A stretch of DNA of 64,000 bases from Bacteroides intestinalis (lineage in GTDB: Bacteria > Bacteroidota > Bacteroidia > Bacteroidales > Bacteroidaceae): positions 1-64,000 of the forward strand of contig NZ_CABJDN010000010.1 in the NCBI RefSeq assembly GCF_902364365.1. The letters run 5' to 3'. This document shows, one piece after another, positions 1 to 64,000 of this stretch (positions are counted from its first letter, which is position 1; every line of letters starts with the position of its first letter). The notes below the pieces were generated by a model. That model was not told the origin of the DNA and did no database searches. It saw nothing but the letters and a program-made list of their open reading frames with translations. A program made the translations under genes and the position numbers.

Positions 1-392
1 GGCTCTCTACTTTTTGGTTTAAAAGATTGGCTTTTCATAATTTGATTGCATTTGTTTGCATTTTAAAAATAAAATAATTGTTTTCTCTCTTGCAAATATA
101 TTTGATTTTAATATAGCAAACAAATAGTTTTAGATATTAATTTTATGAAAATATGTAAGTGCATGTCAATGAGGAATCAATGCAGTCTGATTTATTTACA
201 TTAATAAGTTTGGAAGGGAAAAAGGAATGTTTTGTGTGGTGCAGGGAAGATTATACCTCGCTTGGGCGCAATCCGAATGATCTGCAACTCATCTTCTCGA
301 CTTTTACTTCCCACACTTTTACGTTGCGCACGTTCCGACATCCTCCACCGTATCGCAGAAGCTATGCGGAGTATTGCCCCCACAGCTCATAT
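1..392. other. AT-rich intergenic stretch, no gene supported
   Basis: This stretch lies beyond the 3' end of the phosphatase operon. Short open frames exist on both strands, but none shows a recognisable motif or signal sequence. The first 160 bases are very AT-rich and could hold a promoter for a gene outside the window. Nothing else can be supported here. Confidence 0.5.
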
Positions 393-1634
393 TTAATTTA
401 TTCTGGTCTGTTTTTCCAAAAAGCCTTTCACTACATTCCACGAATAATAAGGGCCAAATTTACTCTTTATCGGTAAAATTACTTCATTCTCATTCAGCAA
501 CAGCTTCACCAGTATATCATTCTTCTTATCACGATAGAAAATGATTTGTAGATTGGCTCCCATAGGAGAGACCCGATAATCTTGCCAGGCAAGATGGAAT
601 TTTTCCATATCCGTCTCCTGATTGCTACATCCTTCTATTTGCATCAAAGCAAGCAGACGGATGAGGTGGGTATCATGCCCGAAACGGAGATCTGCCGCAG
701 GAGTACCTTTCTTTATAGCAACATCCGCACTTTCCAGAATATTGCGCAACAAAGGCACAGCACAGCGAGGCATCAGACCGCCATTGAGCGGAGCAGCAGC
801 ATTACACACGTACATGCGGGCATTCACCGTCTTCCAAATGCCTACCAACTCCTCATATTCAAAGATATCATAGAAGGACAAATCCAACTCTACATTCTGC
901 ATATCGGCAGCAATCCAATAAAGGCTGCGCATCATGGCATCCGGATCAGTTATCGCATCAGGTTTCACAAACAGGGAAGCCATCATGCGCCCGGTACGAA
1001 CGTTCTTCTTTTCAAATTCCCTGAACCCACGTCTCCATGGAGCTTTCTCTGAAGAAAACTTCTCACCTTCGGTAGAAGTGTAAGCTATATAATCCATATA
1101 CCGATGGTAAGCCCTACGCTCCACATGCAAGGCAGGATTCAGTTCTTTCAAGCGTTCCGTAAAATAGCTCATGCTCATAGCACAACGCAGAGAAGTGGAC
1201 GAACGGGCGTCTATAAAAGCATCTTCCCGGAATACTTGCGGGAAATTGTGATACATGCGTTCAGCTATCTCACGATGTTGACGTTCGCCAAGGGGAGTAA
1301 TACTTCCACTACATCCGCGGGCATCTTCCCAAACCTTGTGCAGACGCTGACGAACATCCATGCCAAGAGGAGTAAGCTCAGAACATTGATAAAGGGAATC
1401 AAAAACACAGATGACTTCCGTATAACGTTCATCCGCTGTCATCCAACGGGAGCCATGACGACCGTAATGACTGATATAGAAAGGCTCGTATCCTGCCGGA
1501 GCAGGGGTATGGACAGATGTAGGGGCAGGATAAGCATAATAAATACTTCCTGCCTGCTCCGGCGTCAATACGGACTGGGAACGAGCGGTGAAAGTACACA
1601 GTAAATACAATATAAAAATTATGCTTTGTCTCAT
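393..1634 (-). CDS. Histidine-type phosphatase, MINPP/phytase-like, exported
   Basis: A 413-residue histidine acid phosphatase (clade 2). The phosphohistidine motif RHGSR is at residues 59-63 and the distal proton-donor HD of GHDTHL is at about 320-321. Residues 1-20 form a signal peptide ending near ARSQS, so the enzyme acts in the periplasm or outside. The length and the two motifs match Bacteroides multiple inositol-polyphosphate phosphatases, which hydrolyse phytate-like substrates; the substrate here is inferred. It is the last gene of a minus-strand operon, 29 nt after the GH28 gene. Phosphate-bearing sugars released by the neighbouring glycosidases are an alternative substrate class. 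Confidence 0.82.
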   Translation of the reverse strand: MRQSIIFILYLLCTFTARSQSVLTPEQAGSIYYAYPAPTSVHTPAPAGYEPFYISHYGRHGSRWMTADERYTEVICVFDSLYQCSELTPLGMDVRQRLHKVWEDARGCSGSITPLGERQHREIAERMYHNFPQVFREDAFIDARSSTSLRCAMSMSYFTERLKELNPALHVERRAYHRYMDYIAYTSTEGEKFSSEKAPWRRGFREFEKKNVRTGRMMASLFVKPDAITDPDAMMRSLYWIAADMQNVELDLSFYDIFEYEELVGIWKTVNARMYVCNAAAPLNGGLMPRCAVPLLRNILESADVAIKKGTPAADLRFGHDTHLIRLLALMQIEGCSNQETDMEKFHLAWQDYRVSPMGANLQIIFYRDKKNDILVKLLLNENEVILPIKSKFGPYYSWNVVKGFLEKQTRIN

Positions 1635-1663
1635 CTTCGTGACGAATTTAAGTTATCACTCTT

Positions 1664-3073
1664 TTATTCCTTTACTTTCAGATTACGAACATCCTTCTGC
1701 CCAATGCCTTCAGCTGCCTGATCGGGACGTATATCTCCCCAGGTAACAGTACAATCATCTATCAGGATATCAGATGCCGTATCGATATAGAAGCCATACG
1801 TCTTATCATAAATGAATCCTTCGCCTACGCACGGACGTTTATCATAAATGCCGCCCTCATAGGCAGTACGTTTCTGCAACAGCAGGTCTACGTTTTCAAA
1901 GTAGATATGGTTCACTTTGTTCTGTGTATCCCCGCCTACAAAAATACCGTTCTCGCTGGTACACTTGATATTTGTGAAATAAATACGGCTCACTTCTCCA
2001 CAACGTCCTTCGGTAGCTCCCTTCGGAAAGCGCCAACCGGCATCCTTATGATTACCTACGGCACGCGGATAAGAAGTCACGTAAATGGGTTCCGCTTTCC
2101 CCCACCAGACATCCGAGTAGAACATACAATCTACAATCATATTAGAGAAAATTACGTTGGTAACCGTTCCTTCATCCCGGTTCTGAATACCAATGCCGCG
2201 GTTGCTATTCTTAATGATACAGTTATTGAACAGTACGTTATTAATCTTATCCATATTTTCCGAACCGATCTTGATGGCACAGGAACGGGAAACCATGGTA
2301 CAGTTGGTCACCACAATGTCTTCGCACGAACCGTACTCCTCAAACTCGCGGCGATTCTTCAGGCAGATACAGTCATCACCCGATTCTATATGGCAATTGG
2401 CAATGCGCACATTCCTGGAATGGTCTACATCGATACCGTCGCCGTTGCGTATCTTCAGATTGTTCAGAATAGAGATACCATCAATGGAGGCATCGTTGCA
2501 ACCAATGAGATGAACCGTCCAATAGGCACTGTTGCGGATGGTTACATCACGAATCACTGTCTTCTCTATATTGATAAGCGTCAGCACATGCGGACGGGGA
2601 TCGAAGTCGGTCACCGGTTTCAGCTCGTAAGAATCTTCCAGTTCCTTACCCATAAAGGAGACACCGTTTCCGTCTATAGCTCCTGTTCCGGTGATGGATA
2701 CCTCTTTCAGGTCTTGACCATAAATCCACATCATACCTTCACCACGGTTATCGCGGAAAGCACTCAATGTATAGGCAGCCTCATCGGGATTGGCAAGCAG
2801 ACAGGAATTAGGTTCCAGGTGTAGTTCTACAAACGAGGCAAGATGGAAAGGACTGCACATGAAAGTACGCCCTGCCGGAACAAGTACCGTTCCGCCACCC
2901 GACTTGGAACACTGGTCGATAGCAGCTTGTATAGCTGCGGCATCATCGGTCATGCCGTCACCTTTGGCTCCGTAGTCCATAATGTTGTAGATAGTTCCTC
3001 CGGTCTTCGGAGTGCCGCACGCCCCTAACAGCAAGATGCTGCATAGGGCAAACAAGAATGCTTTTACTCTCAT
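1664..3073 (-). CDS. Glycoside hydrolase family 28 lipoprotein (polygalacturonase-like)
   Basis: A 469-residue secreted lipoprotein with lipobox LLGAC (Cys19). The mature part starts with the pectin-lyase-like entry YGAKGDGMTDDAAAIQAAID. It carries the GH28 active-site pattern in beta-helix order: NGDGIDVD, SGDDCICLK and CAIKIGSE, supplying the conserved aspartates. GH28 enzymes cleave galacturonic or rhamnogalacturonic linkages by inversion. In this operon, beside GH89 and GH92 genes, an exo-acting enzyme on an acidic host or plant glycan is plausible. The gene starts 26 nt after the GH92 gene ends, so the two are probably co-transcribed. The exact specificity cannot be read from sequence. 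Confidence 0.88.
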   Translation of the reverse strand: MRVKAFLFALCSILLLGACGTPKTGGTIYNIMDYGAKGDGMTDDAAAIQAAIDQCSKSGGGTVLVPAGRTFMCSPFHLASFVELHLEPNSCLLANPDEAAYTLSAFRDNRGEGMMWIYGQDLKEVSITGTGAIDGNGVSFMGKELEDSYELKPVTDFDPRPHVLTLINIEKTVIRDVTIRNSAYWTVHLIGCNDASIDGISILNNLKIRNGDGIDVDHSRNVRIANCHIESGDDCICLKNRREFEEYGSCEDIVVTNCTMVSRSCAIKIGSENMDKINNVLFNNCIIKNSNRGIGIQNRDEGTVTNVIFSNMIVDCMFYSDVWWGKAEPIYVTSYPRAVGNHKDAGWRFPKGATEGRCGEVSRIYFTNIKCTSENGIFVGGDTQNKVNHIYFENVDLLLQKRTAYEGGIYDKRPCVGEGFIYDKTYGFYIDTASDILIDDCTVTWGDIRPDQAAEGIGQKDVRNLKVKE

Positions 3074-3099
3074 ATTAAGTATATCTTTCTTAAATTAAA

Positions 3100-5424
3100 C
3101 TACATTACTTCCGGCGGACAGTTTTCTGCTCCCGCTCCCCATTCTTTATTCGGTTCATTCCCCATTACAAACTCCATCACACCACCGTTCACTATATCCT
3201 GATGGGTAATATAATTCCGTGTATAAAGCTTTCCGTTCAGCGTTGCCGACTGGATATAAATATTCTTCTGCGACGCATTGCGGGCTTTCATGGTAAATGT
3301 CTTTCCACTCTCAAGATTCAGCGTAAAGCTGGGGAATGAGGGGCTGGCAAGTATATAATACGGGGTACCGGGACATACCGGATAGAATCCCATAGCGGCA
3401 AACATATACCAGGCCGACATCTGTCCGGCATCGTCATTACCGGAAAGTCCACCCGGTTCATTCAGATATTCCGTTTCCATAATATGCCGGACGGCACGTT
3501 GAGTTTTCCAAGGCTCGCCTGCATAATTGAACATATAGGCAACCTGATGACACGGCTCGTTTCCATGCCAGTAACGCTGTTCGCTGAACATGGAATCCAG
3601 TTTGGCTACATACTTATCCTTGCCTCCCATACAATCCATCAATCCATACGGATCTTGCGGCACATACCAGGTATAATGGCAAGGAGCGCCCTCAGTAATG
3701 AAACGGGCGAAATTGAAAGCATTGGCATCATTCAGGAAAGTACCATCGGCATGACGTCCCTGGGCATATCCGGTACGGGGATCAATCACATTGCGATAAT
3801 TGGCAGCACGCTGTATCAATGCCTGGTAATCATCTGTCTTACCCAGAGCTTTCGCCAGCTGTGCAAGGGCAAAGTCATCATAAGCATATTCCAGGGTACG
3901 CGATACTTGTTCTTTCGTGTGGAATGCATCGGGTACACCGTCTTCAAGAGGAATATATCCATATTCCAGATAAGAAGTCAGGGCACGGCGGCCCATACCA
4001 TTTTTATATTCATCAGGGTTGGAAGGAGTTTCAAAAGCATTCTTACGCATTCCTTCATAAGCCTTGTCCACATCGAAATTACGAATGCCCTTACAGTAGG
4101 CATCACTGATGGCGGAGATACAATGATCGCCTATCATAGCGGCGGTATAGCTATTCCAGCAAGGAAAGATGGGTAACCAGCCGCCTTGCTCATATTTATG
4201 CACCAGAGATTGCATCATATCTCCGCCCTTGGTCGGGAAAAGCAGATTTATCATTGGATGCAGGGCACGGTAGGTATCCCACATGCTGTAATCTTCATAA
4301 TACATTTCTCCTTCAGGAAGTTGCCGTATCGGGGTTCCATTCGCAAAAGAGGGATAACGCCCATCCACATCATTGAATGTATGCGGCAAGAAAGAGGCAC
4401 GATAGAAAGCACCGTAAAACATTTCCTTGTCTGCAAGCTGTTCGGTCTCTACATCAATAGCGGAGAGATGTTTCTCCCAGATCTGTCTCAAATCTGTGCA
4501 AGTCTGACCGAAGTCCCAATGAGGGATTTCAGCCTTCAGGTTCTGCAAAACACCGTCCCGGTCGGTAAAGGAGGAAGCTGCCTTTACCAGCACTTCTTCA
4601 CCTTCAGCTACATCAAATTCTATATAAGCCCCTATCTGTGCCGCATCACCTATCTGGGTGACACCTTGAGACAGGGAATCTCCCCTGAACACACCGTATC
4701 CCGTCGGCTTCTTTTGCAGCTGAACGATGAAATGTCCGCTATACCCTGCCGATTTTCCCCAGCCCTGATAAATGCGGTGAACGGGATTGTATCCGTAGAT
4801 CTGATTGTTGAGGGTATCGATGCAGATGTATCCCTGACCTTCATCACTGTTGGGATTCACTACCAGATAACCTTTTCCTGCTTTTCCGTAGGTGAAACGG
4901 AAGATAGCGGAACGCGAACGGCCCGTCATTTCAGCAAAGATATTCTCATCCGGTAGAGAAACCCTATAATAGGCGGGAGTCGCCATTTCCTCGGCATGCG
5001 AGAAACGGGTGGAACGTGCTTCCGGCTGACAACGCAGTGTGCCGAAGAGAGGCATCAGGGTCATAGAACCGTAATCCTGCGTACATCCGCCCACAATCCA
5101 ATGGGAATTACGAAAACCTTGCAACAGGGAATCTGCATAATAATAGGGAGCTACACATTTTTGTTCCGTATCACGCGTCTGCGCAGTCCAGAAGTTCATT
5201 CCGTTGGGTTCGAGTACTGCCGGAAGGGTTTGCCCGTATTCTTCCGTATCCCTGCCGAACAACCCGGCTGTATGGGTAGCACTGGGGGCAGTGCCGACGC
5301 GGGTGTCGATATAGGATAACCGCGACTCATCATCCGTTCCACAACGTCCGGTGCACGAAGTGGTACCCGGCAGCAAGGCAGCTGCCAATAATAGGGAGCA
5401 ATATGTATAGATCGTTCGTTTCAT
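3100..5424 (-). CDS. GH92 alpha-mannosidase, lipoprotein
   Basis: A 774-residue lipoprotein (Cys24 in GTTSC) of family GH92, Ca2+-dependent exo-alpha-mannosidases acting on host N-glycans and yeast mannan. Visible hallmarks are the N-terminal SYIDTRVGTA entry, WDTYRALHPM in the (alpha/alpha)6 domain, and GNDDAGQMSAW at about residues 662-672, which carries the catalytic acidic residues. The length is normal for the family. It begins 1 nt after the upstream acetyltransferase gene ends, so translation is probably coupled. Linkage specificity (alpha-1,2, -1,3, -1,4 or mannose-1-phosphate) cannot be assigned. The phosphatase two genes downstream makes phosphomannosyl glycans a possible target. 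Confidence 0.92.
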   Translation of the reverse strand: MKRTIYTYCSLLLAAALLPGTTSCTGRCGTDDESRLSYIDTRVGTAPSATHTAGLFGRDTEEYGQTLPAVLEPNGMNFWTAQTRDTEQKCVAPYYYADSLLQGFRNSHWIVGGCTQDYGSMTLMPLFGTLRCQPEARSTRFSHAEEMATPAYYRVSLPDENIFAEMTGRSRSAIFRFTYGKAGKGYLVVNPNSDEGQGYICIDTLNNQIYGYNPVHRIYQGWGKSAGYSGHFIVQLQKKPTGYGVFRGDSLSQGVTQIGDAAQIGAYIEFDVAEGEEVLVKAASSFTDRDGVLQNLKAEIPHWDFGQTCTDLRQIWEKHLSAIDVETEQLADKEMFYGAFYRASFLPHTFNDVDGRYPSFANGTPIRQLPEGEMYYEDYSMWDTYRALHPMINLLFPTKGGDMMQSLVHKYEQGGWLPIFPCWNSYTAAMIGDHCISAISDAYCKGIRNFDVDKAYEGMRKNAFETPSNPDEYKNGMGRRALTSYLEYGYIPLEDGVPDAFHTKEQVSRTLEYAYDDFALAQLAKALGKTDDYQALIQRAANYRNVIDPRTGYAQGRHADGTFLNDANAFNFARFITEGAPCHYTWYVPQDPYGLMDCMGGKDKYVAKLDSMFSEQRYWHGNEPCHQVAYMFNYAGEPWKTQRAVRHIMETEYLNEPGGLSGNDDAGQMSAWYMFAAMGFYPVCPGTPYYILASPSFPSFTLNLESGKTFTMKARNASQKNIYIQSATLNGKLYTRNYITHQDIVNGGVMEFVMGNEPNKEWGAGAENCPPEVM

Positions 5425-5425
5425 G

Positions 5426-6535
5426 TTATATTTTTATATAGATTTTCTTTTTATACAGTGGATAGCCGCACGCTCCCATCAACAACGTGAAAGCAAGGGC
5501 GTAAACGGCAGATGCCAGATAAGGATCGGCTATCAATGAATGTATCCCTTCATAAATAACCGGTTTGCTTCCGGTAGCACCGATAACAATAGCCACCACC
5601 TCACTGAGTACATAGAGAAACAACGGGTTGACTCCGAATATCTCAAAGAAGCGGCACCAGTTCTTCTTCTCTTTCATATCGATGAAGTAAATCAGTACAG
5701 CCTGAAGCATGGCAGCCAGTCCGCAAGTGACCAGTACGAAGGTAGGCGACCAGATACGCTTATTCAACGGCAAAGCCTCCGTCAGCACAAAACCGCATGC
5801 CATCAGAATAAAGCCTGCCACAAACAGTTTCAGGATTTTCTGTTCCAAAACTTCCTTAGCCAGTATGATCCTCCCGCAACAAAAGCCAATCAATGTATGA
5901 GCAATAGCGGCAAGGGTGCTGGTAAGTCCTTCCGGATCTATCGGGCTTTTATGATAAAGGTGGTCTGCACCCAATACATTCCGGTCTATGATTGCCAGGA
6001 TATTTGTGCTATCGGGGGTGTATCCGTTGCCAATACCGAGCAAGACGGCATATCCGATAATAAGGAAACCGATTATCCAGCCGATATACTTAGGCTTGAC
6101 ATACAGAGCTACGAAGGAAACGGCACAATAACATAAAGCGATACGTGGCAACACTCCCGTAAGCCGGAGATGGGCAAGGGGGAAGAAATCGCCCTCACAG
6201 ATAAAGTGAAACCAATGAATGGCCCAGCCGATGCACAGAATGACAAGAGTACGTTTCAGTATCTTACGAATCACCGGACCTGATGCCTGGAAATGGAACT
6301 TGCTCAGAGCAATGTAAGTGGAAATGCCCATGATGAACAGGAAGAACGGAAAAACCAGGTCACAAAGCGTCAGCCCATTCCATGCAGAATGTTGCAGGGA
6401 GTCGTAGGATAGCTTTCCACCGGAATTGTTGACGAGAATCATTCCGACAACGGTGATTCCACGCAACACGTCGAGAGACAAGAGGCGCTTCTTTTGCGGA
6501 TAACCGGAAATTGGGGGGTGAATATTTTCCATCAT
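5426..6535 (-). CDS. HGSNAT/NagX-like membrane acetyltransferase (DUF5009 type)
   Basis: A polytopic membrane protein of about 369 residues in the heparan-alpha-glucosaminide N-acetyltransferase family. It opens with RLLSLDVLRGITVVGM, followed by HSAWNGLTLCDLVFPFFLF, the signature including the conserved histidine and DLVFPFF segment, and about ten hydrophobic helices. Family members move an acetyl group from cytoplasmic acetyl-CoA across the membrane to glucosamine-type sugars. It sits 35 nt after the GH89 gene, whose human counterpart acts directly after HGSNAT in heparan sulfate breakdown. An in-frame GTG six codons upstream (6553) is also possible; ATG 6535 was chosen because the family normally begins close to this motif. 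Confidence 0.83.
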   Translation of the reverse strand: MMENIHPPISGYPQKKRLLSLDVLRGITVVGMILVNNSGGKLSYDSLQHSAWNGLTLCDLVFPFFLFIMGISTYIALSKFHFQASGPVIRKILKRTLVILCIGWAIHWFHFICEGDFFPLAHLRLTGVLPRIALCYCAVSFVALYVKPKYIGWIIGFLIIGYAVLLGIGNGYTPDSTNILAIIDRNVLGADHLYHKSPIDPEGLTSTLAAIAHTLIGFCCGRIILAKEVLEQKILKLFVAGFILMACGFVLTEALPLNKRIWSPTFVLVTCGLAAMLQAVLIYFIDMKEKKNWCRFFEIFGVNPLFLYVLSEVVAIVIGATGSKPVIYEGIHSLIADPYLASAVYALAFTLLMGACGYPLYKKKIYIKI

Positions 6536-6570
6536 CTGTAGGGCGTTAATCACTAACCACTAACCACTAA

Positions 6571-8742
6571 TCACTCATTCCCAAACACTTTCTCAAACAC
6601 TTCTTTTGCCACATCCACACAGTTTCCTTCGGGAGCCGAACCATACGGATTCTTCGCCAATGTCCAGGGTTCTTCCATAGCGTAATAATCCAACTTAACT
6701 TCGGGTTTACCATCCAGTTGATCTTGGAGGGTTTGCCAATAAGCCGCCCAACGTTTATAGTAAAAATCGCGCAGAATGCCGTTCCATTCCTTATGGGCAT
6801 AGTCGCGCAAACCGCCGTCGTCAGCACAAACACGATTGCCCCAAGTAGTTATCTGTACACGGGCATTCCATTCGTACAAATCTTTTTCTTCGGGAGTAGT
6901 GCCCAACTTACGTGCCTGCTCTATCCAGCGACCTACACGGAATTCACTGCGTGTACCCAACAATTTATCCTGTAACAGCAGTATATCCAGGAATTTCCGG
7001 GAGTCACGGGCAAAACTGCGTTTATCAAAGCTCTTGAAGTCGGCAATGGTACGATTGTACACAATGCGTCCTTTATCCGAAAGGGACTGGCGAACCATGT
7101 CTACCAAGTCGTATTCGAAGTTATTGTTACCACGGTATTTATCGGCTACCTCCAGCATCAGCCGGGCAGCTTCTTCCGTAACAGTGGGGTCGTAATAGTT
7201 CTTCATCTTCGACCAGCTCGATGCCTGGAAGTTGTTCATCGAAGGACGTCCACAGAAGATGGATTCATGAGGGCCTTGCTGATTATTTCCGAAGGGGCAG
7301 TTATAAATGGTATTGGCAAGCAGAGTCCATGCCTGTTCTATCTTCTCGTCGCGCACGCCGTAACGGGCAAAGAGATAATCTTTCAACCATTCCTCTTTCG
7401 TGAATTTCTCCGGGCGCCAAGGCAGTTCGCACATCAGTTCGAACATCATGGGGTTATTCTCCGAGCCTTCCATGGTGAGACCGATACCTTTCAGATGAGT
7501 TGCCAGCGGGTTGTTCTTTGTCAGATAGAAGTTGTTGAGTAACTGATCCATGCGGCCGTGCAGACCGACATTACCGCCGAAGTTGAGCAACATACAGAAA
7601 AGCCAGTCGTGCTGCTCATAACCCTGGTCGCGCTTCCAAATGGAAGGGATTCCCCACATAGGGCGACACTCGCTGAAGAGGTCCAGTATCAGCAGATCTC
7701 CGTTCTGCATATTCTTTATCATTTCAGGGCGAGGATTCTCCGTCCAACCCTGCACTACCCAGGTGGCTTTCGGATTCACTTTCTTCATAGCCGTCATGAT
7801 GGCCCGGCCGGCTGCATCGAAATCTACCGAAGCGGCATTTTCTGCTTCATGGAAGGGGTCCATAGAGTAATAATCTGCCTTGCCGAAAAGCTTCTCCTGC
7901 TCCCGGTAATACAAATCTGCTATCTCGGCAAAACGGGCATCAGTAGGCTGCAAGAAAGCCGGACGGGTAAAACCATTCCACAGATCGGACTTGGTCAAGT
8001 TCAGTCCCAACTTCTCGTCAGCATCATGCGGAACCATTCCGGAATATCCCGGAAATACAGGTTTGATGCCATACTCACGCATGCGCTTCAATATTTTCTT
8101 CTGCAGAGCTTCCTGCTGTGCGTACCAAGAGTCGGGGTTGGGGCCGCCCCATCCTTCCAGATTATTCATGGCCCACCAAGCCAAGAAGGCGGGGCCGGCT
8201 ATAAAGCTGTTTATTTCTTCTTTGGAATATCCCAGCTTTTGGAGCATATTGAACCAAATACACTCCTGCCCTACGGCGGCCAAAGGAAGATTGATGCCAT
8301 GCAGGGCCATCCAGTCTATTTCTTTCTCCCAGCGCTCCCAATCCCAGAAAGCCATCGTATAAGAGTAGGTGCAATAGTTGAAATCATAACGAAGTGAGAG
8401 GGACGTTTCGTGACGTTCTTTCTGGGGAACAGCAGGAAGTACTTGGGGAAGCGATACCTGCATGCCGTTCCATGATAGCTGGATACCGGCATAATATTTC
8501 AGATACCAGTTGATACCTGTCGCTATATTCACGTAGTTATTACCACGGACAACAACTTTACTACCTTTCTGATCCAGTTCAAAAAAGTCGTCCGTACCTT
8601 TATTGAGTTCAATAACAAATTTCTTAGATGCTCCCTTATCAATTCTTTCAAGCAGACCGTTGACGGGGTTGGCAGATAAATAAGTAGACAAACCTACTAT
8701 TAACAAAATGACTAAACAGAGTTTGGTTTTCATGGTATTCAT
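6571..8742 (-). CDS. GH89 alpha-N-acetylglucosaminidase (NAGLU-like)
   Basis: A 723-residue protein with an N-terminal signal peptide (hydrophobic residues 6-24, ending near LSANP). It contains the GH89 landmarks: WDWERWEKEIDWMALHGIN, QECIWFNMLQKLGY and the GWGGPNPDSWY stretch. GH89 enzymes release terminal alpha-linked GlcNAc, as from heparan sulfate non-reducing ends or GlcNAc-alpha-1,4-Gal capped gastric mucin. It is the first gene of a five-gene minus-strand operon, and the regulator 8856-13028 lies immediately upstream. Length and domain order are normal (small alpha/beta N-domain, TIM barrel, alpha-helical C-domain). Confidence in the family is high; the natural substrate is inferred. 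Confidence 0.93.
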   Translation of the reverse strand: MNTMKTKLCLVILLIVGLSTYLSANPVNGLLERIDKGASKKFVIELNKGTDDFFELDQKGSKVVVRGNNYVNIATGINWYLKYYAGIQLSWNGMQVSLPQVLPAVPQKERHETSLSLRYDFNYCTYSYTMAFWDWERWEKEIDWMALHGINLPLAAVGQECIWFNMLQKLGYSKEEINSFIAGPAFLAWWAMNNLEGWGGPNPDSWYAQQEALQKKILKRMREYGIKPVFPGYSGMVPHDADEKLGLNLTKSDLWNGFTRPAFLQPTDARFAEIADLYYREQEKLFGKADYYSMDPFHEAENAASVDFDAAGRAIMTAMKKVNPKATWVVQGWTENPRPEMIKNMQNGDLLILDLFSECRPMWGIPSIWKRDQGYEQHDWLFCMLLNFGGNVGLHGRMDQLLNNFYLTKNNPLATHLKGIGLTMEGSENNPMMFELMCELPWRPEKFTKEEWLKDYLFARYGVRDEKIEQAWTLLANTIYNCPFGNNQQGPHESIFCGRPSMNNFQASSWSKMKNYYDPTVTEEAARLMLEVADKYRGNNNFEYDLVDMVRQSLSDKGRIVYNRTIADFKSFDKRSFARDSRKFLDILLLQDKLLGTRSEFRVGRWIEQARKLGTTPEEKDLYEWNARVQITTWGNRVCADDGGLRDYAHKEWNGILRDFYYKRWAAYWQTLQDQLDGKPEVKLDYYAMEEPWTLAKNPYGSAPEGNCVDVAKEVFEKVFGNE

Positions 8743-8759
8743 TACTTCTGGGTGATGTG

Positions 8760-8767
8760 CAAAAGTA
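8760..8767 (-). promoter_or_regulatory. Bacteroides -7 box before the glycosidase operon
   Basis: Reading the minus strand, TACTTTTG fits the Bacteroides TAnnTTTG -7 consensus and ends 18 bases before the GH89 start codon. No clear -33 TTG is seen at 19-21 bases, which is common for activator-dependent promoters. The 113-bp gap to the regulator gene is the only likely control region of the operon. Confidence 0.5.
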
Positions 8768-8855
8768 AGCGTTTATTTTTTTATATAAGGAGAAAATAGA
8801 AAAGTTTGGGACGAATATAGTAAAGAATGAGACAGAAATATAAAGTGAGGAGTCT

Positions 8856-11800
8856 CTATTTCTTTCCCAGTTTCGAACTCGGTAAATACCCAAAGAATTC
8901 TTTAAAACACTTTGTGAAGTACTTCGGATCATTAAAACCTACAGCATAAGCTATCTCAGAAACATTGATGTCTCCAGGTCCTTCCTGTATCATTCGTTGC
9001 GCCACGTTCAGACGGTAATTCTTCATAAACTGTCCGATAGGTTGCCCTGTGAGGTCCTGCATTTTTTTGTTGACGAGCGTCTTGCTATATCCCATATCAC
9101 GCACAAAACGTTCCAGGTTATATTCTGCATCGGCATAGTGCTCCTTCATCAGGTTGACGGCATTCGTAATGAATGTCTTGTCCCGCGACTCTTCCTTCAC
9201 ATGCAGTTCTTCCACATTGCTGCTGGATGAGAACATCTTCTTATACTTCTTCCGCAAATTCAGGATATTGCGAATACGAAGCCGGAGCACTTCTTCATCG
9301 AAAGGCTTACAGAGATACTCGTCCACGCCTATTTCGAAGCTCCTCTTTTCCTGCACATCCGAGCGAAGTGCCGTAAGCATAAGGAACGGAATATGCGAAG
9401 TGGCCAGATTCTCCTTGATGCGGCGGGACAACTCCATACCATCCATCACAGGCATCATCAGGTCGCTAACTATTAAATCTATCGTATGCTTCTGAACTAT
9501 TTCAAGAGCTTCCTGCCCATCACCTGCCTCAAACAAACGGTAATCGCCCACAAGCAACGTACGGATATACGAGCGCATATCCTTATTATCTTCCACAATC
9601 AAGATGGTCTCTTTCTTCTGTGTATCTTCCGGTTGTAAGGTATCCGGCAGGTACACAGTACCGGGATCTTCCACTATTTCTCCTCTTGTTTCCACTTGTT
9701 CACCGGGAACCAACGGCATCAACATACGGAACGAAGCCCCTCGCCCGGGATTATTACGGGCAAAAATCTCTCCTCCATGCAAGTATACAATCCGTTTACA
9801 CAGGAAAAGACCGATACCCGTACCACTCTGCCCGTAAACCGGATATTTCGTACTCTTCTTAGACTGATAGAAACGGTCGAAAATCTTCTCCATGTCTTCT
9901 GTCACAATACCGTGTCCCGTATCACATACATTCATATAGAGCAACTTCTCTCCGCCTTCATCTTTAATGGATGCCACAAATATATCAATGCGACCACCGT
10001 CGGGCGTAAACTTAATTGCATTCGAAACCAAATTAACCAGCACCTTACGCATATATCCGGGATCAATCATCAGGAAAGGATTCTCCAATCGGAAATAAGT
10101 GCATATATCAATCTGCCTCTCCTTTGCAAAAACCCTGAAAGGTATCAGCAACTCAGATAAGAACTCGACAAAATTCGAGGAGCGCTTATCCAACACCACT
10201 TTATCGATGTCCAGTTTCCGGAAGTCCATCAGTTCATTGACCAGGGAGAGCAGATACCGTGAATTCCGTTCGGCTATCTGTAACTGTGCCTTCACCGCCT
10301 CGTCCTGCGTCTCCTTCAGGGCATGCTCAATGGGACCGTGAATCAATGTAACCGGAGTGCGGAACTCATGCGTGATATTTGTAAAGAAGGCAATCTTCTC
10401 TTCCGTAATCTCTTTCACGTGCTGGGCCATGGTCTCCAATTGCTTATTCTGGACAGCCAGTTCCTGCGTACGCAGTTCCACTTCCTTTTCCAATCGTGCT
10501 TTCTGTTCACGATAGCTCCGGGTCTTGCGCTTATAGAATAAATAGATAGCAATGCAAATGGCTATGACAAGGAGCAGGTAGAACCAACCGGACTTATAAA
10601 AATAAGGTGTGATTCCGACTTCTATTTCAGTCGTCTCTTCCGACCAGCGTCCCAACTCATCCGTTGCGCGAACCTGCAATGTATAGTTTCCCGGCGGAAC
10701 AGCCGTATACCGGGCCATGCCATCACCCGGCTGAGTTTCGTTCCATTCCTCCTCGTACCCTTCCAGACGATAAGCAAAACGGATACGGCTGCTGTTTCCA
10801 TAATTCTGCGTAGTAAAACCTATGGAGAAACGGTTCTCCCGTTCATGCAGAAAGATGCCGGAAGCAAGGGTGATATTTTCTTTCAGATAATCACCACTGG
10901 AAGGATAAATCATATTTCCACCAATAGCCAGGGAAGAAAGTTTCACATGCGAATCCGCAGGCTGTGAAGCCTCATCGTCAGGGTGGATAATAACCAGTCC
11001 GTCTATGGTTGCCATATAGATAAAATCATACCTTTCCGAGTAATGGATACCATTCCAATAAAACTGGGTAGCGGGCAAACCATCGGCCTGCGTATAGTTG
11101 CTGAATGTCATTGACTGGATATTCAACCGAGACACTCCATCATTCGTGGTCAGCCACAAGTTTCCCTGTCCGTCTTCGGCCATGCCGATAATTGTATTAT
11201 TAGACAGCCCGTGGCGCGTCGTATAGTTTCTGAACACAAAGTGATTATTCTTGTCGCTCGTCAACTGATACAAGCCGTTTCCGTTACCTCCCAGCCAGAT
11301 GGAACCGTTTTTGTCTTCCAGAATACTGTTGATCTTTTCCAGTTGAGTGGACTGCGGATTATCCAGTTTATATTTGAGGTACTTATAATCAAAACGTTTA
11401 TTCGACTTGGCAAAAGAGGCAAGGTCTACGATAAAGACACCTTGTGTAGTACCTACCCAGAGTCGTTTCTTACTATCAATCAGTAAAGCATAGATAGCCT
11501 CAAACTCATTGTCAGACTGATCGAACAGTACACGAACGAAAGTATCCTTCCGCTTGTCATAGAAGTGTACTCCGCGCGTGGAGCCGAACCATATTCCATG
11601 ATTAATCATATCTTCGCAGGCACTGTTGATAAAGTCGCCTTCCAATTCAGGAATATTCTCACAGGTATAACGCTTGAAGGTACGGTTATTGGGGATATTC
11701 AAGTCGATCTCATTAATCCCCACACCCCAGGTATATGCCCACAGGCGGTTATCGGAATCTATCAGGACACCCATCAGGGTATTGTTGCTGACAGAGGTTA

Positions 11801-13028
11801 TGTCATTGGGAGAAAAGAGATGGTGGACGCAAGATTTACTATCTTCATTCCACTTCATCAGGCCGCGCTCTACCAAGGCTATCCAGAGGTTCCCGTCCTT
11901 GTCTTCATCCACCGCATTCACAGGCGTAGGGGCATCGTTTTCTGTATCCGCACTCCCACACGTCCACAGTTTCGTCTGAAGCCGTTTCGGAGAGAGCAGG
12001 TTGATGCCACCAGTTTCAGTACCCAGCCAAATAGTCCCACCATCGGTAAACAGGCAGTTGATGGCATTACAGTTGATGGTAACTCCCCCTCGTTCACTGG
12101 TCTGACGAATGAATGAGAAAGTATCCGTGTCTTTATCATAGACATTCAGTCCGTTAAGGGTGGATACAATCAGGTGTCCCCGTTCCGTCAGTTTAATATC
12201 CGTTATATAGGCTTGGCTCAGCATTCCGGGGCGGTGGGTGGAGTAACGATAACGTTTCAGACTTTGCCCGGCATGGTGGTATTTGAATAAGCCACGGTTA
12301 GAGCCAATCCACAGTAAATCACCGTCTACCTGCATACAGGAGATCCGCCAGTCTTCACTGAAAGAAACCAGGCTGTCAGACAGCTTCTCCACTTTCAGAA
12401 GATGTCCTTCATGCTTCGTGATGCGGCACACTTCATTGTCAATACCTGCACAAACTGTCCAACCCAGATCGGTGACGGCATGTACCGGAGAAGCACACTC
12501 ACTCTCCAGATGATAGTAATTCTTTATAGCTCCTTCAGCATCCAGTTCTATACACCACAAATCCTTGTTAGCGGAAATCCAGACATCGCCTTGCTTGTCC
12601 TTGTAAACCGTACTTACGTTTTCATTCATCAACCTTCGTAGCGGACTGTCTGATGGAACAGGCAACTCCACCAAAACATAAGTATCCAGGTTGAGAATGT
12701 CGATGCCACCCTCGGAGGCTATCCAAAGGCGTCGGAAGTTGTCTTCACAGACCTTATGAACAAAGTCGTTCTTGAGACATATCGGTTCCGTTTGAGTACT
12801 ATAGTTCAGGAATTGGTAACCGTCATAGCGACCTATTCCGTAATGCGTAGCAACCCATACATATCCCTCGGAATCCTTGAAAATATCACTCACAAAACTA
12901 TAGGGTAACCCTGCAGTTTCAGTAATAAACTTAAAGTTGTACTGGCTGAAAAAGCGATCCATGCTTTCCGAAAAAAGCGGGGGAAGCTGCATCAGACAAA
13001 TGAGGAATATCAGGATACGCTGTTTCAT
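8856..13028 (-). CDS. Hybrid two-component system regulator (HTCS)
   Basis: A single 1390-residue polypeptide with all parts of a Bacteroides hybrid sensor. It has a signal peptide (1-21), repeated two-component propeller blades (for example GSNRGLFKY and WLTTNDGVSRL), a Y_Y_Y domain (PPGNYTLQVRATDELGRWS) and a membrane helix near 810-828. The histidine kinase has its H-box ITHEFRTP near 888, N-box near 1003 and GTGIGLF near 1071. A receiver follows with phospho-acceptor region VSDLMMPVMDG near 1188, then a C-terminal AraC helix-turn-helix (about 1290-1388). Such proteins bind an oligosaccharide in the periplasm and activate the adjacent glycan locus, so the operon 393-8742 is its likely target. 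All catalytic boxes look intact. Confidence 0.95.
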   Translation of the reverse strand: MKQRILIFLICLMQLPPLFSESMDRFFSQYNFKFITETAGLPYSFVSDIFKDSEGYVWVATHYGIGRYDGYQFLNYSTQTEPICLKNDFVHKVCEDNFRRLWIASEGGIDILNLDTYVLVELPVPSDSPLRRLMNENVSTVYKDKQGDVWISANKDLWCIELDAEGAIKNYYHLESECASPVHAVTDLGWTVCAGIDNEVCRITKHEGHLLKVEKLSDSLVSFSEDWRISCMQVDGDLLWIGSNRGLFKYHHAGQSLKRYRYSTHRPGMLSQAYITDIKLTERGHLIVSTLNGLNVYDKDTDTFSFIRQTSERGGVTINCNAINCLFTDGGTIWLGTETGGINLLSPKRLQTKLWTCGSADTENDAPTPVNAVDEDKDGNLWIALVERGLMKWNEDSKSCVHHLFSPNDITSVSNNTLMGVLIDSDNRLWAYTWGVGINEIDLNIPNNRTFKRYTCENIPELEGDFINSACEDMINHGIWFGSTRGVHFYDKRKDTFVRVLFDQSDNEFEAIYALLIDSKKRLWVGTTQGVFIVDLASFAKSNKRFDYKYLKYKLDNPQSTQLEKINSILEDKNGSIWLGGNGNGLYQLTSDKNNHFVFRNYTTRHGLSNNTIIGMAEDGQGNLWLTTNDGVSRLNIQSMTFSNYTQADGLPATQFYWNGIHYSERYDFIYMATIDGLVIIHPDDEASQPADSHVKLSSLAIGGNMIYPSSGDYLKENITLASGIFLHERENRFSIGFTTQNYGNSSRIRFAYRLEGYEEEWNETQPGDGMARYTAVPPGNYTLQVRATDELGRWSEETTEIEVGITPYFYKSGWFYLLLVIAICIAIYLFYKRKTRSYREQKARLEKEVELRTQELAVQNKQLETMAQHVKEITEEKIAFFTNITHEFRTPVTLIHGPIEHALKETQDEAVKAQLQIAERNSRYLLSLVNELMDFRKLDIDKVVLDKRSSNFVEFLSELLIPFRVFAKERQIDICTYFRLENPFLMIDPGYMRKVLVNLVSNAIKFTPDGGRIDIFVASIKDEGGEKLLYMNVCDTGHGIVTEDMEKIFDRFYQSKKSTKYPVYGQSGTGIGLFLCKRIVYLHGGEIFARNNPGRGASFRMLMPLVPGEQVETRGEIVEDPGTVYLPDTLQPEDTQKKETILIVEDNKDMRSYIRTLLVGDYRLFEAGDGQEALEIVQKHTIDLIVSDLMMPVMDGMELSRRIKENLATSHIPFLMLTALRSDVQEKRSFEIGVDEYLCKPFDEEVLRLRIRNILNLRKKYKKMFSSSSNVEELHVKEESRDKTFITNAVNLMKEHYADAEYNLERFVRDMGYSKTLVNKKMQDLTGQPIGQFMKNYRLNVAQRMIQEGPGDINVSEIAYAVGFNDPKYFTKCFKEFFGYLPSSKLGKK

Positions 13029-13037
13029 ATGAATTCA

Positions 13038-13110
13038 AGTTACGAGTTACAAGCTACGAACTACAAGTGGCTGCGCAATGCTCGTCACTCGTAACTTGTA
13101 GCTCGTAGCT
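13038..13110. repeat. Intergenic hairpin repeat, copy A
   Basis: An imperfect palindrome lying between the HTCS and acyl-CoA synthetase genes. Bases 13052-13068 pair with 13094-13110 at 16 of 17 positions, and the left arm continues outward with related TTACGAGTTACAAG sequence. A second copy with the same arm words (agttacgag, gctacaag, ctcgtaac) and a shared ggctgcgc loop word in opposite orientation is at 35144-35229. This marks a dispersed, REP-like element. Its right arm overlaps the last bases of the synthetase gene. Confidence 0.75.
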
Positions 13111-15172
13111 ACTTCTTTTCTATCCGGATACGGGCATCCACTGCAACCACATGTTTCTCCGTAGCCAAAAGCGGATTAATATCCATTTCTTTAATCTCCG
13201 TAGCAAAGCGTAGCAAAGTGGAGAGGCGTACGATAATCTCAGCAAACTTATCCTCATTCACCCCTTTCTGTCCGCGCGTTCCCTTGATAATCTTGTAAGC
13301 GCGGAGAGAATGGATCATAGAGTAAGCCTCTTCGTACGAAAGTGGTGCCAAACCGGAAGAAACGTCTTTAAGCACTTCCACAAAGATGCCACCCAAACCG
13401 CAAAGCACCACATGACCGAATTTAGCTTCATACTTGGCACCTACAAAAAGTTCCGTACCTGCCAGCATAGGTTGTACCAGTATCCCCGTCACTTCGGGAA
13501 TTTGCATCATACGTTCAAATTCAAACGCCAGATGCTGTTCTCCTTTTATATTAAGCACTACGCCACCGACATCTGATTTATGAACAGGCCCCACAACCTT
13601 TGCCACCACAGGGAAACCTGTACGACGGGCAAAGGCCAGTATTTCGTCTTTATTAGAAGACACGAATTCTTCAACGATAGGAATACCGGCAGCATGAAGC
13701 AACGCCTGCACATAATGCGGCTGGATATATCCGTCTTCGGGAATAGAATCTATAATACGGCGAATACGCGGCACATCCACACCAAAGAGCTCGATCTCAT
13801 TAGTAGCAGGACGGGGAGCATTCATGATACGTGACAAGGCTGTGCCCAGCGTCACTTCATCGGCAAAGTTCACATGACCTTTAGCAAGAAAAGCGGCAAC
13901 TTCCGCTCCGGCGGTATTGATAGAAGGGAGAATGGGGAAGATAGGTTTACTGCAGGTCTGCATCTTCTCATGCAGCACATCGTACATTTCGAACATGGTA
14001 ACCAGTCCCGGCGTACCGAAAATAGCCAAAACGGCATCTATCGTATCGAATTTCTCTTCGCAGTATTCCAGACAGAGCCGCAGATGATCGGGAGTTCCCG
14101 TAGCCAGGATATCAATCGGATTTCCTACAGCCGCACCGGGAAAGAGTTTTCCTTTCAGTTCATCTACAACCGGGCCTTCCAGTTTAGGGACATTCAGTCC
14201 GCCTTTACTCAAAGCATCGGTCAGCATCACTCCCGGACCTCCGGCATGAGTAATGATAGCGAAGTTCTTCCCTTTCAATTCCGGCAGGGTAAAGATGCAT
14301 CCTACTGTCGTCAGCTCTTCGCGTGAGTAGCAACGTACAATACCGGCTTTACGGAACAGAGCTTCCACTGCCGAGTCCGAACTGGCAATGGCTCCTGTAT
14401 GCGAAGATGCCGCACGGCTTCCACTCTCGCTACTGCCAGCCTTGATGGCAGCAATCTTACAACCTTTCTTAATTAAAGAAGAAGCGTGGAACAACAGGCG
14501 GTCAGGATCACCGATACTTTCGATATAGAGTAATTTGATCTTAGAATCTTTGTCCGGTTGGAAGTTCTCGTCCATATATTGCAATACGTCTTCCACACCT
14601 ATCTGCTTCGCATTTCCCACAGACCAAACGGAGTTGAACTGCAAACCTTTTGTTACGGCACTCTCCAGAATGAAAACGGCAGTCGCACCGGAACTGGATA
14701 TCAAATCGACTCCTTGTGGATGCAGTTGCGGGATGGGTTGGCTGAACACACTATGATGCCAGGTATTCATCAGTCCAATGCAATTCGGTCCTATCAAGGA
14801 AGCTCCATACTTATTTACTGTTTCCAGAATACGGTCTTCCAGCAATGCACCCTCATGTGTTTCCTCACCAAACCCGGCGGAAAGGATGATAAACGCACGT
14901 ACCTGTTTTTCAGCAGCAAGCACCTCCACAGCATCCGGACACATCTGTGCCGGAATGGCAAGTATAGCCAGATCCGTATCGGGGATGTCCTTCACATCGG
15001 CATAAGCTGTTACACCTTGTACTTCTGTCTCTTTGGGGTTTACGGCACGGAGTTCTCCGGTATAGCCACCGTTAATAAGATTACGCAGGATGGCGCCTCC
15101 CGGCTTGTGCACATTATTGGATGCTCCCACCACTACAATACTGGCAGGACGAAGCAATTGGTTTGTTATCAT
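13109..15172 (-). CDS. Acetate/acyl-CoA ligase (ADP-forming), fused alpha-beta
   Basis: A 687-residue NDP-forming acyl-CoA synthetase. Domain order is a CoA-binding Rossmann domain (LLRPASIVVVGASNNVHKPG at 6-25), then succinyl-CoA-synthetase-like flavodoxin domains with the phosphohistidine segment SSHTGAIASSDSA (His near 257). A C-terminal ATP-grasp domain follows (FPVVAKVVGPVHKSDVGGV), ending in the EMDINPLL motif. It converts acetyl-CoA or related acyl-CoA with ADP and phosphate to acid, CoA and ATP, a fermentative energy-conserving step in the cytoplasm. It stands alone between the HTCS and the radical SAM pair, with its own upstream gap of 126 bp. Confidence 0.9.
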   Translation of the reverse strand: MITNQLLRPASIVVVGASNNVHKPGGAILRNLINGGYTGELRAVNPKETEVQGVTAYADVKDIPDTDLAILAIPAQMCPDAVEVLAAEKQVRAFIILSAGFGEETHEGALLEDRILETVNKYGASLIGPNCIGLMNTWHHSVFSQPIPQLHPQGVDLISSSGATAVFILESAVTKGLQFNSVWSVGNAKQIGVEDVLQYMDENFQPDKDSKIKLLYIESIGDPDRLLFHASSLIKKGCKIAAIKAGSSESGSRAASSHTGAIASSDSAVEALFRKAGIVRCYSREELTTVGCIFTLPELKGKNFAIITHAGGPGVMLTDALSKGGLNVPKLEGPVVDELKGKLFPGAAVGNPIDILATGTPDHLRLCLEYCEEKFDTIDAVLAIFGTPGLVTMFEMYDVLHEKMQTCSKPIFPILPSINTAGAEVAAFLAKGHVNFADEVTLGTALSRIMNAPRPATNEIELFGVDVPRIRRIIDSIPEDGYIQPHYVQALLHAAGIPIVEEFVSSNKDEILAFARRTGFPVVAKVVGPVHKSDVGGVVLNIKGEQHLAFEFERMMQIPEVTGILVQPMLAGTELFVGAKYEAKFGHVVLCGLGGIFVEVLKDVSSGLAPLSYEEAYSMIHSLRAYKIIKGTRGQKGVNEDKFAEIIVRLSTLLRFATEIKEMDINPLLATEKHVVAVDARIRIEKK

Positions 15173-15298
15173 AGTTTGTTCACTTTAAGTTCAGGATACA
15201 ATGTGACAAATATACGCCTTTTATGCAATCCTGCAATCGGAAAGGTACTAATTCTACCAACAAATCCTGAGACTTTTATTTCAATGCAGTGAAATAGG

Positions 15299-16369
15299 TC
15301 AACGCACTAATCTCTTTGAATGACAAAACAGGAGATTACCGTTTTCATCACGAAGATGCATCCCGTTACCCTCGCAATAACGGAAGAAGGAACAATCGCC
15401 ACAAGCATCTTTTTTCATCCAATCGCGGTTACGGAATGGCTGGAAGCGTTCTTCCCACACCTGCATAAAATTGTCCTGATAGATATTCCCTTGATGAAAA
15501 TCACTCCGGATACTGGGACAAGCAGAGATAGAACCGTCTATCAGGATAGAACCGACGGTAACACCGGCATTACAAGCGAAGAAGCTATCGCGTACTTCCC
15601 CTTCGTACTTGCCGAGAAAGCCTTCGCAGCCATAACTCAGATGTATCTTTCCCTCCTTACGGGTTTCTTTAATGAAGTCCATAAGTCCGGTAAATTCTTC
15701 ATCTGTCAGCTGGAACTCAGGGTGCGAAGCAGCACGGCCAACCGGGAAGATAGTAAACATCCGCCATTGGCGAACGCCTATTTTATAAAGAGATGTTTTT
15801 AATTCGTCCAGATAAGGGTAGTTACGTCGGTTAACGCAAGTCACCACATCCCAGGTCAGTTCCGGTTCGTGCACCAGCATCTTTATAGCTTCCAAAGCAT
15901 TGTGATGGCTCTCAGGATGTCCCCGCAACCAATTATGATCTTCGGCAAAACCATCCAGACTGATAGTTATGGAGTGTAATCCGGCAGCCATGAGACGTTC
16001 CAAGCGTTCCTTTGTCAGATAAAACCCGTTGGAGACCATGCCCCACGGATAACCACGACGGTAGAGAGCCAGACCGACTTTTTCCAGGTCTTCCCGCATC
16101 AGGGGTTCTCCACCGGTGATGATGATACTTACTTTATTGGGATTTACATAAGGAGTAATGGAATCGATAGTACGCAGAAAATCTTCGGCAGGCATATCTT
16201 TCACTGCCGCCATTCGTTTGCAGTCGCTTCCGCAATGCTTGCAGTGGAGATTACAACGCAAAGTGCACTCCCAGAAGAGCTGCTTCAGAGGGTGCAGTTC
16301 TTTCAGGTTATTCCAGATCTTCCGGTTTATTTCCAGAGCAAGCTGTTTACGTATTGAAAGATTATTCAT
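15299..16369 (-). CDS. Radical SAM/SPASM protein (TIGR04133-like)
   Basis: A 356-residue radical SAM enzyme. The iron-sulfur motif is C39-x3-C43-x2-C46 in ECTLRCNLHCKHC, followed by the GGEPL motif. The C-terminal SPASM region has cysteines in ACNAGVTVG, ACPS, ACGDCSFFRYCEGNG and LLFCHSKR, suited to auxiliary clusters. SPASM proteins usually modify peptides or proteins. Its start overlaps by 8 nt the end of a small lipoprotein gene, and from memory this pairing matches the TIGR04133/TIGR04134 pair common in Bacteroidetes. The lipoprotein is therefore the candidate substrate or partner. The actual reaction is unknown. Confidence 0.88.
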   Translation of the reverse strand: MNNLSIRKQLALEINRKIWNNLKELHPLKQLFWECTLRCNLHCKHCGSDCKRMAAVKDMPAEDFLRTIDSITPYVNPNKVSIIITGGEPLMREDLEKVGLALYRRGYPWGMVSNGFYLTKERLERLMAAGLHSITISLDGFAEDHNWLRGHPESHHNALEAIKMLVHEPELTWDVVTCVNRRNYPYLDELKTSLYKIGVRQWRMFTIFPVGRAASHPEFQLTDEEFTGLMDFIKETRKEGKIHLSYGCEGFLGKYEGEVRDSFFACNAGVTVGSILIDGSISACPSIRSDFHQGNIYQDNFMQVWEERFQPFRNRDWMKKDACGDCSFFRYCEGNGMHLRDENGNLLFCHSKRLVR

Positions 16370-16835
16370 TCTTTTTCTTCAGTACAAAATCTACTTCTTT
16401 AGTGTCACTGCCTTGATACCAGCCTTTGCCACCTGTCGGCTCCATTTTTATGTCAGTTGAGTCTGCTTTATAAATACCCGGTGAATCTTCACATACTAAG
16501 CGGTATTTACCATAGCCACCTGCCTGCTCATTTAAGAATCGGAACTCTCCATTCTCTTGAGTATACAGAGTATCAGTGTAATAAGCTCCCATCGGTTCTC
16601 CATCCGACGTAAGTTCCTTTACGATAACCCTTGCATCCTTTACAGGTTCGCGTAGTTCATCAAGTACCTTACCTTTAATCTCAAAACGACAATAAGGTGT
16701 TCCATATTCATCAGCCCCCGTCCCGTCACATGCATTAAAACCAAGTAAGACCAATACGCCGGACAATATCCGGTTGTAGAAATGTAACCATCGTTTCTTC
16801 TCTTCCTTCATTTTCATAGCATTTCTCATGTTCAT
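16362..16835 (-). CDS. Radical SAM-associated lipoprotein (TIGR04134-like)
   Basis: A 157-residue lipoprotein. A basic N-terminus and hydrophobic stretch (ILSGVLVLLGF) lead to a lipobox-like NAC, with Cys near residue 39. The remainder resembles a carboxypeptidase-regulatory or Ig-like beta-sandwich (FEIKGKVLDELREPVKDARV) with a lysine-rich tail. It precedes and overlaps the radical SAM gene by 8 nt, so the two are translationally coupled. Several in-frame ATG codons (16829, 16817, 16811) make the exact start uncertain. The partnership is recognised from family memory; modification of this protein by the radical SAM enzyme is inference. Confidence 0.75.
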   Translation of the reverse strand: MNMRNAMKMKEEKKRWLHFYNRILSGVLVLLGFNACDGTGADEYGTPYCRFEIKGKVLDELREPVKDARVIVKELTSDGEPMGAYYTDTLYTQENGEFRFLNEQAGGYGKYRLVCEDSPGIYKADSTDIKMEPTGGKGWYQGSDTKEVDFVLKKKNE

Positions 16836-16951
16836 TCTTAAATTAGATATCCTTTTTGTAAAATGCTGTTCTTTTAAAAATACTGCACCAAAGATAACTT
16901 TTTATCTGCAATAATTCAAAATAATTGTCAGTATTCCGTATAAAGATTTCA

Positions 16952-16959
16952 TATCTTTG
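16952..16959 (+). promoter_or_regulatory. -7 box upstream of ravA
   Basis: TATCTTTG matches TAnnTTTG, 39 bases before the ravA ATG. A TTG lies 24 bases upstream, longer than the usual 19-21 spacing, so only the -7 element is convincing. Confidence 0.5.
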
Positions 16960-16998
16960 AAGCTTCATATCTAAAATGAAGTGTAAACAAGAAGAATT

Positions 16999-18609
16999 AT
17001 GAACATCAGAAACAGAATACAACAACTATTAACCGCCATCAACCAAGGAGTTTACGAGAAGGATACCGAACTCAGTTTGTCACTATTGGCAGCATTGGCA
17101 GGTGAAAGTGTTCTCTTACTGGGTCCTCCGGGAGTAGCCAAGTCCATGGTGGCTCGCAGACTGAAATCCGCCTTTAAGGGAGCAAAAGCTTTTGAATATC
17201 TGATGTCACGCTTTTCTACTCCCGACGAGATATTCGGCCCTATCAGTATCAACCGGCTGAAAGAGTTTGATAAATACGAACGTGCCATTGAAGGGTATCT
17301 GCCTACGGCAAGCGTGGTGTTTCTGGATGAGATATGGAAAGCGGGACCTGCCATACAAAATTCATTGCTCACCGCCATCAACGAGAAAATCTATCGGAAT
17401 GGCGATAGCGAAATTAAGCTACCACTAAAACTTCTGATTGCCGCCAGTAACGAGTTGCCTGCACACGGCGAAGGACTCGAAGCCCTGTGGGACCGGTTCC
17501 TGCTGCGTATCATCTGCACCTGTGTAAAAGACGAACAGACTTTCTACAACATGCTGCTCGATGACAACGATAAAGAAATAAACGTGCCCTCAGAACTGCA
17601 AATCAGTGAAGAAGAATATGCAGACTGGCGCGGACAGATCAACCGGATTTCACTATCTGCCGAGATTCTGCACTACATTACTAACGTTCGCCGCCAACTG
17701 AAACGGCTTCCACTGGATGATGAAGGCACTGCCCGAAACGTATATATAAGCGACCGTCGCTGGAAGAACATTGTGCAATTGCTGAAAGCCTCAGCTTTCA
17801 TTAACGGACGTACAGAGGTCAACTCATCAGACCTGCTGCCCCTATACCATTGTTTGTGGAATGAGGCAGATGAATGTGAGCCGATTCATCAATTGGTCAT
17901 CCGGGAACTATTCACCTCCTGCCTGGAAAAAATGGAAGAAATCACCGAAGCGATTAAAAGCGACATCCGGATCAGCCGTGTACGCCAAGCTTTGGAAGAC
18001 TTCAAGAACAACTGTTCCCCCAGGAATGAACTGGAAATTACAGACTACTTCTATTACCATGTAGAGGAACACGGAACAGGCCATACGTACATCTTTGCCG
18101 TAGACTATCTGGCTCTGAAAGAACAGAAGAGAGAAAATGCACCTAAACAAGCTGTCATCTATCCCGACCCATTGAATCCGGGACGTTCCATCATTCGTTG
18201 TTACCCGGGCGGAACGCCCTCATCATCTGCCTCCCAGCAACGGATAAACCTGTACAGGGAAGGAACAGAATACCTGTTGATAGACGGTGTGCGATATCCG
18301 ATGAGCCAAAGGAAAAAAGGAGAAAAAACACTCTCTCCATCCGGCAAATCCTCCCAAAGCCTGTTCGACAAATTGCCTCAGATCACTCCCCGCAATTACC
18401 GGAACGAGTTGAATCAACTTTTCCAGCAACTATCAGCCCTCACCAGTTCCTTATGTACGGACAACCTATTCGTCACACCGACTGATAAAGAGTTAATCAT
18501 CCGCTACTCGGACGAAGTATTAAAAAGACTGCGGAATGTAGAGATCGAAGAGGAAAAGTTACAATTCAATTTGCAGCAATATGGCGGGGCTAACCAAAAA
18601 GAAGTATGA
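16999..18609 (+). CDS. ravA: RavA-type MoxR AAA+ ATPase
   Basis: A 536-residue MoxR-family AAA+ protein. Walker A is GPPGVAKSM at 42-50, Walker B is VVFLDEIWKA near 100, and sensor 1 is LLIAASNELP. The length and the following VWA gene fit the RavA-ViaA pair, where RavA is the ATPase chaperone working with a von Willebrand partner; in E. coli it has been linked to respiratory complex maturation and aminoglycoside response. The C-terminal half is divergent helical sequence. It is the first gene of a two-gene operon and overlaps the next by 29 nt in another frame. Function in Bacteroides is inferred from the family. Confidence 0.88.
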   Translation: MNIRNRIQQLLTAINQGVYEKDTELSLSLLAALAGESVLLLGPPGVAKSMVARRLKSAFKGAKAFEYLMSRFSTPDEIFGPISINRLKEFDKYERAIEGYLPTASVVFLDEIWKAGPAIQNSLLTAINEKIYRNGDSEIKLPLKLLIAASNELPAHGEGLEALWDRFLLRIICTCVKDEQTFYNMLLDDNDKEINVPSELQISEEEYADWRGQINRISLSAEILHYITNVRRQLKRLPLDDEGTARNVYISDRRWKNIVQLLKASAFINGRTEVNSSDLLPLYHCLWNEADECEPIHQLVIRELFTSCLEKMEEITEAIKSDIRISRVRQALEDFKNNCSPRNELEITDYFYYHVEEHGTGHTYIFAVDYLALKEQKRENAPKQAVIYPDPLNPGRSIIRCYPGGTPSSSASQQRINLYREGTEYLLIDGVRYPMSQRKKGEKTLSPSGKSSQSLFDKLPQITPRNYRNELNQLFQQLSALTSSLCTDNLFVTPTDKELIIRYSDEVLKRLRNVEIEEEKLQFNLQQYGGANQKEV

Positions 18610-20041
18610 CATTCACTTCTATACGAAGATAGTCGAGAAATTTGTGCAGACAGGAGAATGCGCCAAGACTCTATACGGCGAAACGGAAGATCCCCTGTTG
18701 CTCTATCTACTGGCCATCATGAACAATCCTTCCATCAGAGTTATGGTATTAAGCGATGAGGTCCGGGCACGCATATTCTATGACATCACCACGCAGTTTG
18801 TCTGGCAGTTTCTCGAACAGGAAAAGTTCCAGATGCAAAGAGCTCAATCCGAACTTGGAGAAATGGAAAGCGCCTTGAACTGGATTAAGGAGAAGCGGGA
18901 CGGTTGGCAAGCTTTATTAAGAAAGATCAAAGACGATTATAAAGAAAATGCTTTCGACGAACCGTTCTACGAACACATGTTCGGAGATAAAGACAAGCAG
19001 CATGACTCTACTGTCTGGGAGAAGATGCTGAAAGACTGGGAAGATTCTTTTCATCAGAAGCAACAGGAGCAAAAAGAGAAAAGCCTGGATATCAAGAAGG
19101 ACTTTCTGGAAAAGAAACTAAAAACCAGCCTGGATAAGATACCGGAATATCTGGAAAAGCACCAAGTGGATAAAGAAGAATTCTATCAGGCATGGAGCAT
19201 GATGAACGGGCTATGGAATACCATAGATTTTGAGAATATCCGGAAGATTGTAAAACTGCAAAAGGAATATCCCGAACTGCTGAAAGTAGCCAACCGCATG
19301 GGGCGAATAGCCGACGATGAGGGTAGCAAACAAGTATATGTGACGGAAGGCAGTGCCTACAAACTGGCTCACTCTCAAAAGAGTGACATTCTGGGTGTCA
19401 CCATCGGCAACGACCTGAATGCCCTGCTCCCCTCGGAACTGCTATACTATGCAGACAATGATCTGCAAGATGTCTTTATGCTGAAATACTTCACACAGAA
19501 GCTGCAAACCTTCCGTTACAAATCGGAAATCATGCAACCCTCCAGACGTCTGGAGGTAAAACCGGCAGTCCTGAAAGGACCTATGATTGTATGCCTCGAC
19601 ACCTCGGGCAGCATGACCGGGAAACCGGAGAAGATGGCTAATTCTCTACTGATAAAGCTCATAGAGATCGCAGAGCATCAAGACAGAGAATGTTTTCTGA
19701 TTTCATTCTCCGTATCTACCAAAACCATTGATATACGACGCGACCGATTGAAACTAATGGAATTCTTCAGCCATCCCTTTAGTGGCGACACAGATGCCAC
19801 CCAAATGCTGAAAGATACTTTCAGAATGCTTGACGAAAACCGTTATATGAATGCAGATGTCTTACTTATCAGCGATTATCGCATCCCGGAATGTAAGCCG
19901 GAATTATTAGAACAAATGAGTATACACCGTGAAAAGGGTACTCGCTTTTACGGTCTGCAGATCGGCATTGCTCCGAACGAATGGACGGAACATTTCGATC
20001 ATATCTACCGAATAGAGTATCATGTAGACCGTAAGCACTAA
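18581..20041 (+). CDS. viaA: ViaA-type VWA domain protein
   Basis: A 486-residue protein with a long charged helical N-terminal half (likely coiled coil around residues 150-190) and a C-terminal von Willebrand factor A domain. The MIDAS motif is DTSGSM (near residue 340), followed by SGDTDATQML and LLISDYR as later metal-site loops. Such VWA proteins pair with MoxR ATPases; here the partner is the overlapping upstream gene. It ends 4 nt into the convergent HAD gene, so the two transcripts overlap at their 3' ends. The start MAGLTKKKYD fits the overlap, but an internal start slightly downstream cannot be excluded. Confidence 0.86.
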   Translation: MAGLTKKKYDIHFYTKIVEKFVQTGECAKTLYGETEDPLLLYLLAIMNNPSIRVMVLSDEVRARIFYDITTQFVWQFLEQEKFQMQRAQSELGEMESALNWIKEKRDGWQALLRKIKDDYKENAFDEPFYEHMFGDKDKQHDSTVWEKMLKDWEDSFHQKQQEQKEKSLDIKKDFLEKKLKTSLDKIPEYLEKHQVDKEEFYQAWSMMNGLWNTIDFENIRKIVKLQKEYPELLKVANRMGRIADDEGSKQVYVTEGSAYKLAHSQKSDILGVTIGNDLNALLPSELLYYADNDLQDVFMLKYFTQKLQTFRYKSEIMQPSRRLEVKPAVLKGPMIVCLDTSGSMTGKPEKMANSLLIKLIEIAEHQDRECFLISFSVSTKTIDIRRDRLKLMEFFSHPFSGDTDATQMLKDTFRMLDENRYMNADVLLISDYRIPECKPELLEQMSIHREKGTRFYGLQIGIAPNEWTEHFDHIYRIEYHVDRKH

Positions 20042-20730
20042 AGCCAGTCCATCAGTTCCATCGGACTTTTCACTTGTTTCAGCCTGGGATGGGTAAATGT
20101 ATCCACCACCTCATGCTGCCACATCACCTCAAAAGGAATGTGTACTCCGTATCCCCCAATGGACAGCACCGGTTGAATATCGGATTTCAAAGAATTACCG
20201 ATCATCAGAAATTCTTCCGGAGCGACCTGAAGGACTTGTAGCAGGCGAGTATATTCTTTCTCGGTCTTATCAGACATTATTTCAATATGATCAAAATAAG
20301 GCATCAGCCCGGAACGCTGTAATTTACGCTCCTGATCCAGCAAATCACCTTTCGTTGCCACTACCAGACGATACCCTCCTTGTTCTTTCAAAGCTTTCAG
20401 AGTTTTTTCCACACCAGGCAGCAATTCAATCGGCATCTGGAGCAGAGATTTACCTAAAAGAATAATTTGCTGTATCTTCTCTGCTGAAATCTTCTGTCCA
20501 CTCATCCGCAAAGCTGTTTCAACCATTGAAATGGTGAATGCCTTGGCACCATAACCCAAACATTCCAGATTCCCCATTTCTGTTTTAAACAACTCTGCCG
20601 AAATCTCTTCTGCACCACCGTAATCACTCAGTAATTCTGTATATTTTCGTTCTACCTCTTGAAAAAAAGGCTCGTTACTCCAAAGCGTGTCATCCGCATC
20701 GAAAGCTATGACTTTAATAGCATGTTTCAT
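20038..20730 (-). CDS. HAD-family hydrolase (YjjG/phosphatase-like)
   Basis: A 230-residue HAD phosphatase. Motif I is FDADDTLW at residues 10-17 (nucleophile Asp), motif II VVATKGD, and the motif III/IV region KTEKEYTRLL followed by FLMIGNSLKSDIQPV. A helical cap occupies about residues 20-95, as in class C1 nucleotidase and haloacid dehalogenase members such as YjjG. It hydrolyses a small cytoplasmic phosphate ester; the substrate is not predictable. It is convergent with viaA and stands alone. Confidence 0.82.
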   Translation of the reverse strand: MKHAIKVIAFDADDTLWSNEPFFQEVERKYTELLSDYGGAEEISAELFKTEMGNLECLGYGAKAFTISMVETALRMSGQKISAEKIQQIILLGKSLLQMPIELLPGVEKTLKALKEQGGYRLVVATKGDLLDQERKLQRSGLMPYFDHIEIMSDKTEKEYTRLLQVLQVAPEEFLMIGNSLKSDIQPVLSIGGYGVHIPFEVMWQHEVVDTFTHPRLKQVKSPMELMDWL

Positions 20731-20871
20731 CTTCTCTATTTTTATAAATAGTATTACGCACTTTACGTTACATATTTTATGTCATACAAAACACGGAATA
20801 AATATCGAGCAAAGCAAATGAGAAACTTTTTTTAACGCCTTTCTTTCCAAAAACAAACTAAAAAAGCGACA

Positions 20872-20990
20872 CGGGACATACCTGAGATATACTTGCTCCG
20901 TACCAACCCCGTACATTCTCCACTCAAAGGTACTTCCGACTGGAGAACGTACGGAGCAAGTACGGTTCTGATATAGTCCGGGTATGGTCC
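20872..20990. repeat. 119-bp imperfect palindrome in a 490-bp intergenic region
   Basis: The gap 20731-21222 has no gene. Its centre is a nested palindrome. Perfect 13-base arms acttgctccgtac (20891-20903) and gtacggagcaagt (20949-20961) enclose a second near-repeat (acattctcca with tggagaacgt). Outer flanks gggacatacc and ggtatggtcc also pair. Transcribed, it would make a long cruciform-like stem. It lacks a transposase, so a REP/MITE-like mobile hairpin is possible. Confidence 0.7.
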
Positions 20991-21094
20991 AAATATGATT
21001 TGAAGGCAGTTCTAATAACACTTATATATATTTTAAAATATAGTTACATTATCATAAAGAAGTATTATTATCCTGTTATTTATAAAAAGCTATC

Positions 21095-21102
21095 TATTTT
21101 TG
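21095..21102 (+). promoter_or_regulatory. -7 box upstream of the acyltransferase
   Basis: TATTTTTG fits the Bacteroides -7 consensus, 120 bases before the acyltransferase start. No -33 TTG is evident at the right distance. Confidence 0.4.
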
Positions 21103-21222
21103 CATAGTCTAAAGCATTATCAACAAAATTACACACAAATATGAGACTTATTAAACTATCACGAATCATTACCTTTATGAGATCGGGATGCTATTCTTGC
21201 AATAACATACAAAACTCAATCT

Positions 21223-22155
21223 ATGGAGCATCGCATTAAAGAATTAGACTATCTGAAAAGCATTCTTATCCTTCTAATGGTTGCTTTCCATCTGATATAT
21301 ATAGGAGATAAATATCCTTATATAAAACAGATCGTATACACGTTCCACATGCCCGCTTTCCTAATCATATCCGGTTATTTGACTAATGTACAGAAAGATA
21401 TCAGAAGCTTTATGAGAAAACTATTATGGATTTTCATTCCCTACCTGTGTATGGAAACAGGTTACGTACTAATGTCGCATATCTTACCCGTGAGAGAAAA
21501 TGTACCGGAAATTAGTTCAGGCATTTTATTGCATAAAATATTTATAAAGCCATTGGGCCCCTACTGGTATCTCCACATGCTTATTATCTGTAGTCTACTA
21601 TATTACCTGACTTTCCGCTATACCCGCATGAAAACAATATCACAGGTAATATTATTTGGTCTTGGTCTATTTACAGCATCATACTGGGGTGGAATTATAG
21701 TGTTTGCCAATGCCATTTACTTCCTTGCAGGGGTAATCATTAAACAAAGCAAATTACCATTTATCCGCATCTTTCAGCCATCGCTTCTTGCCCTTGTCCC
21801 CATGATACTACTCTGCTGTTTTCCAGACAATCTGAACAGAGGGGTACTGGCAGGTATCACTATTACTTATCTGGCTATCATTATATCACTATATGCACAC
21901 AGTTATCTATCCAAGGGAATCAGGCAATGCTCTTATTTTATAGGTAGAAATACTCTTGTCATATTTCTCTTCTCCCCTCTTTTCACAATATTATGCAAGA
22001 TGTTCCTACCTTTTTTATTCTTTGAGCCCACCGGAATACTTTTTATGATCATATCCGTTGCAATCACTGTAAGTGGATGTATAGTAATAGCATGGAGCAT
22101 GGATAAACTACACTTTTCACGCTTCTTCTTTGGACAAAATGCAATATTAAACTAA
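21223..22155 (+). CDS. Membrane acyltransferase family 3 (OafA-like)
   Basis: A 310-residue polytopic protein with about ten hydrophobic helices. It begins HRIKELDYLKSILILLMVAF, the usual acyltransferase-3 N-terminus in which a catalytic histidine follows the first helix, and continues FHMPAFLIISGYLTN. Family members O-acetylate or otherwise acylate surface sugars or small molecules at the inner membrane. It is a single-gene unit, convergent with the gene at 22194-22718. The substrate is unknown, and no polysaccharide genes adjoin directly. Confidence 0.82.
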   Translation: MEHRIKELDYLKSILILLMVAFHLIYIGDKYPYIKQIVYTFHMPAFLIISGYLTNVQKDIRSFMRKLLWIFIPYLCMETGYVLMSHILPVRENVPEISSGILLHKIFIKPLGPYWYLHMLIICSLLYYLTFRYTRMKTISQVILFGLGLFTASYWGGIIVFANAIYFLAGVIIKQSKLPFIRIFQPSLLALVPMILLCCFPDNLNRGVLAGITITYLAIIISLYAHSYLSKGIRQCSYFIGRNTLVIFLFSPLFTILCKMFLPFLFFEPTGILFMIISVAITVSGCIVIAWSMDKLHFSRFFFGQNAILN

Positions 22156-22193
22156 CAGCTACATAAATCTAACAGAACCTAAAGTTCCTCGCA

Positions 22194-22718
22194 TTACTCA
22201 TTCAGAGTAAACTGCCATGCACAACAACAGCTCTTATCAGTGATATCCGGATAGCAACTGAGGCACTCGCAAGTAATACGTTCATCTATTGCAGCCGCAA
22301 AACCACTATATTCAATGATGCCTACTGATTTACAAGGATGATATTCCATTTGTTTACGCTTACGGGCAGTTTGCACATGACAGTCTAATGTGCGATATAT
22401 TAAAGTCTTACCATCTTTCCCGAAAATAAGCTCATCATTGTTTATATTTGCATAGAAACGTAGCTGCAAGGCTTTTGCCAGCCCTTCCAGTCCTGCATGT
22501 TCCGGCAGTTCAAGAAACTGCTTGATTCTCCTTGCCTCTGTGATTGTAAAAACTCTCCATGCCTCCCTATCGTGATGCATGGCCTCATCCATTCCATATT
22601 TTCGTTCTACCGATTGAAACCATACACCATCCATAGCCAACCAGTTTTTGGAATAGGCTTCGATGAGTTTTATAAGTTCTTCTTTAGTAAGGGAGTTTAA
22701 AAGAGTATTTTGTTTCAT
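22194..22718 (-). CDS. Cytosolic DUF6125-like protein
   Basis: A 174-residue soluble protein without signal peptide or membrane segment. It has an N-terminal helical part (LTKEELIKLIEAYSKNWLAM and a VERKYG segment) and a C-terminal part with C/H residues: DCHVQTARK, HPCKSVG, CECLSCYP and CCCAW. The cysteines could bind a metal. From memory it resembles proteins annotated DUF6125, some of which are compared with L-2-amino-thiazoline-4-carboxylic acid hydrolases. Function is not assigned. It is convergent with the acyltransferase, with 38 bp between the stops. Confidence 0.6.
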   Translation of the reverse strand: MKQNTLLNSLTKEELIKLIEAYSKNWLAMDGVWFQSVERKYGMDEAMHHDREAWRVFTITEARRIKQFLELPEHAGLEGLAKALQLRFYANINNDELIFGKDGKTLIYRTLDCHVQTARKRKQMEYHPCKSVGIIEYSGFAAAIDERITCECLSCYPDITDKSCCCAWQFTLNE

Positions 22719-22919
22719 TGTTAAAAGGCTTATATAAATAACTATAGAAATTTATTGAACAACATTTATTGCTATCCCAATTTTGCAAATGTATAACTTT
22801 TATTCTAATCTTAAATACTATCTATTTTTTTCGTGGAGCATATTATCAGTACTACGTATAATAAAAAAATTACTAGCATAAAATATACCCATTTTCCCCA
22901 TTCTTTACAAGAAACAGCC

Positions 22920-22927
22920 TATATTTG
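22920..22927 (+). promoter_or_regulatory. -7 box upstream of the TPR regulator
   Basis: TATATTTG fits TAnnTTTG, 36 bases before the ATG of the TPR gene. No -33 TTG is visible at 19-21 bases. Confidence 0.5.
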
Positions 22928-22963
22928 CATAATTAAAAATAAAAACGTCAAAAGTATACATAC

Positions 22964-24704
22964 ATGAAGTTAACTAAATTATTATTTATTATTTTTCTAT
23001 TATCGCATTTCTATTCTTGCAACAATAAACCACTTCCCTACACTATGAAGGTCGCAAATTCTCTTGTAAACACTCATCCCGATAGTACTCTTGCATTATT
23101 AAAACAATTTAAAGACAGTATAAACCTAGAACCTAAAGAAACGCAAATATATTATCAATTACTGACCATAAAAGCAAAAGATAAAGCATACATCACACAT
23201 ACCTCAGATAGCGTACTATTAAAAGTATTACACTATTATGAAAATAAAAAGGATAAAAGACATCTACCGGAAGTATACTACTACGCAGGGCGAGTATATA
23301 GAGATTTAGGAGATGCACCACAAGCATTGGATTTTTTTCTCCAAGCTATTGATGCTTCATATTTATATATGGACTACAAGTTGGTGAGCCGCATTTATAG
23401 TCAAATAGGTACCCTTTACCTTTATCAAAACATATATGATAAGGCTCCCGAAGCATTTAGCAAAGCATATCAATTTAGCATATTATCAAAAGATAGCATT
23501 AGTATGATATATAATTTGCGAGATATTGGGCGAGCATTTAGTACACAAGAGAAAGTAGACAGCGCAATATACTATTACAAAAGAGCAGATATGTTAGCTG
23601 ATAAAATAGAAAATTTAAATCTAAAAAGAATTATTAACGGTGAATTATCTGGATATTACACCAAACTAGGTATGTATCAAGAAGCCTATAAAAGCATGCA
23701 AATTGCCTTCAAAAAAATAAATGTTATTAATTTAGCTCCTCGCTATAGCACAGCAGCACAATATTACTATTATACTAATCAATTAGACTCAGCAATCCAT
23801 TATTATACGCAACTATCATTTATGGATAAATACAGCTACAAAGCAGAAGGATACCAAGGATTAAGTTACATTGCCCGTTCAAAAGGAGAATACAAAAAAG
23901 CATTAGAGTATTTAGACAAAGATTTAGCATATACAGATTCTGCAAGAAGCATAATTCAAACAGAAATTGTCCGCAAAATAAATTCATTATATAATTATCA
24001 ATTAAAAGAAAAAGAGAATAAACGCTTGCAGCATCAGGCCAGTAATCACAAAATATGGAACATTATTCTCATCTCTTTTCTTTTTTTCCTCATGCTTCTT
24101 TTTGTCACTTATCAACAATACCGCAAAAGAAAAGAACAAGAGACCTTACTTCAACAAGAAAAAATAGAAAGAATATTAAGAGGAGAATATAACCAAAGCC
24201 TATCATATATCGAACAAAACAAAAGACAAATAAAAGAATTAGAAGAATCTTTAAAGGCTGCAGAAAAAACAAGCAATTTACTAACACAAGATTTGCTTAG
24301 ACTCCAGAAAAGAAACATTGAAAAAAATAATGAGCAAATTATAGTTAAGCAAGAATTAAAAGAGCATAACCATTACAATCCTAAAGAAATCTTCAATATA
24401 TAAAAAATTTCTACAGGCAGACCAAGGAGAAAAAATTAGGAAAGAAGACTGGCAAGAACTGATTAAGAGTATAGACGAAACATATACTCAATTTACACAA
24501 CGCTTACTTGAACTCTATCCAATGAAAACTATAGAAATGCAAGTTTGCCTATTAATAAAAATAGGATTATCTCCCACACAAATCGCATTTATAACTGCAC
24601 ATACGAAACAAGCGATTACATCTATACGTAAAAGACTATGTAAGAAGGTTTTCAAGAGAGAAGGAAGCCCCGAAGAATGGGATATCTTCATTCATGCAAT
24701 GTAA
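22964..24704 (+). pseudogene. TPR/coiled-coil regulator split by a +1 frameshift
   Basis: The first frame (22964-24403, 479 residues) encodes a lipoprotein-like signal (SHFYSCNN), tetratricopeptide repeats, a membrane helix (IILISFLFFLMLLFVTYQ) and a coiled coil, then stops at 24401. The next frame, open across this point to 24704, encodes KKSSIYKKFLQAD, KEDWQELI and a helix-turn-helix-like end (KIGLSPTQIAFITAHTKQAI). That is the normal C-terminus of this Bacteroides family. Removing one C of the CC at 24380-24381 joins the parts as HNHYN-LKKSSIY. The intact protein would be about 580 residues. It may be a real mutation, a phase-variation state or a base-call error. Genes downstream (DUF3244, peptide, propeller) are the usual partners of such regulators. 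Confidence 0.8.
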
Positions 24705-24824
24705 CTAGAAGAGTACTTATTGCATACTATTATTGCCCCATTCACAAAAATGCGTACTATTTGCGTACTCCATTATGACTTAAGTTCAGTATAAGCTTTT
24801 TATATTTGTAACAAAAAAATAGTT

Positions 24825-25214
24825 ATGGTACATTACTTCTTTATATTTGTTCTGTTAGTAATATATCTTTCTCCCGCAATACGGGCAGAAGAAGTTATTA
24901 TTCCAATAACGTCTAAAATTGCAGGGAATGATGACCCCAAAGAAAAAAACACATGGGAACAAGATAATCGCTCTATTACAATTTTCCCAACTGTTATAAA
25001 AGACAATAATACTATATATATTTACTCAAATATTTTATTAGATAATCTCCAGATAACGATAAAAGATGAAATGGACAATATTATATACTCTAATAATATT
25101 GCTATAACAAATAATTATCCATATTCGTTTATGACAACATACATAAAGAACAAAAAATACATCATTGAAATGACCTATAAAACAACAGTCTTTTACGGCA
25201 CTTTTCAATACTAA
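24825..25214 (+). CDS. Secreted DUF3244-like protein
   Basis: A 129-residue exported protein with a signal peptide (YFFIFVLLVIYLSPAIRA, cleaved before EE). The mature part is a small beta-sandwich pattern (LDNLQITIKDEMDNIIYSN ending in YGTFQY), as in DUF3244 proteins that follow TPR regulators in Bacteroides. It lies 120 bp after the regulator remnant. No catalytic motif is seen, and a cell-surface or periplasmic role is inferred. Confidence 0.6.
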   Translation: MVHYFFIFVLLVIYLSPAIRAEEVIIPITSKIAGNDDPKEKNTWEQDNRSITIFPTVIKDNNTIYIYSNILLDNLQITIKDEMDNIIYSNNIAITNNYPYSFMTTYIKNKKYIIEMTYKTTVFYGTFQY

Positions 25215-25280
25215 AACATCTTCATAGACAAACAACGTTGTTCTAAACACCACATTATTAACTCAAAAATGCTCAAGATT

Positions 25281-25538
25281 ATGAAAAAGAACTTTTTTAT
25301 TATTTCCGTAGCCCTATTGGGAGTTACAATTATCTCTGTAGCCAATAATCAGAAAAATGAAAATGTGGCACCTCGTGCTATACAAAACAGAAAGATTACA
25401 GATACACTAAAGGATGCAACTTTTCAAAGGCTGGAAAACGGCCAGGTTTTAACAATAAATACTTGGCAAAGAAGCTGTCCTTACGGTGGTTCTGAGTCTT
25501 GTGACTCTGGTACCTATACAGAAAAAATTGTTATATAA
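25281..25538 (+). CDS. Small exported peptide, NVEALA-like
   Basis: An 85-residue protein starting MKKNFFIISVALLGV with a short signal-like segment. A NENVAPRA stretch occupies the place where NVEALA peptides have their name motif. The C-terminal part has two cysteines in SCPYGGSESCDSG that could form a disulfide. Such peptides commonly sit next to 6-bladed propeller lipoproteins in Bacteroides, as here. An upstream ATG at 25269 would add four residues. Function unknown; family assignment is tentative. Confidence 0.5.
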   Translation: MKKNFFIISVALLGVTIISVANNQKNENVAPRAIQNRKITDTLKDATFQRLENGQVLTINTWQRSCPYGGSESCDSGTYTEKIVI

Positions 25539-25550
25539 ATTCATTTGAAC

Positions 25551-25622
25551 GGAAAGTGTCTGAAAGGTAGGTTAATCAACAAAACAAATGCAATATTCGT
25601 TTACCTTTCGGACACTCTTTCA
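25551..25622 (+). terminator. Large hairpin after the small peptide gene
   Basis: Arms ggaaagtgtctgaaaggta (from 25551) and the near-complement tacctttcggacactcttt (to 25620) form a long imperfect stem with a 33-base loop. The right arm ends in a short T-run. It sits 13 bases after the peptide stop and before the propeller gene, so it is probably a terminator or processing hairpin. Confidence 0.55.
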
Positions 25623-25639
25623 ATCCAAACTTTTGAAAT

Positions 25640-26770
25640 ATGAGAAAACTTCTATCCCTTCTTTTAAGCACCTTGCTTTTTTCCTGTCAGCCAAGCTCCA
25701 GGCCGGATCACACAAGTATTATGAGTTTCCAATTAGATAGCGTACAAGCATCAGACGTTAACCCGGTATGCGAAGTAAAATATATTCCATTAGAATTAAC
25801 AGATAATTCATTAATTGGAAGTATCGATAAAATTTTATACCGGAATAAACATTTCTACATTTTCGATAAAAGTGCCAACATGGGAATTCTTATATTCAAC
25901 GAAAACGGCAAGTTTATAAAAGCACTATATCGAGTTGGAGAAGGTCCCGGAGAATACATAGCTCCCATTGACTTTGATGTGGACGGCTCAGGAAATTTAT
26001 ACATAGCAGACAATGCCCGCCAGAGGATTATCAAATATAGTGGGAATAACTTCGAACAATACGAAGAAATGGATTTAGGATGTTATTTTATGGAATTTGC
26101 CGTAATTGACAAAGAACATATCGTATTATCAGAAATATACAATCAAGGCAGCGTAAAAGATAAATTGGCCGTTTATTCTCAAAAAGATAAGAAAGTACAC
26201 CCTCTACTCAAATCAGCACTGACAGAAATAGACGAACAAAGAATCCCAAGAGGCTCCTCTCACTATTTATATCGTTCCGGTGATAAGGTTTATTTTTATC
26301 AACGTTTTACCCCGGAAGTTTATACCATACACGGAGCATCCATTGATATGGCAGCAAATCTTCTTTCGGATAAATATTTTAAGGAAGAAGAACTAAAAGC
26401 TTTAGAAAGTAATTCTCGGTCATTCATGGTTGATATGAAGCATATTAAAGATATAAATGCTTTCTATGAAACACCAGATGGGTACTTCTGTTCCCTGTCC
26501 ACTTTCCCGCTTCCACAATTCTTTTGGATTTCCAAAATAGATGGCAACATACGCAATCTTAATCTGATAGAAGAAAACAAGCTATTGGGAAACCTGACTA
26601 TCAACGGAGTGGCAGACAATTACTTAATTTGCAGTTCTAACTACAGCGAAGAAACCGTAAAATCTGCATTAAAGATAGACAAGCTCGATGAAAGTACCAT
26701 ACAAGTGTTTACAAGTTGGAATGAAGACAGTAATCCGATATTGATATTATTCCAGTTAAGCCACCAATAA
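25640..26770 (+). CDS. 6-bladed beta-propeller lipoprotein
   Basis: A 376-residue lipoprotein (lipobox LLFSC, Cys16) with NHL-like blades. Signatures are NGKFIKALYRVGEGPGEY, DFDVDGSGNLYIADNARQRI and later repeats of the kind found in the Bacteroides 6-bladed beta-propeller family (BF3507-like). No active-site residues are recognisable; these proteins are thought to bind ligands at the cell surface. It follows the small peptide and DUF3244 genes, a frequent Bacteroides neighbourhood downstream of TPR-type regulators. The strong hairpin just upstream may separate its transcript level from the peptide gene. Confidence 0.78.
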   Translation: MRKLLSLLLSTLLFSCQPSSRPDHTSIMSFQLDSVQASDVNPVCEVKYIPLELTDNSLIGSIDKILYRNKHFYIFDKSANMGILIFNENGKFIKALYRVGEGPGEYIAPIDFDVDGSGNLYIADNARQRIIKYSGNNFEQYEEMDLGCYFMEFAVIDKEHIVLSEIYNQGSVKDKLAVYSQKDKKVHPLLKSALTEIDEQRIPRGSSHYLYRSGDKVYFYQRFTPEVYTIHGASIDMAANLLSDKYFKEEELKALESNSRSFMVDMKHIKDINAFYETPDGYFCSLSTFPLPQFFWISKIDGNIRNLNLIEENKLLGNLTINGVADNYLICSSNYSEETVKSALKIDKLDESTIQVFTSWNEDSNPILILFQLSHQ

Positions 26771-26838
26771 ATATAGATTTCTGCCATATGTAGTTGGATA
26801 TTTCATTGTCTTCTCTTTTTCTTTGAGTGGAAAACTGC

Positions 26839-26846
26839 TATCTTTG
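26839..26846 (+). promoter_or_regulatory. -7 box upstream of metG
   Basis: TATCTTTG matches TAnnTTTG, 43 bases before the metG ATG chosen at 26890. Because the element lies downstream of a possible GTG at 26827, it supports the later start. Confidence 0.55.
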
Positions 26847-26889
26847 CACACCAAAATGCGCTCATAACAAAAGAGATACATATATCACA

Positions 26890-28929
26890 ATGGAAAAGAA
26901 ATTCAAACGCACTACCGTTACGTCGGCATTGCCCTACGCTAACGGACCGGTTCATATCGGACACCTGGCAGGAGTTTATGTACCCGCTGATATCTACGTT
27001 CGCTATCTGAGACTGAAAAAAGAAGATGTAATCTTTATCGGAGGTTCGGACGAGCACGGAGTACCTATCACCATACGCGCCAAGAAAGAAGGCGTGACGC
27101 CGCAGGATATAGTAGACCGTTACCATACACTTATCAAAGAATCATTCAAAGAGTTCGGCATTTCATTCGATGTATACAGTCGTACGACTTCAAAAACTCA
27201 CCACGACACTGCTTCGGAATTCTTCCGCAAGCTGTATGACAAAGGTGACTTCATCGAGAAAACCAGTATGCAGTATTACGACGAGGAAGCCAAAACTTTC
27301 CTTGCCGACCGCTATATTACAGGCGAATGTCCCCACTGCCATGCAGAAGGTGCCTATGGCGACCAATGCGAGAAGTGTGGTACAAGCCTCAGCCCCACAG
27401 ACCTGATTAATCCAAAAAGTGCCATCAGCGGAAGTAAGCCTGTAATGCGTGAAACAAAGCATTGGTACCTGCCGCTTGACCAACACGAAAGCTGGTTGCG
27501 CCAATGGATTTTGGAAGACCATAAAGAGTGGCGTCCCAACGTATACGGTCAATGCAAAAGCTGGCTTGACATGGGTTTGCAACCGCGTGCAGTAAGCCGT
27601 GACCTCGACTGGGGTATTCCGGTGCCCGTAGAAGGTGCAGAAGGAAAAGTGTTATACGTATGGTTCGATGCCCCTATCGGTTACATCAGCAATACGAAAG
27701 AATTGTTGCCCGACACTTGGGAAACCTGGTGGAAAGACCCCGAAACACGTCTGATCCACTTTATCGGTAAAGATAATATCGTATTCCACTGCATCGTATT
27801 CCCTGCCATGCTGAAAGCGGAAGGCAGTTTCATCTTACCGGACAATGTACCGAGCAATGAATTCCTGAATCTGGAAGGTGATAAGATTTCTACTTCACGC
27901 AACTGGGCTGTATGGTTGCACGAATATCTGGCAGACTTCCCGGGCAAACAAGATGTACTTCGCTATGTACTGACAGCCAATGCACCTGAGACAAAAGATA
28001 ATGACTTCACCTGGAAAGACTTCCAGGCACGCAATAACAATGAGTTAGTGGCAGTTTATGGTAACTTCGTGAACCGTGCCCTGCAACTCACCAAAAAGTA
28101 TTTCGATGGTGTAGTGCCTGCTGCCGGTGAACTTACGGATTACGACCGCGAAACATTGAAAGAATTCTCTGACGTAAAAGCAGAAGTAGAAAAGTTACTG
28201 GATGTATTCAAGTTCCGCGATGCACAGAAGGAAGCCATGAACCTGGCCCGCATCGGAAACAAATACCTGGCAGATACCGAACCCTGGAAGATTGCCAAGA
28301 CGGATATGGACCGTGTAGCCACTATCCTGAATATCTCCCTGCAACTGGTTGCCAATCTGGCCATTGCATTCGAACCGTTCTTGCCGTTCAGCAGCGAGAA
28401 ATTGCGTAACATGCTGAATATGGACAGTTTTGACTGGGCTACTCTGGGCAGCACTGATCTATTACCAGCCGGTCACCAATTAGCGACACCTGAACTACTG
28501 TTCGAAAAGATAGAGGACAGCGTTATCGAAGCACAGGTACAGAAATTGCTCGATACAAAGAAAGCCAATGAGGAAGCCAGCTACAAAGCCAACCCCATCC
28601 GCCCGAACATTGAGTTCGATGACTTCATGAAACTGGATATTCGCGTAGGTACCATATTGGAATGTCAGAAAGTTCCTAAAGCTGATAAATTGCTGCAATT
28701 CAAGATTGCCGATGGATTGGAGAACCGTACCATTGTCAGCGGTATTGCACAGCATTACAATCCAGAAGAGCTGGTAGGCAAGCAAGTATGCTTCATAGCC
28801 AACCTTGCTCCGCGTAAGTTGAAAGGTATCGTCAGTGAAGGCATGATCCTTTCTGCCGAGAATTTTGACGGAACGCTCTCGGTTGTTACTACGATGAAAG
28901 AGGTGAAGCCGGGCAGTGAAGTGAAGTAA
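26890..28929 (+). CDS. metG: Methionine--tRNA ligase
   Basis: A 679-residue class I synthetase. The HIGH motif is PVHIGHLAG at residues 20-28. The zinc-knuckle cysteines are in [17 protein letters not shown], the KMSKS equivalent is DKISTSRN, and a C-terminal EMAP-like tRNA-binding domain begins at about [16 protein letters not shown]. It charges tRNA-Met with methionine in the cytoplasm. The start was set at ATG 26890 because [20 protein letters not shown] matches the family N-terminus. An in-frame GTG at 26827 would add 21 non-conserved residues and lies before the -7 box. Confidence 0.97.
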
Positions 28930-28947
28930 TCAATAATCTTAGAATGC

Positions 28948-29170
28948 CGAATAACAACTCAAGAACTCATAAAAATTCTGGAGGATTTCATTCACTTACC
29001 AAGGGAGAGTGAAGTCATAGAATTCAAAAAAGGCTCAGAATGGATTCGATACACAAAAATTGAGAGAATATTTCTCTGCACACAGCAACGAAGCCAATCT
29101 CGGTCAAAAAGAATTTGCCCGATTGTTATTCGGCATTCATGATAAGGCTCACAAGATACGGAGCGAGATT
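28948..29170 (+). pseudogene. AlbA_2 (Schlafen-type) gene remnant, frameshifted and truncated
   Basis: One frame reads QELIKILEDFIHLPRESEVI then EFKK. Deleting one A from the A6 run at 29026-29031 continues it as EFKKAQNGFDTQKLREYFSA then HSNEANLGQKEFARLLFGIH and DKAHKI. This is the start of the AlbA_2 (divergent AAA-4) domain of DNA- or ATP-binding regulators. The similarity ends there and no C-terminal domain follows, so this is a decayed fragment of about 70 codons between metG and the polysaccharide genes. A different, intact AlbA_2 gene is on the mobile element at 57540-59153. Confidence 0.75.
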
Positions 29171-29213
29171 ATGAAATTAAGAAATGATATCTTAATCATA
29201 AACCGAACAAGCA

Positions 29214-30656
29214 GTGCCAGAAACATCACTAAAAGAAAAAACAGCCAAAGGATTATTGTGGGGTGGCATAGGTAATGGCGCCATGCAATTGCTAAACCTT
29301 GTCTTCGGCATATTTCTTGCTCGGCTGTTGTCTACTACAGACTATGGTATGGTAGCTGTACTGACTATCTTCTCTGCCACAGCCAGCATCTTTGCCGAAA
29401 GCGGTTTTGTAACGGCCATCGTTAACAAAAAAACAATTAAAAGCGAAGACTATAATGCAGTATTCTGGTTCAGTTTCTGCATGGGCACCGGGCTCTACTT
29501 GCTGCTATTCATATGCGCACCACTTATAGCCAAATTCTTCGAAGTTCCGGCACTATGTCCTCTCGCAAGAGTACTCTTTCTTGGATTTCTATTCGGCAGT
29601 TGTTCTACAGCCCCTTCCTCCTACTTTTTCCGCAACTTAATGGTAAAGGAACGGAGCCAGATACAAATCATCGCCATTATCATATCCGGTATTACGGGTA
29701 TTACCTTTGCCTACTTCGGCTTCGGATATTGGGGCATTGCACTGCAAACTCTCCTTTATTCCGGCTGCAACACTTTATTGCTATGGCTACGTTGTCCTTG
29801 GAGACCTAACCGGAGCTTCCGTATGGAACCCCTCCGTGAAATGCTTCCGTTCAGCCTAAAGATATTCTTCACTACCTTGTTTACACACATCAACAACAAT
29901 ATCTTATCATTTCTGATAGGCAAATTCTATACAATTACACAGGCAGGATACTACTCTCAGGGAAGTAAATGGACCACTATGGGGTATTCCACCATCTACG
30001 GGATGATTAACAGCGTAGGGCAACCTGTATTCCGTGAAGCCTACACCGACACGGAACGTCTTCAGAATATATTCCGCAAGATGCTTCGTTTCACAGCATT
30101 TATATCCTTCCCTGCCATGTTAGGGTTGGGAATCGTTTCTAAAGAATTGATTGTCATCACCATCACCGAAAAGTGGTTACCATGTGTACCTATCATGCAG
30201 ATTCTTTGCGTATGGGGCGCGTTTATGCCTATAAGCACTTTGTATACCAATCTGATGAACAGCATAGGTCGTCCCCATATTTACATGTGGAATACAATTG
30301 CCTTGGGAATTGCCCAACTCTTATTCGTATGTTTTAGTTACCCCTTCGGTATCAATACGATGTTAGTAGTATACACAACTACCAATGTATTGTGGCTGGG
30401 CATCTGGCACTACTTCAGTCATAAACATATCGGTCTGCCCTTGTTTTCAATCTTGAAAGACACTGCCCCTTATATTCTTTTGACAGCATTCTCATTAGGT
30501 ACCGCCTGGTATGCCGCTTCATTTTTCACTAATGTTTATGCAACGCTTTTCATCAAAATAGCTGTAGCCGTTTCACTCTATATCCTGGCTTTATGGAGAT
30601 TGAAATCAAAAATATTCGAAGAGAGTATCCAATTCCTGTTCAAACGAAATAAGTAG
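29214..30656 (+). CDS. Polysaccharide flippase (Wzx/PST-type)
   Basis: A 480-residue polytopic membrane protein of the MATE-fold oligosaccharide transporter group. The N-terminus SLKEKTAKGLLWGGIGNGAM, the LARLLSTTDYGMVAVLTIFS segment and about twelve to fourteen hydrophobic helices are typical. It would flip lipid-linked sugar repeats from the cytoplasmic to the periplasmic face. The start is GTG at 29214, chosen because the SLK-KT-KG motif begins the family; the next ATG (29283) would remove part of helix 1. A glycosyltransferase follows 5 nt later. Confidence 0.88.
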   Translation: MPETSLKEKTAKGLLWGGIGNGAMQLLNLVFGIFLARLLSTTDYGMVAVLTIFSATASIFAESGFVTAIVNKKTIKSEDYNAVFWFSFCMGTGLYLLLFICAPLIAKFFEVPALCPLARVLFLGFLFGSCSTAPSSYFFRNLMVKERSQIQIIAIIISGITGITFAYFGFGYWGIALQTLLYSGCNTLLLWLRCPWRPNRSFRMEPLREMLPFSLKIFFTTLFTHINNNILSFLIGKFYTITQAGYYSQGSKWTTMGYSTIYGMINSVGQPVFREAYTDTERLQNIFRKMLRFTAFISFPAMLGLGIVSKELIVITITEKWLPCVPIMQILCVWGAFMPISTLYTNLMNSIGRPHIYMWNTIALGIAQLLFVCFSYPFGINTMLVVYTTTNVLWLGIWHYFSHKHIGLPLFSILKDTAPYILLTAFSLGTAWYAASFFTNVYATLFIKIAVAVSLYILALWRLKSKIFEESIQFLFKRNK

Positions 30657-30661
30657 TTACT

Positions 30662-31936
30662 ATGAAAATTCTGTTTCTTACTCAAGATATTACGGTAAAA
30701 GGTATTCCCAGAGCTTACAATACGGGATTTTCACTCATGGTAGCACAAATCGCCGCAGCCCTTGCTGCCGAGGGCACCGAAGTGTATGTTTCTTCTTCTT
30801 CACTGACTAATGACACAACCGTAATTTACTCTGGAACAGGAGAGAAGCAATTCACCTTGCTGGAAAGAAAACTGAAGTATCTACTTACCTATCTCCGGTG
30901 GAAAGATATACCACGTGCTATCTGTCATGCCTTATCTTCGCATAAGATGTCAATAGCATGGCGTATCAAGTTATTAAAATACACCATCAGTATCGGTTTT
31001 AATATACATCTGATACGCAAAACAAACCCGGACGTTATCTTCATCCACTCTTTAGGACCGGAAGTACTCCCTTTCATATCTGCTGCCCTACATACAGGCA
31101 AACCGTTTGCCCTTGCCTTACACGGATTATTCAGCCAAGCTAACAAAGACGACTTCACAACACAAGGTGAAATACGGTTATTACCCAGTCTGCTTCAATC
31201 AGGAATGCCGCTTACTGTAGTAAGCAGTGGCATGCACAACAAATTACTCAATCTTTATGAATGGAAGGAATGTAAAAACATATACGTTGTTCCAAATGCA
31301 CTGAATGATGATGAAGAAACAGAAAATGCAGCAACCGATGATCCCTGGACAGAAACCTATCGTATTCTTACAATCGGCAACCTCAATGAAAATAAGAACC
31401 AGTTGCAAATACTACGGGCGTTTTCCCTCTTGCCTACCGATATTAAGGAAAAAAGCCAACTGTGCCTGATAGGTAAAGATGCCCTTAACGGACAATTACA
31501 AAAGGAAGCGGAAAACTTAGGAATCAGCCAAGCATGTATTTTCACCGGAAGCTTACCCCACAATGAAGTATTTCGCTGGATAAGAAATACAAAAGTAGTG
31601 GTGTTGGCAAGTAAGCTCGAAGGATTCGGCCTTTCTATCATTGAAGGTTATCACTATGGAGTACCTGCCGTCTGTTTTGACCGTATAGATGCTTTTGAAG
31701 ACTTATATCATGAAAAGTGCATGACTCCAGTCTATGAATACAACGACAAAGCACTAGCAGACGCTATTCACAAAACTCTGATACAGCAGTGGGACAAAAA
31801 CTTCATTCGTGCGTTTGCCGGAAAGTTCAGCAACCATGCAATGGCATCCGCATATCTGAATATCCTCCGACAAGCACAGGTCGGCAAACTAACAGAAAAG
31901 ACATTTAATCGTTTAGTGGATAAGTATTTATCGTAA
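30662..31936 (+). CDS. Glycosyltransferase family 4 type
   Basis: A 424-residue GT-B fold glycosyltransferase. The C-terminal donor-binding half has LTIGNLNENKNQLQILRAFS, CLIGKDALNG and the diagnostic LASKLEGFGLSIIEGYHYGV (the E-x7-E motif of GT4). The N-terminal half contains GFSLMVAQIAAALAAEG, as in retaining enzymes. It transfers a sugar from a nucleotide donor during surface glycan assembly at the cytoplasmic membrane. It follows the flippase by 5 nt, and its stop is 4 nt from the convergent KdsC-like gene. Confidence 0.85.
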   Translation: MKILFLTQDITVKGIPRAYNTGFSLMVAQIAAALAAEGTEVYVSSSSLTNDTTVIYSGTGEKQFTLLERKLKYLLTYLRWKDIPRAICHALSSHKMSIAWRIKLLKYTISIGFNIHLIRKTNPDVIFIHSLGPEVLPFISAALHTGKPFALALHGLFSQANKDDFTTQGEIRLLPSLLQSGMPLTVVSSGMHNKLLNLYEWKECKNIYVVPNALNDDEETENAATDDPWTETYRILTIGNLNENKNQLQILRAFSLLPTDIKEKSQLCLIGKDALNGQLQKEAENLGISQACIFTGSLPHNEVFRWIRNTKVVVLASKLEGFGLSIIEGYHYGVPAVCFDRIDAFEDLYHEKCMTPVYEYNDKALADAIHKTLIQQWDKNFIRAFAGKFSNHAMASAYLNILRQAQVGKLTEKTFNRLVDKYLS

Positions 31937-31940
31937 AAAA

Positions 31941-32438
31941 CTAAGAAAAGTATTTCACCAGTTCTTCCAACATACCGTTATCCGCAAGAATCTTCTCTAC
32001 AAATTCACGGAATGCACCGAAACCACCATGGGCTTGCGTCACATAGTTCACTTCCCGCTTCACATAATCAGGCGTATTGCAAGGAGAAGCACTGAAACCA
32101 ACAGCACGTAACAGATGAATATCATTCAGATCATCACCGATAAAGGCAACATCCGCAAGGGTTATTCCCATCTCCGCACAAACTTCTTTTGCCTTCGCCA
32201 GTTTATCACCGACATGCAGGTAGCAACGGGTAATCTTCAGTTTATCGGCACGCTTCTGCACGAGCAAAGAATCCTCACCTGTCATAATGGCAACAGGTAT
32301 GTTCAACTTATGCAAAAATATCACACCCCAACCATCTTTCACTGAAAAACGCTTCATAACATCTCCCTCAGCAGTATAATACATTCCGCCATCGGTCCAC
32401 ACACCATCAATATCGGTAATCACTAATTTCGGCAACAT
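31941..32438 (-). CDS. KdsC-like HAD phosphatase, nonulosonate pathway
   Basis: A 165-residue cap-less HAD phosphatase of the KDO/nonulosonate 8(9)-phosphatase type. It has LVITDIDGVWTDGGMYY (motif I), SVKDGWGV, IMTGEDS (motif II), and VAFIGDDLNDIHLL with a DDxxD-type motif. These small enzymes act as tetramers and dephosphorylate the ulosonic acid phosphate. It is the last gene of the operon 35133-31941, 13 nt after the NeuB-like synthase, which supplies its probable substrate. Confidence 0.86.
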   Translation of the reverse strand: MLPKLVITDIDGVWTDGGMYYTAEGDVMKRFSVKDGWGVIFLHKLNIPVAIMTGEDSLLVQKRADKLKITRCYLHVGDKLAKAKEVCAEMGITLADVAFIGDDLNDIHLLRAVGFSASPCNTPDYVKREVNYVTQAHGGFGAFREFVEKILADNGMLEELVKYFS

Positions 32439-32451
32439 AATTCAATAACAG

Positions 32452-33492
32452 TTAAATGATAGAACTCGGATAAATGATCTCATTACGGGGAATTTCTTTC
32501 AATACCTTATGCCCTACTACCTTCTCACGGTCAGCCCACTTAAAGCCATCACCGGGACTTAACAAATGGATATCATCTTCAGTAATAATATCTCCGGGAT
32601 GCAAAGTTTTATTCGTTGCGATAGAACGTTCCAGCTTCACTTTTGCCGAAGCCACAGAGGAGTCGATATACAATTCTTCTTTTCCCAGCCAGCGTTCGGC
32701 GATACGGATATCACGTATCATGCGGTTCACACCATCAGGCCCGAGCGAACCTTGCTGATCGGTTCCTTTCATGCGGCGGTCGATAGTGACATGCTTTTCG
32801 ATGATCTCCGCACCCATACCCACAGCAACGATAGGGGCAGCAATGCCAATGGTATGGTCTGAAAAACCAATACAGTATTGACCATAATGCTGTTTCAGAT
32901 AAGAAATCGTCTTTAAATTCAGATTATCGGGCTGAGTAGGATATTGGGATACACAATGCAAGATAGAAATGTTATCATGATAGTGAGTGATAACTTCCAA
33001 AGCATCATCCAGTTCCTTCTTGCCTGCCATACCGGTAGACAGGATAATAGGTATCTTCGTTTCGGCCATTACCTCCAGCAACGGCAAGTTGGTAAGGTCA
33101 CGGCTTGCCACTTTCAGGCGGTCGGGAGTGAAGAGCTTCAACAAGGAGAGACAGCCTTTGGAACAAAGCGTTTCCACAAAATCGAGGCCTAAAGCCTTGG
33201 CATGCTTATAGACTTCCAGATGCTCTTCGTCCGTCAGTTCCAAGAAAGCGCGATGTTCGCCATAGGTGCGTCCGAAAGAATGGGGAGAATCATACGGACG
33301 GTTCATCTGCGAGTCCGTCAGTTCCTCATTCAGATCACGCTTGGTCAGTTTCACCGCATCCATCGGACGAAGTTCTATATTGAACACTTCTTCACGAACA
33401 GGGCGGGACACCAGGTCTACGATCAACTTGGCTATGTCGACGGAACCATTATGGTTCTGTCCGATTTCTCCTATTATATAAGTACTCTTCAT
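32452..33492 (-). CDS. NeuB-family nonulosonic (sialic-type) acid synthase
   Basis: A 346-residue protein with the NeuB TIM barrel (TYIIGEIGQNHNGSVDIAKL, later PIILSTGMAGKKELDDAL and GFSDHTIG) and a C-terminal SAF/antifreeze-like domain (LERSIATNKTLHPGDIITED). It condenses phosphoenolpyruvate with a hexose or hexosamine derivative to a nine-carbon acid. The HAD phosphatase downstream suggests a phosphorylated intermediate, as in the KDN/Neu5Ac-9-phosphate route. The cytidylyltransferase upstream would activate the product. Which acid is made cannot be told from sequence. Confidence 0.88.
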   Translation of the reverse strand: MKSTYIIGEIGQNHNGSVDIAKLIVDLVSRPVREEVFNIELRPMDAVKLTKRDLNEELTDSQMNRPYDSPHSFGRTYGEHRAFLELTDEEHLEVYKHAKALGLDFVETLCSKGCLSLLKLFTPDRLKVASRDLTNLPLLEVMAETKIPIILSTGMAGKKELDDALEVITHYHDNISILHCVSQYPTQPDNLNLKTISYLKQHYGQYCIGFSDHTIGIAAPIVAVGMGAEIIEKHVTIDRRMKGTDQQGSLGPDGVNRMIRDIRIAERWLGKEELYIDSSVASAKVKLERSIATNKTLHPGDIITEDDIHLLSPGDGFKWADREKVVGHKVLKEIPRNEIIYPSSII

Positions 33493-33532
33493 TGTTCTAT
33501 CAAAATTAAGAGGGATGTAACAGAGTGACCTG

Positions 33533-34285
33533 TTATTTTTCGTTTTGGGCTATATTCTCCAGCATCTTGGCACGGTATTCAGGGTGTGATGCTACTAATT
33601 GCAACAGGGCACGAACACTACGATCAGTCTTTTCATAGAAAGTAGCATAAAGCTCTTGTAACAGGGTGAAGTCTTCCATCGTATCAAGGGTGAAACGAAG
33701 ATCGAAACGGCCCTCCAACTCGGCAGGCAAAGGAAGCAGACGCACCTTGAACTTTTCGGGATGTGTATAAAGATAGATGGTGACATGCTCGATGTAGAGT
33801 TTCTCTTGTGTGGAAACTGCCGCACGACGCAGAGCATTGATCGTTGTCAGTTCAGAATATAAACCCAAATGAGATTTAATAGTAGGACGCCCGTCAGCAA
33901 AGCCATAGGCGATATAATCTGCCGGACAAAAGGCATGTTCGGCAAAGAAAGTTTTGAAAGTTTCGGGACGAAGAAAAGGGTTATCCGAACAAACACGGAT
34001 AAAGCGATCCACACCGAAAACTTCGGCAGCACGGATAAAGCGATCGAGCACGTTATCCTCATCACCACGAAAACTGAGGACGCCTGCCTGATGGGCTACT
34101 TCGGCAAGTACATCATCCTGCGGACGGTTGGTTGTGGCAAGTATGATACACTTATCCGGACAAGCCTGTTTGATATTGGCTATCAGAATGTCGATAATGC
34201 GCTGTTCGCCATAGAAAGGGAGCAGTATCTTATTGTGCAACCGGGTGGAACCGGTACGTGCCTGAATAATTATTCCATCTTTCAT
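33533..34285 (-). CDS. Cytidylyltransferase (SpsF/NeuA-like)
   Basis: A 250-residue nucleotidyltransferase with the N-terminal IIQARTGSTRLHNKILLPFY loop. It continues GDEDNVLDRFIRAAEVFG and RVCSDNPFLRPE, as in SpsF-type and CMP-sugar synthetases. It would use CTP to activate the acid made by the NeuB-like enzyme, 40 nt downstream in the same operon. Its start overlaps the end of the upstream gene by 4 nt (ATGA). SpsF-like proteins are less specific in annotation than NeuA, so the donor sugar remains an inference. Confidence 0.82.
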   Translation of the reverse strand: MKDGIIIQARTGSTRLHNKILLPFYGEQRIIDILIANIKQACPDKCIILATTNRPQDDVLAEVAHQAGVLSFRGDEDNVLDRFIRAAEVFGVDRFIRVCSDNPFLRPETFKTFFAEHAFCPADYIAYGFADGRPTIKSHLGLYSELTTINALRRAAVSTQEKLYIEHVTIYLYTHPEKFKVRLLPLPAELEGRFDLRFTLDTMEDFTLLQELYATFYEKTDRSVRALLQLVASHPEYRAKMLENIAQNEK

Positions 34286-35133
34286 ATTTTCATCCGTTTA
34301 AAAGCATCGATATAAGAACCGGGGGTGACGTTGATTACTTCCTTACCCAATTTGCGGGCGTAGGCTTCGAGAATAAAGTAGGACTTGAAGGCTACATGCA
34401 TGTGATAAAGAATCGTATAAAGTCGTGCGCTATTCAGATTCTCCTGCTTCACGGTGTCGGCCTGCGATTTATTCTGGTCGTAGAAGTGCTTCTGGTGCAT
34501 CAATACTACGTTATCATCTGTTACTGTGATTTCCGGCAACCAGGAATGGTCGGCACCTGCCAGATAAATCTTCCGGAATGGCAGACGTAACCCCATGGCG
34601 ATAGAAGGTATCAGCACATTGTGCGGACGGGGAACACCCCATCCTTTACGGAAAATCCAGTTACAGAAACTCTGGAAGCCTTCAATGGGCGTTGTGTTAT
34701 AAATATAGAGTTTGATATGAGGATTGCCTGCCAATAAGGGTTGCCATTCTTTATCCTTCAGCGCACGGGCGGGAACAAAGAAATTCATGTCCCAAGTAGT
34801 TTTTTCGGCCATTGTCTTGAAAAGCTGCACTCGCTTCTCAGGAACAATCCAGAACAACGGATCGGCAATCAGATAAAGTTCAGGGCGGAGACGCTCGAAC
34901 ATAGGTGAGCTTACACAAAAGTTCACAGCGAGTAAAGTTTTTCCTTGTATGAAGTCCGCGGATTCTTCTACGGTACGGTTCAGCGAAGGGCCGTTAGCCA
35001 ATATCAGCAACTCATCCGGATTGCTGAAAGAAGACGGTAAACGTGTACCCCACTTGGACTGCAACAGAATCTTCACTATACTGAGAAAGCACTGCCAGAG
35101 CTGTTCCAACCATTTCAAACCTTTTTCTCCCAT
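34282..35133 (-). CDS. DUF115/GT42-like putative sugar-acid transferase
   Basis: A 283-residue protein with ELLILANGPSLNRTVEESAD (a GNGPSL-type loop), a central LRPELYLIADPLFW segment and PSIAMGLRLPFRKIYLAGAD near the C-terminus. This order resembles DUF115/MptE-like proteins and the CstI/GT42 sialyltransferases (NGPSL, then SGxxA, then YLxGxD). No signal peptide; a short amphipathic N-terminus may touch the membrane. Being first in an operon with NeuB-, NeuA- and KdsC-like genes, it is a candidate transferase for the activated acid. The similarity is by eye only. Confidence 0.6.
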   Translation of the reverse strand: MGEKGLKWLEQLWQCFLSIVKILLQSKWGTRLPSSFSNPDELLILANGPSLNRTVEESADFIQGKTLLAVNFCVSSPMFERLRPELYLIADPLFWIVPEKRVQLFKTMAEKTTWDMNFFVPARALKDKEWQPLLAGNPHIKLYIYNTTPIEGFQSFCNWIFRKGWGVPRPHNVLIPSIAMGLRLPFRKIYLAGADHSWLPEITVTDDNVVLMHQKHFYDQNKSQADTVKQENLNSARLYTILYHMHVAFKSYFILEAYARKLGKEVINVTPGSYIDAFKRMKI

Positions 35134-35143
35134 ATTATTATAA

Positions 35144-35229
35144 AGTTACGAGCTACAGGCTACAAGCGACGAGTACTATTCGGTATGGCAGCGCAGCCAC
35201 TCGTAGCTCGTAACCTGTAACTTGTAGCT
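35144..35229. repeat. Intergenic hairpin repeat, copy B
   Basis: Arms of 31 bases (35144-35174 and 35199-35229) pair at 25 of 31 positions; most mismatches would be wobble pairs in RNA. The loop holds ggcagcgcagcc. The arm words match the copy at 13038-13110. It lies in the divergent gap between the nonulosonate operon and the glycosyltransferase operon, within the 5' region of the former. Confidence 0.75.
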
Positions 35230-35243
35230 AATTTGTTCCTCTG

Positions 35244-35251
35244 CAAAGATA
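35244..35251 (-). promoter_or_regulatory. -7 box of the nonulosonate operon
   Basis: The minus strand reads TATCTTTG, a full TAnnTTTG match, about 110 bases before the start at 35133. The palindromic repeat 35144-35229 would lie in its 5' untranslated region and could affect expression. Confidence 0.5.
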
Positions 35252-35314
35252 GATACTTTCGCCTTTATTGGCTAAAAAAACTGCGAATTTGTGGATATAA
35301 AGCGGTAAAAGCTG

Positions 35315-35322
35315 TACTTTTG
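35315..35322 (+). promoter_or_regulatory. -7 box of the glycosyltransferase operon
   Basis: TACTTTTG fits the -7 consensus, 17 bases before ATG 35340. A TTTG at 35288-35291 lies 23 bases upstream, slightly longer than the usual -33 spacing. Confidence 0.5.
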
Positions 35323-35339
35323 CCGAAACATTCCGCAAC

Positions 35340-36614
35340 ATGAGAGTACTTATTATCAATACGTCCGAGAAAACAGGCGGAGCCGCCATTGCTGCCAGAC
35401 GCCTGATGGAGTCGCTCTATACAGCGGGAACAGACGTGAAGATGCTCGTCCTCCACAAGGAAAGCCAATCGGAACAAGTAATTTCAGTAGGCAAAGACTG
35501 GCAAAAGAAATGCACCTTCTTATGGGAAAGACTGGTTATCTGGACAAACAATCTCTTCAGCCGGAAAAACCTCTTTACCATATCCATAGCCAACACCGGC
35601 TTCAATGTAACCAAACTACCCGTATTCCGGGAAGCTGATATCATACACCTCCACTGGATAAACCAGGGAATGCTTTCACTGAGAAACATACGGGAAATCA
35701 TCGAATCGGGTAAGCCCATTGTCTGGACATTGCACGACATGTGGGAATGTACAGCCATCTGCCACCATGCCCATACCTGCAGTCTGTTCAAAAGCGAATG
35801 CGGAAACTGTCCCTTCCTGCGTTTCCCTGGCAAAAACGACCTGGCACACCGGACATTCAAGAAGAAGCAGAAACTGTTCAATGCCACCAATCGACTGAAT
35901 ATCGTTGCAGTCAGCAAATGGCTCTCCTCACAAGTGCAGCAAAGCACTTTGCTCAAAGAGAAGCCGATATCCGTTATTCCCAACACACTTTCACTTTCCG
36001 ACTTCCGAATCATGAACAAGGAACTGTCCCGCAAAGAACTGTCCCTGCCCGACAAACATATCATTCTGTTCGGAGCCGCCCGCATCGACGATCCTATCAA
36101 AGGAGTGGAATACCTGATTCAGGCAATCCGGCTATTGATTGAAAAGAAAGAATTCCCGCAAGAGAAACTCCATCTGGCCTTATTCGGCAGAATCAAATAC
36201 CCGGAAAAACTATTCAGCATCCTCCCTGTCAACTACACGTACTTTGGACGAATAGGTGATACGGACAGACTCTCACAACTGTACTCCGCTGCAGACGTCA
36301 CCGTATCCGCATCTTTTTACGAAACATTCGGTCAGACATTAATCGAGGCACAAGCCTGCGGCTGTGTTCCCGTGTCTTTCGGCAATAGCGGACAGGCCGA
36401 CATCATCCGTCACAAGGAGAATGGTTTCTTAGCCGATTACCTCTCCGCGGACAGTCTGGCGGAAGGTATCCGATGGGGGATAACCGAAGCCCGAGCCACC
36501 CTATCGGAAGAAAACATGCGAAACGAAGTTTCCGAAAAATATTCCGGTGAAGTCGTTGCCAAGCAATATCTCGACCTCTACCAGAACTTAATCAGAAGAA
36601 AGGTTACACAATGA
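35340..36614 (+). CDS. Glycosyltransferase (GT4-like), first of a tandem pair
   Basis: A 424-residue GT-B enzyme. It has an N-terminal INTSEKTGGAAIAARRLMES loop, HLHWINQGMLSLRNI, and the acceptor-side TLHDMWECTAICHHAHTC followed by CGNCPF. The donor side has LFGAARIDDPIKGVEYLIQA and ASFYETFGQTLIEAQACGCV. The four cysteines in the middle could form a metal site. It is closely related to the next gene throughout, implying a local duplication. It acts in surface polysaccharide assembly by context; donor and acceptor sugars are unknown. It overlaps the next gene by 4 nt. Confidence 0.87.
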   Translation: MRVLIINTSEKTGGAAIAARRLMESLYTAGTDVKMLVLHKESQSEQVISVGKDWQKKCTFLWERLVIWTNNLFSRKNLFTISIANTGFNVTKLPVFREADIIHLHWINQGMLSLRNIREIIESGKPIVWTLHDMWECTAICHHAHTCSLFKSECGNCPFLRFPGKNDLAHRTFKKKQKLFNATNRLNIVAVSKWLSSQVQQSTLLKEKPISVIPNTLSLSDFRIMNKELSRKELSLPDKHIILFGAARIDDPIKGVEYLIQAIRLLIEKKEFPQEKLHLALFGRIKYPEKLFSILPVNYTYFGRIGDTDRLSQLYSAADVTVSASFYETFGQTLIEAQACGCVPVSFGNSGQADIIRHKENGFLADYLSADSLAEGIRWGITEARATLSEENMRNEVSEKYSGEVVAKQYLDLYQNLIRRKVTQ

Positions 36615-37876
36615 GAATACTACTTATTAATACTACAGAGAAGATAGGCGGTCCGGCTGTAGCCGCCAGCCGCCTGATGGAAGCCCTGAAGAATAACGGC
36701 ATCAAAGCCAAACTACTGGTGCGCGACAAACAAACCGAACAGATCACCGTAGTAGAATTGCCCCATAACCTGCGCATGGTATGGAAATTCGTATGGGAAC
36801 GAATCGTTATCTGGAAGGCCAATCACTTCAACAAAAGACATCTCTTTGCCGTAGACATAGCCAATACCGGTACGGATATCACCGCTTTGCCGGAATTCCA
36901 GCAAGCAGACGTCATACATCTTCACTGGATCAACCAGGGAATGCTTTCTTTAAAGAACATCGAAAAGATTCTTGCTTCGGGCAAGCCCGTAGTCTGGACC
37001 ATGCACGATATGTGGCCATGTACCGGCATCTGCCACTACTCCGGCGGATGCATGCATTACGAAGAAGAGTGCCATCATTGCCCTTTTATCCATAACGGAA
37101 GCAGAAAGAAAGACCTCTCCCACCGTATATTTCTAAAAAAACAGAAGCTGTACGAAGGACGCCACATCAATTTCGTTGCCTGTAGTCATTGGCTGGAAGA
37201 ACGTGCCAAGAAGAGTGCCCTTTTCAGCGGACACTTCATTACGAATATCCCTAATCCCATCAACACCAACCTCTACAAGCCTCATAATAAAAAGGCAGCA
37301 CGAGAGAAGTGCATGCTCCCGCAAGACAGTAAACTTATTCTGTTCGGTTCGGTGAAGATTATGGATACCCGCAAGGGAGTAGATTACATGATTAAGGCAT
37401 GCAAACTGCTGGCGGAGAAATATCCGGAATTGAAAGAACAATTGGGCGTCGTAGTCTTCGGTAACCAGTCGCAACAAATACAGAATATGTTGCCTTTCAA
37501 GGTTTATCCGCTCGCTTTCGTCAGCAACGAGCATCAGTTGGTAGATATCTACAATTCCGTAGACCTCTTCGTCACCCCATCCCTGGAAGAAAATCTACCG
37601 AACATGATTATGGAAGCCATGTCCTGCGGCATACCTTGCGTAGGTTTCAACGTAGGCGGCATACCGGAAATGATAGACCATCTGCACAACGGCTATGTGG
37701 CACAATATAAATCGGTTGAAGACTTCGCCAACGGCATCTACTGGATACTCACCGAACCGGAATACGCCACCCTCGCCGAACAAGCCTGCCGGAAAGCTGT
37801 TTCCAATTATTCGGAACGCGCCATTGCCAAGAGGTACATTGACGTTTACAACAAAATAACCGGAAGACATGCATAA
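36611..37876 (+). CDS. Glycosyltransferase (GT4-like), second of a tandem pair
   Basis: A 421-residue paralogue of the preceding gene. It shares INTTEKIGGPAVAASRLMEA, HLHWINQGMLSLKNI, TMHDMWPCTGICHYSGGC with CHHCPF, and the donor motif TPSLEENLPNMIMEAMSCGI. The identity is obvious along the whole length, but acceptor loops differ, so the two probably add different sugars in sequence. Translation is coupled to both neighbours (4-nt overlap upstream, 8-nt overlap downstream). Confidence 0.88.
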   Translation: MRILLINTTEKIGGPAVAASRLMEALKNNGIKAKLLVRDKQTEQITVVELPHNLRMVWKFVWERIVIWKANHFNKRHLFAVDIANTGTDITALPEFQQADVIHLHWINQGMLSLKNIEKILASGKPVVWTMHDMWPCTGICHYSGGCMHYEEECHHCPFIHNGSRKKDLSHRIFLKKQKLYEGRHINFVACSHWLEERAKKSALFSGHFITNIPNPINTNLYKPHNKKAAREKCMLPQDSKLILFGSVKIMDTRKGVDYMIKACKLLAEKYPELKEQLGVVVFGNQSQQIQNMLPFKVYPLAFVSNEHQLVDIYNSVDLFVTPSLEENLPNMIMEAMSCGIPCVGFNVGGIPEMIDHLHNGYVAQYKSVEDFANGIYWILTEPEYATLAEQACRKAVSNYSERAIAKRYIDVYNKITGRHA

Positions 37877-38615
37877 TCGCCTTACGCCCAAGTTCAGCAT
37901 CATCACCGTGACTTACAATGCCGAAGCCGTATTGGAAGACACGATACTAAGTGTGATCTCCCAAACCTACCACCACATAGAGTACATCATTATAGATGGT
38001 GCTTCCAAAGACCGCACCCTCGCCATTGCCGAAAAGTATCGTGACCGCATTACGCAGATCGTCAGCGAACCGGACAAGGGACTGTACGACGCCATGAACA
38101 AAGGCATCAACCTGGCAACCGGCGACTACCTCTGTTTTCTCAATGCCGGAGACAGTTTCCACGAAGATGACACTTTGCAACAGACGGTACATACCCTGGG
38201 AATTGGTGAACTGCCGGACGTGATTTATGGTGAAACAGCTCTGGTTGATAAAGAAAGGCACTTTCTCCGTATGCGCCGCCTCTCCGCTCCCGAAGTGCTG
38301 ACGTGGAAGAGTTTCAAGCAAGGGATGCTTGTTTGTCATCAGGCTTTCTTTGCTAAACGAGACCTGGTTGTACCCTACGATATGCAATACCGCTTCTCTG
38401 CCGACTTTGATTGGTGCATCCGCATCATGAAAAAAGCACGGACGTTGCACAACACGCACCTCACGCTTATCGATTATCTGGAAGAAGGAATGACCACCCA
38501 GAATCAGAAAGCCTCCTTACGGGAGCGCTTCCGCATCATGGCGAAACATTACGGGCTGGTAAGCACCGTAGCACATCATGCATGGTTTGTATTGCGGATG
38601 ATATTGAAGAAGTAA
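37869..38615 (+). CDS. Glycosyltransferase family 2
   Basis: A 248-residue GT-A enzyme. KFSIITVTYNAEAVLEDTIL opens the Rossmann-like fold, followed by YIIIDGASKDRTLAI and SEPDKGLYDAMNKGI (metal/nucleotide site), FLNAGDSFHEDDTL (DxD-like), and a C-terminal helix. It is the third gene of the operon and probably adds a residue to the same lipid-linked glycan as its two GT4 neighbours. No membrane segment is evident. After its stop come the TGGCA repeats at 38651-38759. Confidence 0.9.
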   Translation: MHNRLTPKFSIITVTYNAEAVLEDTILSVISQTYHHIEYIIIDGASKDRTLAIAEKYRDRITQIVSEPDKGLYDAMNKGINLATGDYLCFLNAGDSFHEDDTLQQTVHTLGIGELPDVIYGETALVDKERHFLRMRRLSAPEVLTWKSFKQGMLVCHQAFFAKRDLVVPYDMQYRFSADFDWCIRIMKKARTLHNTHLTLIDYLEEGMTTQNQKASLRERFRIMAKHYGLVSTVAHHAWFVLRMILKK

Positions 38616-38650
38616 AACTCAAAGTAAGCCTCACACTTTCCACCTAATAC

Positions 38651-38759
38651 AGTGCCAGAGTTGTGCCACAGCCTTGGCACAGTTTTGCCATCGCCTTGGC
38701 AAGACTATGCCATGCCTATGGCACAACTGTGCCAAAATGATGGCAAAATATGGCAAAAG
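38651..38759. repeat. Cluster of TTGGCA/TGCCA words
   Basis: Over 109 bases the words ttggca, tggca and their complement tgcca recur about eleven times in both orientations, at irregular spacings of roughly 5-15 bases. They can form alternative stems such as gccttggcac with gtgccaaa-type arms. The cluster begins 36 bases after the last glycosyltransferase stop. It could terminate that operon or bind a protein. The remainder of the gap to 38925 shows nothing recognisable. Confidence 0.6.
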
Positions 38760-38925
38760 TTTCTTTTCCTCTTTTAAAGCTCTTAATGCATCCGAAGCAG
38801 TAATATCGGATAGCTAAGGTATTTAGAGTCCGCTTCCATACCCCTACACAATAATACATGAACGATAGGAGAATTTTTATTAAATATGAAGTGCACCTCA
38901 TATAGGTGTTATAAATAGAAAATAC

Positions 38926-38933
38926 TATCTTTG
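38926..38933 (+). promoter_or_regulatory. -7 box opening a 350-base leader
   Basis: TATCTTTG matches TAnnTTTG. The nearest downstream gene is the XRE protein at 39284, so a transcript from here would carry a leader of about 340 bases. No -33 TTG is found at the expected distance. Confidence 0.45.
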
Positions 38934-38940
38934 CAGCGTC

Positions 38941-39283
38941 TTCCCTTTGAGCATTATAAAGCAAAAGAGAAGGCGGACATATTTGAAAAACGTTTTCGAA
39001 CGTATTCTTCTACAAGTGAATTCTCGCAAAATTTATGGAAAAAAGAAGAAACGCAACGGAACGTCTACCTCGTATGTGTTATAGGGCATGCCAAGTTTTG
39101 GCATGTTCAATAATAGCGTATATGGGCGTGGGCTGTTCGTGTTGCTTATCCTTTTTTCCGGGCAATGCGAGAGGCCTACTTGTGGGATAAGTATATGCGG
39201 ACTCCCACGTTTTTTCATTATGCCTGTATCAGAAGTTATAATTAACCGCCGGATATGGGAGTTACACGGCACTTTTCTTCACG
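38941..39283 (+). ncRNA. Possible structured leader or small RNA before the XRE gene
   Basis: No convincing protein is encoded here. The sequence holds a clean hairpin (gcatgccaagttttggcatg, near 39087-39106), a GC-richer block with gggcgtgggct, and a T-run ttttttcc, suggesting RNA structure and possibly an internal terminator. It has the look of a long 5' leader or a free small RNA ending before the gene. This rests on inspection only. Confidence 0.3.
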
Positions 39284-39514
39284 ATGAAACCTATTGGTGT
39301 CCTAATTAAAGAAGAATTAGAGAGACAGGAACGAAGTATCACTTGGTTTGCACACAAACTTTCTTGCGACCGTTCCAATGTTTATCGCCTATTCCAGAAA
39401 GAGAGCATTGATACTAATCTTCTCGCTCGGATTTCACTTCTTTTAGGCAGAGATTTCTTCTCTGACTTATCTGAGTATATAAAACAAAAAGGATTGTCGC
39501 AAGATTCGCAATAA
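39284..39514 (+). CDS. Small XRE-type helix-turn-helix protein
   Basis: A 76-residue protein made almost entirely of a Cro/C1-type DNA-binding domain: GVLIKEELERQERSITWFAH, LSCDRSNVYRLFQKESIDTN (recognition helix) and LLARISLLLGRDFFSDL. Such single-domain regulators are common in Bacteroides and often act on their own or the next promoter. It is preceded by a long leader and followed by a lipoprotein gene with its own -7 box. The target is unknown. Confidence 0.8.
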   Translation: MKPIGVLIKEELERQERSITWFAHKLSCDRSNVYRLFQKESIDTNLLARISLLLGRDFFSDLSEYIKQKGLSQDSQ

Positions 39515-39566
39515 ATCTGTGTCATTCCTGCAGCACTGTTATGCCTTCTTTTTTACTTCTTTGTCA

Positions 39567-39574
39567 TACTTTTG
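39567..39574 (+). promoter_or_regulatory. -7 box upstream of the small lipoprotein
   Basis: TACTTTTG fits TAnnTTTG, 28 bases before ATG 39603. No clear -33 TTG is present. Confidence 0.45.
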
Positions 39575-39602
39575 CAGAAAATAAATTAAACATTAATAGA
39601 GT

Positions 39603-39998
39603 ATGAAAACAATGAAGTATTTATCTATGCTACTGATAATGGTGGCAATGAGCGTATGTATGGTAAGTTGCGGAGATGACGATGACGATGCTCCGACAGA
39701 TGTTGCAACTGTTATAGCAGGAGATTATAGTGGTACATTGAACGTAATGGGATATACCGACCAATTCACTGCTTACATAACATTAACCAGGAAGTCAGAC
39801 ACTGCCGTATCTTTAGTCGTTGACTGCGATGAAATAGATATGCATTTAAACTCTGTGATTCTCGACATTACACAGAGTAACAACTCTTATAAATTAGCTT
39901 CCAGCTCAAAGGCAGTAAACGGAACTGTTATAGGTAAAAATTTAAATATAACTTTCTCTGTAGGATCTAAGACATATACATTTTATGGTGACAAATAA
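39603..39998 (+). CDS. Small lipoprotein, possibly calycin-like
   Basis: A 131-residue lipoprotein (lipobox MVSC, Cys22, followed by an acidic GDDDDDA tether typical of surface export in Bacteroidetes). The mature part is all-beta in pattern (GDYSGTLNVMGYTDQFTAY, later NGTVIGKNLNITFSV), resembling small calycin-like Bacteroides lipoproteins. No catalytic residues are seen. The acidic stretch right after the cysteine suggests display on the outer surface. Confidence 0.65.
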   Translation: MKTMKYLSMLLIMVAMSVCMVSCGDDDDDAPTDVATVIAGDYSGTLNVMGYTDQFTAYITLTRKSDTAVSLVVDCDEIDMHLNSVILDITQSNNSYKLASSSKAVNGTVIGKNLNITFSVGSKTYTFYGDK

Positions 39999-40024
39999 TG
40001 TATCATAATCTGATCACTTATTAG

Positions 40025-40068
40025 AATTGTGCCTAAGGGAACCAGACGGCTTTCTTTAGGCACAATTT
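40025..40068 (+). terminator. Hairpin terminator after the small lipoprotein
   Basis: aattgtgcctaa and ttaggcacaatt are exact complements around a short loop, giving a 12-bp stem or longer, 27 bases after the lipoprotein stop. The following T-run is weak, so the hairpin may act in both directions, including for the sirtuin gene that ends downstream on the other strand. Confidence 0.65.
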
Positions 40069-40224
40069 CAAAGCCTACATTTGAATTTGATTTATAACAG
40101 AAAAGTAATGAATAAATAGATACGCGGACTACACGGACCCATTTAATTCATAACCCCATCCGAGAGGCATTATTTCAACTCCTGATTCACATTATTAAAC
40201 CTGCTTCTGAATAAGGCTGCAAGC

Positions 40225-40932
40225 TCACAAAGAAGCAAGCAACAGACTCTTCAGCTCTTTCACCCCTTCCGAAGCTCCTTTCTGAATGACATGTATCTGC
40301 CTCATCGAGTGCGTATCCACCGGTTTCGGATCAATCAGATACACCTCTGCCGTTCTCGGTACATAATTCAGCAAACCTGCCGCCGGATACACATTCATCG
40401 AAGTACCTATGATTACAAAGATATCCGCTTTTTCTACATAGTCGATAGCCCTTTCTATCTCCGGCACAGCTTCACCAAACCAAACTATAAACGGACGCAA
40501 CTGAGAACCATCGCCTGCCTTGTCGCCTATCTTCACTTCATACTCTTCCGGTTTCAGCTCTTTTATGTAACGGGGATTATAAGGATCACGGCTCGAACAA
40601 ACCTTTGTCAACTCACCATGCAGATGAATGACATGCGTACTCCCCGCACGCTCGTGCAGATTGTCCACATTCTGCGTAACTACCGTCACATTAAAGTCTT
40701 TCTCCAACTCGGCAAGCCCTGTGTGTCCTGCATTCGGTTCCACATCAAGCAATTGTTTGCGACGCTCGTTATAGAAGTTAATCACCAACTCCGGATCACG
40801 TACATACCCCTCAGCACTGGCAACCTGCATCACCGGATATTTATCCCACAATCCGCCTGCATCACGAAACGTACTGATGCCACTCTCGGCACTCATTCCG
40901 GCACCGGACAAAATCACTAAATTCTTCTTCAT
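40225..40932 (-). CDS. cobB: NAD-dependent protein deacylase (sirtuin, CobB type)
   Basis: A 235-residue class III sirtuin: VILSGAGMSAESGISTFRDA (NAD-binding GAGxS), TQNVDNLHERAG, and the catalytic HLHGEL histidine. FYNERRKQL supplies the Y-x2-R pair that in SIRT5/CobB recognises succinyl and other acidic acyl groups. It removes acyl groups from lysines using NAD. The two zinc-binding CxxC pairs are reduced here (a single C in KVCSSRD), so the zinc site seems absent. Start ATG 40932 was preferred over TTG 40938 because aaggag sits at normal spacing before it. Confidence 0.9.
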   Translation of the reverse strand: MKKNLVILSGAGMSAESGISTFRDAGGLWDKYPVMQVASAEGYVRDPELVINFYNERRKQLLDVEPNAGHTGLAELEKDFNVTVVTQNVDNLHERAGSTHVIHLHGELTKVCSSRDPYNPRYIKELKPEEYEVKIGDKAGDGSQLRPFIVWFGEAVPEIERAIDYVEKADIFVIIGTSMNVYPAAGLLNYVPRTAEVYLIDPKPVDTHSMRQIHVIQKGASEGVKELKSLLLASL

Positions 40933-41054
40933 TGCCAAATCTCCTTTCTATTTATCGCAGTTTCTTTCCTACAAAAATACAGAAGATTGCCAAAGTTACC
41001 ACAGATATAAGAAAATTTAAATCCTAAAAGCATAAATCATTCAAATAAAACCCT

Positions 41055-41062
41055 TACTTTTG
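41055..41062 (+). promoter_or_regulatory. -7 box of the FKBP isomerase pair
   Basis: TACTTTTG fits TAnnTTTG, 62 bases before ATG 41125. It serves both isomerase genes, which are separated by only 25 bases. Confidence 0.5.
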
Positions 41063-41124
41063 CAACTTGTAATTTTGCAACTGATTGAAAGATACATCAC
41101 TTTCAGTCTCAACCCAAAAGATAT

Positions 41125-41715
41125 ATGGATAAATTCAGTTACGCTATCGGCCTTGGAATAGGTCAAAATTTATTAAGCATGGGTGCAAAAGGCATCGAAG
41201 TAGATGACTTTGCACAAGCTATCAAAGACATATTAGAAGGAAACAAAACCGCTATATCGCATGCAGAAGCCCGCGATATAGTGAACAAATACTTCGCCGA
41301 ACTGGAAGAGAAAATGAATGCCGCCAGCATAGAACAAGGCAAACAATTCCTGGAAGAGAACAAGCAACGTCCGGGTGTTATTACCCTGCCAAGCGGTTTG
41401 CAGTACGAAGTCATCAACGAAGGCAACGTAGGCAAATATGCAAAAGCTACCGACCAGGTGAAATGCCACTACGAAGGTACACTGGTTAACGGAACTCTGT
41501 TCGACAGTTCTATCAAACGCGGACAACCTGCCGTGTTCGGTGTAAACCAAGTAATCCCCGGTTGGGTAGAAGCTTTGCAGCTCATGCCCGAAGGCGCCAA
41601 GTGGAAACTCTACATTCCTTCCGACCTGGCATACGGTGCACAAGGTGCAGGCGAAATGATACCGCCTCACAGCACACTGATCTTCGAAGTAGAATTACTT
41701 GAAATATTATCCTAA
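41125..41715 (+). CDS. FKBP-type peptidyl-prolyl isomerase, cytoplasmic
   Basis: A 196-residue FKBP of the FklB/FkpA type: an N-terminal helical dimerisation part (FSYAIGLGIGQNLLSM), then the FKBP fold with VKCHYEGTLVNGTLFDSS, VIPGWVEALQLMPEGAKW, LAYGAQGAG and LIFEVELLEI. It speeds up proline isomerisation and protein folding. It lacks a signal peptide, unlike the next gene, so the pair covers cytoplasm and envelope. Confidence 0.92.
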   Translation: MDKFSYAIGLGIGQNLLSMGAKGIEVDDFAQAIKDILEGNKTAISHAEARDIVNKYFAELEEKMNAASIEQGKQFLEENKQRPGVITLPSGLQYEVINEGNVGKYAKATDQVKCHYEGTLVNGTLFDSSIKRGQPAVFGVNQVIPGWVEALQLMPEGAKWKLYIPSDLAYGAQGAGEMIPPHSTLIFEVELLEILS

Positions 41716-41740
41716 AAATAAAATAAACAGTAAAAGCAAA

Positions 41741-42607
41741 ATGAAAAAAGTAACATTGATCATGGCTCTTGCAGTAGGCGCAGGTTTAGCTTCCTGTACT
41801 GCACAAAGCCCGAAAGCAAATCTGAAAACAGAAGTTGACTCATTGTCTTATGCCATCGGTATGGCTCGTACAGAAGGCTTAACTCAGTATCTGATGCAAC
41901 AAGGTGTTGATACTACTCAGATGGCTGAATTCATCAAAGGTTTCAACGAAGGCGCTGCTAAGACCAGCGAAAAAGACCTCGCTTATATGACTGGTATGCA
42001 AATCGGCCAAATGGTAGGCAAACAATGGGTAGAAGGTTTCAACCAACAAATCTTCGGTAGCGACTCTACTCAGACTATCAGCCGCGAAAACATGCTGGCA
42101 GGTTTCATTGCAGGTATCACAGGCAAGACTGGCGTTATGACTAAAGAAGCTGCAACAACTTACATGCGCGAAGGTATGGAAAGCATCAAAGAGAAAGCTT
42201 TGGCAGTTAAGTATGCTGATAACAAAGCTGAAGGTGAAAAATTCCTCGCTGACAACAAAGGAAAAGAAGGTGTTGTAACTACTCCGAGCGGTCTGCAATA
42301 CAAAATCATCACCAAAGGTACAGGTGAGATTCCTGCTGACACCAGCAAAGTGAAAGTAAACTACAAGGGTACTTTGATTGACGGTACTGAGTTCGACAGC
42401 TCTTACAAACGTAACGAGCCTGCAACTTTCCGTGCTAACCAAGTTATCAAAGGTTGGACAGAAGCCCTCACTATGATGCCTGTAGGTTCTAAGTGGGAAC
42501 TTTATATTCCTCAAGACTTGGCTTACGGTGGCAGAGAAACTGGCGGTCAGATCAAACCGTTCTCTACTCTGATATTCGAAGTAGAGCTCGTTGGCATCGA
42601 AAAATAA
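41741..42607 (+). CDS. FKBP-type peptidyl-prolyl isomerase, lipoprotein
   Basis: A 288-residue FkpA-like isomerase with lipobox GLASC (Cys18). It has a helical N-terminal domain that contains two copies of the SYAIGMARTEGL / AYMTGMQIGQM type segment, and a C-terminal FKBP fold (VKVNYKGTLIDGTEFDSSYK, VIKGWTEALTMMPVGSKW). It is anchored to the envelope and assists folding of exported proteins. ATG 41741 was chosen because it directly precedes the lipoprotein signal; an upstream in-frame ATG at 41699 overlaps the previous gene. Confidence 0.92.
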   Translation: MKKVTLIMALAVGAGLASCTAQSPKANLKTEVDSLSYAIGMARTEGLTQYLMQQGVDTTQMAEFIKGFNEGAAKTSEKDLAYMTGMQIGQMVGKQWVEGFNQQIFGSDSTQTISRENMLAGFIAGITGKTGVMTKEAATTYMREGMESIKEKALAVKYADNKAEGEKFLADNKGKEGVVTTPSGLQYKIITKGTGEIPADTSKVKVNYKGTLIDGTEFDSSYKRNEPATFRANQVIKGWTEALTMMPVGSKWELYIPQDLAYGGRETGGQIKPFSTLIFEVELVGIEK

Positions 42608-42645
42608 ATATCGGCTGAAGATTTCTTCTTCACCCGCATGAACTT

Positions 42646-42698
42646 AGCGGACGAAACGGATGTAAACAAAAACATCTGCTTCGTCCGCTTCTTTTTTA
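42646..42698 (+). terminator. Rho-independent terminator after the FKBP pair
   Basis: agcggacgaaacggatgt pairs with acatctgcttcgtccgct across a loop of eight bases, followed by tcttttttact. A stem of about 18 bp and a T-run make this a convincing terminator for the isomerase operon. Confidence 0.88.
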
Positions 42699-42749
42699 CT
42701 CTTTCCCTATTTTTTCCTCCATTTTTATAGAGAAATTAAAATAAAGTCC

Positions 42750-42757
42750 TATATTTG
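42750..42757 (+). promoter_or_regulatory. -7 box upstream of the Lrp-type regulator
   Basis: TATATTTG matches TAnnTTTG, 42 bases before ATG 42800. Confidence 0.5.
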
Positions 42758-42799
42758 CTTACTATTTGATAAAAACAAGAACTTACATAAATTGATATT

Positions 42800-43264
42800 A
42801 TGGAAAAAATAGACAATCTTGACCGGCAGATTCTGGAAATCATCTCTCAGAATGCCCGCATTCCTTTCAAAGATGTAGCTGCTGAGTGTGGCGTATCACG
42901 TGCTGCCATTCATCAACGTGTACAACGTTTGATTGATTTAGGCGTCATTGTCGGCTCCGGTTATCATGTGAACCCCAAATCTCTAGGATACAGAACCTGC
43001 ACGTATGTAGGTATCAAGCTGGAGAAAGGTTCCATGTATAAATCAGTGGTTGCCGAAATGGAAAAGATACCGGAAATCGTGGAATGCCACTTCACCACAG
43101 GTCCTTATACAATGCTGACGAAAGTTTATGCACGTGATAATGAGCACCTGATGGACTTGCTGAATAACAAAATGCAGGAAATTCCAGGCGTAACCGCTAC
43201 TGAAACATTGATTTCACTGGAGCAAAGCATCAAAAAGGAAATTCCCATTTGCCCGGAGAAATAA
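42800..43264 (+). CDS. Lrp/AsnC-family transcriptional regulator
   Basis: A 154-residue regulator: winged helix-turn-helix at 5-60 (NLDRQILEIISQNARIPFKD, then GVSRAAIHQRVQRL) and a C-terminal RAM ligand-binding domain (CHFTTGPYTMLTKVYARDNE). Such proteins sense amino acids as octamers and control metabolism genes. The next gene follows 10 nt later and is probably co-transcribed. The effector is not predictable. Confidence 0.93.
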   Translation: MEKIDNLDRQILEIISQNARIPFKDVAAECGVSRAAIHQRVQRLIDLGVIVGSGYHVNPKSLGYRTCTYVGIKLEKGSMYKSVVAEMEKIPEIVECHFTTGPYTMLTKVYARDNEHLMDLLNNKMQEIPGVTATETLISLEQSIKKEIPICPEK

Positions 43265-43274
43265 CAGATAGTTT

Positions 43275-43586
43275 ATGGAATTCTTAAACGAATATCATCT
43301 TTCGGGACTGTTCATCGGCATTTGTACTTTTCTTATCATCGGGTTGTTTCATCCTGTGGTAGTAAAGGCCGAGTACTATTGGGGTACCAAATGCTGGTGG
43401 ATTTTTCTTGTACTGGGCATTGGAGGCGTCGCCGCTTCACTTTGTGTAGAAAATATCCTGGTTGCTTCCCTCTTAGGTGTATTTGCTTTTTCCTCGTTCT
43501 GGACGATCAAAGAAGTTTTCGAACAGGAAGACCGCGTAAAGAAAGGATGGTTCCCCAAGAACCCCAAACGTACGTATAAGTTCTAA
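43275..43586 (+). CDS. DUF4491 small membrane protein
   Basis: A 103-residue protein with three to four hydrophobic helices (LFIGICTFLIIGLFHPVVVK, then WWIFLVLGIGGVAASLCVEN and ILVASLLGVFAFSSFWTIKE), ending in GWFPKNPKRTYKF. It matches the DUF4491 family of Bacteroidetes, whose function is unknown. It is probably co-transcribed with the Lrp-type regulator. Confidence 0.82.
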   Translation: MEFLNEYHLSGLFIGICTFLIIGLFHPVVVKAEYYWGTKCWWIFLVLGIGGVAASLCVENILVASLLGVFAFSSFWTIKEVFEQEDRVKKGWFPKNPKRTYKF

Positions 43587-43622
43587 AAACAAAGCAGCAA
43601 ACAGTATATTTTACCCGAAAGG

Positions 43623-43654
43623 TTTGCATATTTCAACTGAATATACTATTTTTG
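43623..43654 (+). promoter_or_regulatory. tRNA-Met promoter
   Basis: TTTG at 43623-43626, a 20-base spacer and TATTTTTG at 43647-43654 give a full Bacteroides -33/-7 pair, 26 bases before the tRNA. It is chromosomal, outside the element, so it also drives the reconstituted tRNA. Confidence 0.75.
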
Positions 43655-43680
43655 TGCCCGCTATCCAATAGGATAACACC

Positions 43681-43754
43681 GGACTTGTAGCTCAGTTGGT
43701 TAGAGCAACAGACTCATAATCTGGAGGTCCCTGGTTCAAGCCCAGGCTGGTCCA
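43681..43754 (+). tRNA. tRNA-Met (anticodon CAT), integration site
   Basis: A 74-base cloverleaf: acceptor ggacttg with ctggtcc (one T-T mismatch at position 6 and one G-T pair), D-arm gctc/gagc, anticodon loop ctcataa with CAT, and T-arm cctgg/ccagg with loop ttcaagc. No CCA is encoded. The 3' 40 bases (43713-43752) are repeated at the window end, which identifies this gene as the attachment site; integration leaves the tRNA intact. CAT could also mark an Ile2 tRNA read after lysidine modification, which sequence alone does not exclude. Confidence 0.93.
43713..43752 (+). repeat. attL core repeat
   Basis: The 40 bases from ctcataatct to gctggtc, covering the anticodon loop to the acceptor 3' strand, are identical to 63961-64000. 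The bases before differ (acaga versus atcgtt), which fixes the left limit of the identity. Confidence 0.95.
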
Positions 43755-43765
43755 CTTTCAAAATC

Positions 43766-43796
43766 AAGGAGTTACGAATTTCGCAACTCCTTTTTT
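43766..43796 (+). terminator. Terminator of tRNA-Met supplied by the element
   Basis: aaggagtt and aactcctt flank cgaatttcg, followed by TTTTTT. The hairpin starts 12 bases after the tRNA. As it lies inside attL, it belongs to the element and replaces the chromosomal tRNA terminator, which should now lie beyond attR. Confidence 0.85.
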
Positions 43797-43804
43797 CTTA
43801 CCCT

Positions 43805-43833
43805 TGCGTAAACAATGCGTAAACAAACTATTT
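43805..43833 (+). repeat. Left arm-type site (tandem TGCGTAAACAA)
   Basis: Two tandem tgcgtaaacaa words followed by actattt, 52 bases inside attL. The 29 bases are identical to 63825-63853. Paired direct repeats near both ends are typical arm sites for a tyrosine integrase and accessory factors. Confidence 0.8.
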
Positions 43834-43962
43834 GAGTTGACCCTGTTTTACACATAGAATTTCAATGATGATTCATGCTATCCTGTAATATCTTTACCCG
43901 AAGTTTTGTTAGTGCAACAACACTTTACGATTAATTAAACTCAAATATACTCCATTTGCATG

Positions 43963-43991
43963 TTGATTTACAGAATAATGTTGTAACTTTG
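43963..43991 (+). promoter_or_regulatory. Promoter of the integrase transcript
   Basis: TTG at 43963-43965, an 18-base spacer and TAACTTTG at 43984-43991 form a Bacteroides promoter. The start would fall near 43998, leaving a leader of about 355 bases before the integrase ATG. Confidence 0.6.
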
Positions 43992-43997
43992 CAAATG

Positions 43998-44296
43998 CAA
44001 TGCATTTATGGCGAACCATGACCAAATGGTGCTCTTTCTTGAAAAAGAAAAGTGAGTTTGCCTAACCATCGTGGGAGGATTATCCCATTCCGATGAATCG
44101 AAGCGTAGAGGGAGTATTAGTCGGAGAATACTCTATTTCAAAACAATACGTGAGAGTTGCTTCAGGGGTTGAGACCGATTAGCAGAAGCCCGGTTACCAG
44201 TCAGCGACAGAAGACAACGAGATTGCACCGCTGCATATAACGACAATGTTTTTATCCGTCAAAGGATAGGGATTCTGTGGTTATATGCAGCGTTTT
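43998..44296 (+). ncRNA. Structured leader RNA before the integrase
   Basis: Several stems are visible. ggcgaac (44010-44016) pairs with gtttgcc (44056-44062), enclosing a tttctt/aaagaaa hairpin. catcg-tggga pairs with tccca-ttc-cgatg (44067-44095). gagtatt pairs with aatactc (44112-44133). A 13-base perfect stem cgctgcatataac / gttatatgcagcg (44229-44292) is followed by TTTTG, terminator-like. The gap 43755-44356 holds no convincing protein gene. The order suggests an attenuator or regulatory RNA controlling the integrase. Confidence 0.5.
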
Positions 44297-44356
44297 GTAT
44301 ATGTATGCCTCACATTGCAAATCGGCTGTATTCAGAGGTTATGTTGAACATAAACA

Positions 44357-45859
44357 ATGAATGCAATGGAAAAATTGACAAAGTCTTTGCCCCTTTTCAA
44401 AGAGCGAAACTGTTCTGTCTCTATCGTGTTGGATTCGCGTACCCGCAGAAAGAATGCGTGTGAGTTTCCTTTATCTCTTCGTTTCACGATTGACCGCAAG
44501 TTCTTCTACTTTACAGTTGGAAGTTCTTTTACTGAGAAAAAGTTCTCGGACATCTGCAATGCGACGAAATGTAAAAGCGAGAACTACAAATTTCAGAAGG
44601 AGTGGAAAGATACCATTGCCCCCAAGTACAAAGAAATCTTGATGAACCTGAACAAAGGCGGCATCCTGACATTTGAGATGGTACGTCAATGTATCATGGG
44701 TGAAGAAGTGGTACTATCCAAAGAGGACACAACCCAATCACAAACCTTTATTAGTATTTGGGAGCAAGTCATTCACGAATTGCGTACAGAAGATGGAGGA
44801 GCACGTTTCACCACGGCAGAGAGTTATGAGTGTTCGCTCAAATCATTCAGAAAGATTCTTGGAGAAAATGCAATCAAGGGCTTCTGCATCTGTGCGGCAG
44901 AACTTCAGAAGTGGAAGGATGGTATGCACAATGGAGTTAAAGACGAAAATGGTGCGATTGTCGGTAAAATCAGCGACACTACGGCCGGTATCTATTTGCG
45001 TTGTTGCCGTGCCGTATGGAATAGGTGCGTACATGAAGGCTACCTCAAAGATGTTCCCTATCCTTTTTCCAACAAAAAAGAGAAAGGGCTTGTGAGCATT
45101 CCCAAGAGTGCAAAGCGCAAACAGAATTTCCTGAACGTGAATCAGATGACGGAACTCTATAATCTTTTTGTTTCAAAGAAGTATCCTGAACATTGGTCGG
45201 AAGAATATACCCAACGTGCGCATTATTCATTGGGATTGTTTCTTGCTCAATACCTATGCAACGGTTTCAATATGGCTGATGCAGGGCGATTGACATACGA
45301 CAACTACTATTATCAGACAGGTGGCAAGGCATTCCGCTTCAACCGGAAGAAGACTTCCCGACGGAGTGCAGACGGCTCAGAGGTGATAGTCCCTATCATC
45401 CCTCCCTTACGATATATCTTGGATGAGATAGCTGCACCTCCGACTCGGGACGGTTTTGTGTTCCCCGATATATTAAAAGGAGCGGAAACGGAAGAGTTAC
45501 GCCGCAAATACACTATGCAAGAGAACTCAAACGTGAAAGACCGCGTCATTAAGATTTGCCATGAGGCATTGAATTGGGATAAGTCCATCTGTCCGTCCGG
45601 CACATGGTGCCGACACTCGTTTGCTACTAATCTGCATAATGCCGGAGTGGATATGGATTATATCTCTGAAAGCATGGGGCATTCAACTTCTGATCATGCC
45701 ATTACCCAAATCTACATTGAGCATTATCCTCTCGATATACAGATGCAGAACAATTCAAAACTGCTAAACTTGGAGACATCTTCCGAAAGAGATGTTCTAT
45801 TGGCGAAACTGGCAAGCATGTCCACAGAAGAATTGCTCAAACTGTTCAGACAACCTTAA
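44357..45859 (+). CDS. int: Tyrosine recombinase (integrase)
   Basis: A 500-residue site-specific recombinase of the Bacteroides tyrosine integrase type. An N-terminal arm-binding part (DSRTRRKNACEFPLSLRFTI) is followed by a SAM-like core-binding domain (about 130-235) and a catalytic domain: RKKTSRRS (Lys region), WCRHSFATNLHNAG (Arg II), GHSTSDHAITQIYIEHY (His and Tyr). The Arg I position, normally in an RGM-like motif, reads CNGFNMAD, with Asn at residue 302. It should integrate and excise the element at tRNA-Met, whose 3' end is 600 bp upstream. A 355-base leader precedes it, and the next gene follows by 6 nt. Confidence 0.93.
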   Translation: MNAMEKLTKSLPLFKERNCSVSIVLDSRTRRKNACEFPLSLRFTIDRKFFYFTVGSSFTEKKFSDICNATKCKSENYKFQKEWKDTIAPKYKEILMNLNKGGILTFEMVRQCIMGEEVVLSKEDTTQSQTFISIWEQVIHELRTEDGGARFTTAESYECSLKSFRKILGENAIKGFCICAAELQKWKDGMHNGVKDENGAIVGKISDTTAGIYLRCCRAVWNRCVHEGYLKDVPYPFSNKKEKGLVSIPKSAKRKQNFLNVNQMTELYNLFVSKKYPEHWSEEYTQRAHYSLGLFLAQYLCNGFNMADAGRLTYDNYYYQTGGKAFRFNRKKTSRRSADGSEVIVPIIPPLRYILDEIAAPPTRDGFVFPDILKGAETEELRRKYTMQENSNVKDRVIKICHEALNWDKSICPSGTWCRHSFATNLHNAGVDMDYISESMGHSTSDHAITQIYIEHYPLDIQMQNNSKLLNLETSSERDVLLAKLASMSTEELLKLFRQP

Positions 45860-45865
45860 TCCGTA

Positions 45866-47116
45866 ATGCTGATGATAAACTTCATAGAAAGGATAAAATC
45901 CTACTCCCCCAAAAAGGAAACGGCTGATATGGCTATGCGAGCATGGAAATCAGCCAACGAAGAAGTGTATGCCAACTTTTGTAAGCGTATCGATGCTGTG
46001 GCTAAAGGCGATATATCTGTTCTGATAGATATGTATCTGATGATGCGTGACTGCGTTCCACCCGAAGCCTTGATGATGTATAACTGGCTCTCTGATTTTG
46101 TGAACGGCAAGGATGTGTCAGACATTGCAAACCAACAATGGGCTGGTCAATATACCGAGACCATCGCCAGATGTATCATCAACAAGCGTTTGTGGATAGG
46201 CATCAATGTGAAAACAGGTACGGTTGAACTGCTTTCTTCTCCGAAATCAAGGCTGTTGATGGTGCATTCTGAAACACCCATTGAAATATGGAATCATCTG
46301 CCACAGGAGTTAAGGTCCTACTTGATTGGGCAATTAAATATGTTTATGAGAAACAGCAAAGGTTGTTATCTGTTGAGCAAACTGGAAAGGAAAATGGTTT
46401 ATCAGTTCCTGACCTATATCTCTCAAATTATTTTCCTCTCTTATGCGGTGTTCATTGGCGGGTTCATGGCTAATCTCTATGACCGTGTAATGGAAAAGAA
46501 AGAGGACTTGGCTTATTGCATGTATCATTTTGTAGTGTTTGACCATGGTCTGTCCCGTATGACAAAGTTGCTTAATCGTCTGCTGAACAGTGAAGAGGTT
46601 GATCATGGCGATATGCTTTTGGTAAAATCATGTGTTACCCTGCTTGTCAATGAAAGTATAGAGATGGGTACAGAAACCAAAGCAGACTGGGAAGATACCA
46701 TAGAAGGCTATACCCCGGAAATCTGGAAGGAAGTGATGTTCGCCTTACGCAAAGTAAAAGGCAGGCGAGGCAATAGAAAGGTGATACAATCATTGGATGA
46801 TATTCTTTTGGGCGACAAGGAACGTATCAAGCAGGGTATCCGTTTATTCCTTGAAGAGAATACCGAGGATATAAGCCTTGCCTATCTGTTGAAGTCATTG
46901 GTAAAGTCTGGCAAGATAAAAGCGTCCACAAGATACATGACATTCCACCGTGCCATCGAACAGTTCTCCCAACGGCATTATGGGCACGATATACCACAGA
47001 AGCGATACGGGGAAATCAAGGAACTTACTTTGAACTCACCCCAAAGAGGAAGCAGTTACACCAAAGCAAAACGAATAATAGACCGATGGACGGATTATTT
47101 TATCAGTAACGGGTAG
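45866..47116 (+). CDS. Integrase-linked protein of unknown function (DUF6043-like?)
   Basis: A 416-residue protein, mostly helical, with one clearly hydrophobic segment in the middle (FLTYISQIIFLSYAVFIGGF, about residues 178-197) that could be a membrane hairpin. The C-terminal third is basic and helical (WKEVMFALRKVKGRRGNRK). It begins 6 nt after the integrase stop, so it is co-transcribed. A similar gene follows the integrase in other Bacteroides mobilizable elements as far as I recall; the DUF name is from memory and weak. A role in excision or its control is inferred. Confidence 0.55.
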   Translation: MLMINFIERIKSYSPKKETADMAMRAWKSANEEVYANFCKRIDAVAKGDISVLIDMYLMMRDCVPPEALMMYNWLSDFVNGKDVSDIANQQWAGQYTETIARCIINKRLWIGINVKTGTVELLSSPKSRLLMVHSETPIEIWNHLPQELRSYLIGQLNMFMRNSKGCYLLSKLERKMVYQFLTYISQIIFLSYAVFIGGFMANLYDRVMEKKEDLAYCMYHFVVFDHGLSRMTKLLNRLLNSEEVDHGDMLLVKSCVTLLVNESIEMGTETKADWEDTIEGYTPEIWKEVMFALRKVKGRRGNRKVIQSLDDILLGDKERIKQGIRLFLEENTEDISLAYLLKSLVKSGKIKASTRYMTFHRAIEQFSQRHYGHDIPQKRYGEIKELTLNSPQRGSSYTKAKRIIDRWTDYFISNG

Positions 47117-47294
47117 TTGGGGAATCCAGCTATCCGTATTTATTTTGCAAACAACTGTTGTAATACGGTCGGTTAAATTAAGGTATAAATAAACCGACCA
47201 ACCCACAGAGTTTCATACACTACCTTCGCTTGTGAAATCGGTTTCACAGAGTTGAATCGAGGTTTAAAGTATTTAATCATCAACCAAGTAAAGG

Positions 47295-47612
47295 ATGGAA
47301 AAAAAACTCAATTTTACCCAACTACTCCAAAAACCCATCGCCATGATGACAGGCGAGGAGCTATGTTTTCTCATCACCAAAAGCGTGGAAAGTACAGGAG
47401 CGGCCACTCCCCAAGTGGCATCCAAAGGCAACTACTATGGCATAGAGGGTATCGCCCGTGTATTCGGTTGTAGCGTGCCCACCGCCAACCGCATTAAGAA
47501 AAGCGGTATCATAGACAAGGCTATCACACAGATAGGACGAAAAATCGTAGTGGATGCAGACCTCGCACTGTCTTTGGTAAAGGAAGCAGGTGGCATTCGT
47601 ATCAAAGAATAG
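47295..47612 (+). CDS. DUF3853-like helix-turn-helix protein
   Basis: A 105-residue protein. After a short N-terminal helix it contains YYGIEGIARVFGCSVPTANR, ending in GGIRIKE, a MerR/excisionase-like helix-turn-helix with a wing (AITQIGRKIVVDADLALSLV). Such DUF3853 proteins sit before the primase gene in Bacteroides mobilizable elements. It may act as an excisionase or as the regulator of the replication gene 4 nt downstream. It has its own 178-bp upstream gap. Confidence 0.78.
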   Translation: MEKKLNFTQLLQKPIAMMTGEELCFLITKSVESTGAATPQVASKGNYYGIEGIARVFGCSVPTANRIKKSGIIDKAITQIGRKIVVDADLALSLVKEAGGIRIKE

Positions 47613-47616
47613 GTGT

Positions 47617-49002
47617 ATGGAAGAGAATTGGAAAAAGAATCTGGCAACAGACAGTTACGGGAATCCGGTTCGTTCCATCAGTAATCTCCGGCTTATTTTC
47701 ACACTGGATGAGAATCTTAGTCAGATAAGGTACGATACCTTCTGTCAGGACGATGTGTGTTTCTGCCCTTTGTTCCGCAATGTCAATGGTAACAAAATTG
47801 ATGAAGAATCAGCAGGAAAGATACAAGACTACTTGGAAAGAACATACAGAATACGTTTGACGCAGAATAAGGTATTTGAGATACTGAAGACCACTTCTTC
47901 TGAACGGAGTTTCAATCCTGTACAGGAATTCATCGCACAAGAGACATGGGACGGACAACCTCGCATAGCCACAACCATCATAGATTATCTTGGAGCGGAT
48001 GACACTCTGCTTGTCAGGGAACAAACGAAAATATGGTTTGTGGCAGCTGTAACCAGAGTATTCAATCCAGGTTGCAAGTTTGACAACGTACTGACCTTGC
48101 CCGGTCCGCAAGGCATTGGAAAAAGTACCTTCTTCAAAGCCATCAGTGGGAGATGGTTCAACGATTCGTTCTCTTTCGCCAGTGGTGACAAGGAGAAAGT
48201 GGAAACCATAACCAACGGTTGGATTATTGAAATCAGTGAGTTGAACGGCTTGAAACGTGCGAATGACGCGGAAGCTGCCAAGGCTTTTCTAAGCCGATGC
48301 AGTGATTATATGCGTCCGGCTTACGGACACAAGGTTGTGGAGTTCATGCGGCATAATGTCTTTGCTGCGACTACTAATGAAATGAACTTTCTGCAAGGAG
48401 ACAATGGAAATCGCAGATGGTGGATTATCCCAGTCAAAGGCAACGGTCATGTGTCAGATTGGTTGGATGATTTGCAACGTTCCGTTCCTCAATTTTGGGC
48501 AGAGGCATATACCTATTATAAGCAAGGTATGAAATTATACTTGACTCCCGATATGGAGGTAGAGGCCAACGAGATACAGATGCAACATTCCAACATCATT
48601 GTTGACCCTATTATAGAGGACATAGAAATGTATCTGGAACGTGAGGTTCCCATGCAGTATGCAAGTTGGATGATTCCGACGCGACTAGCATATCAGAAAG
48701 GAGCATACTCAGAGCCAAATTCCACAATGACCTCACTCAATATGGTTTGTGCCCGGCAGATTATAGAGGAACTGCCCAATGATTTGGTCAGACGAAGTTC
48801 GTCCAAATACACTTCGCAATACATCAACCGCCTGATGTCCATGATTCCAAATTGGAAACGGAGCGAACAGGAGAAGGTCAAGGGGCTGCATCCAGCCTAC
48901 TGCGATAAGACGGGACGGACGAAATACCCATGGGTGAGGGTGGACGCTCCAAGTGAAGAGTCCTGCGCGACACTGCTAAGTGAACAGGAATTGCCATTCT
49001 AA
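47617..49002 (+). CDS. VirE/VapE-type primase-helicase ATPase
   Basis: A 461-residue protein of the virulence-associated E (VirE/VapE) family. It has a Walker A motif GPQGIGKSTFFKAISGRWF, Walker B-like GWIIEISELNGLK, and DNGNRRWWIIPV. These are superfamily-3-like helicase/primase ATPases that start replication of mobile elements and satellites; the comparable gene in NBU elements is a primase. The start is ATG 47617, 4 nt after the previous stop; an in-frame GTG at 47590 would overlap it. The N-terminal 90 residues lack a clear primase signature. Confidence 0.87.
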   Translation: MEENWKKNLATDSYGNPVRSISNLRLIFTLDENLSQIRYDTFCQDDVCFCPLFRNVNGNKIDEESAGKIQDYLERTYRIRLTQNKVFEILKTTSSERSFNPVQEFIAQETWDGQPRIATTIIDYLGADDTLLVREQTKIWFVAAVTRVFNPGCKFDNVLTLPGPQGIGKSTFFKAISGRWFNDSFSFASGDKEKVETITNGWIIEISELNGLKRANDAEAAKAFLSRCSDYMRPAYGHKVVEFMRHNVFAATTNEMNFLQGDNGNRRWWIIPVKGNGHVSDWLDDLQRSVPQFWAEAYTYYKQGMKLYLTPDMEVEANEIQMQHSNIIVDPIIEDIEMYLEREVPMQYASWMIPTRLAYQKGAYSEPNSTMTSLNMVCARQIIEELPNDLVRRSSSKYTSQYINRLMSMIPNWKRSEQEKVKGLHPAYCDKTGRTKYPWVRVDAPSEESCATLLSEQELPF

Positions 49003-49134
49003 TTTCAAAATAAGGGAAAAGAAAAAACTAATGTCCCCTTGTCCCTTTTGCCCTCAAAAAAGAACAAAAACAGGAAGTAAGTAAAATAGAAAGTTATAAG
49101 AACGCTTGGGACACGGGACAATATAAATCACAAT

Positions 49135-49488
49135 ATGAGAAAAGAAGAACTTATCAAACAGCTACAAGAACGTGACTCGCTGCTGGCAAATGCGGTCAGC
49201 CACATGGTTACGTATGTTCAAGACCGTTACCCTTACCCTTCCACCTTTCCAAGTAAGGAACAGACCGAAGCGGTGAACAATTACCTGCGAAGTGTCCATG
49301 CCGATGGAGACGGCGGTATATCAGAACGGAATTGTGAACATCAGCGTATCGCGTCACAGAACATTACCATTGCTGCCATTCGTGTATTGGATAGTTATCA
49401 ACTTGATAGGTTGCAAAACTTGCTTGACCACATTGCATACGACAAGGAGTATTATATGCCTGAAAGAGGTTGCGGTATGCACCGCTGA
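49135..49488 (+). CDS. Small element protein of unknown function
   Basis: A 117-residue soluble protein: an N-terminal helix (RKEELIKQLQERDSLLANAV), a PYPSTFPSKEQTEAVNNYL middle part and a C-terminal helical part (LDSYQLDRLQNLLDHIAYDK). No catalytic motif is evident and I do not recognise the family. Being between the primase and mobilization genes on the same strand, it probably belongs to the element maintenance or transfer operon. Confidence 0.5.
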   Translation: MRKEELIKQLQERDSLLANAVSHMVTYVQDRYPYPSTFPSKEQTEAVNNYLRSVHADGDGGISERNCEHQRIASQNITIAAIRVLDSYQLDRLQNLLDHIAYDKEYYMPERGCGMHR

Positions 49489-49539
49489 CTTTCTCTTTTG
49501 GCTGCACCATTTATAAACCATCTTCAAAACAAACAGACG

Positions 49540-50226
49540 ATGAAATCAAACTTGAATTATTGTATCGTACTTTCGTCAGAGCAACTTGCATATCTGGCTG
49601 GAAGCAAGTACGGTATTGACCGCATGAAGATTCTGCACCAACTTATTGAAGCAGCAGTATTGAAAGAAACCGACTATGCCATAAAAGGTTTTTCCACAAC
49701 CTTGCAAGTGGGGCAAGCCATCCTATCGGAAGTGGATTTGGCCTGCAAGTTAGGTTATGACAAGAAGACCATATCCCGTGTGCTTGACAAAATGAACCAG
49801 TTGGGAATTGTCGCATCCACACAGAGCAACCGAACAAGCGTTCACACCCTGAAATGTATATCGGCATGGATGTTGGATGGCAACGGAATAGACAATCCTT
49901 TCTATGTCCGAATAAAAGACCGGCAAGTAGAAGGAGAGGATGATTACGCACAATCCGATGATACTTTTCCTATTTTATCAATGACTCCGCAGGAGGATTC
50001 GGATAGCCGTATGGAGGAAAACTTACCCAACTCAAAAGATAACAAGCAAGTCGAAGCTATAACAGAAGATACTTTTTCTGATACTGATTTTTCCTTAGTA
50101 GGTAAATTGCCTGTTATATCAGACGAAGGAGAACAACATTCACCCTCTTCTTTCCCTCTTGTTTCGGTTTCTCCACAGCCTGTGGCAGAGGAAGAATCCG
50201 ATGAGGATATATTGGCAGACAGCTAG
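49540..50226 (+). CDS. Winged-helix protein, mobilization region
   Basis: A 228-residue protein with an N-terminal winged helix (GSKYGIDRMKILHQLIEAAV, VDLACKLGYDKKTISRVLDK with MNQLGIVAS) and an acidic, low-complexity C-terminal tail rich in E, D, S. Winged-helix proteins at this place in Bacteroides mobilizable elements may regulate or initiate replication. ATG 49540 was chosen over TTG 49498, which would add 14 residues reading from the previous gap. No nuclease motif is present. Confidence 0.55.
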   Translation: MKSNLNYCIVLSSEQLAYLAGSKYGIDRMKILHQLIEAAVLKETDYAIKGFSTTLQVGQAILSEVDLACKLGYDKKTISRVLDKMNQLGIVASTQSNRTSVHTLKCISAWMLDGNGIDNPFYVRIKDRQVEGEDDYAQSDDTFPILSMTPQEDSDSRMEENLPNSKDNKQVEAITEDTFSDTDFSLVGKLPVISDEGEQHSPSSFPLVSVSPQPVAEEESDEDILADS

Positions 50227-50229
50227 GCA

Positions 50230-50400
50230 TAGTCATATTGGATATGGCGGTGGAGCCTCTGTTTTTGTGTGGGATCTTGCAAGAAGTTCCTATGTCGCAC
50301 AAATCCGCTACGCTTATCCGTACTACATAGGCGTATTCCGGCAGTCGCAAGCTCTCACCATGCTGTCCCTTTTTAGATTGATTACTCATAATACAACAAC
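50230..50400 (+). other. Candidate oriT region
   Basis: A 170-bp gap immediately before mobC and the relaxase, the usual place of oriT. It contains an inverted repeat cctatgt (50289-50295) / acatagg (50325-50331) flanking a 29-base segment. The repeat is followed by gcgtattccggcagtcgcaa. The nick site cannot be identified from sequence alone. Confidence 0.4.
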
Positions 50401-50799
50401 ATGAAGAAGAAAAAGATTACCAACAAAGATGTTGATGAAGAAAACAACAAGAAAGTTACGAGGCGCACTTTACGACTTGAAGCCAGAGTAACGGAGCAGG
50501 AATACACCCAAGCGAAAGAACTTGCCAAAACTTGCGGTTTGTCCATGAGCAACTATGTGCGTCGCACAGCCTTGGGGCAACGCCCTCGGCAACGATTGTC
50601 CGAGCGTGAGGTAGAAGCCTTATGCAGTCTGACGGATGCAAGGGGCAACCTTATCCGTATTGCGGCAGCAGTAAAGTCCATTCAAGCGGATAAACGTGCA
50701 ATGTATTTCAGCGATACCCGGTTTGTGGAACAATGGATGAGAGCTGCTACGCAACTAATCAACCGCTGGAGCCAGATAGAGAATTATCTTACCGAATAA
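50401..50799 (+). CDS. mobC: MobC-like relaxosome protein
   Basis: A 132-residue ribbon-helix-helix protein: RRTLRLEARVTEQEYTQAKE then CGLSMSNYVRRTALGQRPRQ, followed by the MobC domain LCSLTDARGNLIRIAAAVKS. It binds oriT and helps the relaxase open the strand. It starts right after the candidate oriT, and the relaxase begins 15 nt after its stop. Basic N-terminus (MKKKKITNKDVDEENNKK) fits DNA binding. Confidence 0.87.
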   Translation: MKKKKITNKDVDEENNKKVTRRTLRLEARVTEQEYTQAKELAKTCGLSMSNYVRRTALGQRPRQRLSEREVEALCSLTDARGNLIRIAAAVKSIQADKRAMYFSDTRFVEQWMRAATQLINRWSQIENYLTE

Positions 50800-50814
50800 A
50801 TTTCCTTACCCGTT

Positions 50815-52026
50815 ATGATAGCAAAAGCCAGTACCATACCGCATGGCGCAAATGCCATAAGATATTCCGTCAATAAAGACAGAGCGGATATAGTCAAAGC
50901 CAACCTGTTGCCCGTTGATATTTCACCAGAAGCAATGTACGGTCGGATGATGCTCGTGCAGAAGATGTTTGCCGAGAAAATCAACAAGGGCAGACCTCTT
51001 GGCAGAAACGTGATAAGAATTGAAATTTCCCCATCCGAGAAAGAGAGTCGAAACTGGACGATGGACGACTGGGTACGTTTGGCAGATGAGTTTATCCGGG
51101 TATTCGATTCCATAGACCTTTCCGAAAAGACCCAACGGGCTTCCTCAAAGCAAACCAATCTCAAAGGTTCGCAATACATAGCTGCCCTGCATCGTGATTC
51201 TAAAAGTGGCATTCTTCACCTGCACATTGATGCCAACCGTGTGGATATGAATGGAAAAATAAATGATAGCCATAAGATTGGTGAGAGGGCAGTCATGGCT
51301 GCGAATATCATTAACGAAAGCCGAGGATGGGTACAGTCCAAAGAAATCGGCATACGGCACAGGCAGGAAATCTCAAACTGTTGCATGGAGATACTTCGTG
51401 CGATGGACAAATTCAGTTGGCGACAATACAAAATGGAACTGACAAAACGGGGTTACAAAATACACATACAAGAAAATGATAAGGGAAAAGTTTATGGTTA
51501 TTCCATCAAACGGGGTAACTCAAATTATAAGTCATCCGTATTGGGTATCGGGCGAAATCTGACTCCATCAAAGATAGAAGCTACTTGGGCAAAACTGCAT
51601 CCGCAGGAAAGGAAGTCGGAGCCGACAAATTCTATTCTCCAACAAACACGGACAGCCAACGCTGATTCTGTTATACAACCCAGGACGACTCCACAGTCTG
51701 CCGTAAAGCACTACGATATAGCGACAGACGAATATCACAACTACCATGTGGAGATACCCGAAGCAGCTGACAATATCATCAGGCAGGAGTGTTCTTTGGA
51801 GGAAGCTCATCCGTTGGCTAAGATTGAAGAGATACAACACACGGCTCTATTACTCTTTGCTGGGTATTTGGATGCAGCCACAAGCATAGCTGCTTCAAGT
51901 GGCGGTGGCGGTTCTGACACAGGAGGCTGGGGACGAGACAAGGACGAGGATAAACTTGAATGGGCACACCGCTGCGCAAGAATGGCAAATCGTATGTGCA
52001 AACGCAGGAGAGGACTTCACAGATAA
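50815..52026 (+). CDS. mobA: Relaxase/mobilization nuclease (MobA/VirD2-like)
   Basis: A 403-residue relaxase. The N-terminus IAKASTIPHGANAIRYSVNK places a candidate catalytic tyrosine at residue 17, and the metal-binding histidine motif is ILHLHIDANRVD (near residue 134, HxH). It nicks oriT and leads single-strand transfer into a recipient with help from another element's conjugation apparatus. The C-terminal part is low in complexity (ASSGGGGSDTGG). It overlaps no neighbour; the next gene starts 25 nt downstream. Confidence 0.88.
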   Translation: MIAKASTIPHGANAIRYSVNKDRADIVKANLLPVDISPEAMYGRMMLVQKMFAEKINKGRPLGRNVIRIEISPSEKESRNWTMDDWVRLADEFIRVFDSIDLSEKTQRASSKQTNLKGSQYIAALHRDSKSGILHLHIDANRVDMNGKINDSHKIGERAVMAANIINESRGWVQSKEIGIRHRQEISNCCMEILRAMDKFSWRQYKMELTKRGYKIHIQENDKGKVYGYSIKRGNSNYKSSVLGIGRNLTPSKIEATWAKLHPQERKSEPTNSILQQTRTANADSVIQPRTTPQSAVKHYDIATDEYHNYHVEIPEAADNIIRQECSLEEAHPLAKIEEIQHTALLLFAGYLDAATSIAASSGGGGSDTGGWGRDKDEDKLEWAHRCARMANRMCKRRRGLHR

Positions 52027-52051
52027 TTCACCTTTTATAAATATTAAGAAC

Positions 52052-52594
52052 ATGGGCATAGGAAGATCAAGGGGCACTTCGCCTATAAATGTCAATGACA
52101 TGTTGGAGAACGTCGAAATGAGCCAACAAATTGAGGCTGAAAAATCAGAAGTAGATAAACTTCTCGTAGAAATCAGAGAGGCAAAAGAAACACTGATAAA
52201 GTTCAATGAGGATTTGGAGAAAGCTATCGATGCCGAATGTCACATTGAGGGTGCGCTCAAAGCGGCAGCTGGCAGTTGTGACAATATTGTCAACGGCATC
52301 TGCAATGCCATTGTGAAAGCAGAACGAGACACGAAATTTAAAACAACTATCCCCCCTGACCAACTTGCAAAGCTTAAGCAACTTATAGACCATTCTGTAG
52401 AAAGTTGGATTTCGGTATTGGCAAATCACCGTGCCGAACAATCAAAACTTATCACCGAACATGAATACAATATGCGCAAAATCCTCAAACGGAATGAGGG
52501 CGTTTGGTTTTCCGACTTCTGGATGAAAGTCTTGCTGATATTTTTGTTCGTTTATACGGTGGGATTGGGAGTAATTGTATGTTATGCCACATAA
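52052..52594 (+). CDS. Coiled-coil, membrane-anchored mobilization protein
   Basis: A 180-residue protein: long helical region (EMSQQIEAEKSEVDKLLVEI and onward, probable coiled coil) and a single C-terminal membrane helix (MKVLLIFLFVYTVGLGVIVC). It follows the relaxase and is the last gene on this strand of the mobilization module. Similar small membrane proteins in Bacteroides elements are named MobB or mobilization protein. The start is ATG 52052; an upstream GTG at 51899 in the same frame would overlap the relaxase by 128 nt. Function inferred from place. Confidence 0.65.
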   Translation: MGIGRSRGTSPINVNDMLENVEMSQQIEAEKSEVDKLLVEIREAKETLIKFNEDLEKAIDAECHIEGALKAAAGSCDNIVNGICNAIVKAERDTKFKTTIPPDQLAKLKQLIDHSVESWISVLANHRAEQSKLITEHEYNMRKILKRNEGVWFSDFWMKVLLIFLFVYTVGLGVIVCYAT

Positions 52595-52688
52595 ATAAAG
52601 CATCATAGTTATATTATGACGTTGTTTATTATAATCATTTTACTTTTTCTTCATGCAATAATTGACATGTTACCAAATAAAAATACTG

Positions 52689-52994
52689 TCAAATAAAAAA
52701 TTGGTTTATGATTTCTGTTTCCTTAGGGTGTATTGTTCCATCTGCTTCAGCCATCCCAACGAATAGAACCTTAGCTAGAATTTTATTCTCATCAGTCATT
52801 CCACTGATTATAAGTTTAGTTTGTATATCATCAATATTGGAGATGTCCTCTATATCATTGATTGTTATGGAAAAATCACTATATGTTTTATCCATGTATC
52901 TCTCCTCTTTTGGATGAATGATACCATCTGCTTTCATAATGTGTGAAAGAACTTTTATGATGGCGTATTTTTCTATTGTTGTGAAACTATTCAT
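52689..52994 (-). CDS. TerB-like small protein
   Basis: A 101-residue helical protein with two related segments: HIMKADGIIHPKEERYM (about 17-33) and GMAEADGTIHPKETEII (about 79-95). Each carries the D-G-x4-E pattern of TerB/DjlA N-terminal domains, which bind metal at the acidic positions. The start codon overlaps the stop of the preceding helicase gene (ATGA), so it is translated with it. TerB domains recur in phage- and stress-response islands, often next to helicases or nucleases. No other domain is present. Confidence 0.7.
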   Translation of the reverse strand: MNSFTTIEKYAIIKVLSHIMKADGIIHPKEERYMDKTYSDFSITINDIEDISNIDDIQTKLIISGMTDENKILAKVLFVGMAEADGTIHPKETEIINQFFI

Positions 52995-55639
52995 AATGTC
53001 TGATTGTAGAAGAAGTTGTGATAAGTATCATTACCAATGTTAATTATATACATGTTTTCCCTTGCACGAGTTATCGCCGTATATATCGCTTGTGGCGACA
53101 TTGGGCGAAATGTCGTATTATGCAAAACAATGTCATTCTCTAGAATAACTATAACGGAAGGAGATTCCCAGCCCTTGAAACTTTGTATGGTAGATATTTT
53201 CAAACAACGTTTGTCTGTCGTAAACAATTGCTTTCTTGTTCGTTCAAGAGCTTCAAAATCCCTATTAAATTTCCAATTGGCTGCCTTTTCATCAGTAACC
53301 TGATGTATTTGCTTTAACCGTTCAAGGGTTTCGTTTGAAATAAATGTTATTTCTGTTTGTTCGTTTGTTCTTTGTCGATAAAGAATGTCAATATTGCGAA
53401 GCAATTTTGTTGAAGAAGCAAGTACAGCAAAATCTCTTGCTTCGTTATTGTCATTGGAAATGATATTGATTATATTAGTTATTATGGATTCAATGGAATT
53501 GTTTTGTCTCAGATCAATATAAGTTACAATTTGGAAATTGAACGTATTTGATATGGTATTCTCCGCAACTATATCATCGGTAGGTAGATTTGCCATAAAT
53601 TGTGTTTGAAATGCAGTGGCAAGATTAGCAAGACGTGGATTAGTAAATCTTCGACTGGTTGTTAATTGTCTATTCCATTGTCCTCCAATAATACCTAAGC
53701 GGATGTCACCATTTGCATCTAAAGGTCGTTGATATACATTTTGTTTGGGATCCCCAAACACTACCAGTTCACCATTAGGCACCAAAAGGAAATTCTGCAT
53801 GATGATGCGAAGCCATTCCGTAGTATAGTCCTGAACCTCGTCAACAAAGATTGCAGAATACTTCTTATGACCTTTGGAATTTTCAAAGAAGGCTTCGTTT
53901 TGATATGAGCTAAATTCAACATGCAACTGACATTCTGCAGCACGTATTCTAAAGAATTGATGATAAGGATATACGTCTATTTTTTCCCAAGAGAAATCCT
54001 CCCGAATCTCGGAAAGCCTAAACTTCAGGTAATTGGCTAATGTAATGTTATATGTCAACACTAAGACATCACCTCCAGTACGCTTCATGGCATTTACTGC
54101 TCTAAAGGCAAGTACTTGAGTCTTTCCAGAACCAGCGACACCACTTATTTTCTGTTGTGTTATACTACTTCCCGATAGTCGCTTCTGTGCACCAATAGGT
54201 TGCATATCAATGCGTCCTTCCTGATATGAATGCCAAGATGGAGATATCATCCTAGCCAATTTCCTTCTTACAACATCGTCAAAAGCATTGTTGTTGTATA
54301 AGAAACCTATGGTAGTATACAAATTTTGTGATATATCTCTATTTTCAATAATCTCCTTACCGAAGATAAAGGTAAAATTAAAGACGTTATTCTGATATTC
54401 AAAGAATTTTTTTATTTCGTCAATAGAGTTTTCTGAGAACACAACCGCCTTTTTGATAAGACTAAAATTCCGATTATCTTCAATAGTACTCATCAAAAGT
54501 TCTTCTATACCATCCTTAATGCTCAATTGACATAGGTTTATAAGGTCAATAGGAGATTGATATAGTTGCCCATGTACATTTATTTCCTTTTTATCTTCTG
54601 ATAATGTACACTCATTAAGGTTCTCCTCGAATATGTTCAGTAGAAGAACCCCCTTATTAGGTCTAACGATAATAAAATCTACAGCCACTTCGTTTACTGC
54701 TGCATCAATATACATTATGTCATCCACAGACAAAATATTTTCGAGTCTCCATGCGACTCTTGCTTTTTGAGATGATAACACATGATTCTGTATCTGCAAA
54801 CGTAAATCATATTCATTATATATTGCCTCATGTCTTTCATCCACCAAAGCTAATTTGTTAAGGTCAATTGTTGCACCATTGTATTCAAAGCATCTTGTCA
54901 TGCATGTATAGGGATGTGCTGTTCTCCTTGTGCGTGCATAACGTACACTATTTATCTGGCTGAAATAATTCTGTTCTCCAAAAACAGAACAAAATTTCTC
55001 AATTCTATACGCCGCACCATTTTGGGGACCAATACATAGAACAAAGTGTTTCCCTTGCGCAGATGCCACCATCTTTGCAACTATTCCCAAATCGATAGCA
55101 GTTACATCCAAGATATTAGAAAAAACATGGATGATATTATTATATCTATATCCAATAGAATTAAGAGTCTCTCCTTCAACAATGTCGTTTGCTGGAAGAA
55201 AAAGATTCTTCACATCTATTTCAACTGTGCCGTGCGTAAGAGTTCGAATATTATCGTTGGCGCGTTCGATGGCACTATGAGAAGGCTCAATAAGCGTTAT
55301 TTTACGTAGCCATTGAAATAAATTACGCTGTCTTAATACTTCAATTATAGTAGCAGAGCCTATGCCTTGACCACATCCCCAATCAACTATCTCAATACTT
55401 CCCTGAATATCGTTAAATGGGAAATTCATCATTGCGGCACGACACTTGGTTACATGCATATCTCCATATGCAGACATATAACAATTTAGTGCCACATCAC
55501 TTGCTAATAGATTTATGCCATGATTCAACTCTGGATGTGTCCAAGGTCTTCCCTTATATTCTTCGGGCAAAGCATTGTGACAATAATCAATAATGTCATC
55601 AATACTATTACATTGTTTTATATCTTCTGCGTATGGCAT
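52991..55639 (-). CDS. Methyltransferase / NERD-like / UvrD-type helicase fusion
   Basis: An 882-residue multidomain protein. Residues 1-290 form a Rossmann methyltransferase-like domain with motif I IEIVDWGCGQGIGSAT near 81-96 and LIEPS after it. Residues about 310-440 resemble a degenerate NERD nuclease (EVAVDFIIVRPNKGVLLL). From about 490 a superfamily 1A helicase follows: GVAGSGKTQV (Walker A, near 500), IFVDEVQDY (Walker B, near 598), VFGDPKQNVYQR, TSRRFTNPRL, STIQSFKGWESPSV, YTAITRARENM (motif VI). It lies 2 nt after the DUF1848 gene and overlaps the TerB gene by 4 nt. I know of no characterised protein with this whole architecture. An anti-phage role is inference. Confidence 0.8.
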   Translation of the reverse strand: MPYAEDIKQCNSIDDIIDYCHNALPEEYKGRPWTHPELNHGINLLASDVALNCYMSAYGDMHVTKCRAAMMNFPFNDIQGSIEIVDWGCGQGIGSATIIEVLRQRNLFQWLRKITLIEPSHSAIERANDNIRTLTHGTVEIDVKNLFLPANDIVEGETLNSIGYRYNNIIHVFSNILDVTAIDLGIVAKMVASAQGKHFVLCIGPQNGAAYRIEKFCSVFGEQNYFSQINSVRYARTRRTAHPYTCMTRCFEYNGATIDLNKLALVDERHEAIYNEYDLRLQIQNHVLSSQKARVAWRLENILSVDDIMYIDAAVNEVAVDFIIVRPNKGVLLLNIFEENLNECTLSEDKKEINVHGQLYQSPIDLINLCQLSIKDGIEELLMSTIEDNRNFSLIKKAVVFSENSIDEIKKFFEYQNNVFNFTFIFGKEIIENRDISQNLYTTIGFLYNNNAFDDVVRRKLARMISPSWHSYQEGRIDMQPIGAQKRLSGSSITQQKISGVAGSGKTQVLAFRAVNAMKRTGGDVLVLTYNITLANYLKFRLSEIREDFSWEKIDVYPYHQFFRIRAAECQLHVEFSSYQNEAFFENSKGHKKYSAIFVDEVQDYTTEWLRIIMQNFLLVPNGELVVFGDPKQNVYQRPLDANGDIRLGIIGGQWNRQLTTSRRFTNPRLANLATAFQTQFMANLPTDDIVAENTISNTFNFQIVTYIDLRQNNSIESIITNIINIISNDNNEARDFAVLASSTKLLRNIDILYRQRTNEQTEITFISNETLERLKQIHQVTDEKAANWKFNRDFEALERTRKQLFTTDKRCLKISTIQSFKGWESPSVIVILENDIVLHNTTFRPMSPQAIYTAITRARENMYIINIGNDTYHNFFYNQTL

Positions 55640-55641
55640 AA

Positions 55642-56706
55642 TTATCTTCCTGCTATTGTTTCTGCAAATCTATTCTCTAGATGCTGTTTCCAATTTTGCA
55701 ATGCCAATTGTTTTGTGGTGTTAGCATAACAGTATTCGCAAAGATGCGGACAAGTGTTGTATTCACCAATGTCCTTAGAGGCCATGCATTCGCAGAATGG
55801 TCGCTGCCCCTGGTCTTTCTTGTGCTTACTGATGAAGTAATGGTTATGAGGCAGAAGTATTGCTCCTTGGGGCAATTGGGACTCGCCAAAAAGCGTTGGC
55901 GCAGGAACTTTCTCTATCTTTACTTTCATGAAGTCCATCAGTTCCTCGTCGTCCCAAGCCAAACGAGTGATAAGGTCTCCATCTATGCAGCGATTATGCT
56001 GAATGCCATATTTTGAGATGTCAATCTTCTCACCACAAGTAGCAAGTTGGAAGTTCCAACTGCGTTCACGATTCATAGTAGATAGCTTGTCAGCAAACTC
56101 TTCCATTTGCCCTGTATCCCACTCATGGTATGATATACCACTTACTTCAAGATTATGTTTCACCTTCCTGTACATAATAATATCCGCATAGCTGAATACC
56201 AACTTTTCTGTGTAATCTTTTAGTTGGTCACCAATATTCTGAACTTTCCATAGCAAGTCATCCACAGATATGTCATCTGTCAGCATCATGGGGTCAAACC
56301 GCCAAATAACAGCCCCCTTACCAAGTTGCTCAACAAGTAACTTGAATGTTTCTATGCGTTTAGCAAGAGAAGGTACTTTCTCTAATTTCTCCTGTTCGTA
56401 ATCATTCAGGGTATATTGAACATAGCACTTAATGTTACGCTCTTTGAGGATATGCAGATATGGCAACAATGGTAGTGGATTCTTTGACCAAAATACAATG
56501 AAGCGAGTTTTCTCATACGAGACATACGACTTTACGCCATTGAACGGATTCGTCCATGCTGAATACCCTTTCTGTAAACGATGGAAAAACCAATCAGCAT
56601 AGAATGCCGGAATGTCGGTACTCCTACTTGCAGAAATAATGAGGGGAGTCTGCGCTTTTACAGGTAATCCATTAATAATAATGTCTGTACATTGCCACGT
56701 TGCCAT
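55642..56706 (-). CDS. DUF1848 protein with C-terminal radical-SAM-like Cys motif
   Basis: A 354-residue protein. The N-terminal part (IISASRSTDIPAFYADWFFH, FWSKNPLPLLPYLHILKERN, LVFSYADIIMYRKVKHNL) has a TIM-barrel-like pattern shared with the DUF1848 family. Near the C-terminus the cysteines are C305, C307, C319, C323 and C326; CPHLCEYC gives C-x3-C-x2-C, the spacing of a radical SAM [4Fe-4S] site, but at the end of the chain instead of the beginning. This suggests a circular permutation or an accessory cluster. It is first of the trio, 2 nt before the helicase fusion. Its reaction is unknown. Confidence 0.75.
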   Translation of the reverse strand: MATWQCTDIIINGLPVKAQTPLIISASRSTDIPAFYADWFFHRLQKGYSAWTNPFNGVKSYVSYEKTRFIVFWSKNPLPLLPYLHILKERNIKCYVQYTLNDYEQEKLEKVPSLAKRIETFKLLVEQLGKGAVIWRFDPMMLTDDISVDDLLWKVQNIGDQLKDYTEKLVFSYADIIMYRKVKHNLEVSGISYHEWDTGQMEEFADKLSTMNRERSWNFQLATCGEKIDISKYGIQHNRCIDGDLITRLAWDDEELMDFMKVKIEKVPAPTLFGESQLPQGAILLPHNHYFISKHKKDQGQRPFCECMASKDIGEYNTCPHLCEYCYANTTKQLALQNWKQHLENRFAETIAGR

Positions 56707-56805
56707 AATACATTAGAATTTTTTGAATGTCTCTTTTATCTTTTTTTGTTTTGCTTCCTTTTCTTATACTCTTGAGTAGGCTTAGAAACAGCCTATAGTA
56801 TGCCT

Positions 56806-57435
56806 TCACTCTTCAAATGGATACGTTTCGTCATAGACTTCACTTAGAAGACGGTCGTTGAAAAGCCAGTGTGGTGTGGGCTGTATATGTTTGACCTTGT
56901 AGCCTTTTAGCTTAGCAGAAAGTGCACTAATAGAAGTTTCTTCTCCTTGATAACACACTTTGCGCTCTGAACGAATGGTGACAGAAATTGACGGATCATC
57001 TTTCCAGATGAGAATATCACCTTTCTGCAATCCCATCTCGTAGAAATTGAGCGGTGGACGTTTTGCTTGTGCTTTTGTGCTGGCAGCTTTATCCTCATCA
57101 GTGAGGTCGTTCTGTATCTCATCTGTCACTTCTTCCGTCACATCTTCATGATGGAAAAGTTCGAGGATGGCTTGTGCCTGATCCACGTTGATACGGAAGA
57201 ACTCACGATTCTGATTGATGCGCTGAGGTTCAAAGGCTTTATGAAGGGCTTTCTCAATTTTGAGACAATCACTTTTCTTGACCTTGCACGCAAATTTACA
57301 CTCAAACGGAACGGGAACTCCTGTGGTATATAGTTCCTTCATCCGTTTATCAATGTCTTCCTGTGTGGTCATGCCTATTTTTACCAGTCCTGGCATCACA
57401 GGGTTTGTCAGAAGATAAACTATTCCGTATTCCAT
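56806..57435 (-). CDS. GIY-YIG nuclease-like protein with C-terminal RAMA/DUF4357-like part
   Basis: A 209-residue protein. The N-terminal T5orf172-type GIY-YIG domain shows GIVYLL (4-9), LVKIGMTTQ (17-25), DKRMKELYTTG with the catalytic Arg and REFFRI near the catalytic Glu. After a polar linker (about 100-128), the C-terminus GLQKGDILIWKDDP to HWLFNDRLLSEVYDE resembles the RAMA/DUF4357 fold found with restriction-modification proteins. It would nick or cut DNA; substrate is unknown. It lies between the AlbA_2 gene (104 nt upstream) and the DUF1848 trio (99 nt downstream) on the same strand. Confidence 0.78.
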   Translation of the reverse strand: MEYGIVYLLTNPVMPGLVKIGMTTQEDIDKRMKELYTTGVPVPFECKFACKVKKSDCLKIEKALHKAFEPQRINQNREFFRINVDQAQAILELFHHEDVTEEVTDEIQNDLTDEDKAASTKAQAKRPPLNFYEMGLQKGDILIWKDDPSISVTIRSERKVCYQGEETSISALSAKLKGYKVKHIQPTPHWLFNDRLLSEVYDETYPFEE

Positions 57436-57539
57436 ATCGTTGTGTTTTTAGAGACTATTGTACAGTTTGTCTTTGTTTGTAACTCTTTCAAATTCGCGCA
57501 TCAGTGTATTGCCATTTCTGTTGGTAAATATATGTGAGT

Positions 57540-59153
57540 TCATTTTTTACTCCTCCTATATTTTTGATTGCTTGCATTGGGATGCTCGGGATTGGTCATT
57601 TCAAGATAACCTGCCTCTACAAGTGACATTATATATGTTTGTCTATTCTTGCTATGATTCGTTACTCCTATTCTATCAAGAATTTCCTTGCTGCTGCGTG
57701 GCACACTACAGAAGTTTACAATGTCCTTTTGCTTATTTGTTATTTTAGGATGCTTGGTGTCTAAGTAAGCATTGAGAGTGTCAGAGTTAGTGTCTAAGTC
57801 TGTGTCAGAGTGTCCAAGTCCAGTGTCAGGGTTGGTGTCCAAGTGTCTAAGTTTGGTGTCTAAGTTGCCATTAACTTGGTTACTTTTATTGCTAGCTTGG
57901 TTACTTTTCTCGTTGACTTGGTTACCTACTGGCCTATTTATAGTAATCACAAACTCATTCGTCCTATCGTTGTTGATGAACGAAACATTCATATCCTCTG
58001 ACAATGCACGAAGCATACCACTACCCGCTCCTGTGTAGGGAAGCAAATGAATGGCATTTGTGAAAAGGAACGTATTGCGCGGCATGGAGGTTCCCACAAC
58101 GATATCATCTATAGTAAGTCCATTGGGGAGAGTTCCAGGGCTGTGTATCTCCACCCTGTCATCAAAGATGAAGATGCGGATTGGGGCTGTCACATTCAGC
58201 GAGCGATGCACTAAAGCATTTACAATGAACTCAACAAGACTGGTGTAGGGTATCTCCAACACTCCTTGCGAATTAAACTCTCTTCCTACTTGTATGTGAC
58301 GCAAGTTTCGGGTGAAGAAATCCATAATAGTCTCAAACTGATGAAGCAGATTGCCCTCAATGTCGGCATCATTCACTTTATCACGAAATTGTGAACCTCC
58401 AAGACTATTGCCCACAAAGCAAATACACTTTGCTGTCATTACTGGAAGCCAACGCTGAGTGTACCTTCCAAACAATAACATTGCAGCCACTGTGATTTTC
58501 CCATCGGGTCGGATGAAACGTAGATTACGCAACAGCTTCTCTCCATCGTGACCACTTGCAATAGCGGAGCAGACAGTATCTAAAGAGGCCTCGCGTAAAG
58601 CATCGCCCACCAGCCCTTTTCTCACTAATACTTTTTCAAACTTGTTACTTAGGAAGGTTTTGATGGTATTCTCGTCCAAATCCTTAATGGTGGCGTCACG
58701 GACTCCTGCTTCATCAGGCGAGAAACTGCCGCAATCTGTCATCATTTCGGCAAGCTCGGCATTATCGAACACTTTGCGCTTGTCGGCACCATTCTTCACC
58801 CACACAATGCCACGATTGTCATGGTAAGGTTTATTCACCCCTTCTTTAATATGAGCCACAACAAGGCTTCCGTCATCCACAGAAATAGTTTCTACATCAA
58901 CAAGGATGGCAGGAACAACATTCTCAGATGCGATGTTACCAAGTGTATTCGTCGTTTCCTGTACTTCCAGATACGACAAAGGATTGACGCTGCCAGTTTT
59001 GTCCTTCACGCCAACGACTAGTGTTCCACCACGTGCATTGCTGAATGCCACCAATTCGCAGCCGATGTCGTAGCTGTCAAGGAGCCGTTCTTTGAACTGC
59101 ACCTTACTGACTTCACCTGACTTTATCTGTTGAATAATATCTATTTCCTTCAT
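57540..59153 (-). CDS. AlbA_2/ATPase regulator with repeat linker
   Basis: A 537-residue protein. AlbA_2 (divergent AAA-4, Schlafen-like) domain at 8-135: SKVQFKERLLDSYDIGCELV, NARGGTLVVGVKD. It is followed by the usual C-terminal ATPase part (FIVNALVHRSLNVTAPIRIF, DDRVEIHSPGTLPNGLT). Then a low-complexity linker (NQVNEKSNQ, LDTN units, about 410-465) leads to a winged-helix end (KDIVNFCSVPRSSKEILDRI). It is coupled to the XRE gene by a 4-nt overlap. Some such proteins act in anti-phage or toxin-regulator contexts; here it is inferred only. Confidence 0.85.
   Translation of the reverse strand: MKEIDIIQQIKSGEVSKVQFKERLLDSYDIGCELVAFSNARGGTLVVGVKDKTGSVNPLSYLEVQETTNTLGNIASENVVPAILVDVETISVDDGSLVVAHIKEGVNKPYHDNRGIVWVKNGADKRKVFDNAELAEMMTDCGSFSPDEAGVRDATIKDLDENTIKTFLSNKFEKVLVRKGLVGDALREASLDTVCSAIASGHDGEKLLRNLRFIRPDGKITVAAMLLFGRYTQRWLPVMTAKCICFVGNSLGGSQFRDKVNDADIEGNLLHQFETIMDFFTRNLRHIQVGREFNSQGVLEIPYTSLVEFIVNALVHRSLNVTAPIRIFIFDDRVEIHSPGTLPNGLTIDDIVVGTSMPRNTFLFTNAIHLLPYTGAGSGMLRALSEDMNVSFINNDRTNEFVITINRPVGNQVNEKSNQASNKSNQVNGNLDTKLRHLDTNPDTGLGHSDTDLDTNSDTLNAYLDTKHPKITNKQKDIVNFCSVPRSSKEILDRIGVTNHSKNRQTYIMSLVEAGYLEMTNPEHPNASNQKYRRSKK
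57757..57865 (-). repeat. Degenerate LDT repeat inside the AlbA_2 gene
   Basis: The word gtgtctaag and variants (gtgtcagag, gtgtccaag) occur about nine times in 109 bases, encoding LDT-, SDT- and PDT-type units in the linker of the AlbA_2 protein. The repeats are degenerate at the third codon position, so slippage could change the unit number. Confidence 0.75.
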
Positions 59154-59374
59154 TTCTTCAAATGTTTTTGGTTGAGCAGTCTACCTGCATCAATATTCAA
59201 AGCCTCTGCTATACGTAGGAGGTTTCTTGCGTCAGGCTGCATGGTATTCGTCACCCATTTGGAGACAGTAGCTCGGTCTTTTCCTAATTGTTCTGCCAGC
59301 CACTTACTGCTTTTTTGTTCTTCGGCAAGCACTATCTTCAGCCTGTTAATCATTTCTTTTTCCATAAAAGACAT
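59150..59374 (-). CDS. XRE-type regulator paired with AlbA_2
   Basis: A 74-residue Cro/C1 helix-turn-helix protein: LKIVLAEEQKSSKWLAEQLG then KDRATVSKWVTNTMQPDARN and LLRIAEALNIDAGRLL. It overlaps the next gene by 4 nt. XRE plus AlbA_2 is a common two-gene unit in Bacteroides, the small protein probably repressing the pair. The second Met (residue 4) is an alternative start. Confidence 0.82.
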   Translation of the reverse strand: MSFMEKEMINRLKIVLAEEQKSSKWLAEQLGKDRATVSKWVTNTMQPDARNLLRIAEALNIDAGRLLNQKHLKK

Positions 59375-59555
59375 TCTTTTCGATGTAAAAATACAAATAA
59401 GCCATGAGATTCACGAAGAAATACGTCAAAAAAAGAGCGTTTTTTTATAAATAATTGGTTATATCGTCAATATGTAATCTGCATTTGTTCCTTTGTGAGT
59501 AATAGATCTGCAACAAAACGCTTTTCCAAGACTGGGAGGGGATGTAAAGGTTTTC

Positions 59556-59718
59556 TTAGTTGAATGGCGTTCCTAAAAATAGTGGAATCGACTCGGTTGA
59601 GACGGTTTCTAACGGCTCATTGTTTCCTGTGTGGACACAACTTGTTGGTGGCGGCTTATCCTTAGTAGAACTTGTTTTCTCGTCGGGCTGCTACGGCTCT
59701 TTCATTTAACTTTGGCAT
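59556..59718 (-). other. Short overlapping open frames in the 654-bp gap
   Basis: The gap 59375-60028 has no large gene. On the minus strand one 18-codon frame (59662-59718) encodes MPKLNERAVAARRENKFY. A second frame (59556-59705) opens at an ATG but meets TAG at codon 5, then reads on for 44 codons to a stop, ending VSTESIPLFLGTPFN. The protein-like composition suggests leader peptides or decayed remnants of another element. Only weak support. Confidence 0.3.
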
Positions 59719-59902
59719 TGTTTGATAACAATTTGAATAAGTTACATTTACTTCAAAATCAACCTTTATAAATATAAGGAATGCCTTGTTGGGGTAAGTT
59801 AAAAATAGCTTTTAACCGCTTAATACCCATAAACATTGAAAATTAGAGGCATTTTTAATGAAAGAGCTGTGTCCGGCTGTAACACAAAATTAGCATTTAT
59901 GA

Positions 59903-59932
59903 TTGAGTTGATAAAAAATTGAATTAACTTTG
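59903..59932 (+). promoter_or_regulatory. Promoter of the 1234-residue gene
   Basis: TTG at 59903-59905, a 19-base spacer and TAACTTTG at 59925-59932 match the Bacteroides -33/-7 consensus. The RNA would begin near 59939, leaving a 5' untranslated region of about 90 bases before ATG 60029. The gene is therefore transcribed by itself. Confidence 0.72.
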
Positions 59933-60028
59933 CATATTCACTTCTGAAACAAACTAGTTTCAGACACACTTAAGGAAACACTGCCGTTAAAAAAACAAGC
60001 GTTTAGGCAAGATATATTTTAAAGTAGA

Positions 60029-63000
60029 ATGAAACTCATTAAGGCCAATGACCTCAAACGATGGGCAGACACGTTGGAAATCCGTGGTTTGCTTCCTGAG
60101 TTAATACGCCGATTGGTGCATGCAACTAAGCCGCATCTTTCAAAGGTGTACATACCGACTGAAGAAAGCACTCATTCTGCCGGATGGGATGGCATTGTTG
60201 TTTCTGAAGACAATGACACTTATCTGCCAGCTGGTACATGTCTTATCGAGATGGGGACGAATGAGAAAGTGGCAACAAAAGCTAATGACGATTATACAAA
60301 ACGTACGAATGGCCCATTAGAATTTGAGAAAGGAGAATGTACCTTCGTTTTCATCACTCCTCGCGAATGGCCCAAAGCGCCATCTTGGGAAGCAGACAAA
60401 AATAAACTGAATAAGTGGAAAAGGGTTAAGGTGATAACAGCCGTAGAATTAGAGGATTGGCTATCTTATTATCCTTCTGTCGCTTTATGGGTGGCAGAAA
60501 AACTTAACATCTCCCACAGAGAGAAAATTCAGAGTATAGAATCGTATTGGCGTCAATGGTCAACCAACGATAAAGGACAGCAACTTTGCTATAGTGTTGC
60601 CGTTGGAGGACGCGAGGAATCTGTCAAAGAACTTCTGGAGAAAACAGAAAATCATATAGCAATAGATGTTTGTTCCCATTCTGTAGAGGAATCGCTCGCA
60701 TTTGTCGTGGCTGCTATATTACAATGCGGAGATGACAATCTTAAAAACAGAGTGGTTATTGCAAAAGACAATGAAACCACAGGCTTATTGGCTTCACAAT
60801 GTTCCAATATGGTTATTATCTCTAGTGGAGATGATAAAAACATTAATCCAAACGAGAATTGCTTGGTGTATGTTACACATCCATCTGCAAGAAGCAGAAG
60901 TGGAGTGTCTATCGTTCTACGAACACCAGAGCCTGACGATTTTATTAATGCTTTAAAAAAAAGCGGATTTAATGAAACGCAAGCAAGGCAGCTTTGTTCT
61001 GATACAGGGCGAAGCACAGCTATCTTGAGAAGGAAACTTGGTTTTGAACGCAACAACCCTGATTGGGCGAAGCCTAAAAATATCAGCCGATTACTCCCGG
61101 CTCTTCTGATGGGGCGTTGGCTGAATAATCTGGAAGGAGACAAAAAACTAATTGAGGAGCTTTCAGGGATGGAATATTGCCAATTCGAAAATCTTATTCA
61201 GACATTTGCTAAAGGCAACGATAGTCCTTTTGGACTTATTGATAGTCTATGGTATGTTATATCTCCATTTGACGCTATAAATTATGCAATAGATTTTATC
61301 ACACCCCAATACTTGGATAGACTCTCTGCCATTATTGACAAAGTAGCAAATGATATTGACCTTGATGACAAAAAGGCAGCCACGACTGATTCCTTATTCT
61401 GGCAAAAACATAATACGAAGTATAGCTATTATGCTAAAGAAGGGTTACTCTTGACATTGGTGTTATTGGCTCTTCGAGGTGACAAAAATGCTCAACTGAT
61501 TCCGTGGGTTGACGAAAAGGTTAGAGCAATATTAAATATAAACACTTTAGAATGGTGGTTTGGCTATTGCAAACATAATCTGATATCTCTCTTGGCAGAA
61601 GCTTCGCCTCAGGTTTTTATTCAGAAAATTGAAGATGATGTGATGAGCGATAATTCTATCATCCGTGAGATGTTCCGAATCAATTTTGAGCATACCTCCT
61701 TGTGGGGTAATAGTTCGCACTATGGATATGTTTTATCTGCATTGGAAGACTTGGCCTGGCCTGCAGAGAATCTTTCCAGAATTAGCCGAATCCTGTTTGA
61801 ACTCTCGTCTTTAGGGAAGAAAGAAGGGTATGTTGGAAATCCTTTTGAGTCGTTGTGCAAAATATATTGTCTCTGGATGCCTAAAACAAAAGCAACCATA
61901 GAGCAATGTTTTATGGTACTTGAATCCATGGCAGAGGAGTTTAGACCATTTGTTTTCAGACTTTGTAGATGTTTAGTGAACTATAGTCGTCAATCACAAA
62001 GCATTAATGGCCGTATAATGCGGTGGAGATATTTCGGAGAAGACGTTAAAGCCGTGACAATGGATGAGTTTTTGACAGCATTAACAGCTACAGTGAGAAT
62101 GTTGATAAAAAATTGCGATTATAGCAATGATGCTATTGAATGCATGTTGGAAACAGCGACTGCTCCTGACTTGCCTACTCATCTTAGGAAAGAAGTCCAA
62201 GATGCGATTTCTTCAAATATAGATTTTCTGAAAGGTAAAAATAAGTTCTGTGACAAAATAAGAGAAAAAATATATCATTTTGAAGAAGCCCGTGATTCAG
62301 ATTGGTGTATAAGTGATGATGAGATGAACTGGCTAAAAAATCTCTTAGAAGCCATATTGCCAGATGATATTATTGAGGCTAACTTGTGGAAATTCAAGAT
62401 TTTCTTGCCTGTACATGAACTGCATCGGAGAGAGGATGATATATGTAAGTGGACAGAAAAACAGTTGAATTTCAGAGTAACTGCCGTGAAAGAACTGTAC
62501 AAGCAGATAGGATTCGATGGTTTAAGAAAGATTGCCGAGAAATCTGAAGACAAATATCAAACAGGTCTTGCATTTGCAAAATTCAAGACCACATACCCGA
62601 TGGTTGATTTTGTTATAAACGAAGGTTTTGACAATCAACTTTTAGCAGGATTCTTTGTCTCTTTATTCAACACAAACAAGGAACGCTATTGGAAAGTGGT
62701 GAGGAAATACAATAATCGGAATGATATTCTTATTAGCATCGGAACAAATGAAGAATTAACCAGATTTGTCGAAACTCTACCAGAAGAAGCTAAGGAAAAT
62801 TATTGGAAGACCGTATCTGTTTGGTGCTATTCTGACGATACGCTGAACATAATGGTAGAACAACTGCTTAAAGTGGGTAGGTATGGCGATGTATTATCTT
62901 TGCTACGTCATGTTAGTTATGGTGGGAAGGACATTCCTGTTGCACCAGCCTTTAATGCCTTACAAGGATGGTTGAACAATATTAAAACACCAGAATTGGA

Positions 63001-63733
63001 GCAGTACAAGCATGATGCAGAAGAAATACTGGAATATCTTGATAAAAATCCAAATGTCAAAGATGAACAAATAGTTAGTTTAGAACTTTTACTTAGCGAA
63101 ATTTTCCATCTGGATTCTGATTGTCTCCTGTATCATTCTATTTACACAGAGCCAAAAAGTTTGTTAGAACTAATATCATTTGCATACCGTGGAGATGAAG
63201 ATTTTGACGATAAGACTTATTCTGATTCAGAGAGAAACATCGGGTTGCTTTCACTGCGTTTTATCAAAGGCCATGTAAAAAGTTGCCCTGGATTGACAAA
63301 AAACGGGACATTAGATGAAGATGCTTTGATGAAATATGCCGATGAATTTATGTCTCTTGCAAAAAGAGAGAAGTATTTTCGTGCTGCAAAGATAGTGTTT
63401 GGTCAATTGTTAGGCAACATTCCTGACAGGGAAGACTACCCACAGGATGTTCTCTGTAAACTATTGACAAAATATAGTGAACATGGTCGTGACAAATCAA
63501 TCCTAAATTCTTTTCGATGCCAGTTCTTTAACAATCGTAGTATGACCTCACGTCTGCCCTACGATGGAGGACGAATTGAAAGGACACGAAGTGAGAAATA
63601 CAAGAAATATGCAGATAAGACACGCTACACGTACCCAGATGTCGCATCAATCTTCGACTCATTGAGCCGAGATCATGAATATGATGCACATCGTATGGAC
63701 AATCAAGCTGAATTGGCAAAAATTGGGTATTAA
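60029..63733 (+). CDS. 1234-residue putative nuclease/STAND-like defence protein
   Basis: A single large protein. Residues 1-160 look like a PD-(D/E)xK-type domain: SAGWDGIVV (Asp54), CLIEMGTNEK (Glu74, Lys80), NDDYTKRT and ELEDWLSYYP. Residues about 190-350 have the layout of a nucleotide-binding domain (GGREESVKELLE, then a STAND-like end SDTGRSTAILRRKLGF). Where the P-loop GxxGxGK[TS] should be it reads HIAIDVCSHSVEESLAFV, so ATP binding seems lost. The remaining 880 residues are helical, repeat-like, possibly a sensor. Similar large N-terminal GWDG/E-x-GT proteins are known to me as uncharacterised. It has its own promoter and ends 227 bp before attR. Confidence 0.72.
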   Translation: MKLIKANDLKRWADTLEIRGLLPELIRRLVHATKPHLSKVYIPTEESTHSAGWDGIVVSEDNDTYLPAGTCLIEMGTNEKVATKANDDYTKRTNGPLEFEKGECTFVFITPREWPKAPSWEADKNKLNKWKRVKVITAVELEDWLSYYPSVALWVAEKLNISHREKIQSIESYWRQWSTNDKGQQLCYSVAVGGREESVKELLEKTENHIAIDVCSHSVEESLAFVVAAILQCGDDNLKNRVVIAKDNETTGLLASQCSNMVIISSGDDKNINPNENCLVYVTHPSARSRSGVSIVLRTPEPDDFINALKKSGFNETQARQLCSDTGRSTAILRRKLGFERNNPDWAKPKNISRLLPALLMGRWLNNLEGDKKLIEELSGMEYCQFENLIQTFAKGNDSPFGLIDSLWYVISPFDAINYAIDFITPQYLDRLSAIIDKVANDIDLDDKKAATTDSLFWQKHNTKYSYYAKEGLLLTLVLLALRGDKNAQLIPWVDEKVRAILNINTLEWWFGYCKHNLISLLAEASPQVFIQKIEDDVMSDNSIIREMFRINFEHTSLWGNSSHYGYVLSALEDLAWPAENLSRISRILFELSSLGKKEGYVGNPFESLCKIYCLWMPKTKATIEQCFMVLESMAEEFRPFVFRLCRCLVNYSRQSQSINGRIMRWRYFGEDVKAVTMDEFLTALTATVRMLIKNCDYSNDAIECMLETATAPDLPTHLRKEVQDAISSNIDFLKGKNKFCDKIREKIYHFEEARDSDWCISDDEMNWLKNLLEAILPDDIIEANLWKFKIFLPVHELHRREDDICKWTEKQLNFRVTAVKELYKQIGFDGLRKIAEKSEDKYQTGLAFAKFKTTYPMVDFVINEGFDNQLLAGFFVSLFNTNKERYWKVVRKYNNRNDILISIGTNEELTRFVETLPEEAKENYWKTVSVWCYSDDTLNIMVEQLLKVGRYGDVLSLLRHVSYGGKDIPVAPAFNALQGWLNNIKTPELEQYKHDAEEILEYLDKNPNVKDEQIVSLELLLSEIFHLDSDCLLYHSIYTEPKSLLELISFAYRGDEDFDDKTYSDSERNIGLLSLRFIKGHVKSCPGLTKNGTLDEDALMKYADEFMSLAKREKYFRAAKIVFGQLLGNIPDREDYPQDVLCKLLTKYSEHGRDKSILNSFRCQFFNNRSMTSRLPYDGGRIERTRSEKYKKYADKTRYTYPDVASIFDSLSRDHEYDAHRMDNQAELAKIGY

Positions 63734-63824
63734 AATATGAGGCGATATTTACATTGACTATTAATAAAAGTAATAGTACTGTATGCTTAATGGGTTCAAC
63801 GACAATATGCAATCTCTCAAATTC

Positions 63825-63853
63825 TGCGTAAACAATGCGTAAACAAACTATTT
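63825..63853 (+). repeat. Right arm-type site (tandem TGCGTAAACAA)
   Basis: These 29 bases equal 43805-43833 in the same orientation: two tandem tgcgtaaacaa words then actattt. The next bases also agree in agtt after one mismatch. The site is 107 bp inside attR, versus 52 bp at the left end. Confidence 0.8.
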
Positions 63854-63960
63854 CAGTTAGGGATATTTAGTGAGTTTCATAGTGGATAGCAATTTTACAA
63901 CTTCCTGATATACAATCAAGATAAACCAAATAAGTTATCACAGAATATCATCTTATCGTT

Positions 63961-64000
63961 CTCATAATCTGGAGGTCCCTGGTTCAAGCCCAGGCTGGTC
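63961..64000 (+). repeat. attR core repeat
   Basis: Exact copy of the 40 bases 43713-43752, covering the anticodon loop to the acceptor 3' strand of tRNA-Met, without the tRNA 5' half, so it is not a gene. The repeat runs to the last base of the window; its right limit is unknown. Confidence 0.95.

Follow-up and report, generated by a model that had tools for sequence, protein, structure and literature searches.

Comparison with described systems

Several described systems share parts with the locus reported here. Gabija includes the UvrD helicase GajB and the OLD-type nuclease GajA, and in Shango, Dionysus, and other TerB systems a small protein of the TerB family is encoded close to a helicase. 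The human AlkBH3-ASCC3 pair, in which we know of no methyltransferase or radical-SAM part, is eukaryotic. According to the accessible part of PMC7608686, it pairs an AlkB enzyme with a helicase, ASCC3, that supplies single-stranded DNA to AlkBH3. DISARM, ARMADA, and Dpd combine a large helicase with a methyltransferase (MT); the accessible part of PMC12458937 describes YprA-family helicases and PglX-like MTs and contains 0 occurrences of radical SAM. A review, in its accessible part, presents Dionysus as a TerB-containing phage-defence system (PMC12926258), and its likeness to our locus is one of description only. RTasDUF1848 (DRT) and C3a187 (NERD+UvrD) are entered in PADLOC as separate names and not jointly.

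Our locus lies in a 64,000-nucleotide stretch of Bacteroides intestinalis DNA (the window), which has the following features.

43681-43755: tRNA-Met
44357-52594, + strand: mobilisable element backbone (integrase, DUF6043, DUF3853, VapE-like, NikA-like mobilisation protein, MobA/VirD2-like relaxase)
52689-52994, - strand: TerB gene (101 aa; PF05099, 4.9e-8)
52991-55639, - strand: 882-aa fusion of a class I MT, a degenerate NERD-like part, and an SF1 (UvrD/Schlafen-like) helicase
52991-54208, - strand: SF1 helicase domain of the fusion (aa 478-882; Walker A, Walker B, and motif VI intact)
54320-54787, - strand: NERD / PD-(D/E)XK-like domain without ExK (aa 285-440; PADLOC C3a187 NERD+UvrD)
54875-55639, - strand: MT domain (aa 1-255; DWGCGQG, EPS, and HxFSNxLD motifs)
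55642-56706, - strand: DUF1848 gene (354 aa; Pfam DUF1848, 1.2e-89)
55729-55752, - strand: CX3CX2C motif (C319, C323, C326) at the C-terminal end of DUF1848, invariant in 39/39 aligned sequences
56806-57435, - strand: T5orf172 (GIY-YIG-like) gene, PADLOC candidate PDC-S57 (7.2e-81)
57540-59374, - strand: Schlafen-AlbA_2 and HTH genes, belonging to the same cargo block and lying upstream

As the preliminary description had proposed, a three-gene operon occupies 52689..56706: all three ORFs were found there on the - strand, and the measured spacing was the same, with a gap of +2 nt between the DUF1848 and fusion genes (55640-55641) and a 4-nt overlap of the fusion and TerB genes (52991-52994). 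Its domain calls for the three proteins stood. The dN/dS values of the trio genes against three relatives were 0.06-0.35 (seven gene comparisons with both rates computable). Near-identical helicase proteins were present in Phocaeicola, Bacteroides, and Paraprevotella, with as many as 1000 contigs to a single protein cluster.

Eight genes of the window (51.9-63.7 kb) were scanned against the PADLOC-DB of 2023. No PADLOC model or system name joined all three proteins, in agreement with the earlier claim that no named system fits the trio. Membership in BREX, Gabija, Shango, and DRT was rejected because, among these eight genes, the scans matched no BREX model (PglZ, BrxC), GajA, Sng model (SngA, SngB, SngC), or reverse transcriptase, respectively. 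Each comparison also showed likenesses. AlkB-type relatives of the trio lie inside BREX-type operons. The fusion gave short matches to GajB (7.2e-10, residues 591-637), but it is a different fusion with other partners. An SF2 relative (L075) had a weak SngC match (0.001), whereas the trio had no Shango match in PADLOC. SF2 relatives matched DpdF of PADLOC (1.7e-74, partial). Unlike the YprA-family helicases of PMC12458937, those of the trio family are UvrD-like or RecQ/DpdF-like. The DUF1848 and fusion proteins belong to the same families as RTasDUF1848 and C3a187 (6.2e-37 and 2.4e-34, respectively). Literature searches found no paper for C3a187 and none linking BREX, AlkB, and defense island.

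DUF1848 as a predicted radical-SAM enzyme

DUF1848 is predicted to be a circularly permuted radical-SAM enzyme. The description of this protein as possibly radical-SAM-like agrees with the cluster motif CX3CX2C, present in every aligned sequence; C224, C240, C305, and C307 were likewise invariant in the 39 sequences. The motif is at the C-terminal end, and none was present at the barrel start, on the N-terminal side, where radical-SAM enzymes have it. The structural model of DUF1848 suggests a radical-SAM-like barrel, and its best 22 rows in VIA-align, some of them assigned on what we take their structure titles to mean, were all radical-SAM enzymes, with row 23 being the first that was not. 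The matches included SuiB, Elp3, RlmN, spore photoproduct lyase, and viperin. Because the motif is C-terminal and the portions of SPL and SuiB aligned with the model presumably lie after their own motifs, the fold appears to be circularly permuted. Foldseek with DUF1848 gave no match at E <= 0.001, no usable solved structure matched DUF1848 or the MT domain by sequence, and a word search of the literature, with subscription journals mostly outside its scope, found no paper on DUF1848.

DUF1848 scored above the cut-off in 77/393 genomes in the order of L008 and in 1/395 in the order of L075. Seventy-one DUF1848-centred regions, a subset of the places in the L008-order genomes with mostly stronger matches, were inspected, and the MT domain was located within 7 kb in 13 of them; 25 of the 71 had no copy at 1e-20 by the cassette profile and were counted as lacking an MT partner. 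In L175, DUF1848, MT, and LRR parts were fused in a single 898-aa ORF.

Domains of the fusion protein

The earlier assignment of an MT/NERD-like/UvrD fusion stood as to domain layout, given the MT motifs and the match of the PADLOC NERD+UvrD model to residues 285-865, but the NERD-like part has no catalytic ExK: position 335 was never E and position 337 never K (22/22 aligned sequences). Judging from its residues, this domain looks nuclease-dead. The UvrD-helicase match in Pfam was 2.9e-10.

The MT domain reached 0.09 in Pfam, below the cut-off. Its motifs were kept across 99 domains, in which D86-W-G-C-G-Q and E118-P-S were near invariant; these correspond to motif I and the acidic residue after strand 2 of class I SAM methyltransferases. 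Its fold has a structural match. From the motifs as we know them and this one match, we take the domain to be Rsm22/METTL17-like; it resembles one chain of the mitoribosome assembly structure 8csr. The accessible part of PMC12375894 describes four cysteines for a [4Fe-4S] cluster in the Rsm22/METTL17 family. Among the 99 MT domains, C89 was kept in 98 and C202 in 93, and C246 and C250 were not universal.

Conserved modular family with two helicase forms

The trio belongs to a conserved, modular family as one of its forms. Synteny was counted over the window, L001, and L006-L087, a set of 84 loci in which near-copies were retained; the search for related loci was limited to the best 80 of 128. 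Loci with <1.2 kb upstream or <500 nt downstream were excluded from the respective count. Among the loci listed, 80 had at least 1.2 kb upstream; apart from the window and L001, all of these (78) had been obtained via the MT domain alone. DUF1848 was found in 69 of these 80 loci, an AlkB-type dioxygenase in 13, and neither in 2. One or both enzymes accompanied the MT in 78/80, with distance limits of 5 kb for DUF1848 and 1.5 kb for AlkB. Removal of near-copies at MT identities of 90% and 80% left 65 and 53 of the loci listed, and one or both enzymes were then present in 62/63 and 50/51, respectively.

Two helicase forms were distinguished among the loci listed. SF1 fusions with at least 1.2 kb upstream had a same-strand DUF1848 gene within 5 kb in 43/44 cases, and those with enough downstream sequence had TerB within 200 nt in 35/41 and a coiled-coil gene in 0/41; with near-copies removed (MT <90% identical), the values were 31/31 for DUF1848 and 23/29 for TerB. 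When the MT was on an SF2 (DpdF/RecQ-like) helicase, a coiled-coil gene came next in 29/32 loci and TerB in 0/32. TerB is thus a replaceable part, with the coiled-coil gene in its slot in the SF2 form. An SF1 or SF2 helicase carried the MT in 79/84 loci listed and was its commonest partner in this MT-selected set. Other MT domains were carried by LRR and Sel1 repeat proteins, adjoining or fused to DUF1848, and L124 had a split operon with an extra protein carrying ADP-ribosyltransferase and ADP-ribose glycohydrolase domains.

These counts over related loci indicate that the linkage of the trio is more than chance. The possibility raised at the outset, that the homologues mostly occur apart, is contradicted for the helicase fusion, since DUF1848 is linked to it in nearly all SF1 loci listed; it partly holds for DUF1848, in view of the 13/71 regions with an MT. 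Helicase partners were also exchanged: the DUF1848 tree (105/111 rows, near-copies with the same label removed) had 19 SF2-label changes, 13 of them forced by well-supported branches, vs 4 on the MT tree, both trees being quick ones with SH-aLRT support only and the DUF1848 tree carrying a long-branch warning.

Plasmid relatives H1-H8 from enterobacteria and Vibrio are NERD-UvrD-type proteins matching only residues from ~428 of the fusion. They were left out of the family because no DUF1848 or MT gene was found in the H1, H3, H7, and H8 regions by annotation or by search. No relative turned up when viral contigs were scanned with just the window proteins; scans with alignments gave L086, L087, and L189-L194.

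Mobile element and association with defence genes

The integrase/relaxase backbone at 44357-52594 confirmed that the trio is on a mobile element. Since the 3' end of tRNA-Met has no second copy in the window, the right border of the element was not found there. The T5orf172 gene accompanies the trio in close relatives (L006, L007, L008, and L010) and is outside the core of the trio system.

Known defence genes were associated with the family. AlkB-MT-SF2-coiled-coil forms were located inside BREX-type operons in L075, L076, and L079, as judged by gene clusters, and in L075 BrxC, PglZ, and BrxL around AlkB-MT-SF2 were all confirmed. L086 carries HsdR, and element relatives L198-L200 have DUF262-like or type I R-M cargo in the place of the trio. 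On the basis of this association, the trio probably represents a phage-defence family.

Exchange of DUF1848 and AlkB

AlkB-type enzymes need O2. Loci with DUF1848 only are presumably mainly from gut anaerobes and those with AlkB only mostly from aerobes. Among the SF2 loci listed without DUF1848, AlkB was present in 8/9 (Fisher p 1.3e-4, kinship ignored); the AlkB gene of L075 matched PF13532 (2.5e-33), and in L085 an MT-only gene was followed by AlkB. DUF1848 was absent from the 6 AlkB-type genomes tested, and none of the 8 tested genomes of the DUF1848 type had PF13532. In the order of L075, the SF2 type was present in at least 3/395 genomes (E 1e-60; at most two candidates scored per genome), too few to enlarge the AlkB test there, and significance was out of reach for a sign test of the swap on independent pairs. 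From few independent exchange events, we infer that DUF1848 may do without oxygen what AlkB does with it.

Proposed function and alternatives

Our preferred reading, held tentatively and at somewhat less than an even chance, is that the trio belongs to a modular, mobile defence family acting by chemical editing of nucleic acid, of which it would be the anaerobic form with an SF1 helicase. This helicase would open the target strand, and the Rsm22-like MT fused to it would contact or methylate the exposed base. DUF1848 would then act on that base by radical or oxidative chemistry, most probably removing or converting an N-/C-methyl or alkyl group, a step that the AlkB dioxygenase would take in aerobic relatives. 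TerB in the SF1 form and the coiled-coil gene in the SF2 form may be helicase-type-specific accessories. Modified or foreign nucleic acid would probably be processed in this way for the cell or its R-M/BREX neighbours to act on. A more specific version is possible, if on the unlikely side: DUF1848, as an oxygen-independent, circularly permuted radical-SAM counterpart of AlkB removing or converting methyl/alkyl marks on bases, would form with the helicase-borne MT a defence module of writer/eraser type. Such a module would remove or rewrite the base modifications of invading nucleic acid and could plug into BREX/R-M loci; anaerobes would have it with the radical-SAM enzyme and aerobes with AlkB, some lineages having both.

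The shared slot of AlkB (PF13532) and DUF1848 would also suit a mobile nucleic-acid repair cassette, in which a helicase works with an enzyme of direct reversal, either AlkB or DUF1848 as its substitute in anaerobes, to repair alkylated DNA or RNA as in ASCC3-AlkBH3. Spore photoproduct lyase is among the matches of DUF1848, and a gene that we take to be exonuclease III-like follows DUF1848 in L048. However, an MT-helicase fusion is unexpected for repair, and the embedding in BREX operons and the swap with R-M cargo within a single family of elements point to defence; we regard this explanation as unlikely. We find it similarly doubtful that the MT and DUF1848 modify the ribosome, tRNA, or protein in abortive infection, with the helicase or repeat domains sensing infection. 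The likeness to a chain of 8csr, the MT on LRR/Sel1 repeat proteins beside or fused to DUF1848, and the ADP-ribosyltransferase/ADP-ribose glycohydrolase protein of L124 fit such a role, but the commonest partner of the MT in the MT-selected set is a helicase, and partners of AlkB type speak for bases in nucleic acid.

A restriction-type system, with the NERD nuclease cleaving foreign DNA and the MT shielding self, would be a classic pairing of nuclease and MT and would account for the PADLOC NERD+UvrD match. We consider it very unlikely because ExK has been lost in all 22 aligned sequences; in addition, the conserved MT motifs do not include an NPPY-type motif, the mark of DNA amino-MTs. Synthesis of a chain-terminating nucleotide by DUF1848, as by viperin, with the other genes as regulators, seems the least probable, since viperin ranked no higher than RlmN, Elp3, and spore photoproduct lyase, and replacement by AlkB and coupling to an MT would be unexpected. 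If the trio is a defence system, it would be very common in gut Bacteroidota, yet missing from the PADLOC-DB of 2023. The family would also connect BREX and R-M loci with the chemistry of modification, and DUF1848, listed in Pfam as a family of unknown function, would gain a first functional frame. Because AlkB-type enzymes depend on O2, the trio makes it directly testable whether an anaerobe is able to undo base methylation, or convert it, when oxygen is absent.

Three-gene operon and its element in the window

The preliminary description placed three tightly coupled genes at 52689-56706, and their reading frames were recovered at exactly these positions, all on the minus strand and separated by +2 and -4 nt. 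Pfam searches identified DUF1848 (354 aa), UvrD-helicase (882-aa fusion protein), and TerB (101 aa) with E-values of 1.2e-89, 2.9e-10, and 4.9e-8, respectively; the methyltransferase (MT) match of the 882-aa protein, at 0.09, was below the cut-off. The PADLOC NERD+UvrD model matched residues 285-865 of the 882-aa protein (2.4e-34), the RT-associated DUF1848 model matched the DUF1848 protein (6.2e-37), and the TerB protein had no PADLOC match. The matched models share no system name and, as had been proposed, the trio corresponds to none of the named systems in PADLOC-DB 2.0.0. The word DUF1848 was absent from the library of papers searched. The dN/dS values of the trio genes against three related loci (L008, L013, and L033) were 0.06-0.35 in the seven comparisons for which both rates were computable.

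The trio is cargo of a mobilisable element that encodes an integrase, VapE-like and NikA-like proteins, and a relaxase. The genes beside it are as follows.

56806-57435, PADLOC candidate PDC-S57 (T5orf172), 7.2e-81
57540-59374, minus strand, an HTH gene and a Schlafen-AlbA_2/RecG-C-like gene that overlap each other and lie upstream of both T5orf172 and the trio
60029-63733, plus strand, 1234-aa protein adjoining the cargo block and matching phrog_18693 over the full length (1.2e-94)

Neither PADLOC nor, at a significant level, Pfam matched the 1234-aa protein. The AlbA-T5orf172-trio block was found again in the related loci L006-L008 and L010.

Homologues of the 882-aa protein numbered 1206 at E <= 0.001. 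The best 120 were 99-100% identical to it, and one of these was given for 1000 contigs. Phocaeicola dorei, Bacteroides uniformis, B. caccae, B. thetaiotaomicron, and Paraprevotella xylaniphila are among the sources of the homologues listed, and this near-identity across genera indicates a recent intergeneric spread. In a diverged relative from a faecal contig filed as phage (L001), the fusion and DUF1848 were 40% and 55% identical, respectively, and no TerB gene was seen within 350 nt downstream.

Partner genes of the methyltransferase-helicase fusion

Genome contigs were scanned with an alignment of 22 relatives and two patterns from the MT domain only (EI[VI]DWGCG and H[VI]FSNILD), so that the resulting loci were unselected for DUF1848, helicase type, and TerB. 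The best 80 of 128 loci were retained; adding the window, L001, and a pair of similar viral contigs gave 84 mapped loci. The MT domain was carried on a UvrD-like helicase (SF1) in 45 loci, on a DpdF/RecQ-like helicase (SF2) in 34, and on other proteins in five. Three SF2 helicases scanned matched PADLOC DpdF, the best at 1.7e-74 (L066, partial).

Among SF1 loci, 43 of 44 had a same-strand DUF1848 gene no more than 5 kb away, and in 40 the distance was within 500 nt. TerB followed at up to 200 nt downstream in 35 of 41, and a coiled-coil gene in 0 of 41. SF2 loci had DUF1848 in 23, a coiled-coil gene in 29, and TerB in none of 32. When near-copies were removed at 90% MT identity, the counts for DUF1848, TerB, and coiled coil were 31/31, 23/29, and 0/29 for SF1 and 20/29, 0/29, and 26/29 for SF2, respectively. 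The small gene of the SF2 form gave weak matches to coiled-coil parts of other families, and we read it as a probable coiled coil with a hydrophobic C-terminus. An SF1-TerB locus (L042) and an SF2-coiled-coil locus (L061) have identical upstream gene families, ferredoxin/hydrogenase-like by sequence, which suggests that one form was replaced by the other at a single chromosomal site. A trypsin-like protease gene adjoins the cassette in L001 (Pfam Trypsin_2, 6.2e-8) and in L029, L036, and L039 (by phmmer).

Of 80 loci with 1.2 kb of upstream sequence, including the window and L001, 65 had DUF1848 alone, nine had an AlkB-type dioxygenase gene alone, four had both, and two (L042 and L052) had neither; after removal of near-copies, DUF1848 and/or AlkB was present in 62 of 63. 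The possibility that the trio families mostly occur apart was thus not borne out for the fusion, which nearly always accompanies DUF1848 or AlkB, but it held in part for DUF1848: when 71 loci centred on DUF1848 genes were fetched from the order of L008, 13 had an MT domain within 7 kb. Among 39 DUF1848 copies at least 50% identical to that of the window, 13 had an MT partner, and six of the other 26 had less than 3 kb of contig downstream. The dependence is therefore one-sided, and the DUF1848 family is not tied to this system.

On the DUF1848 tree (105 copies), the SF2 label required 19 changes, of which well-supported branches force 13, against a mean of 22.0 after shuffling; the SF1 label required 26, of which 16 are forced, against a shuffled mean of 31.2. 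On the MT tree (99 domains), SF2 required four changes and SF1 two. MT thus keeps its helicase, and DUF1848 is shared and exchanged between helicase types.

Other DUF1848 arrangements were also observed. Some of the fetched loci that lack the MT partner have DUF1848 beside an SF1-like helicase gene. In L121 this is a 1645-aa NERD-AAA helicase. In L166, L178, and L182 it is a helicase gene of 357-362 aa, near a 663-708 aa protein (no Pfam match in L178) and a class I MTase-like gene of another type; the L178 MTase and helicase matched PADLOC C3a159 and C3a187, respectively. A split version (L124, L169, and L171) consists of DUF1848, an SF1-like gene of 355-388 aa, a 551-591 aa protein (Pfam 2CompART and 2CompARG domains in L124), and a 504-517 aa MT protein. 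In a helicase-free form (L137, L174, and L175), MT is carried on BspA-type LRR and/or Sel1 repeats beside or fused to DUF1848; L175 has DUF1848, MT, and LRR repeats in a single 898-aa frame. On a viral contig (L190, 7101-13053), what we read as a reverse transcriptase gene precedes an MT-less SF2 helicase and a coiled-coil-looking gene.

AlkB and DUF1848

An AlkB-type gene was linked in 13 of 80 loci; the sole one scanned, in L075, matched PF13532 at 2.5e-33. The loci with both genes (L024, L073, L077, and L082) have the order AlkB-DUF1848-MT. By record titles, AlkB-only SF2 loci came from Chryseobacterium, Algoriphagus, Flavobacterium, Saccharicrinis, Aequorivita, Robertkochia, Fluviicola, and Haloflavibacter, which except for Saccharicrinis are aerobes, and DUF1848-only loci came chiefly from gut and rumen Bacteroidales. 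DUF1848 was absent from six genomes with AlkB-only loci, each with two PF13532 genes, and PF13532 was absent from eight genomes with DUF1848 loci. DUF1848 exceeded the cut-off in 77 of 393 genomes in the order of L008 and in one of 395 in the order of L075. On the SF2 tree, AlkB arises once and three changes are seen in DUF1848; an exchange between the two is therefore backed by few independent events.

Defence setting

In L075, L076, and L079, an AlkB-MT-coiled-coil block has a PglX-like gene on one side and PglZ/BrxL genes on the other, with gaps of -8 to +7 nt within the block and to PglZ; L076 and L079 have one or two extra genes between the block and the PglX-like gene. PADLOC confirmed BrxC, PglZ, and BrxL in L075, and the other BREX-type labels were assigned by clustering and sequence. 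HsdR-like genes, assigned by cluster membership, occur near L020, L024, L033, L083, L086, and L087; the L086 member matched in PADLOC. Four SF2-type loci (L048, L050, L051, and L052) have vWA and/or PP2C genes, which we take to be TerY-P-like, and L048 also has PglZ- and BrxL-cluster genes. L189 is on a viral contig, and we read its adjoining genes as phage-like.

Among 393 genomes, seven contained relatives of the window's relaxase, at eight places in all. One (G002) is the trio-bearing L008, and the remaining seven were fetched. Three (L198, L199, and L200), with relaxases 48-81% identical, have other defence genes at that place, namely DUF262-like genes matching HEC-06/Orf5 in L198 and type I R-M in L199 and L200. 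No defence genes were recognised by eye in L203 and L204 (relaxase about 36%), and L201 and L202 were interrupted by contig ends.

Proposed function

Beyond the observed composition, conservation, partner rules, and setting of the trio, we infer its chemistry, substrate, and part in defence. DUF1848 would supply radical chemistry, and AlkB would supply the same in aerobic relatives. We read the trio, which matches no named system in PADLOC-DB 2.0.0, the one defence catalogue compared, as a mobile system that would modify or demodify nucleic acid, with a likely role in defence.
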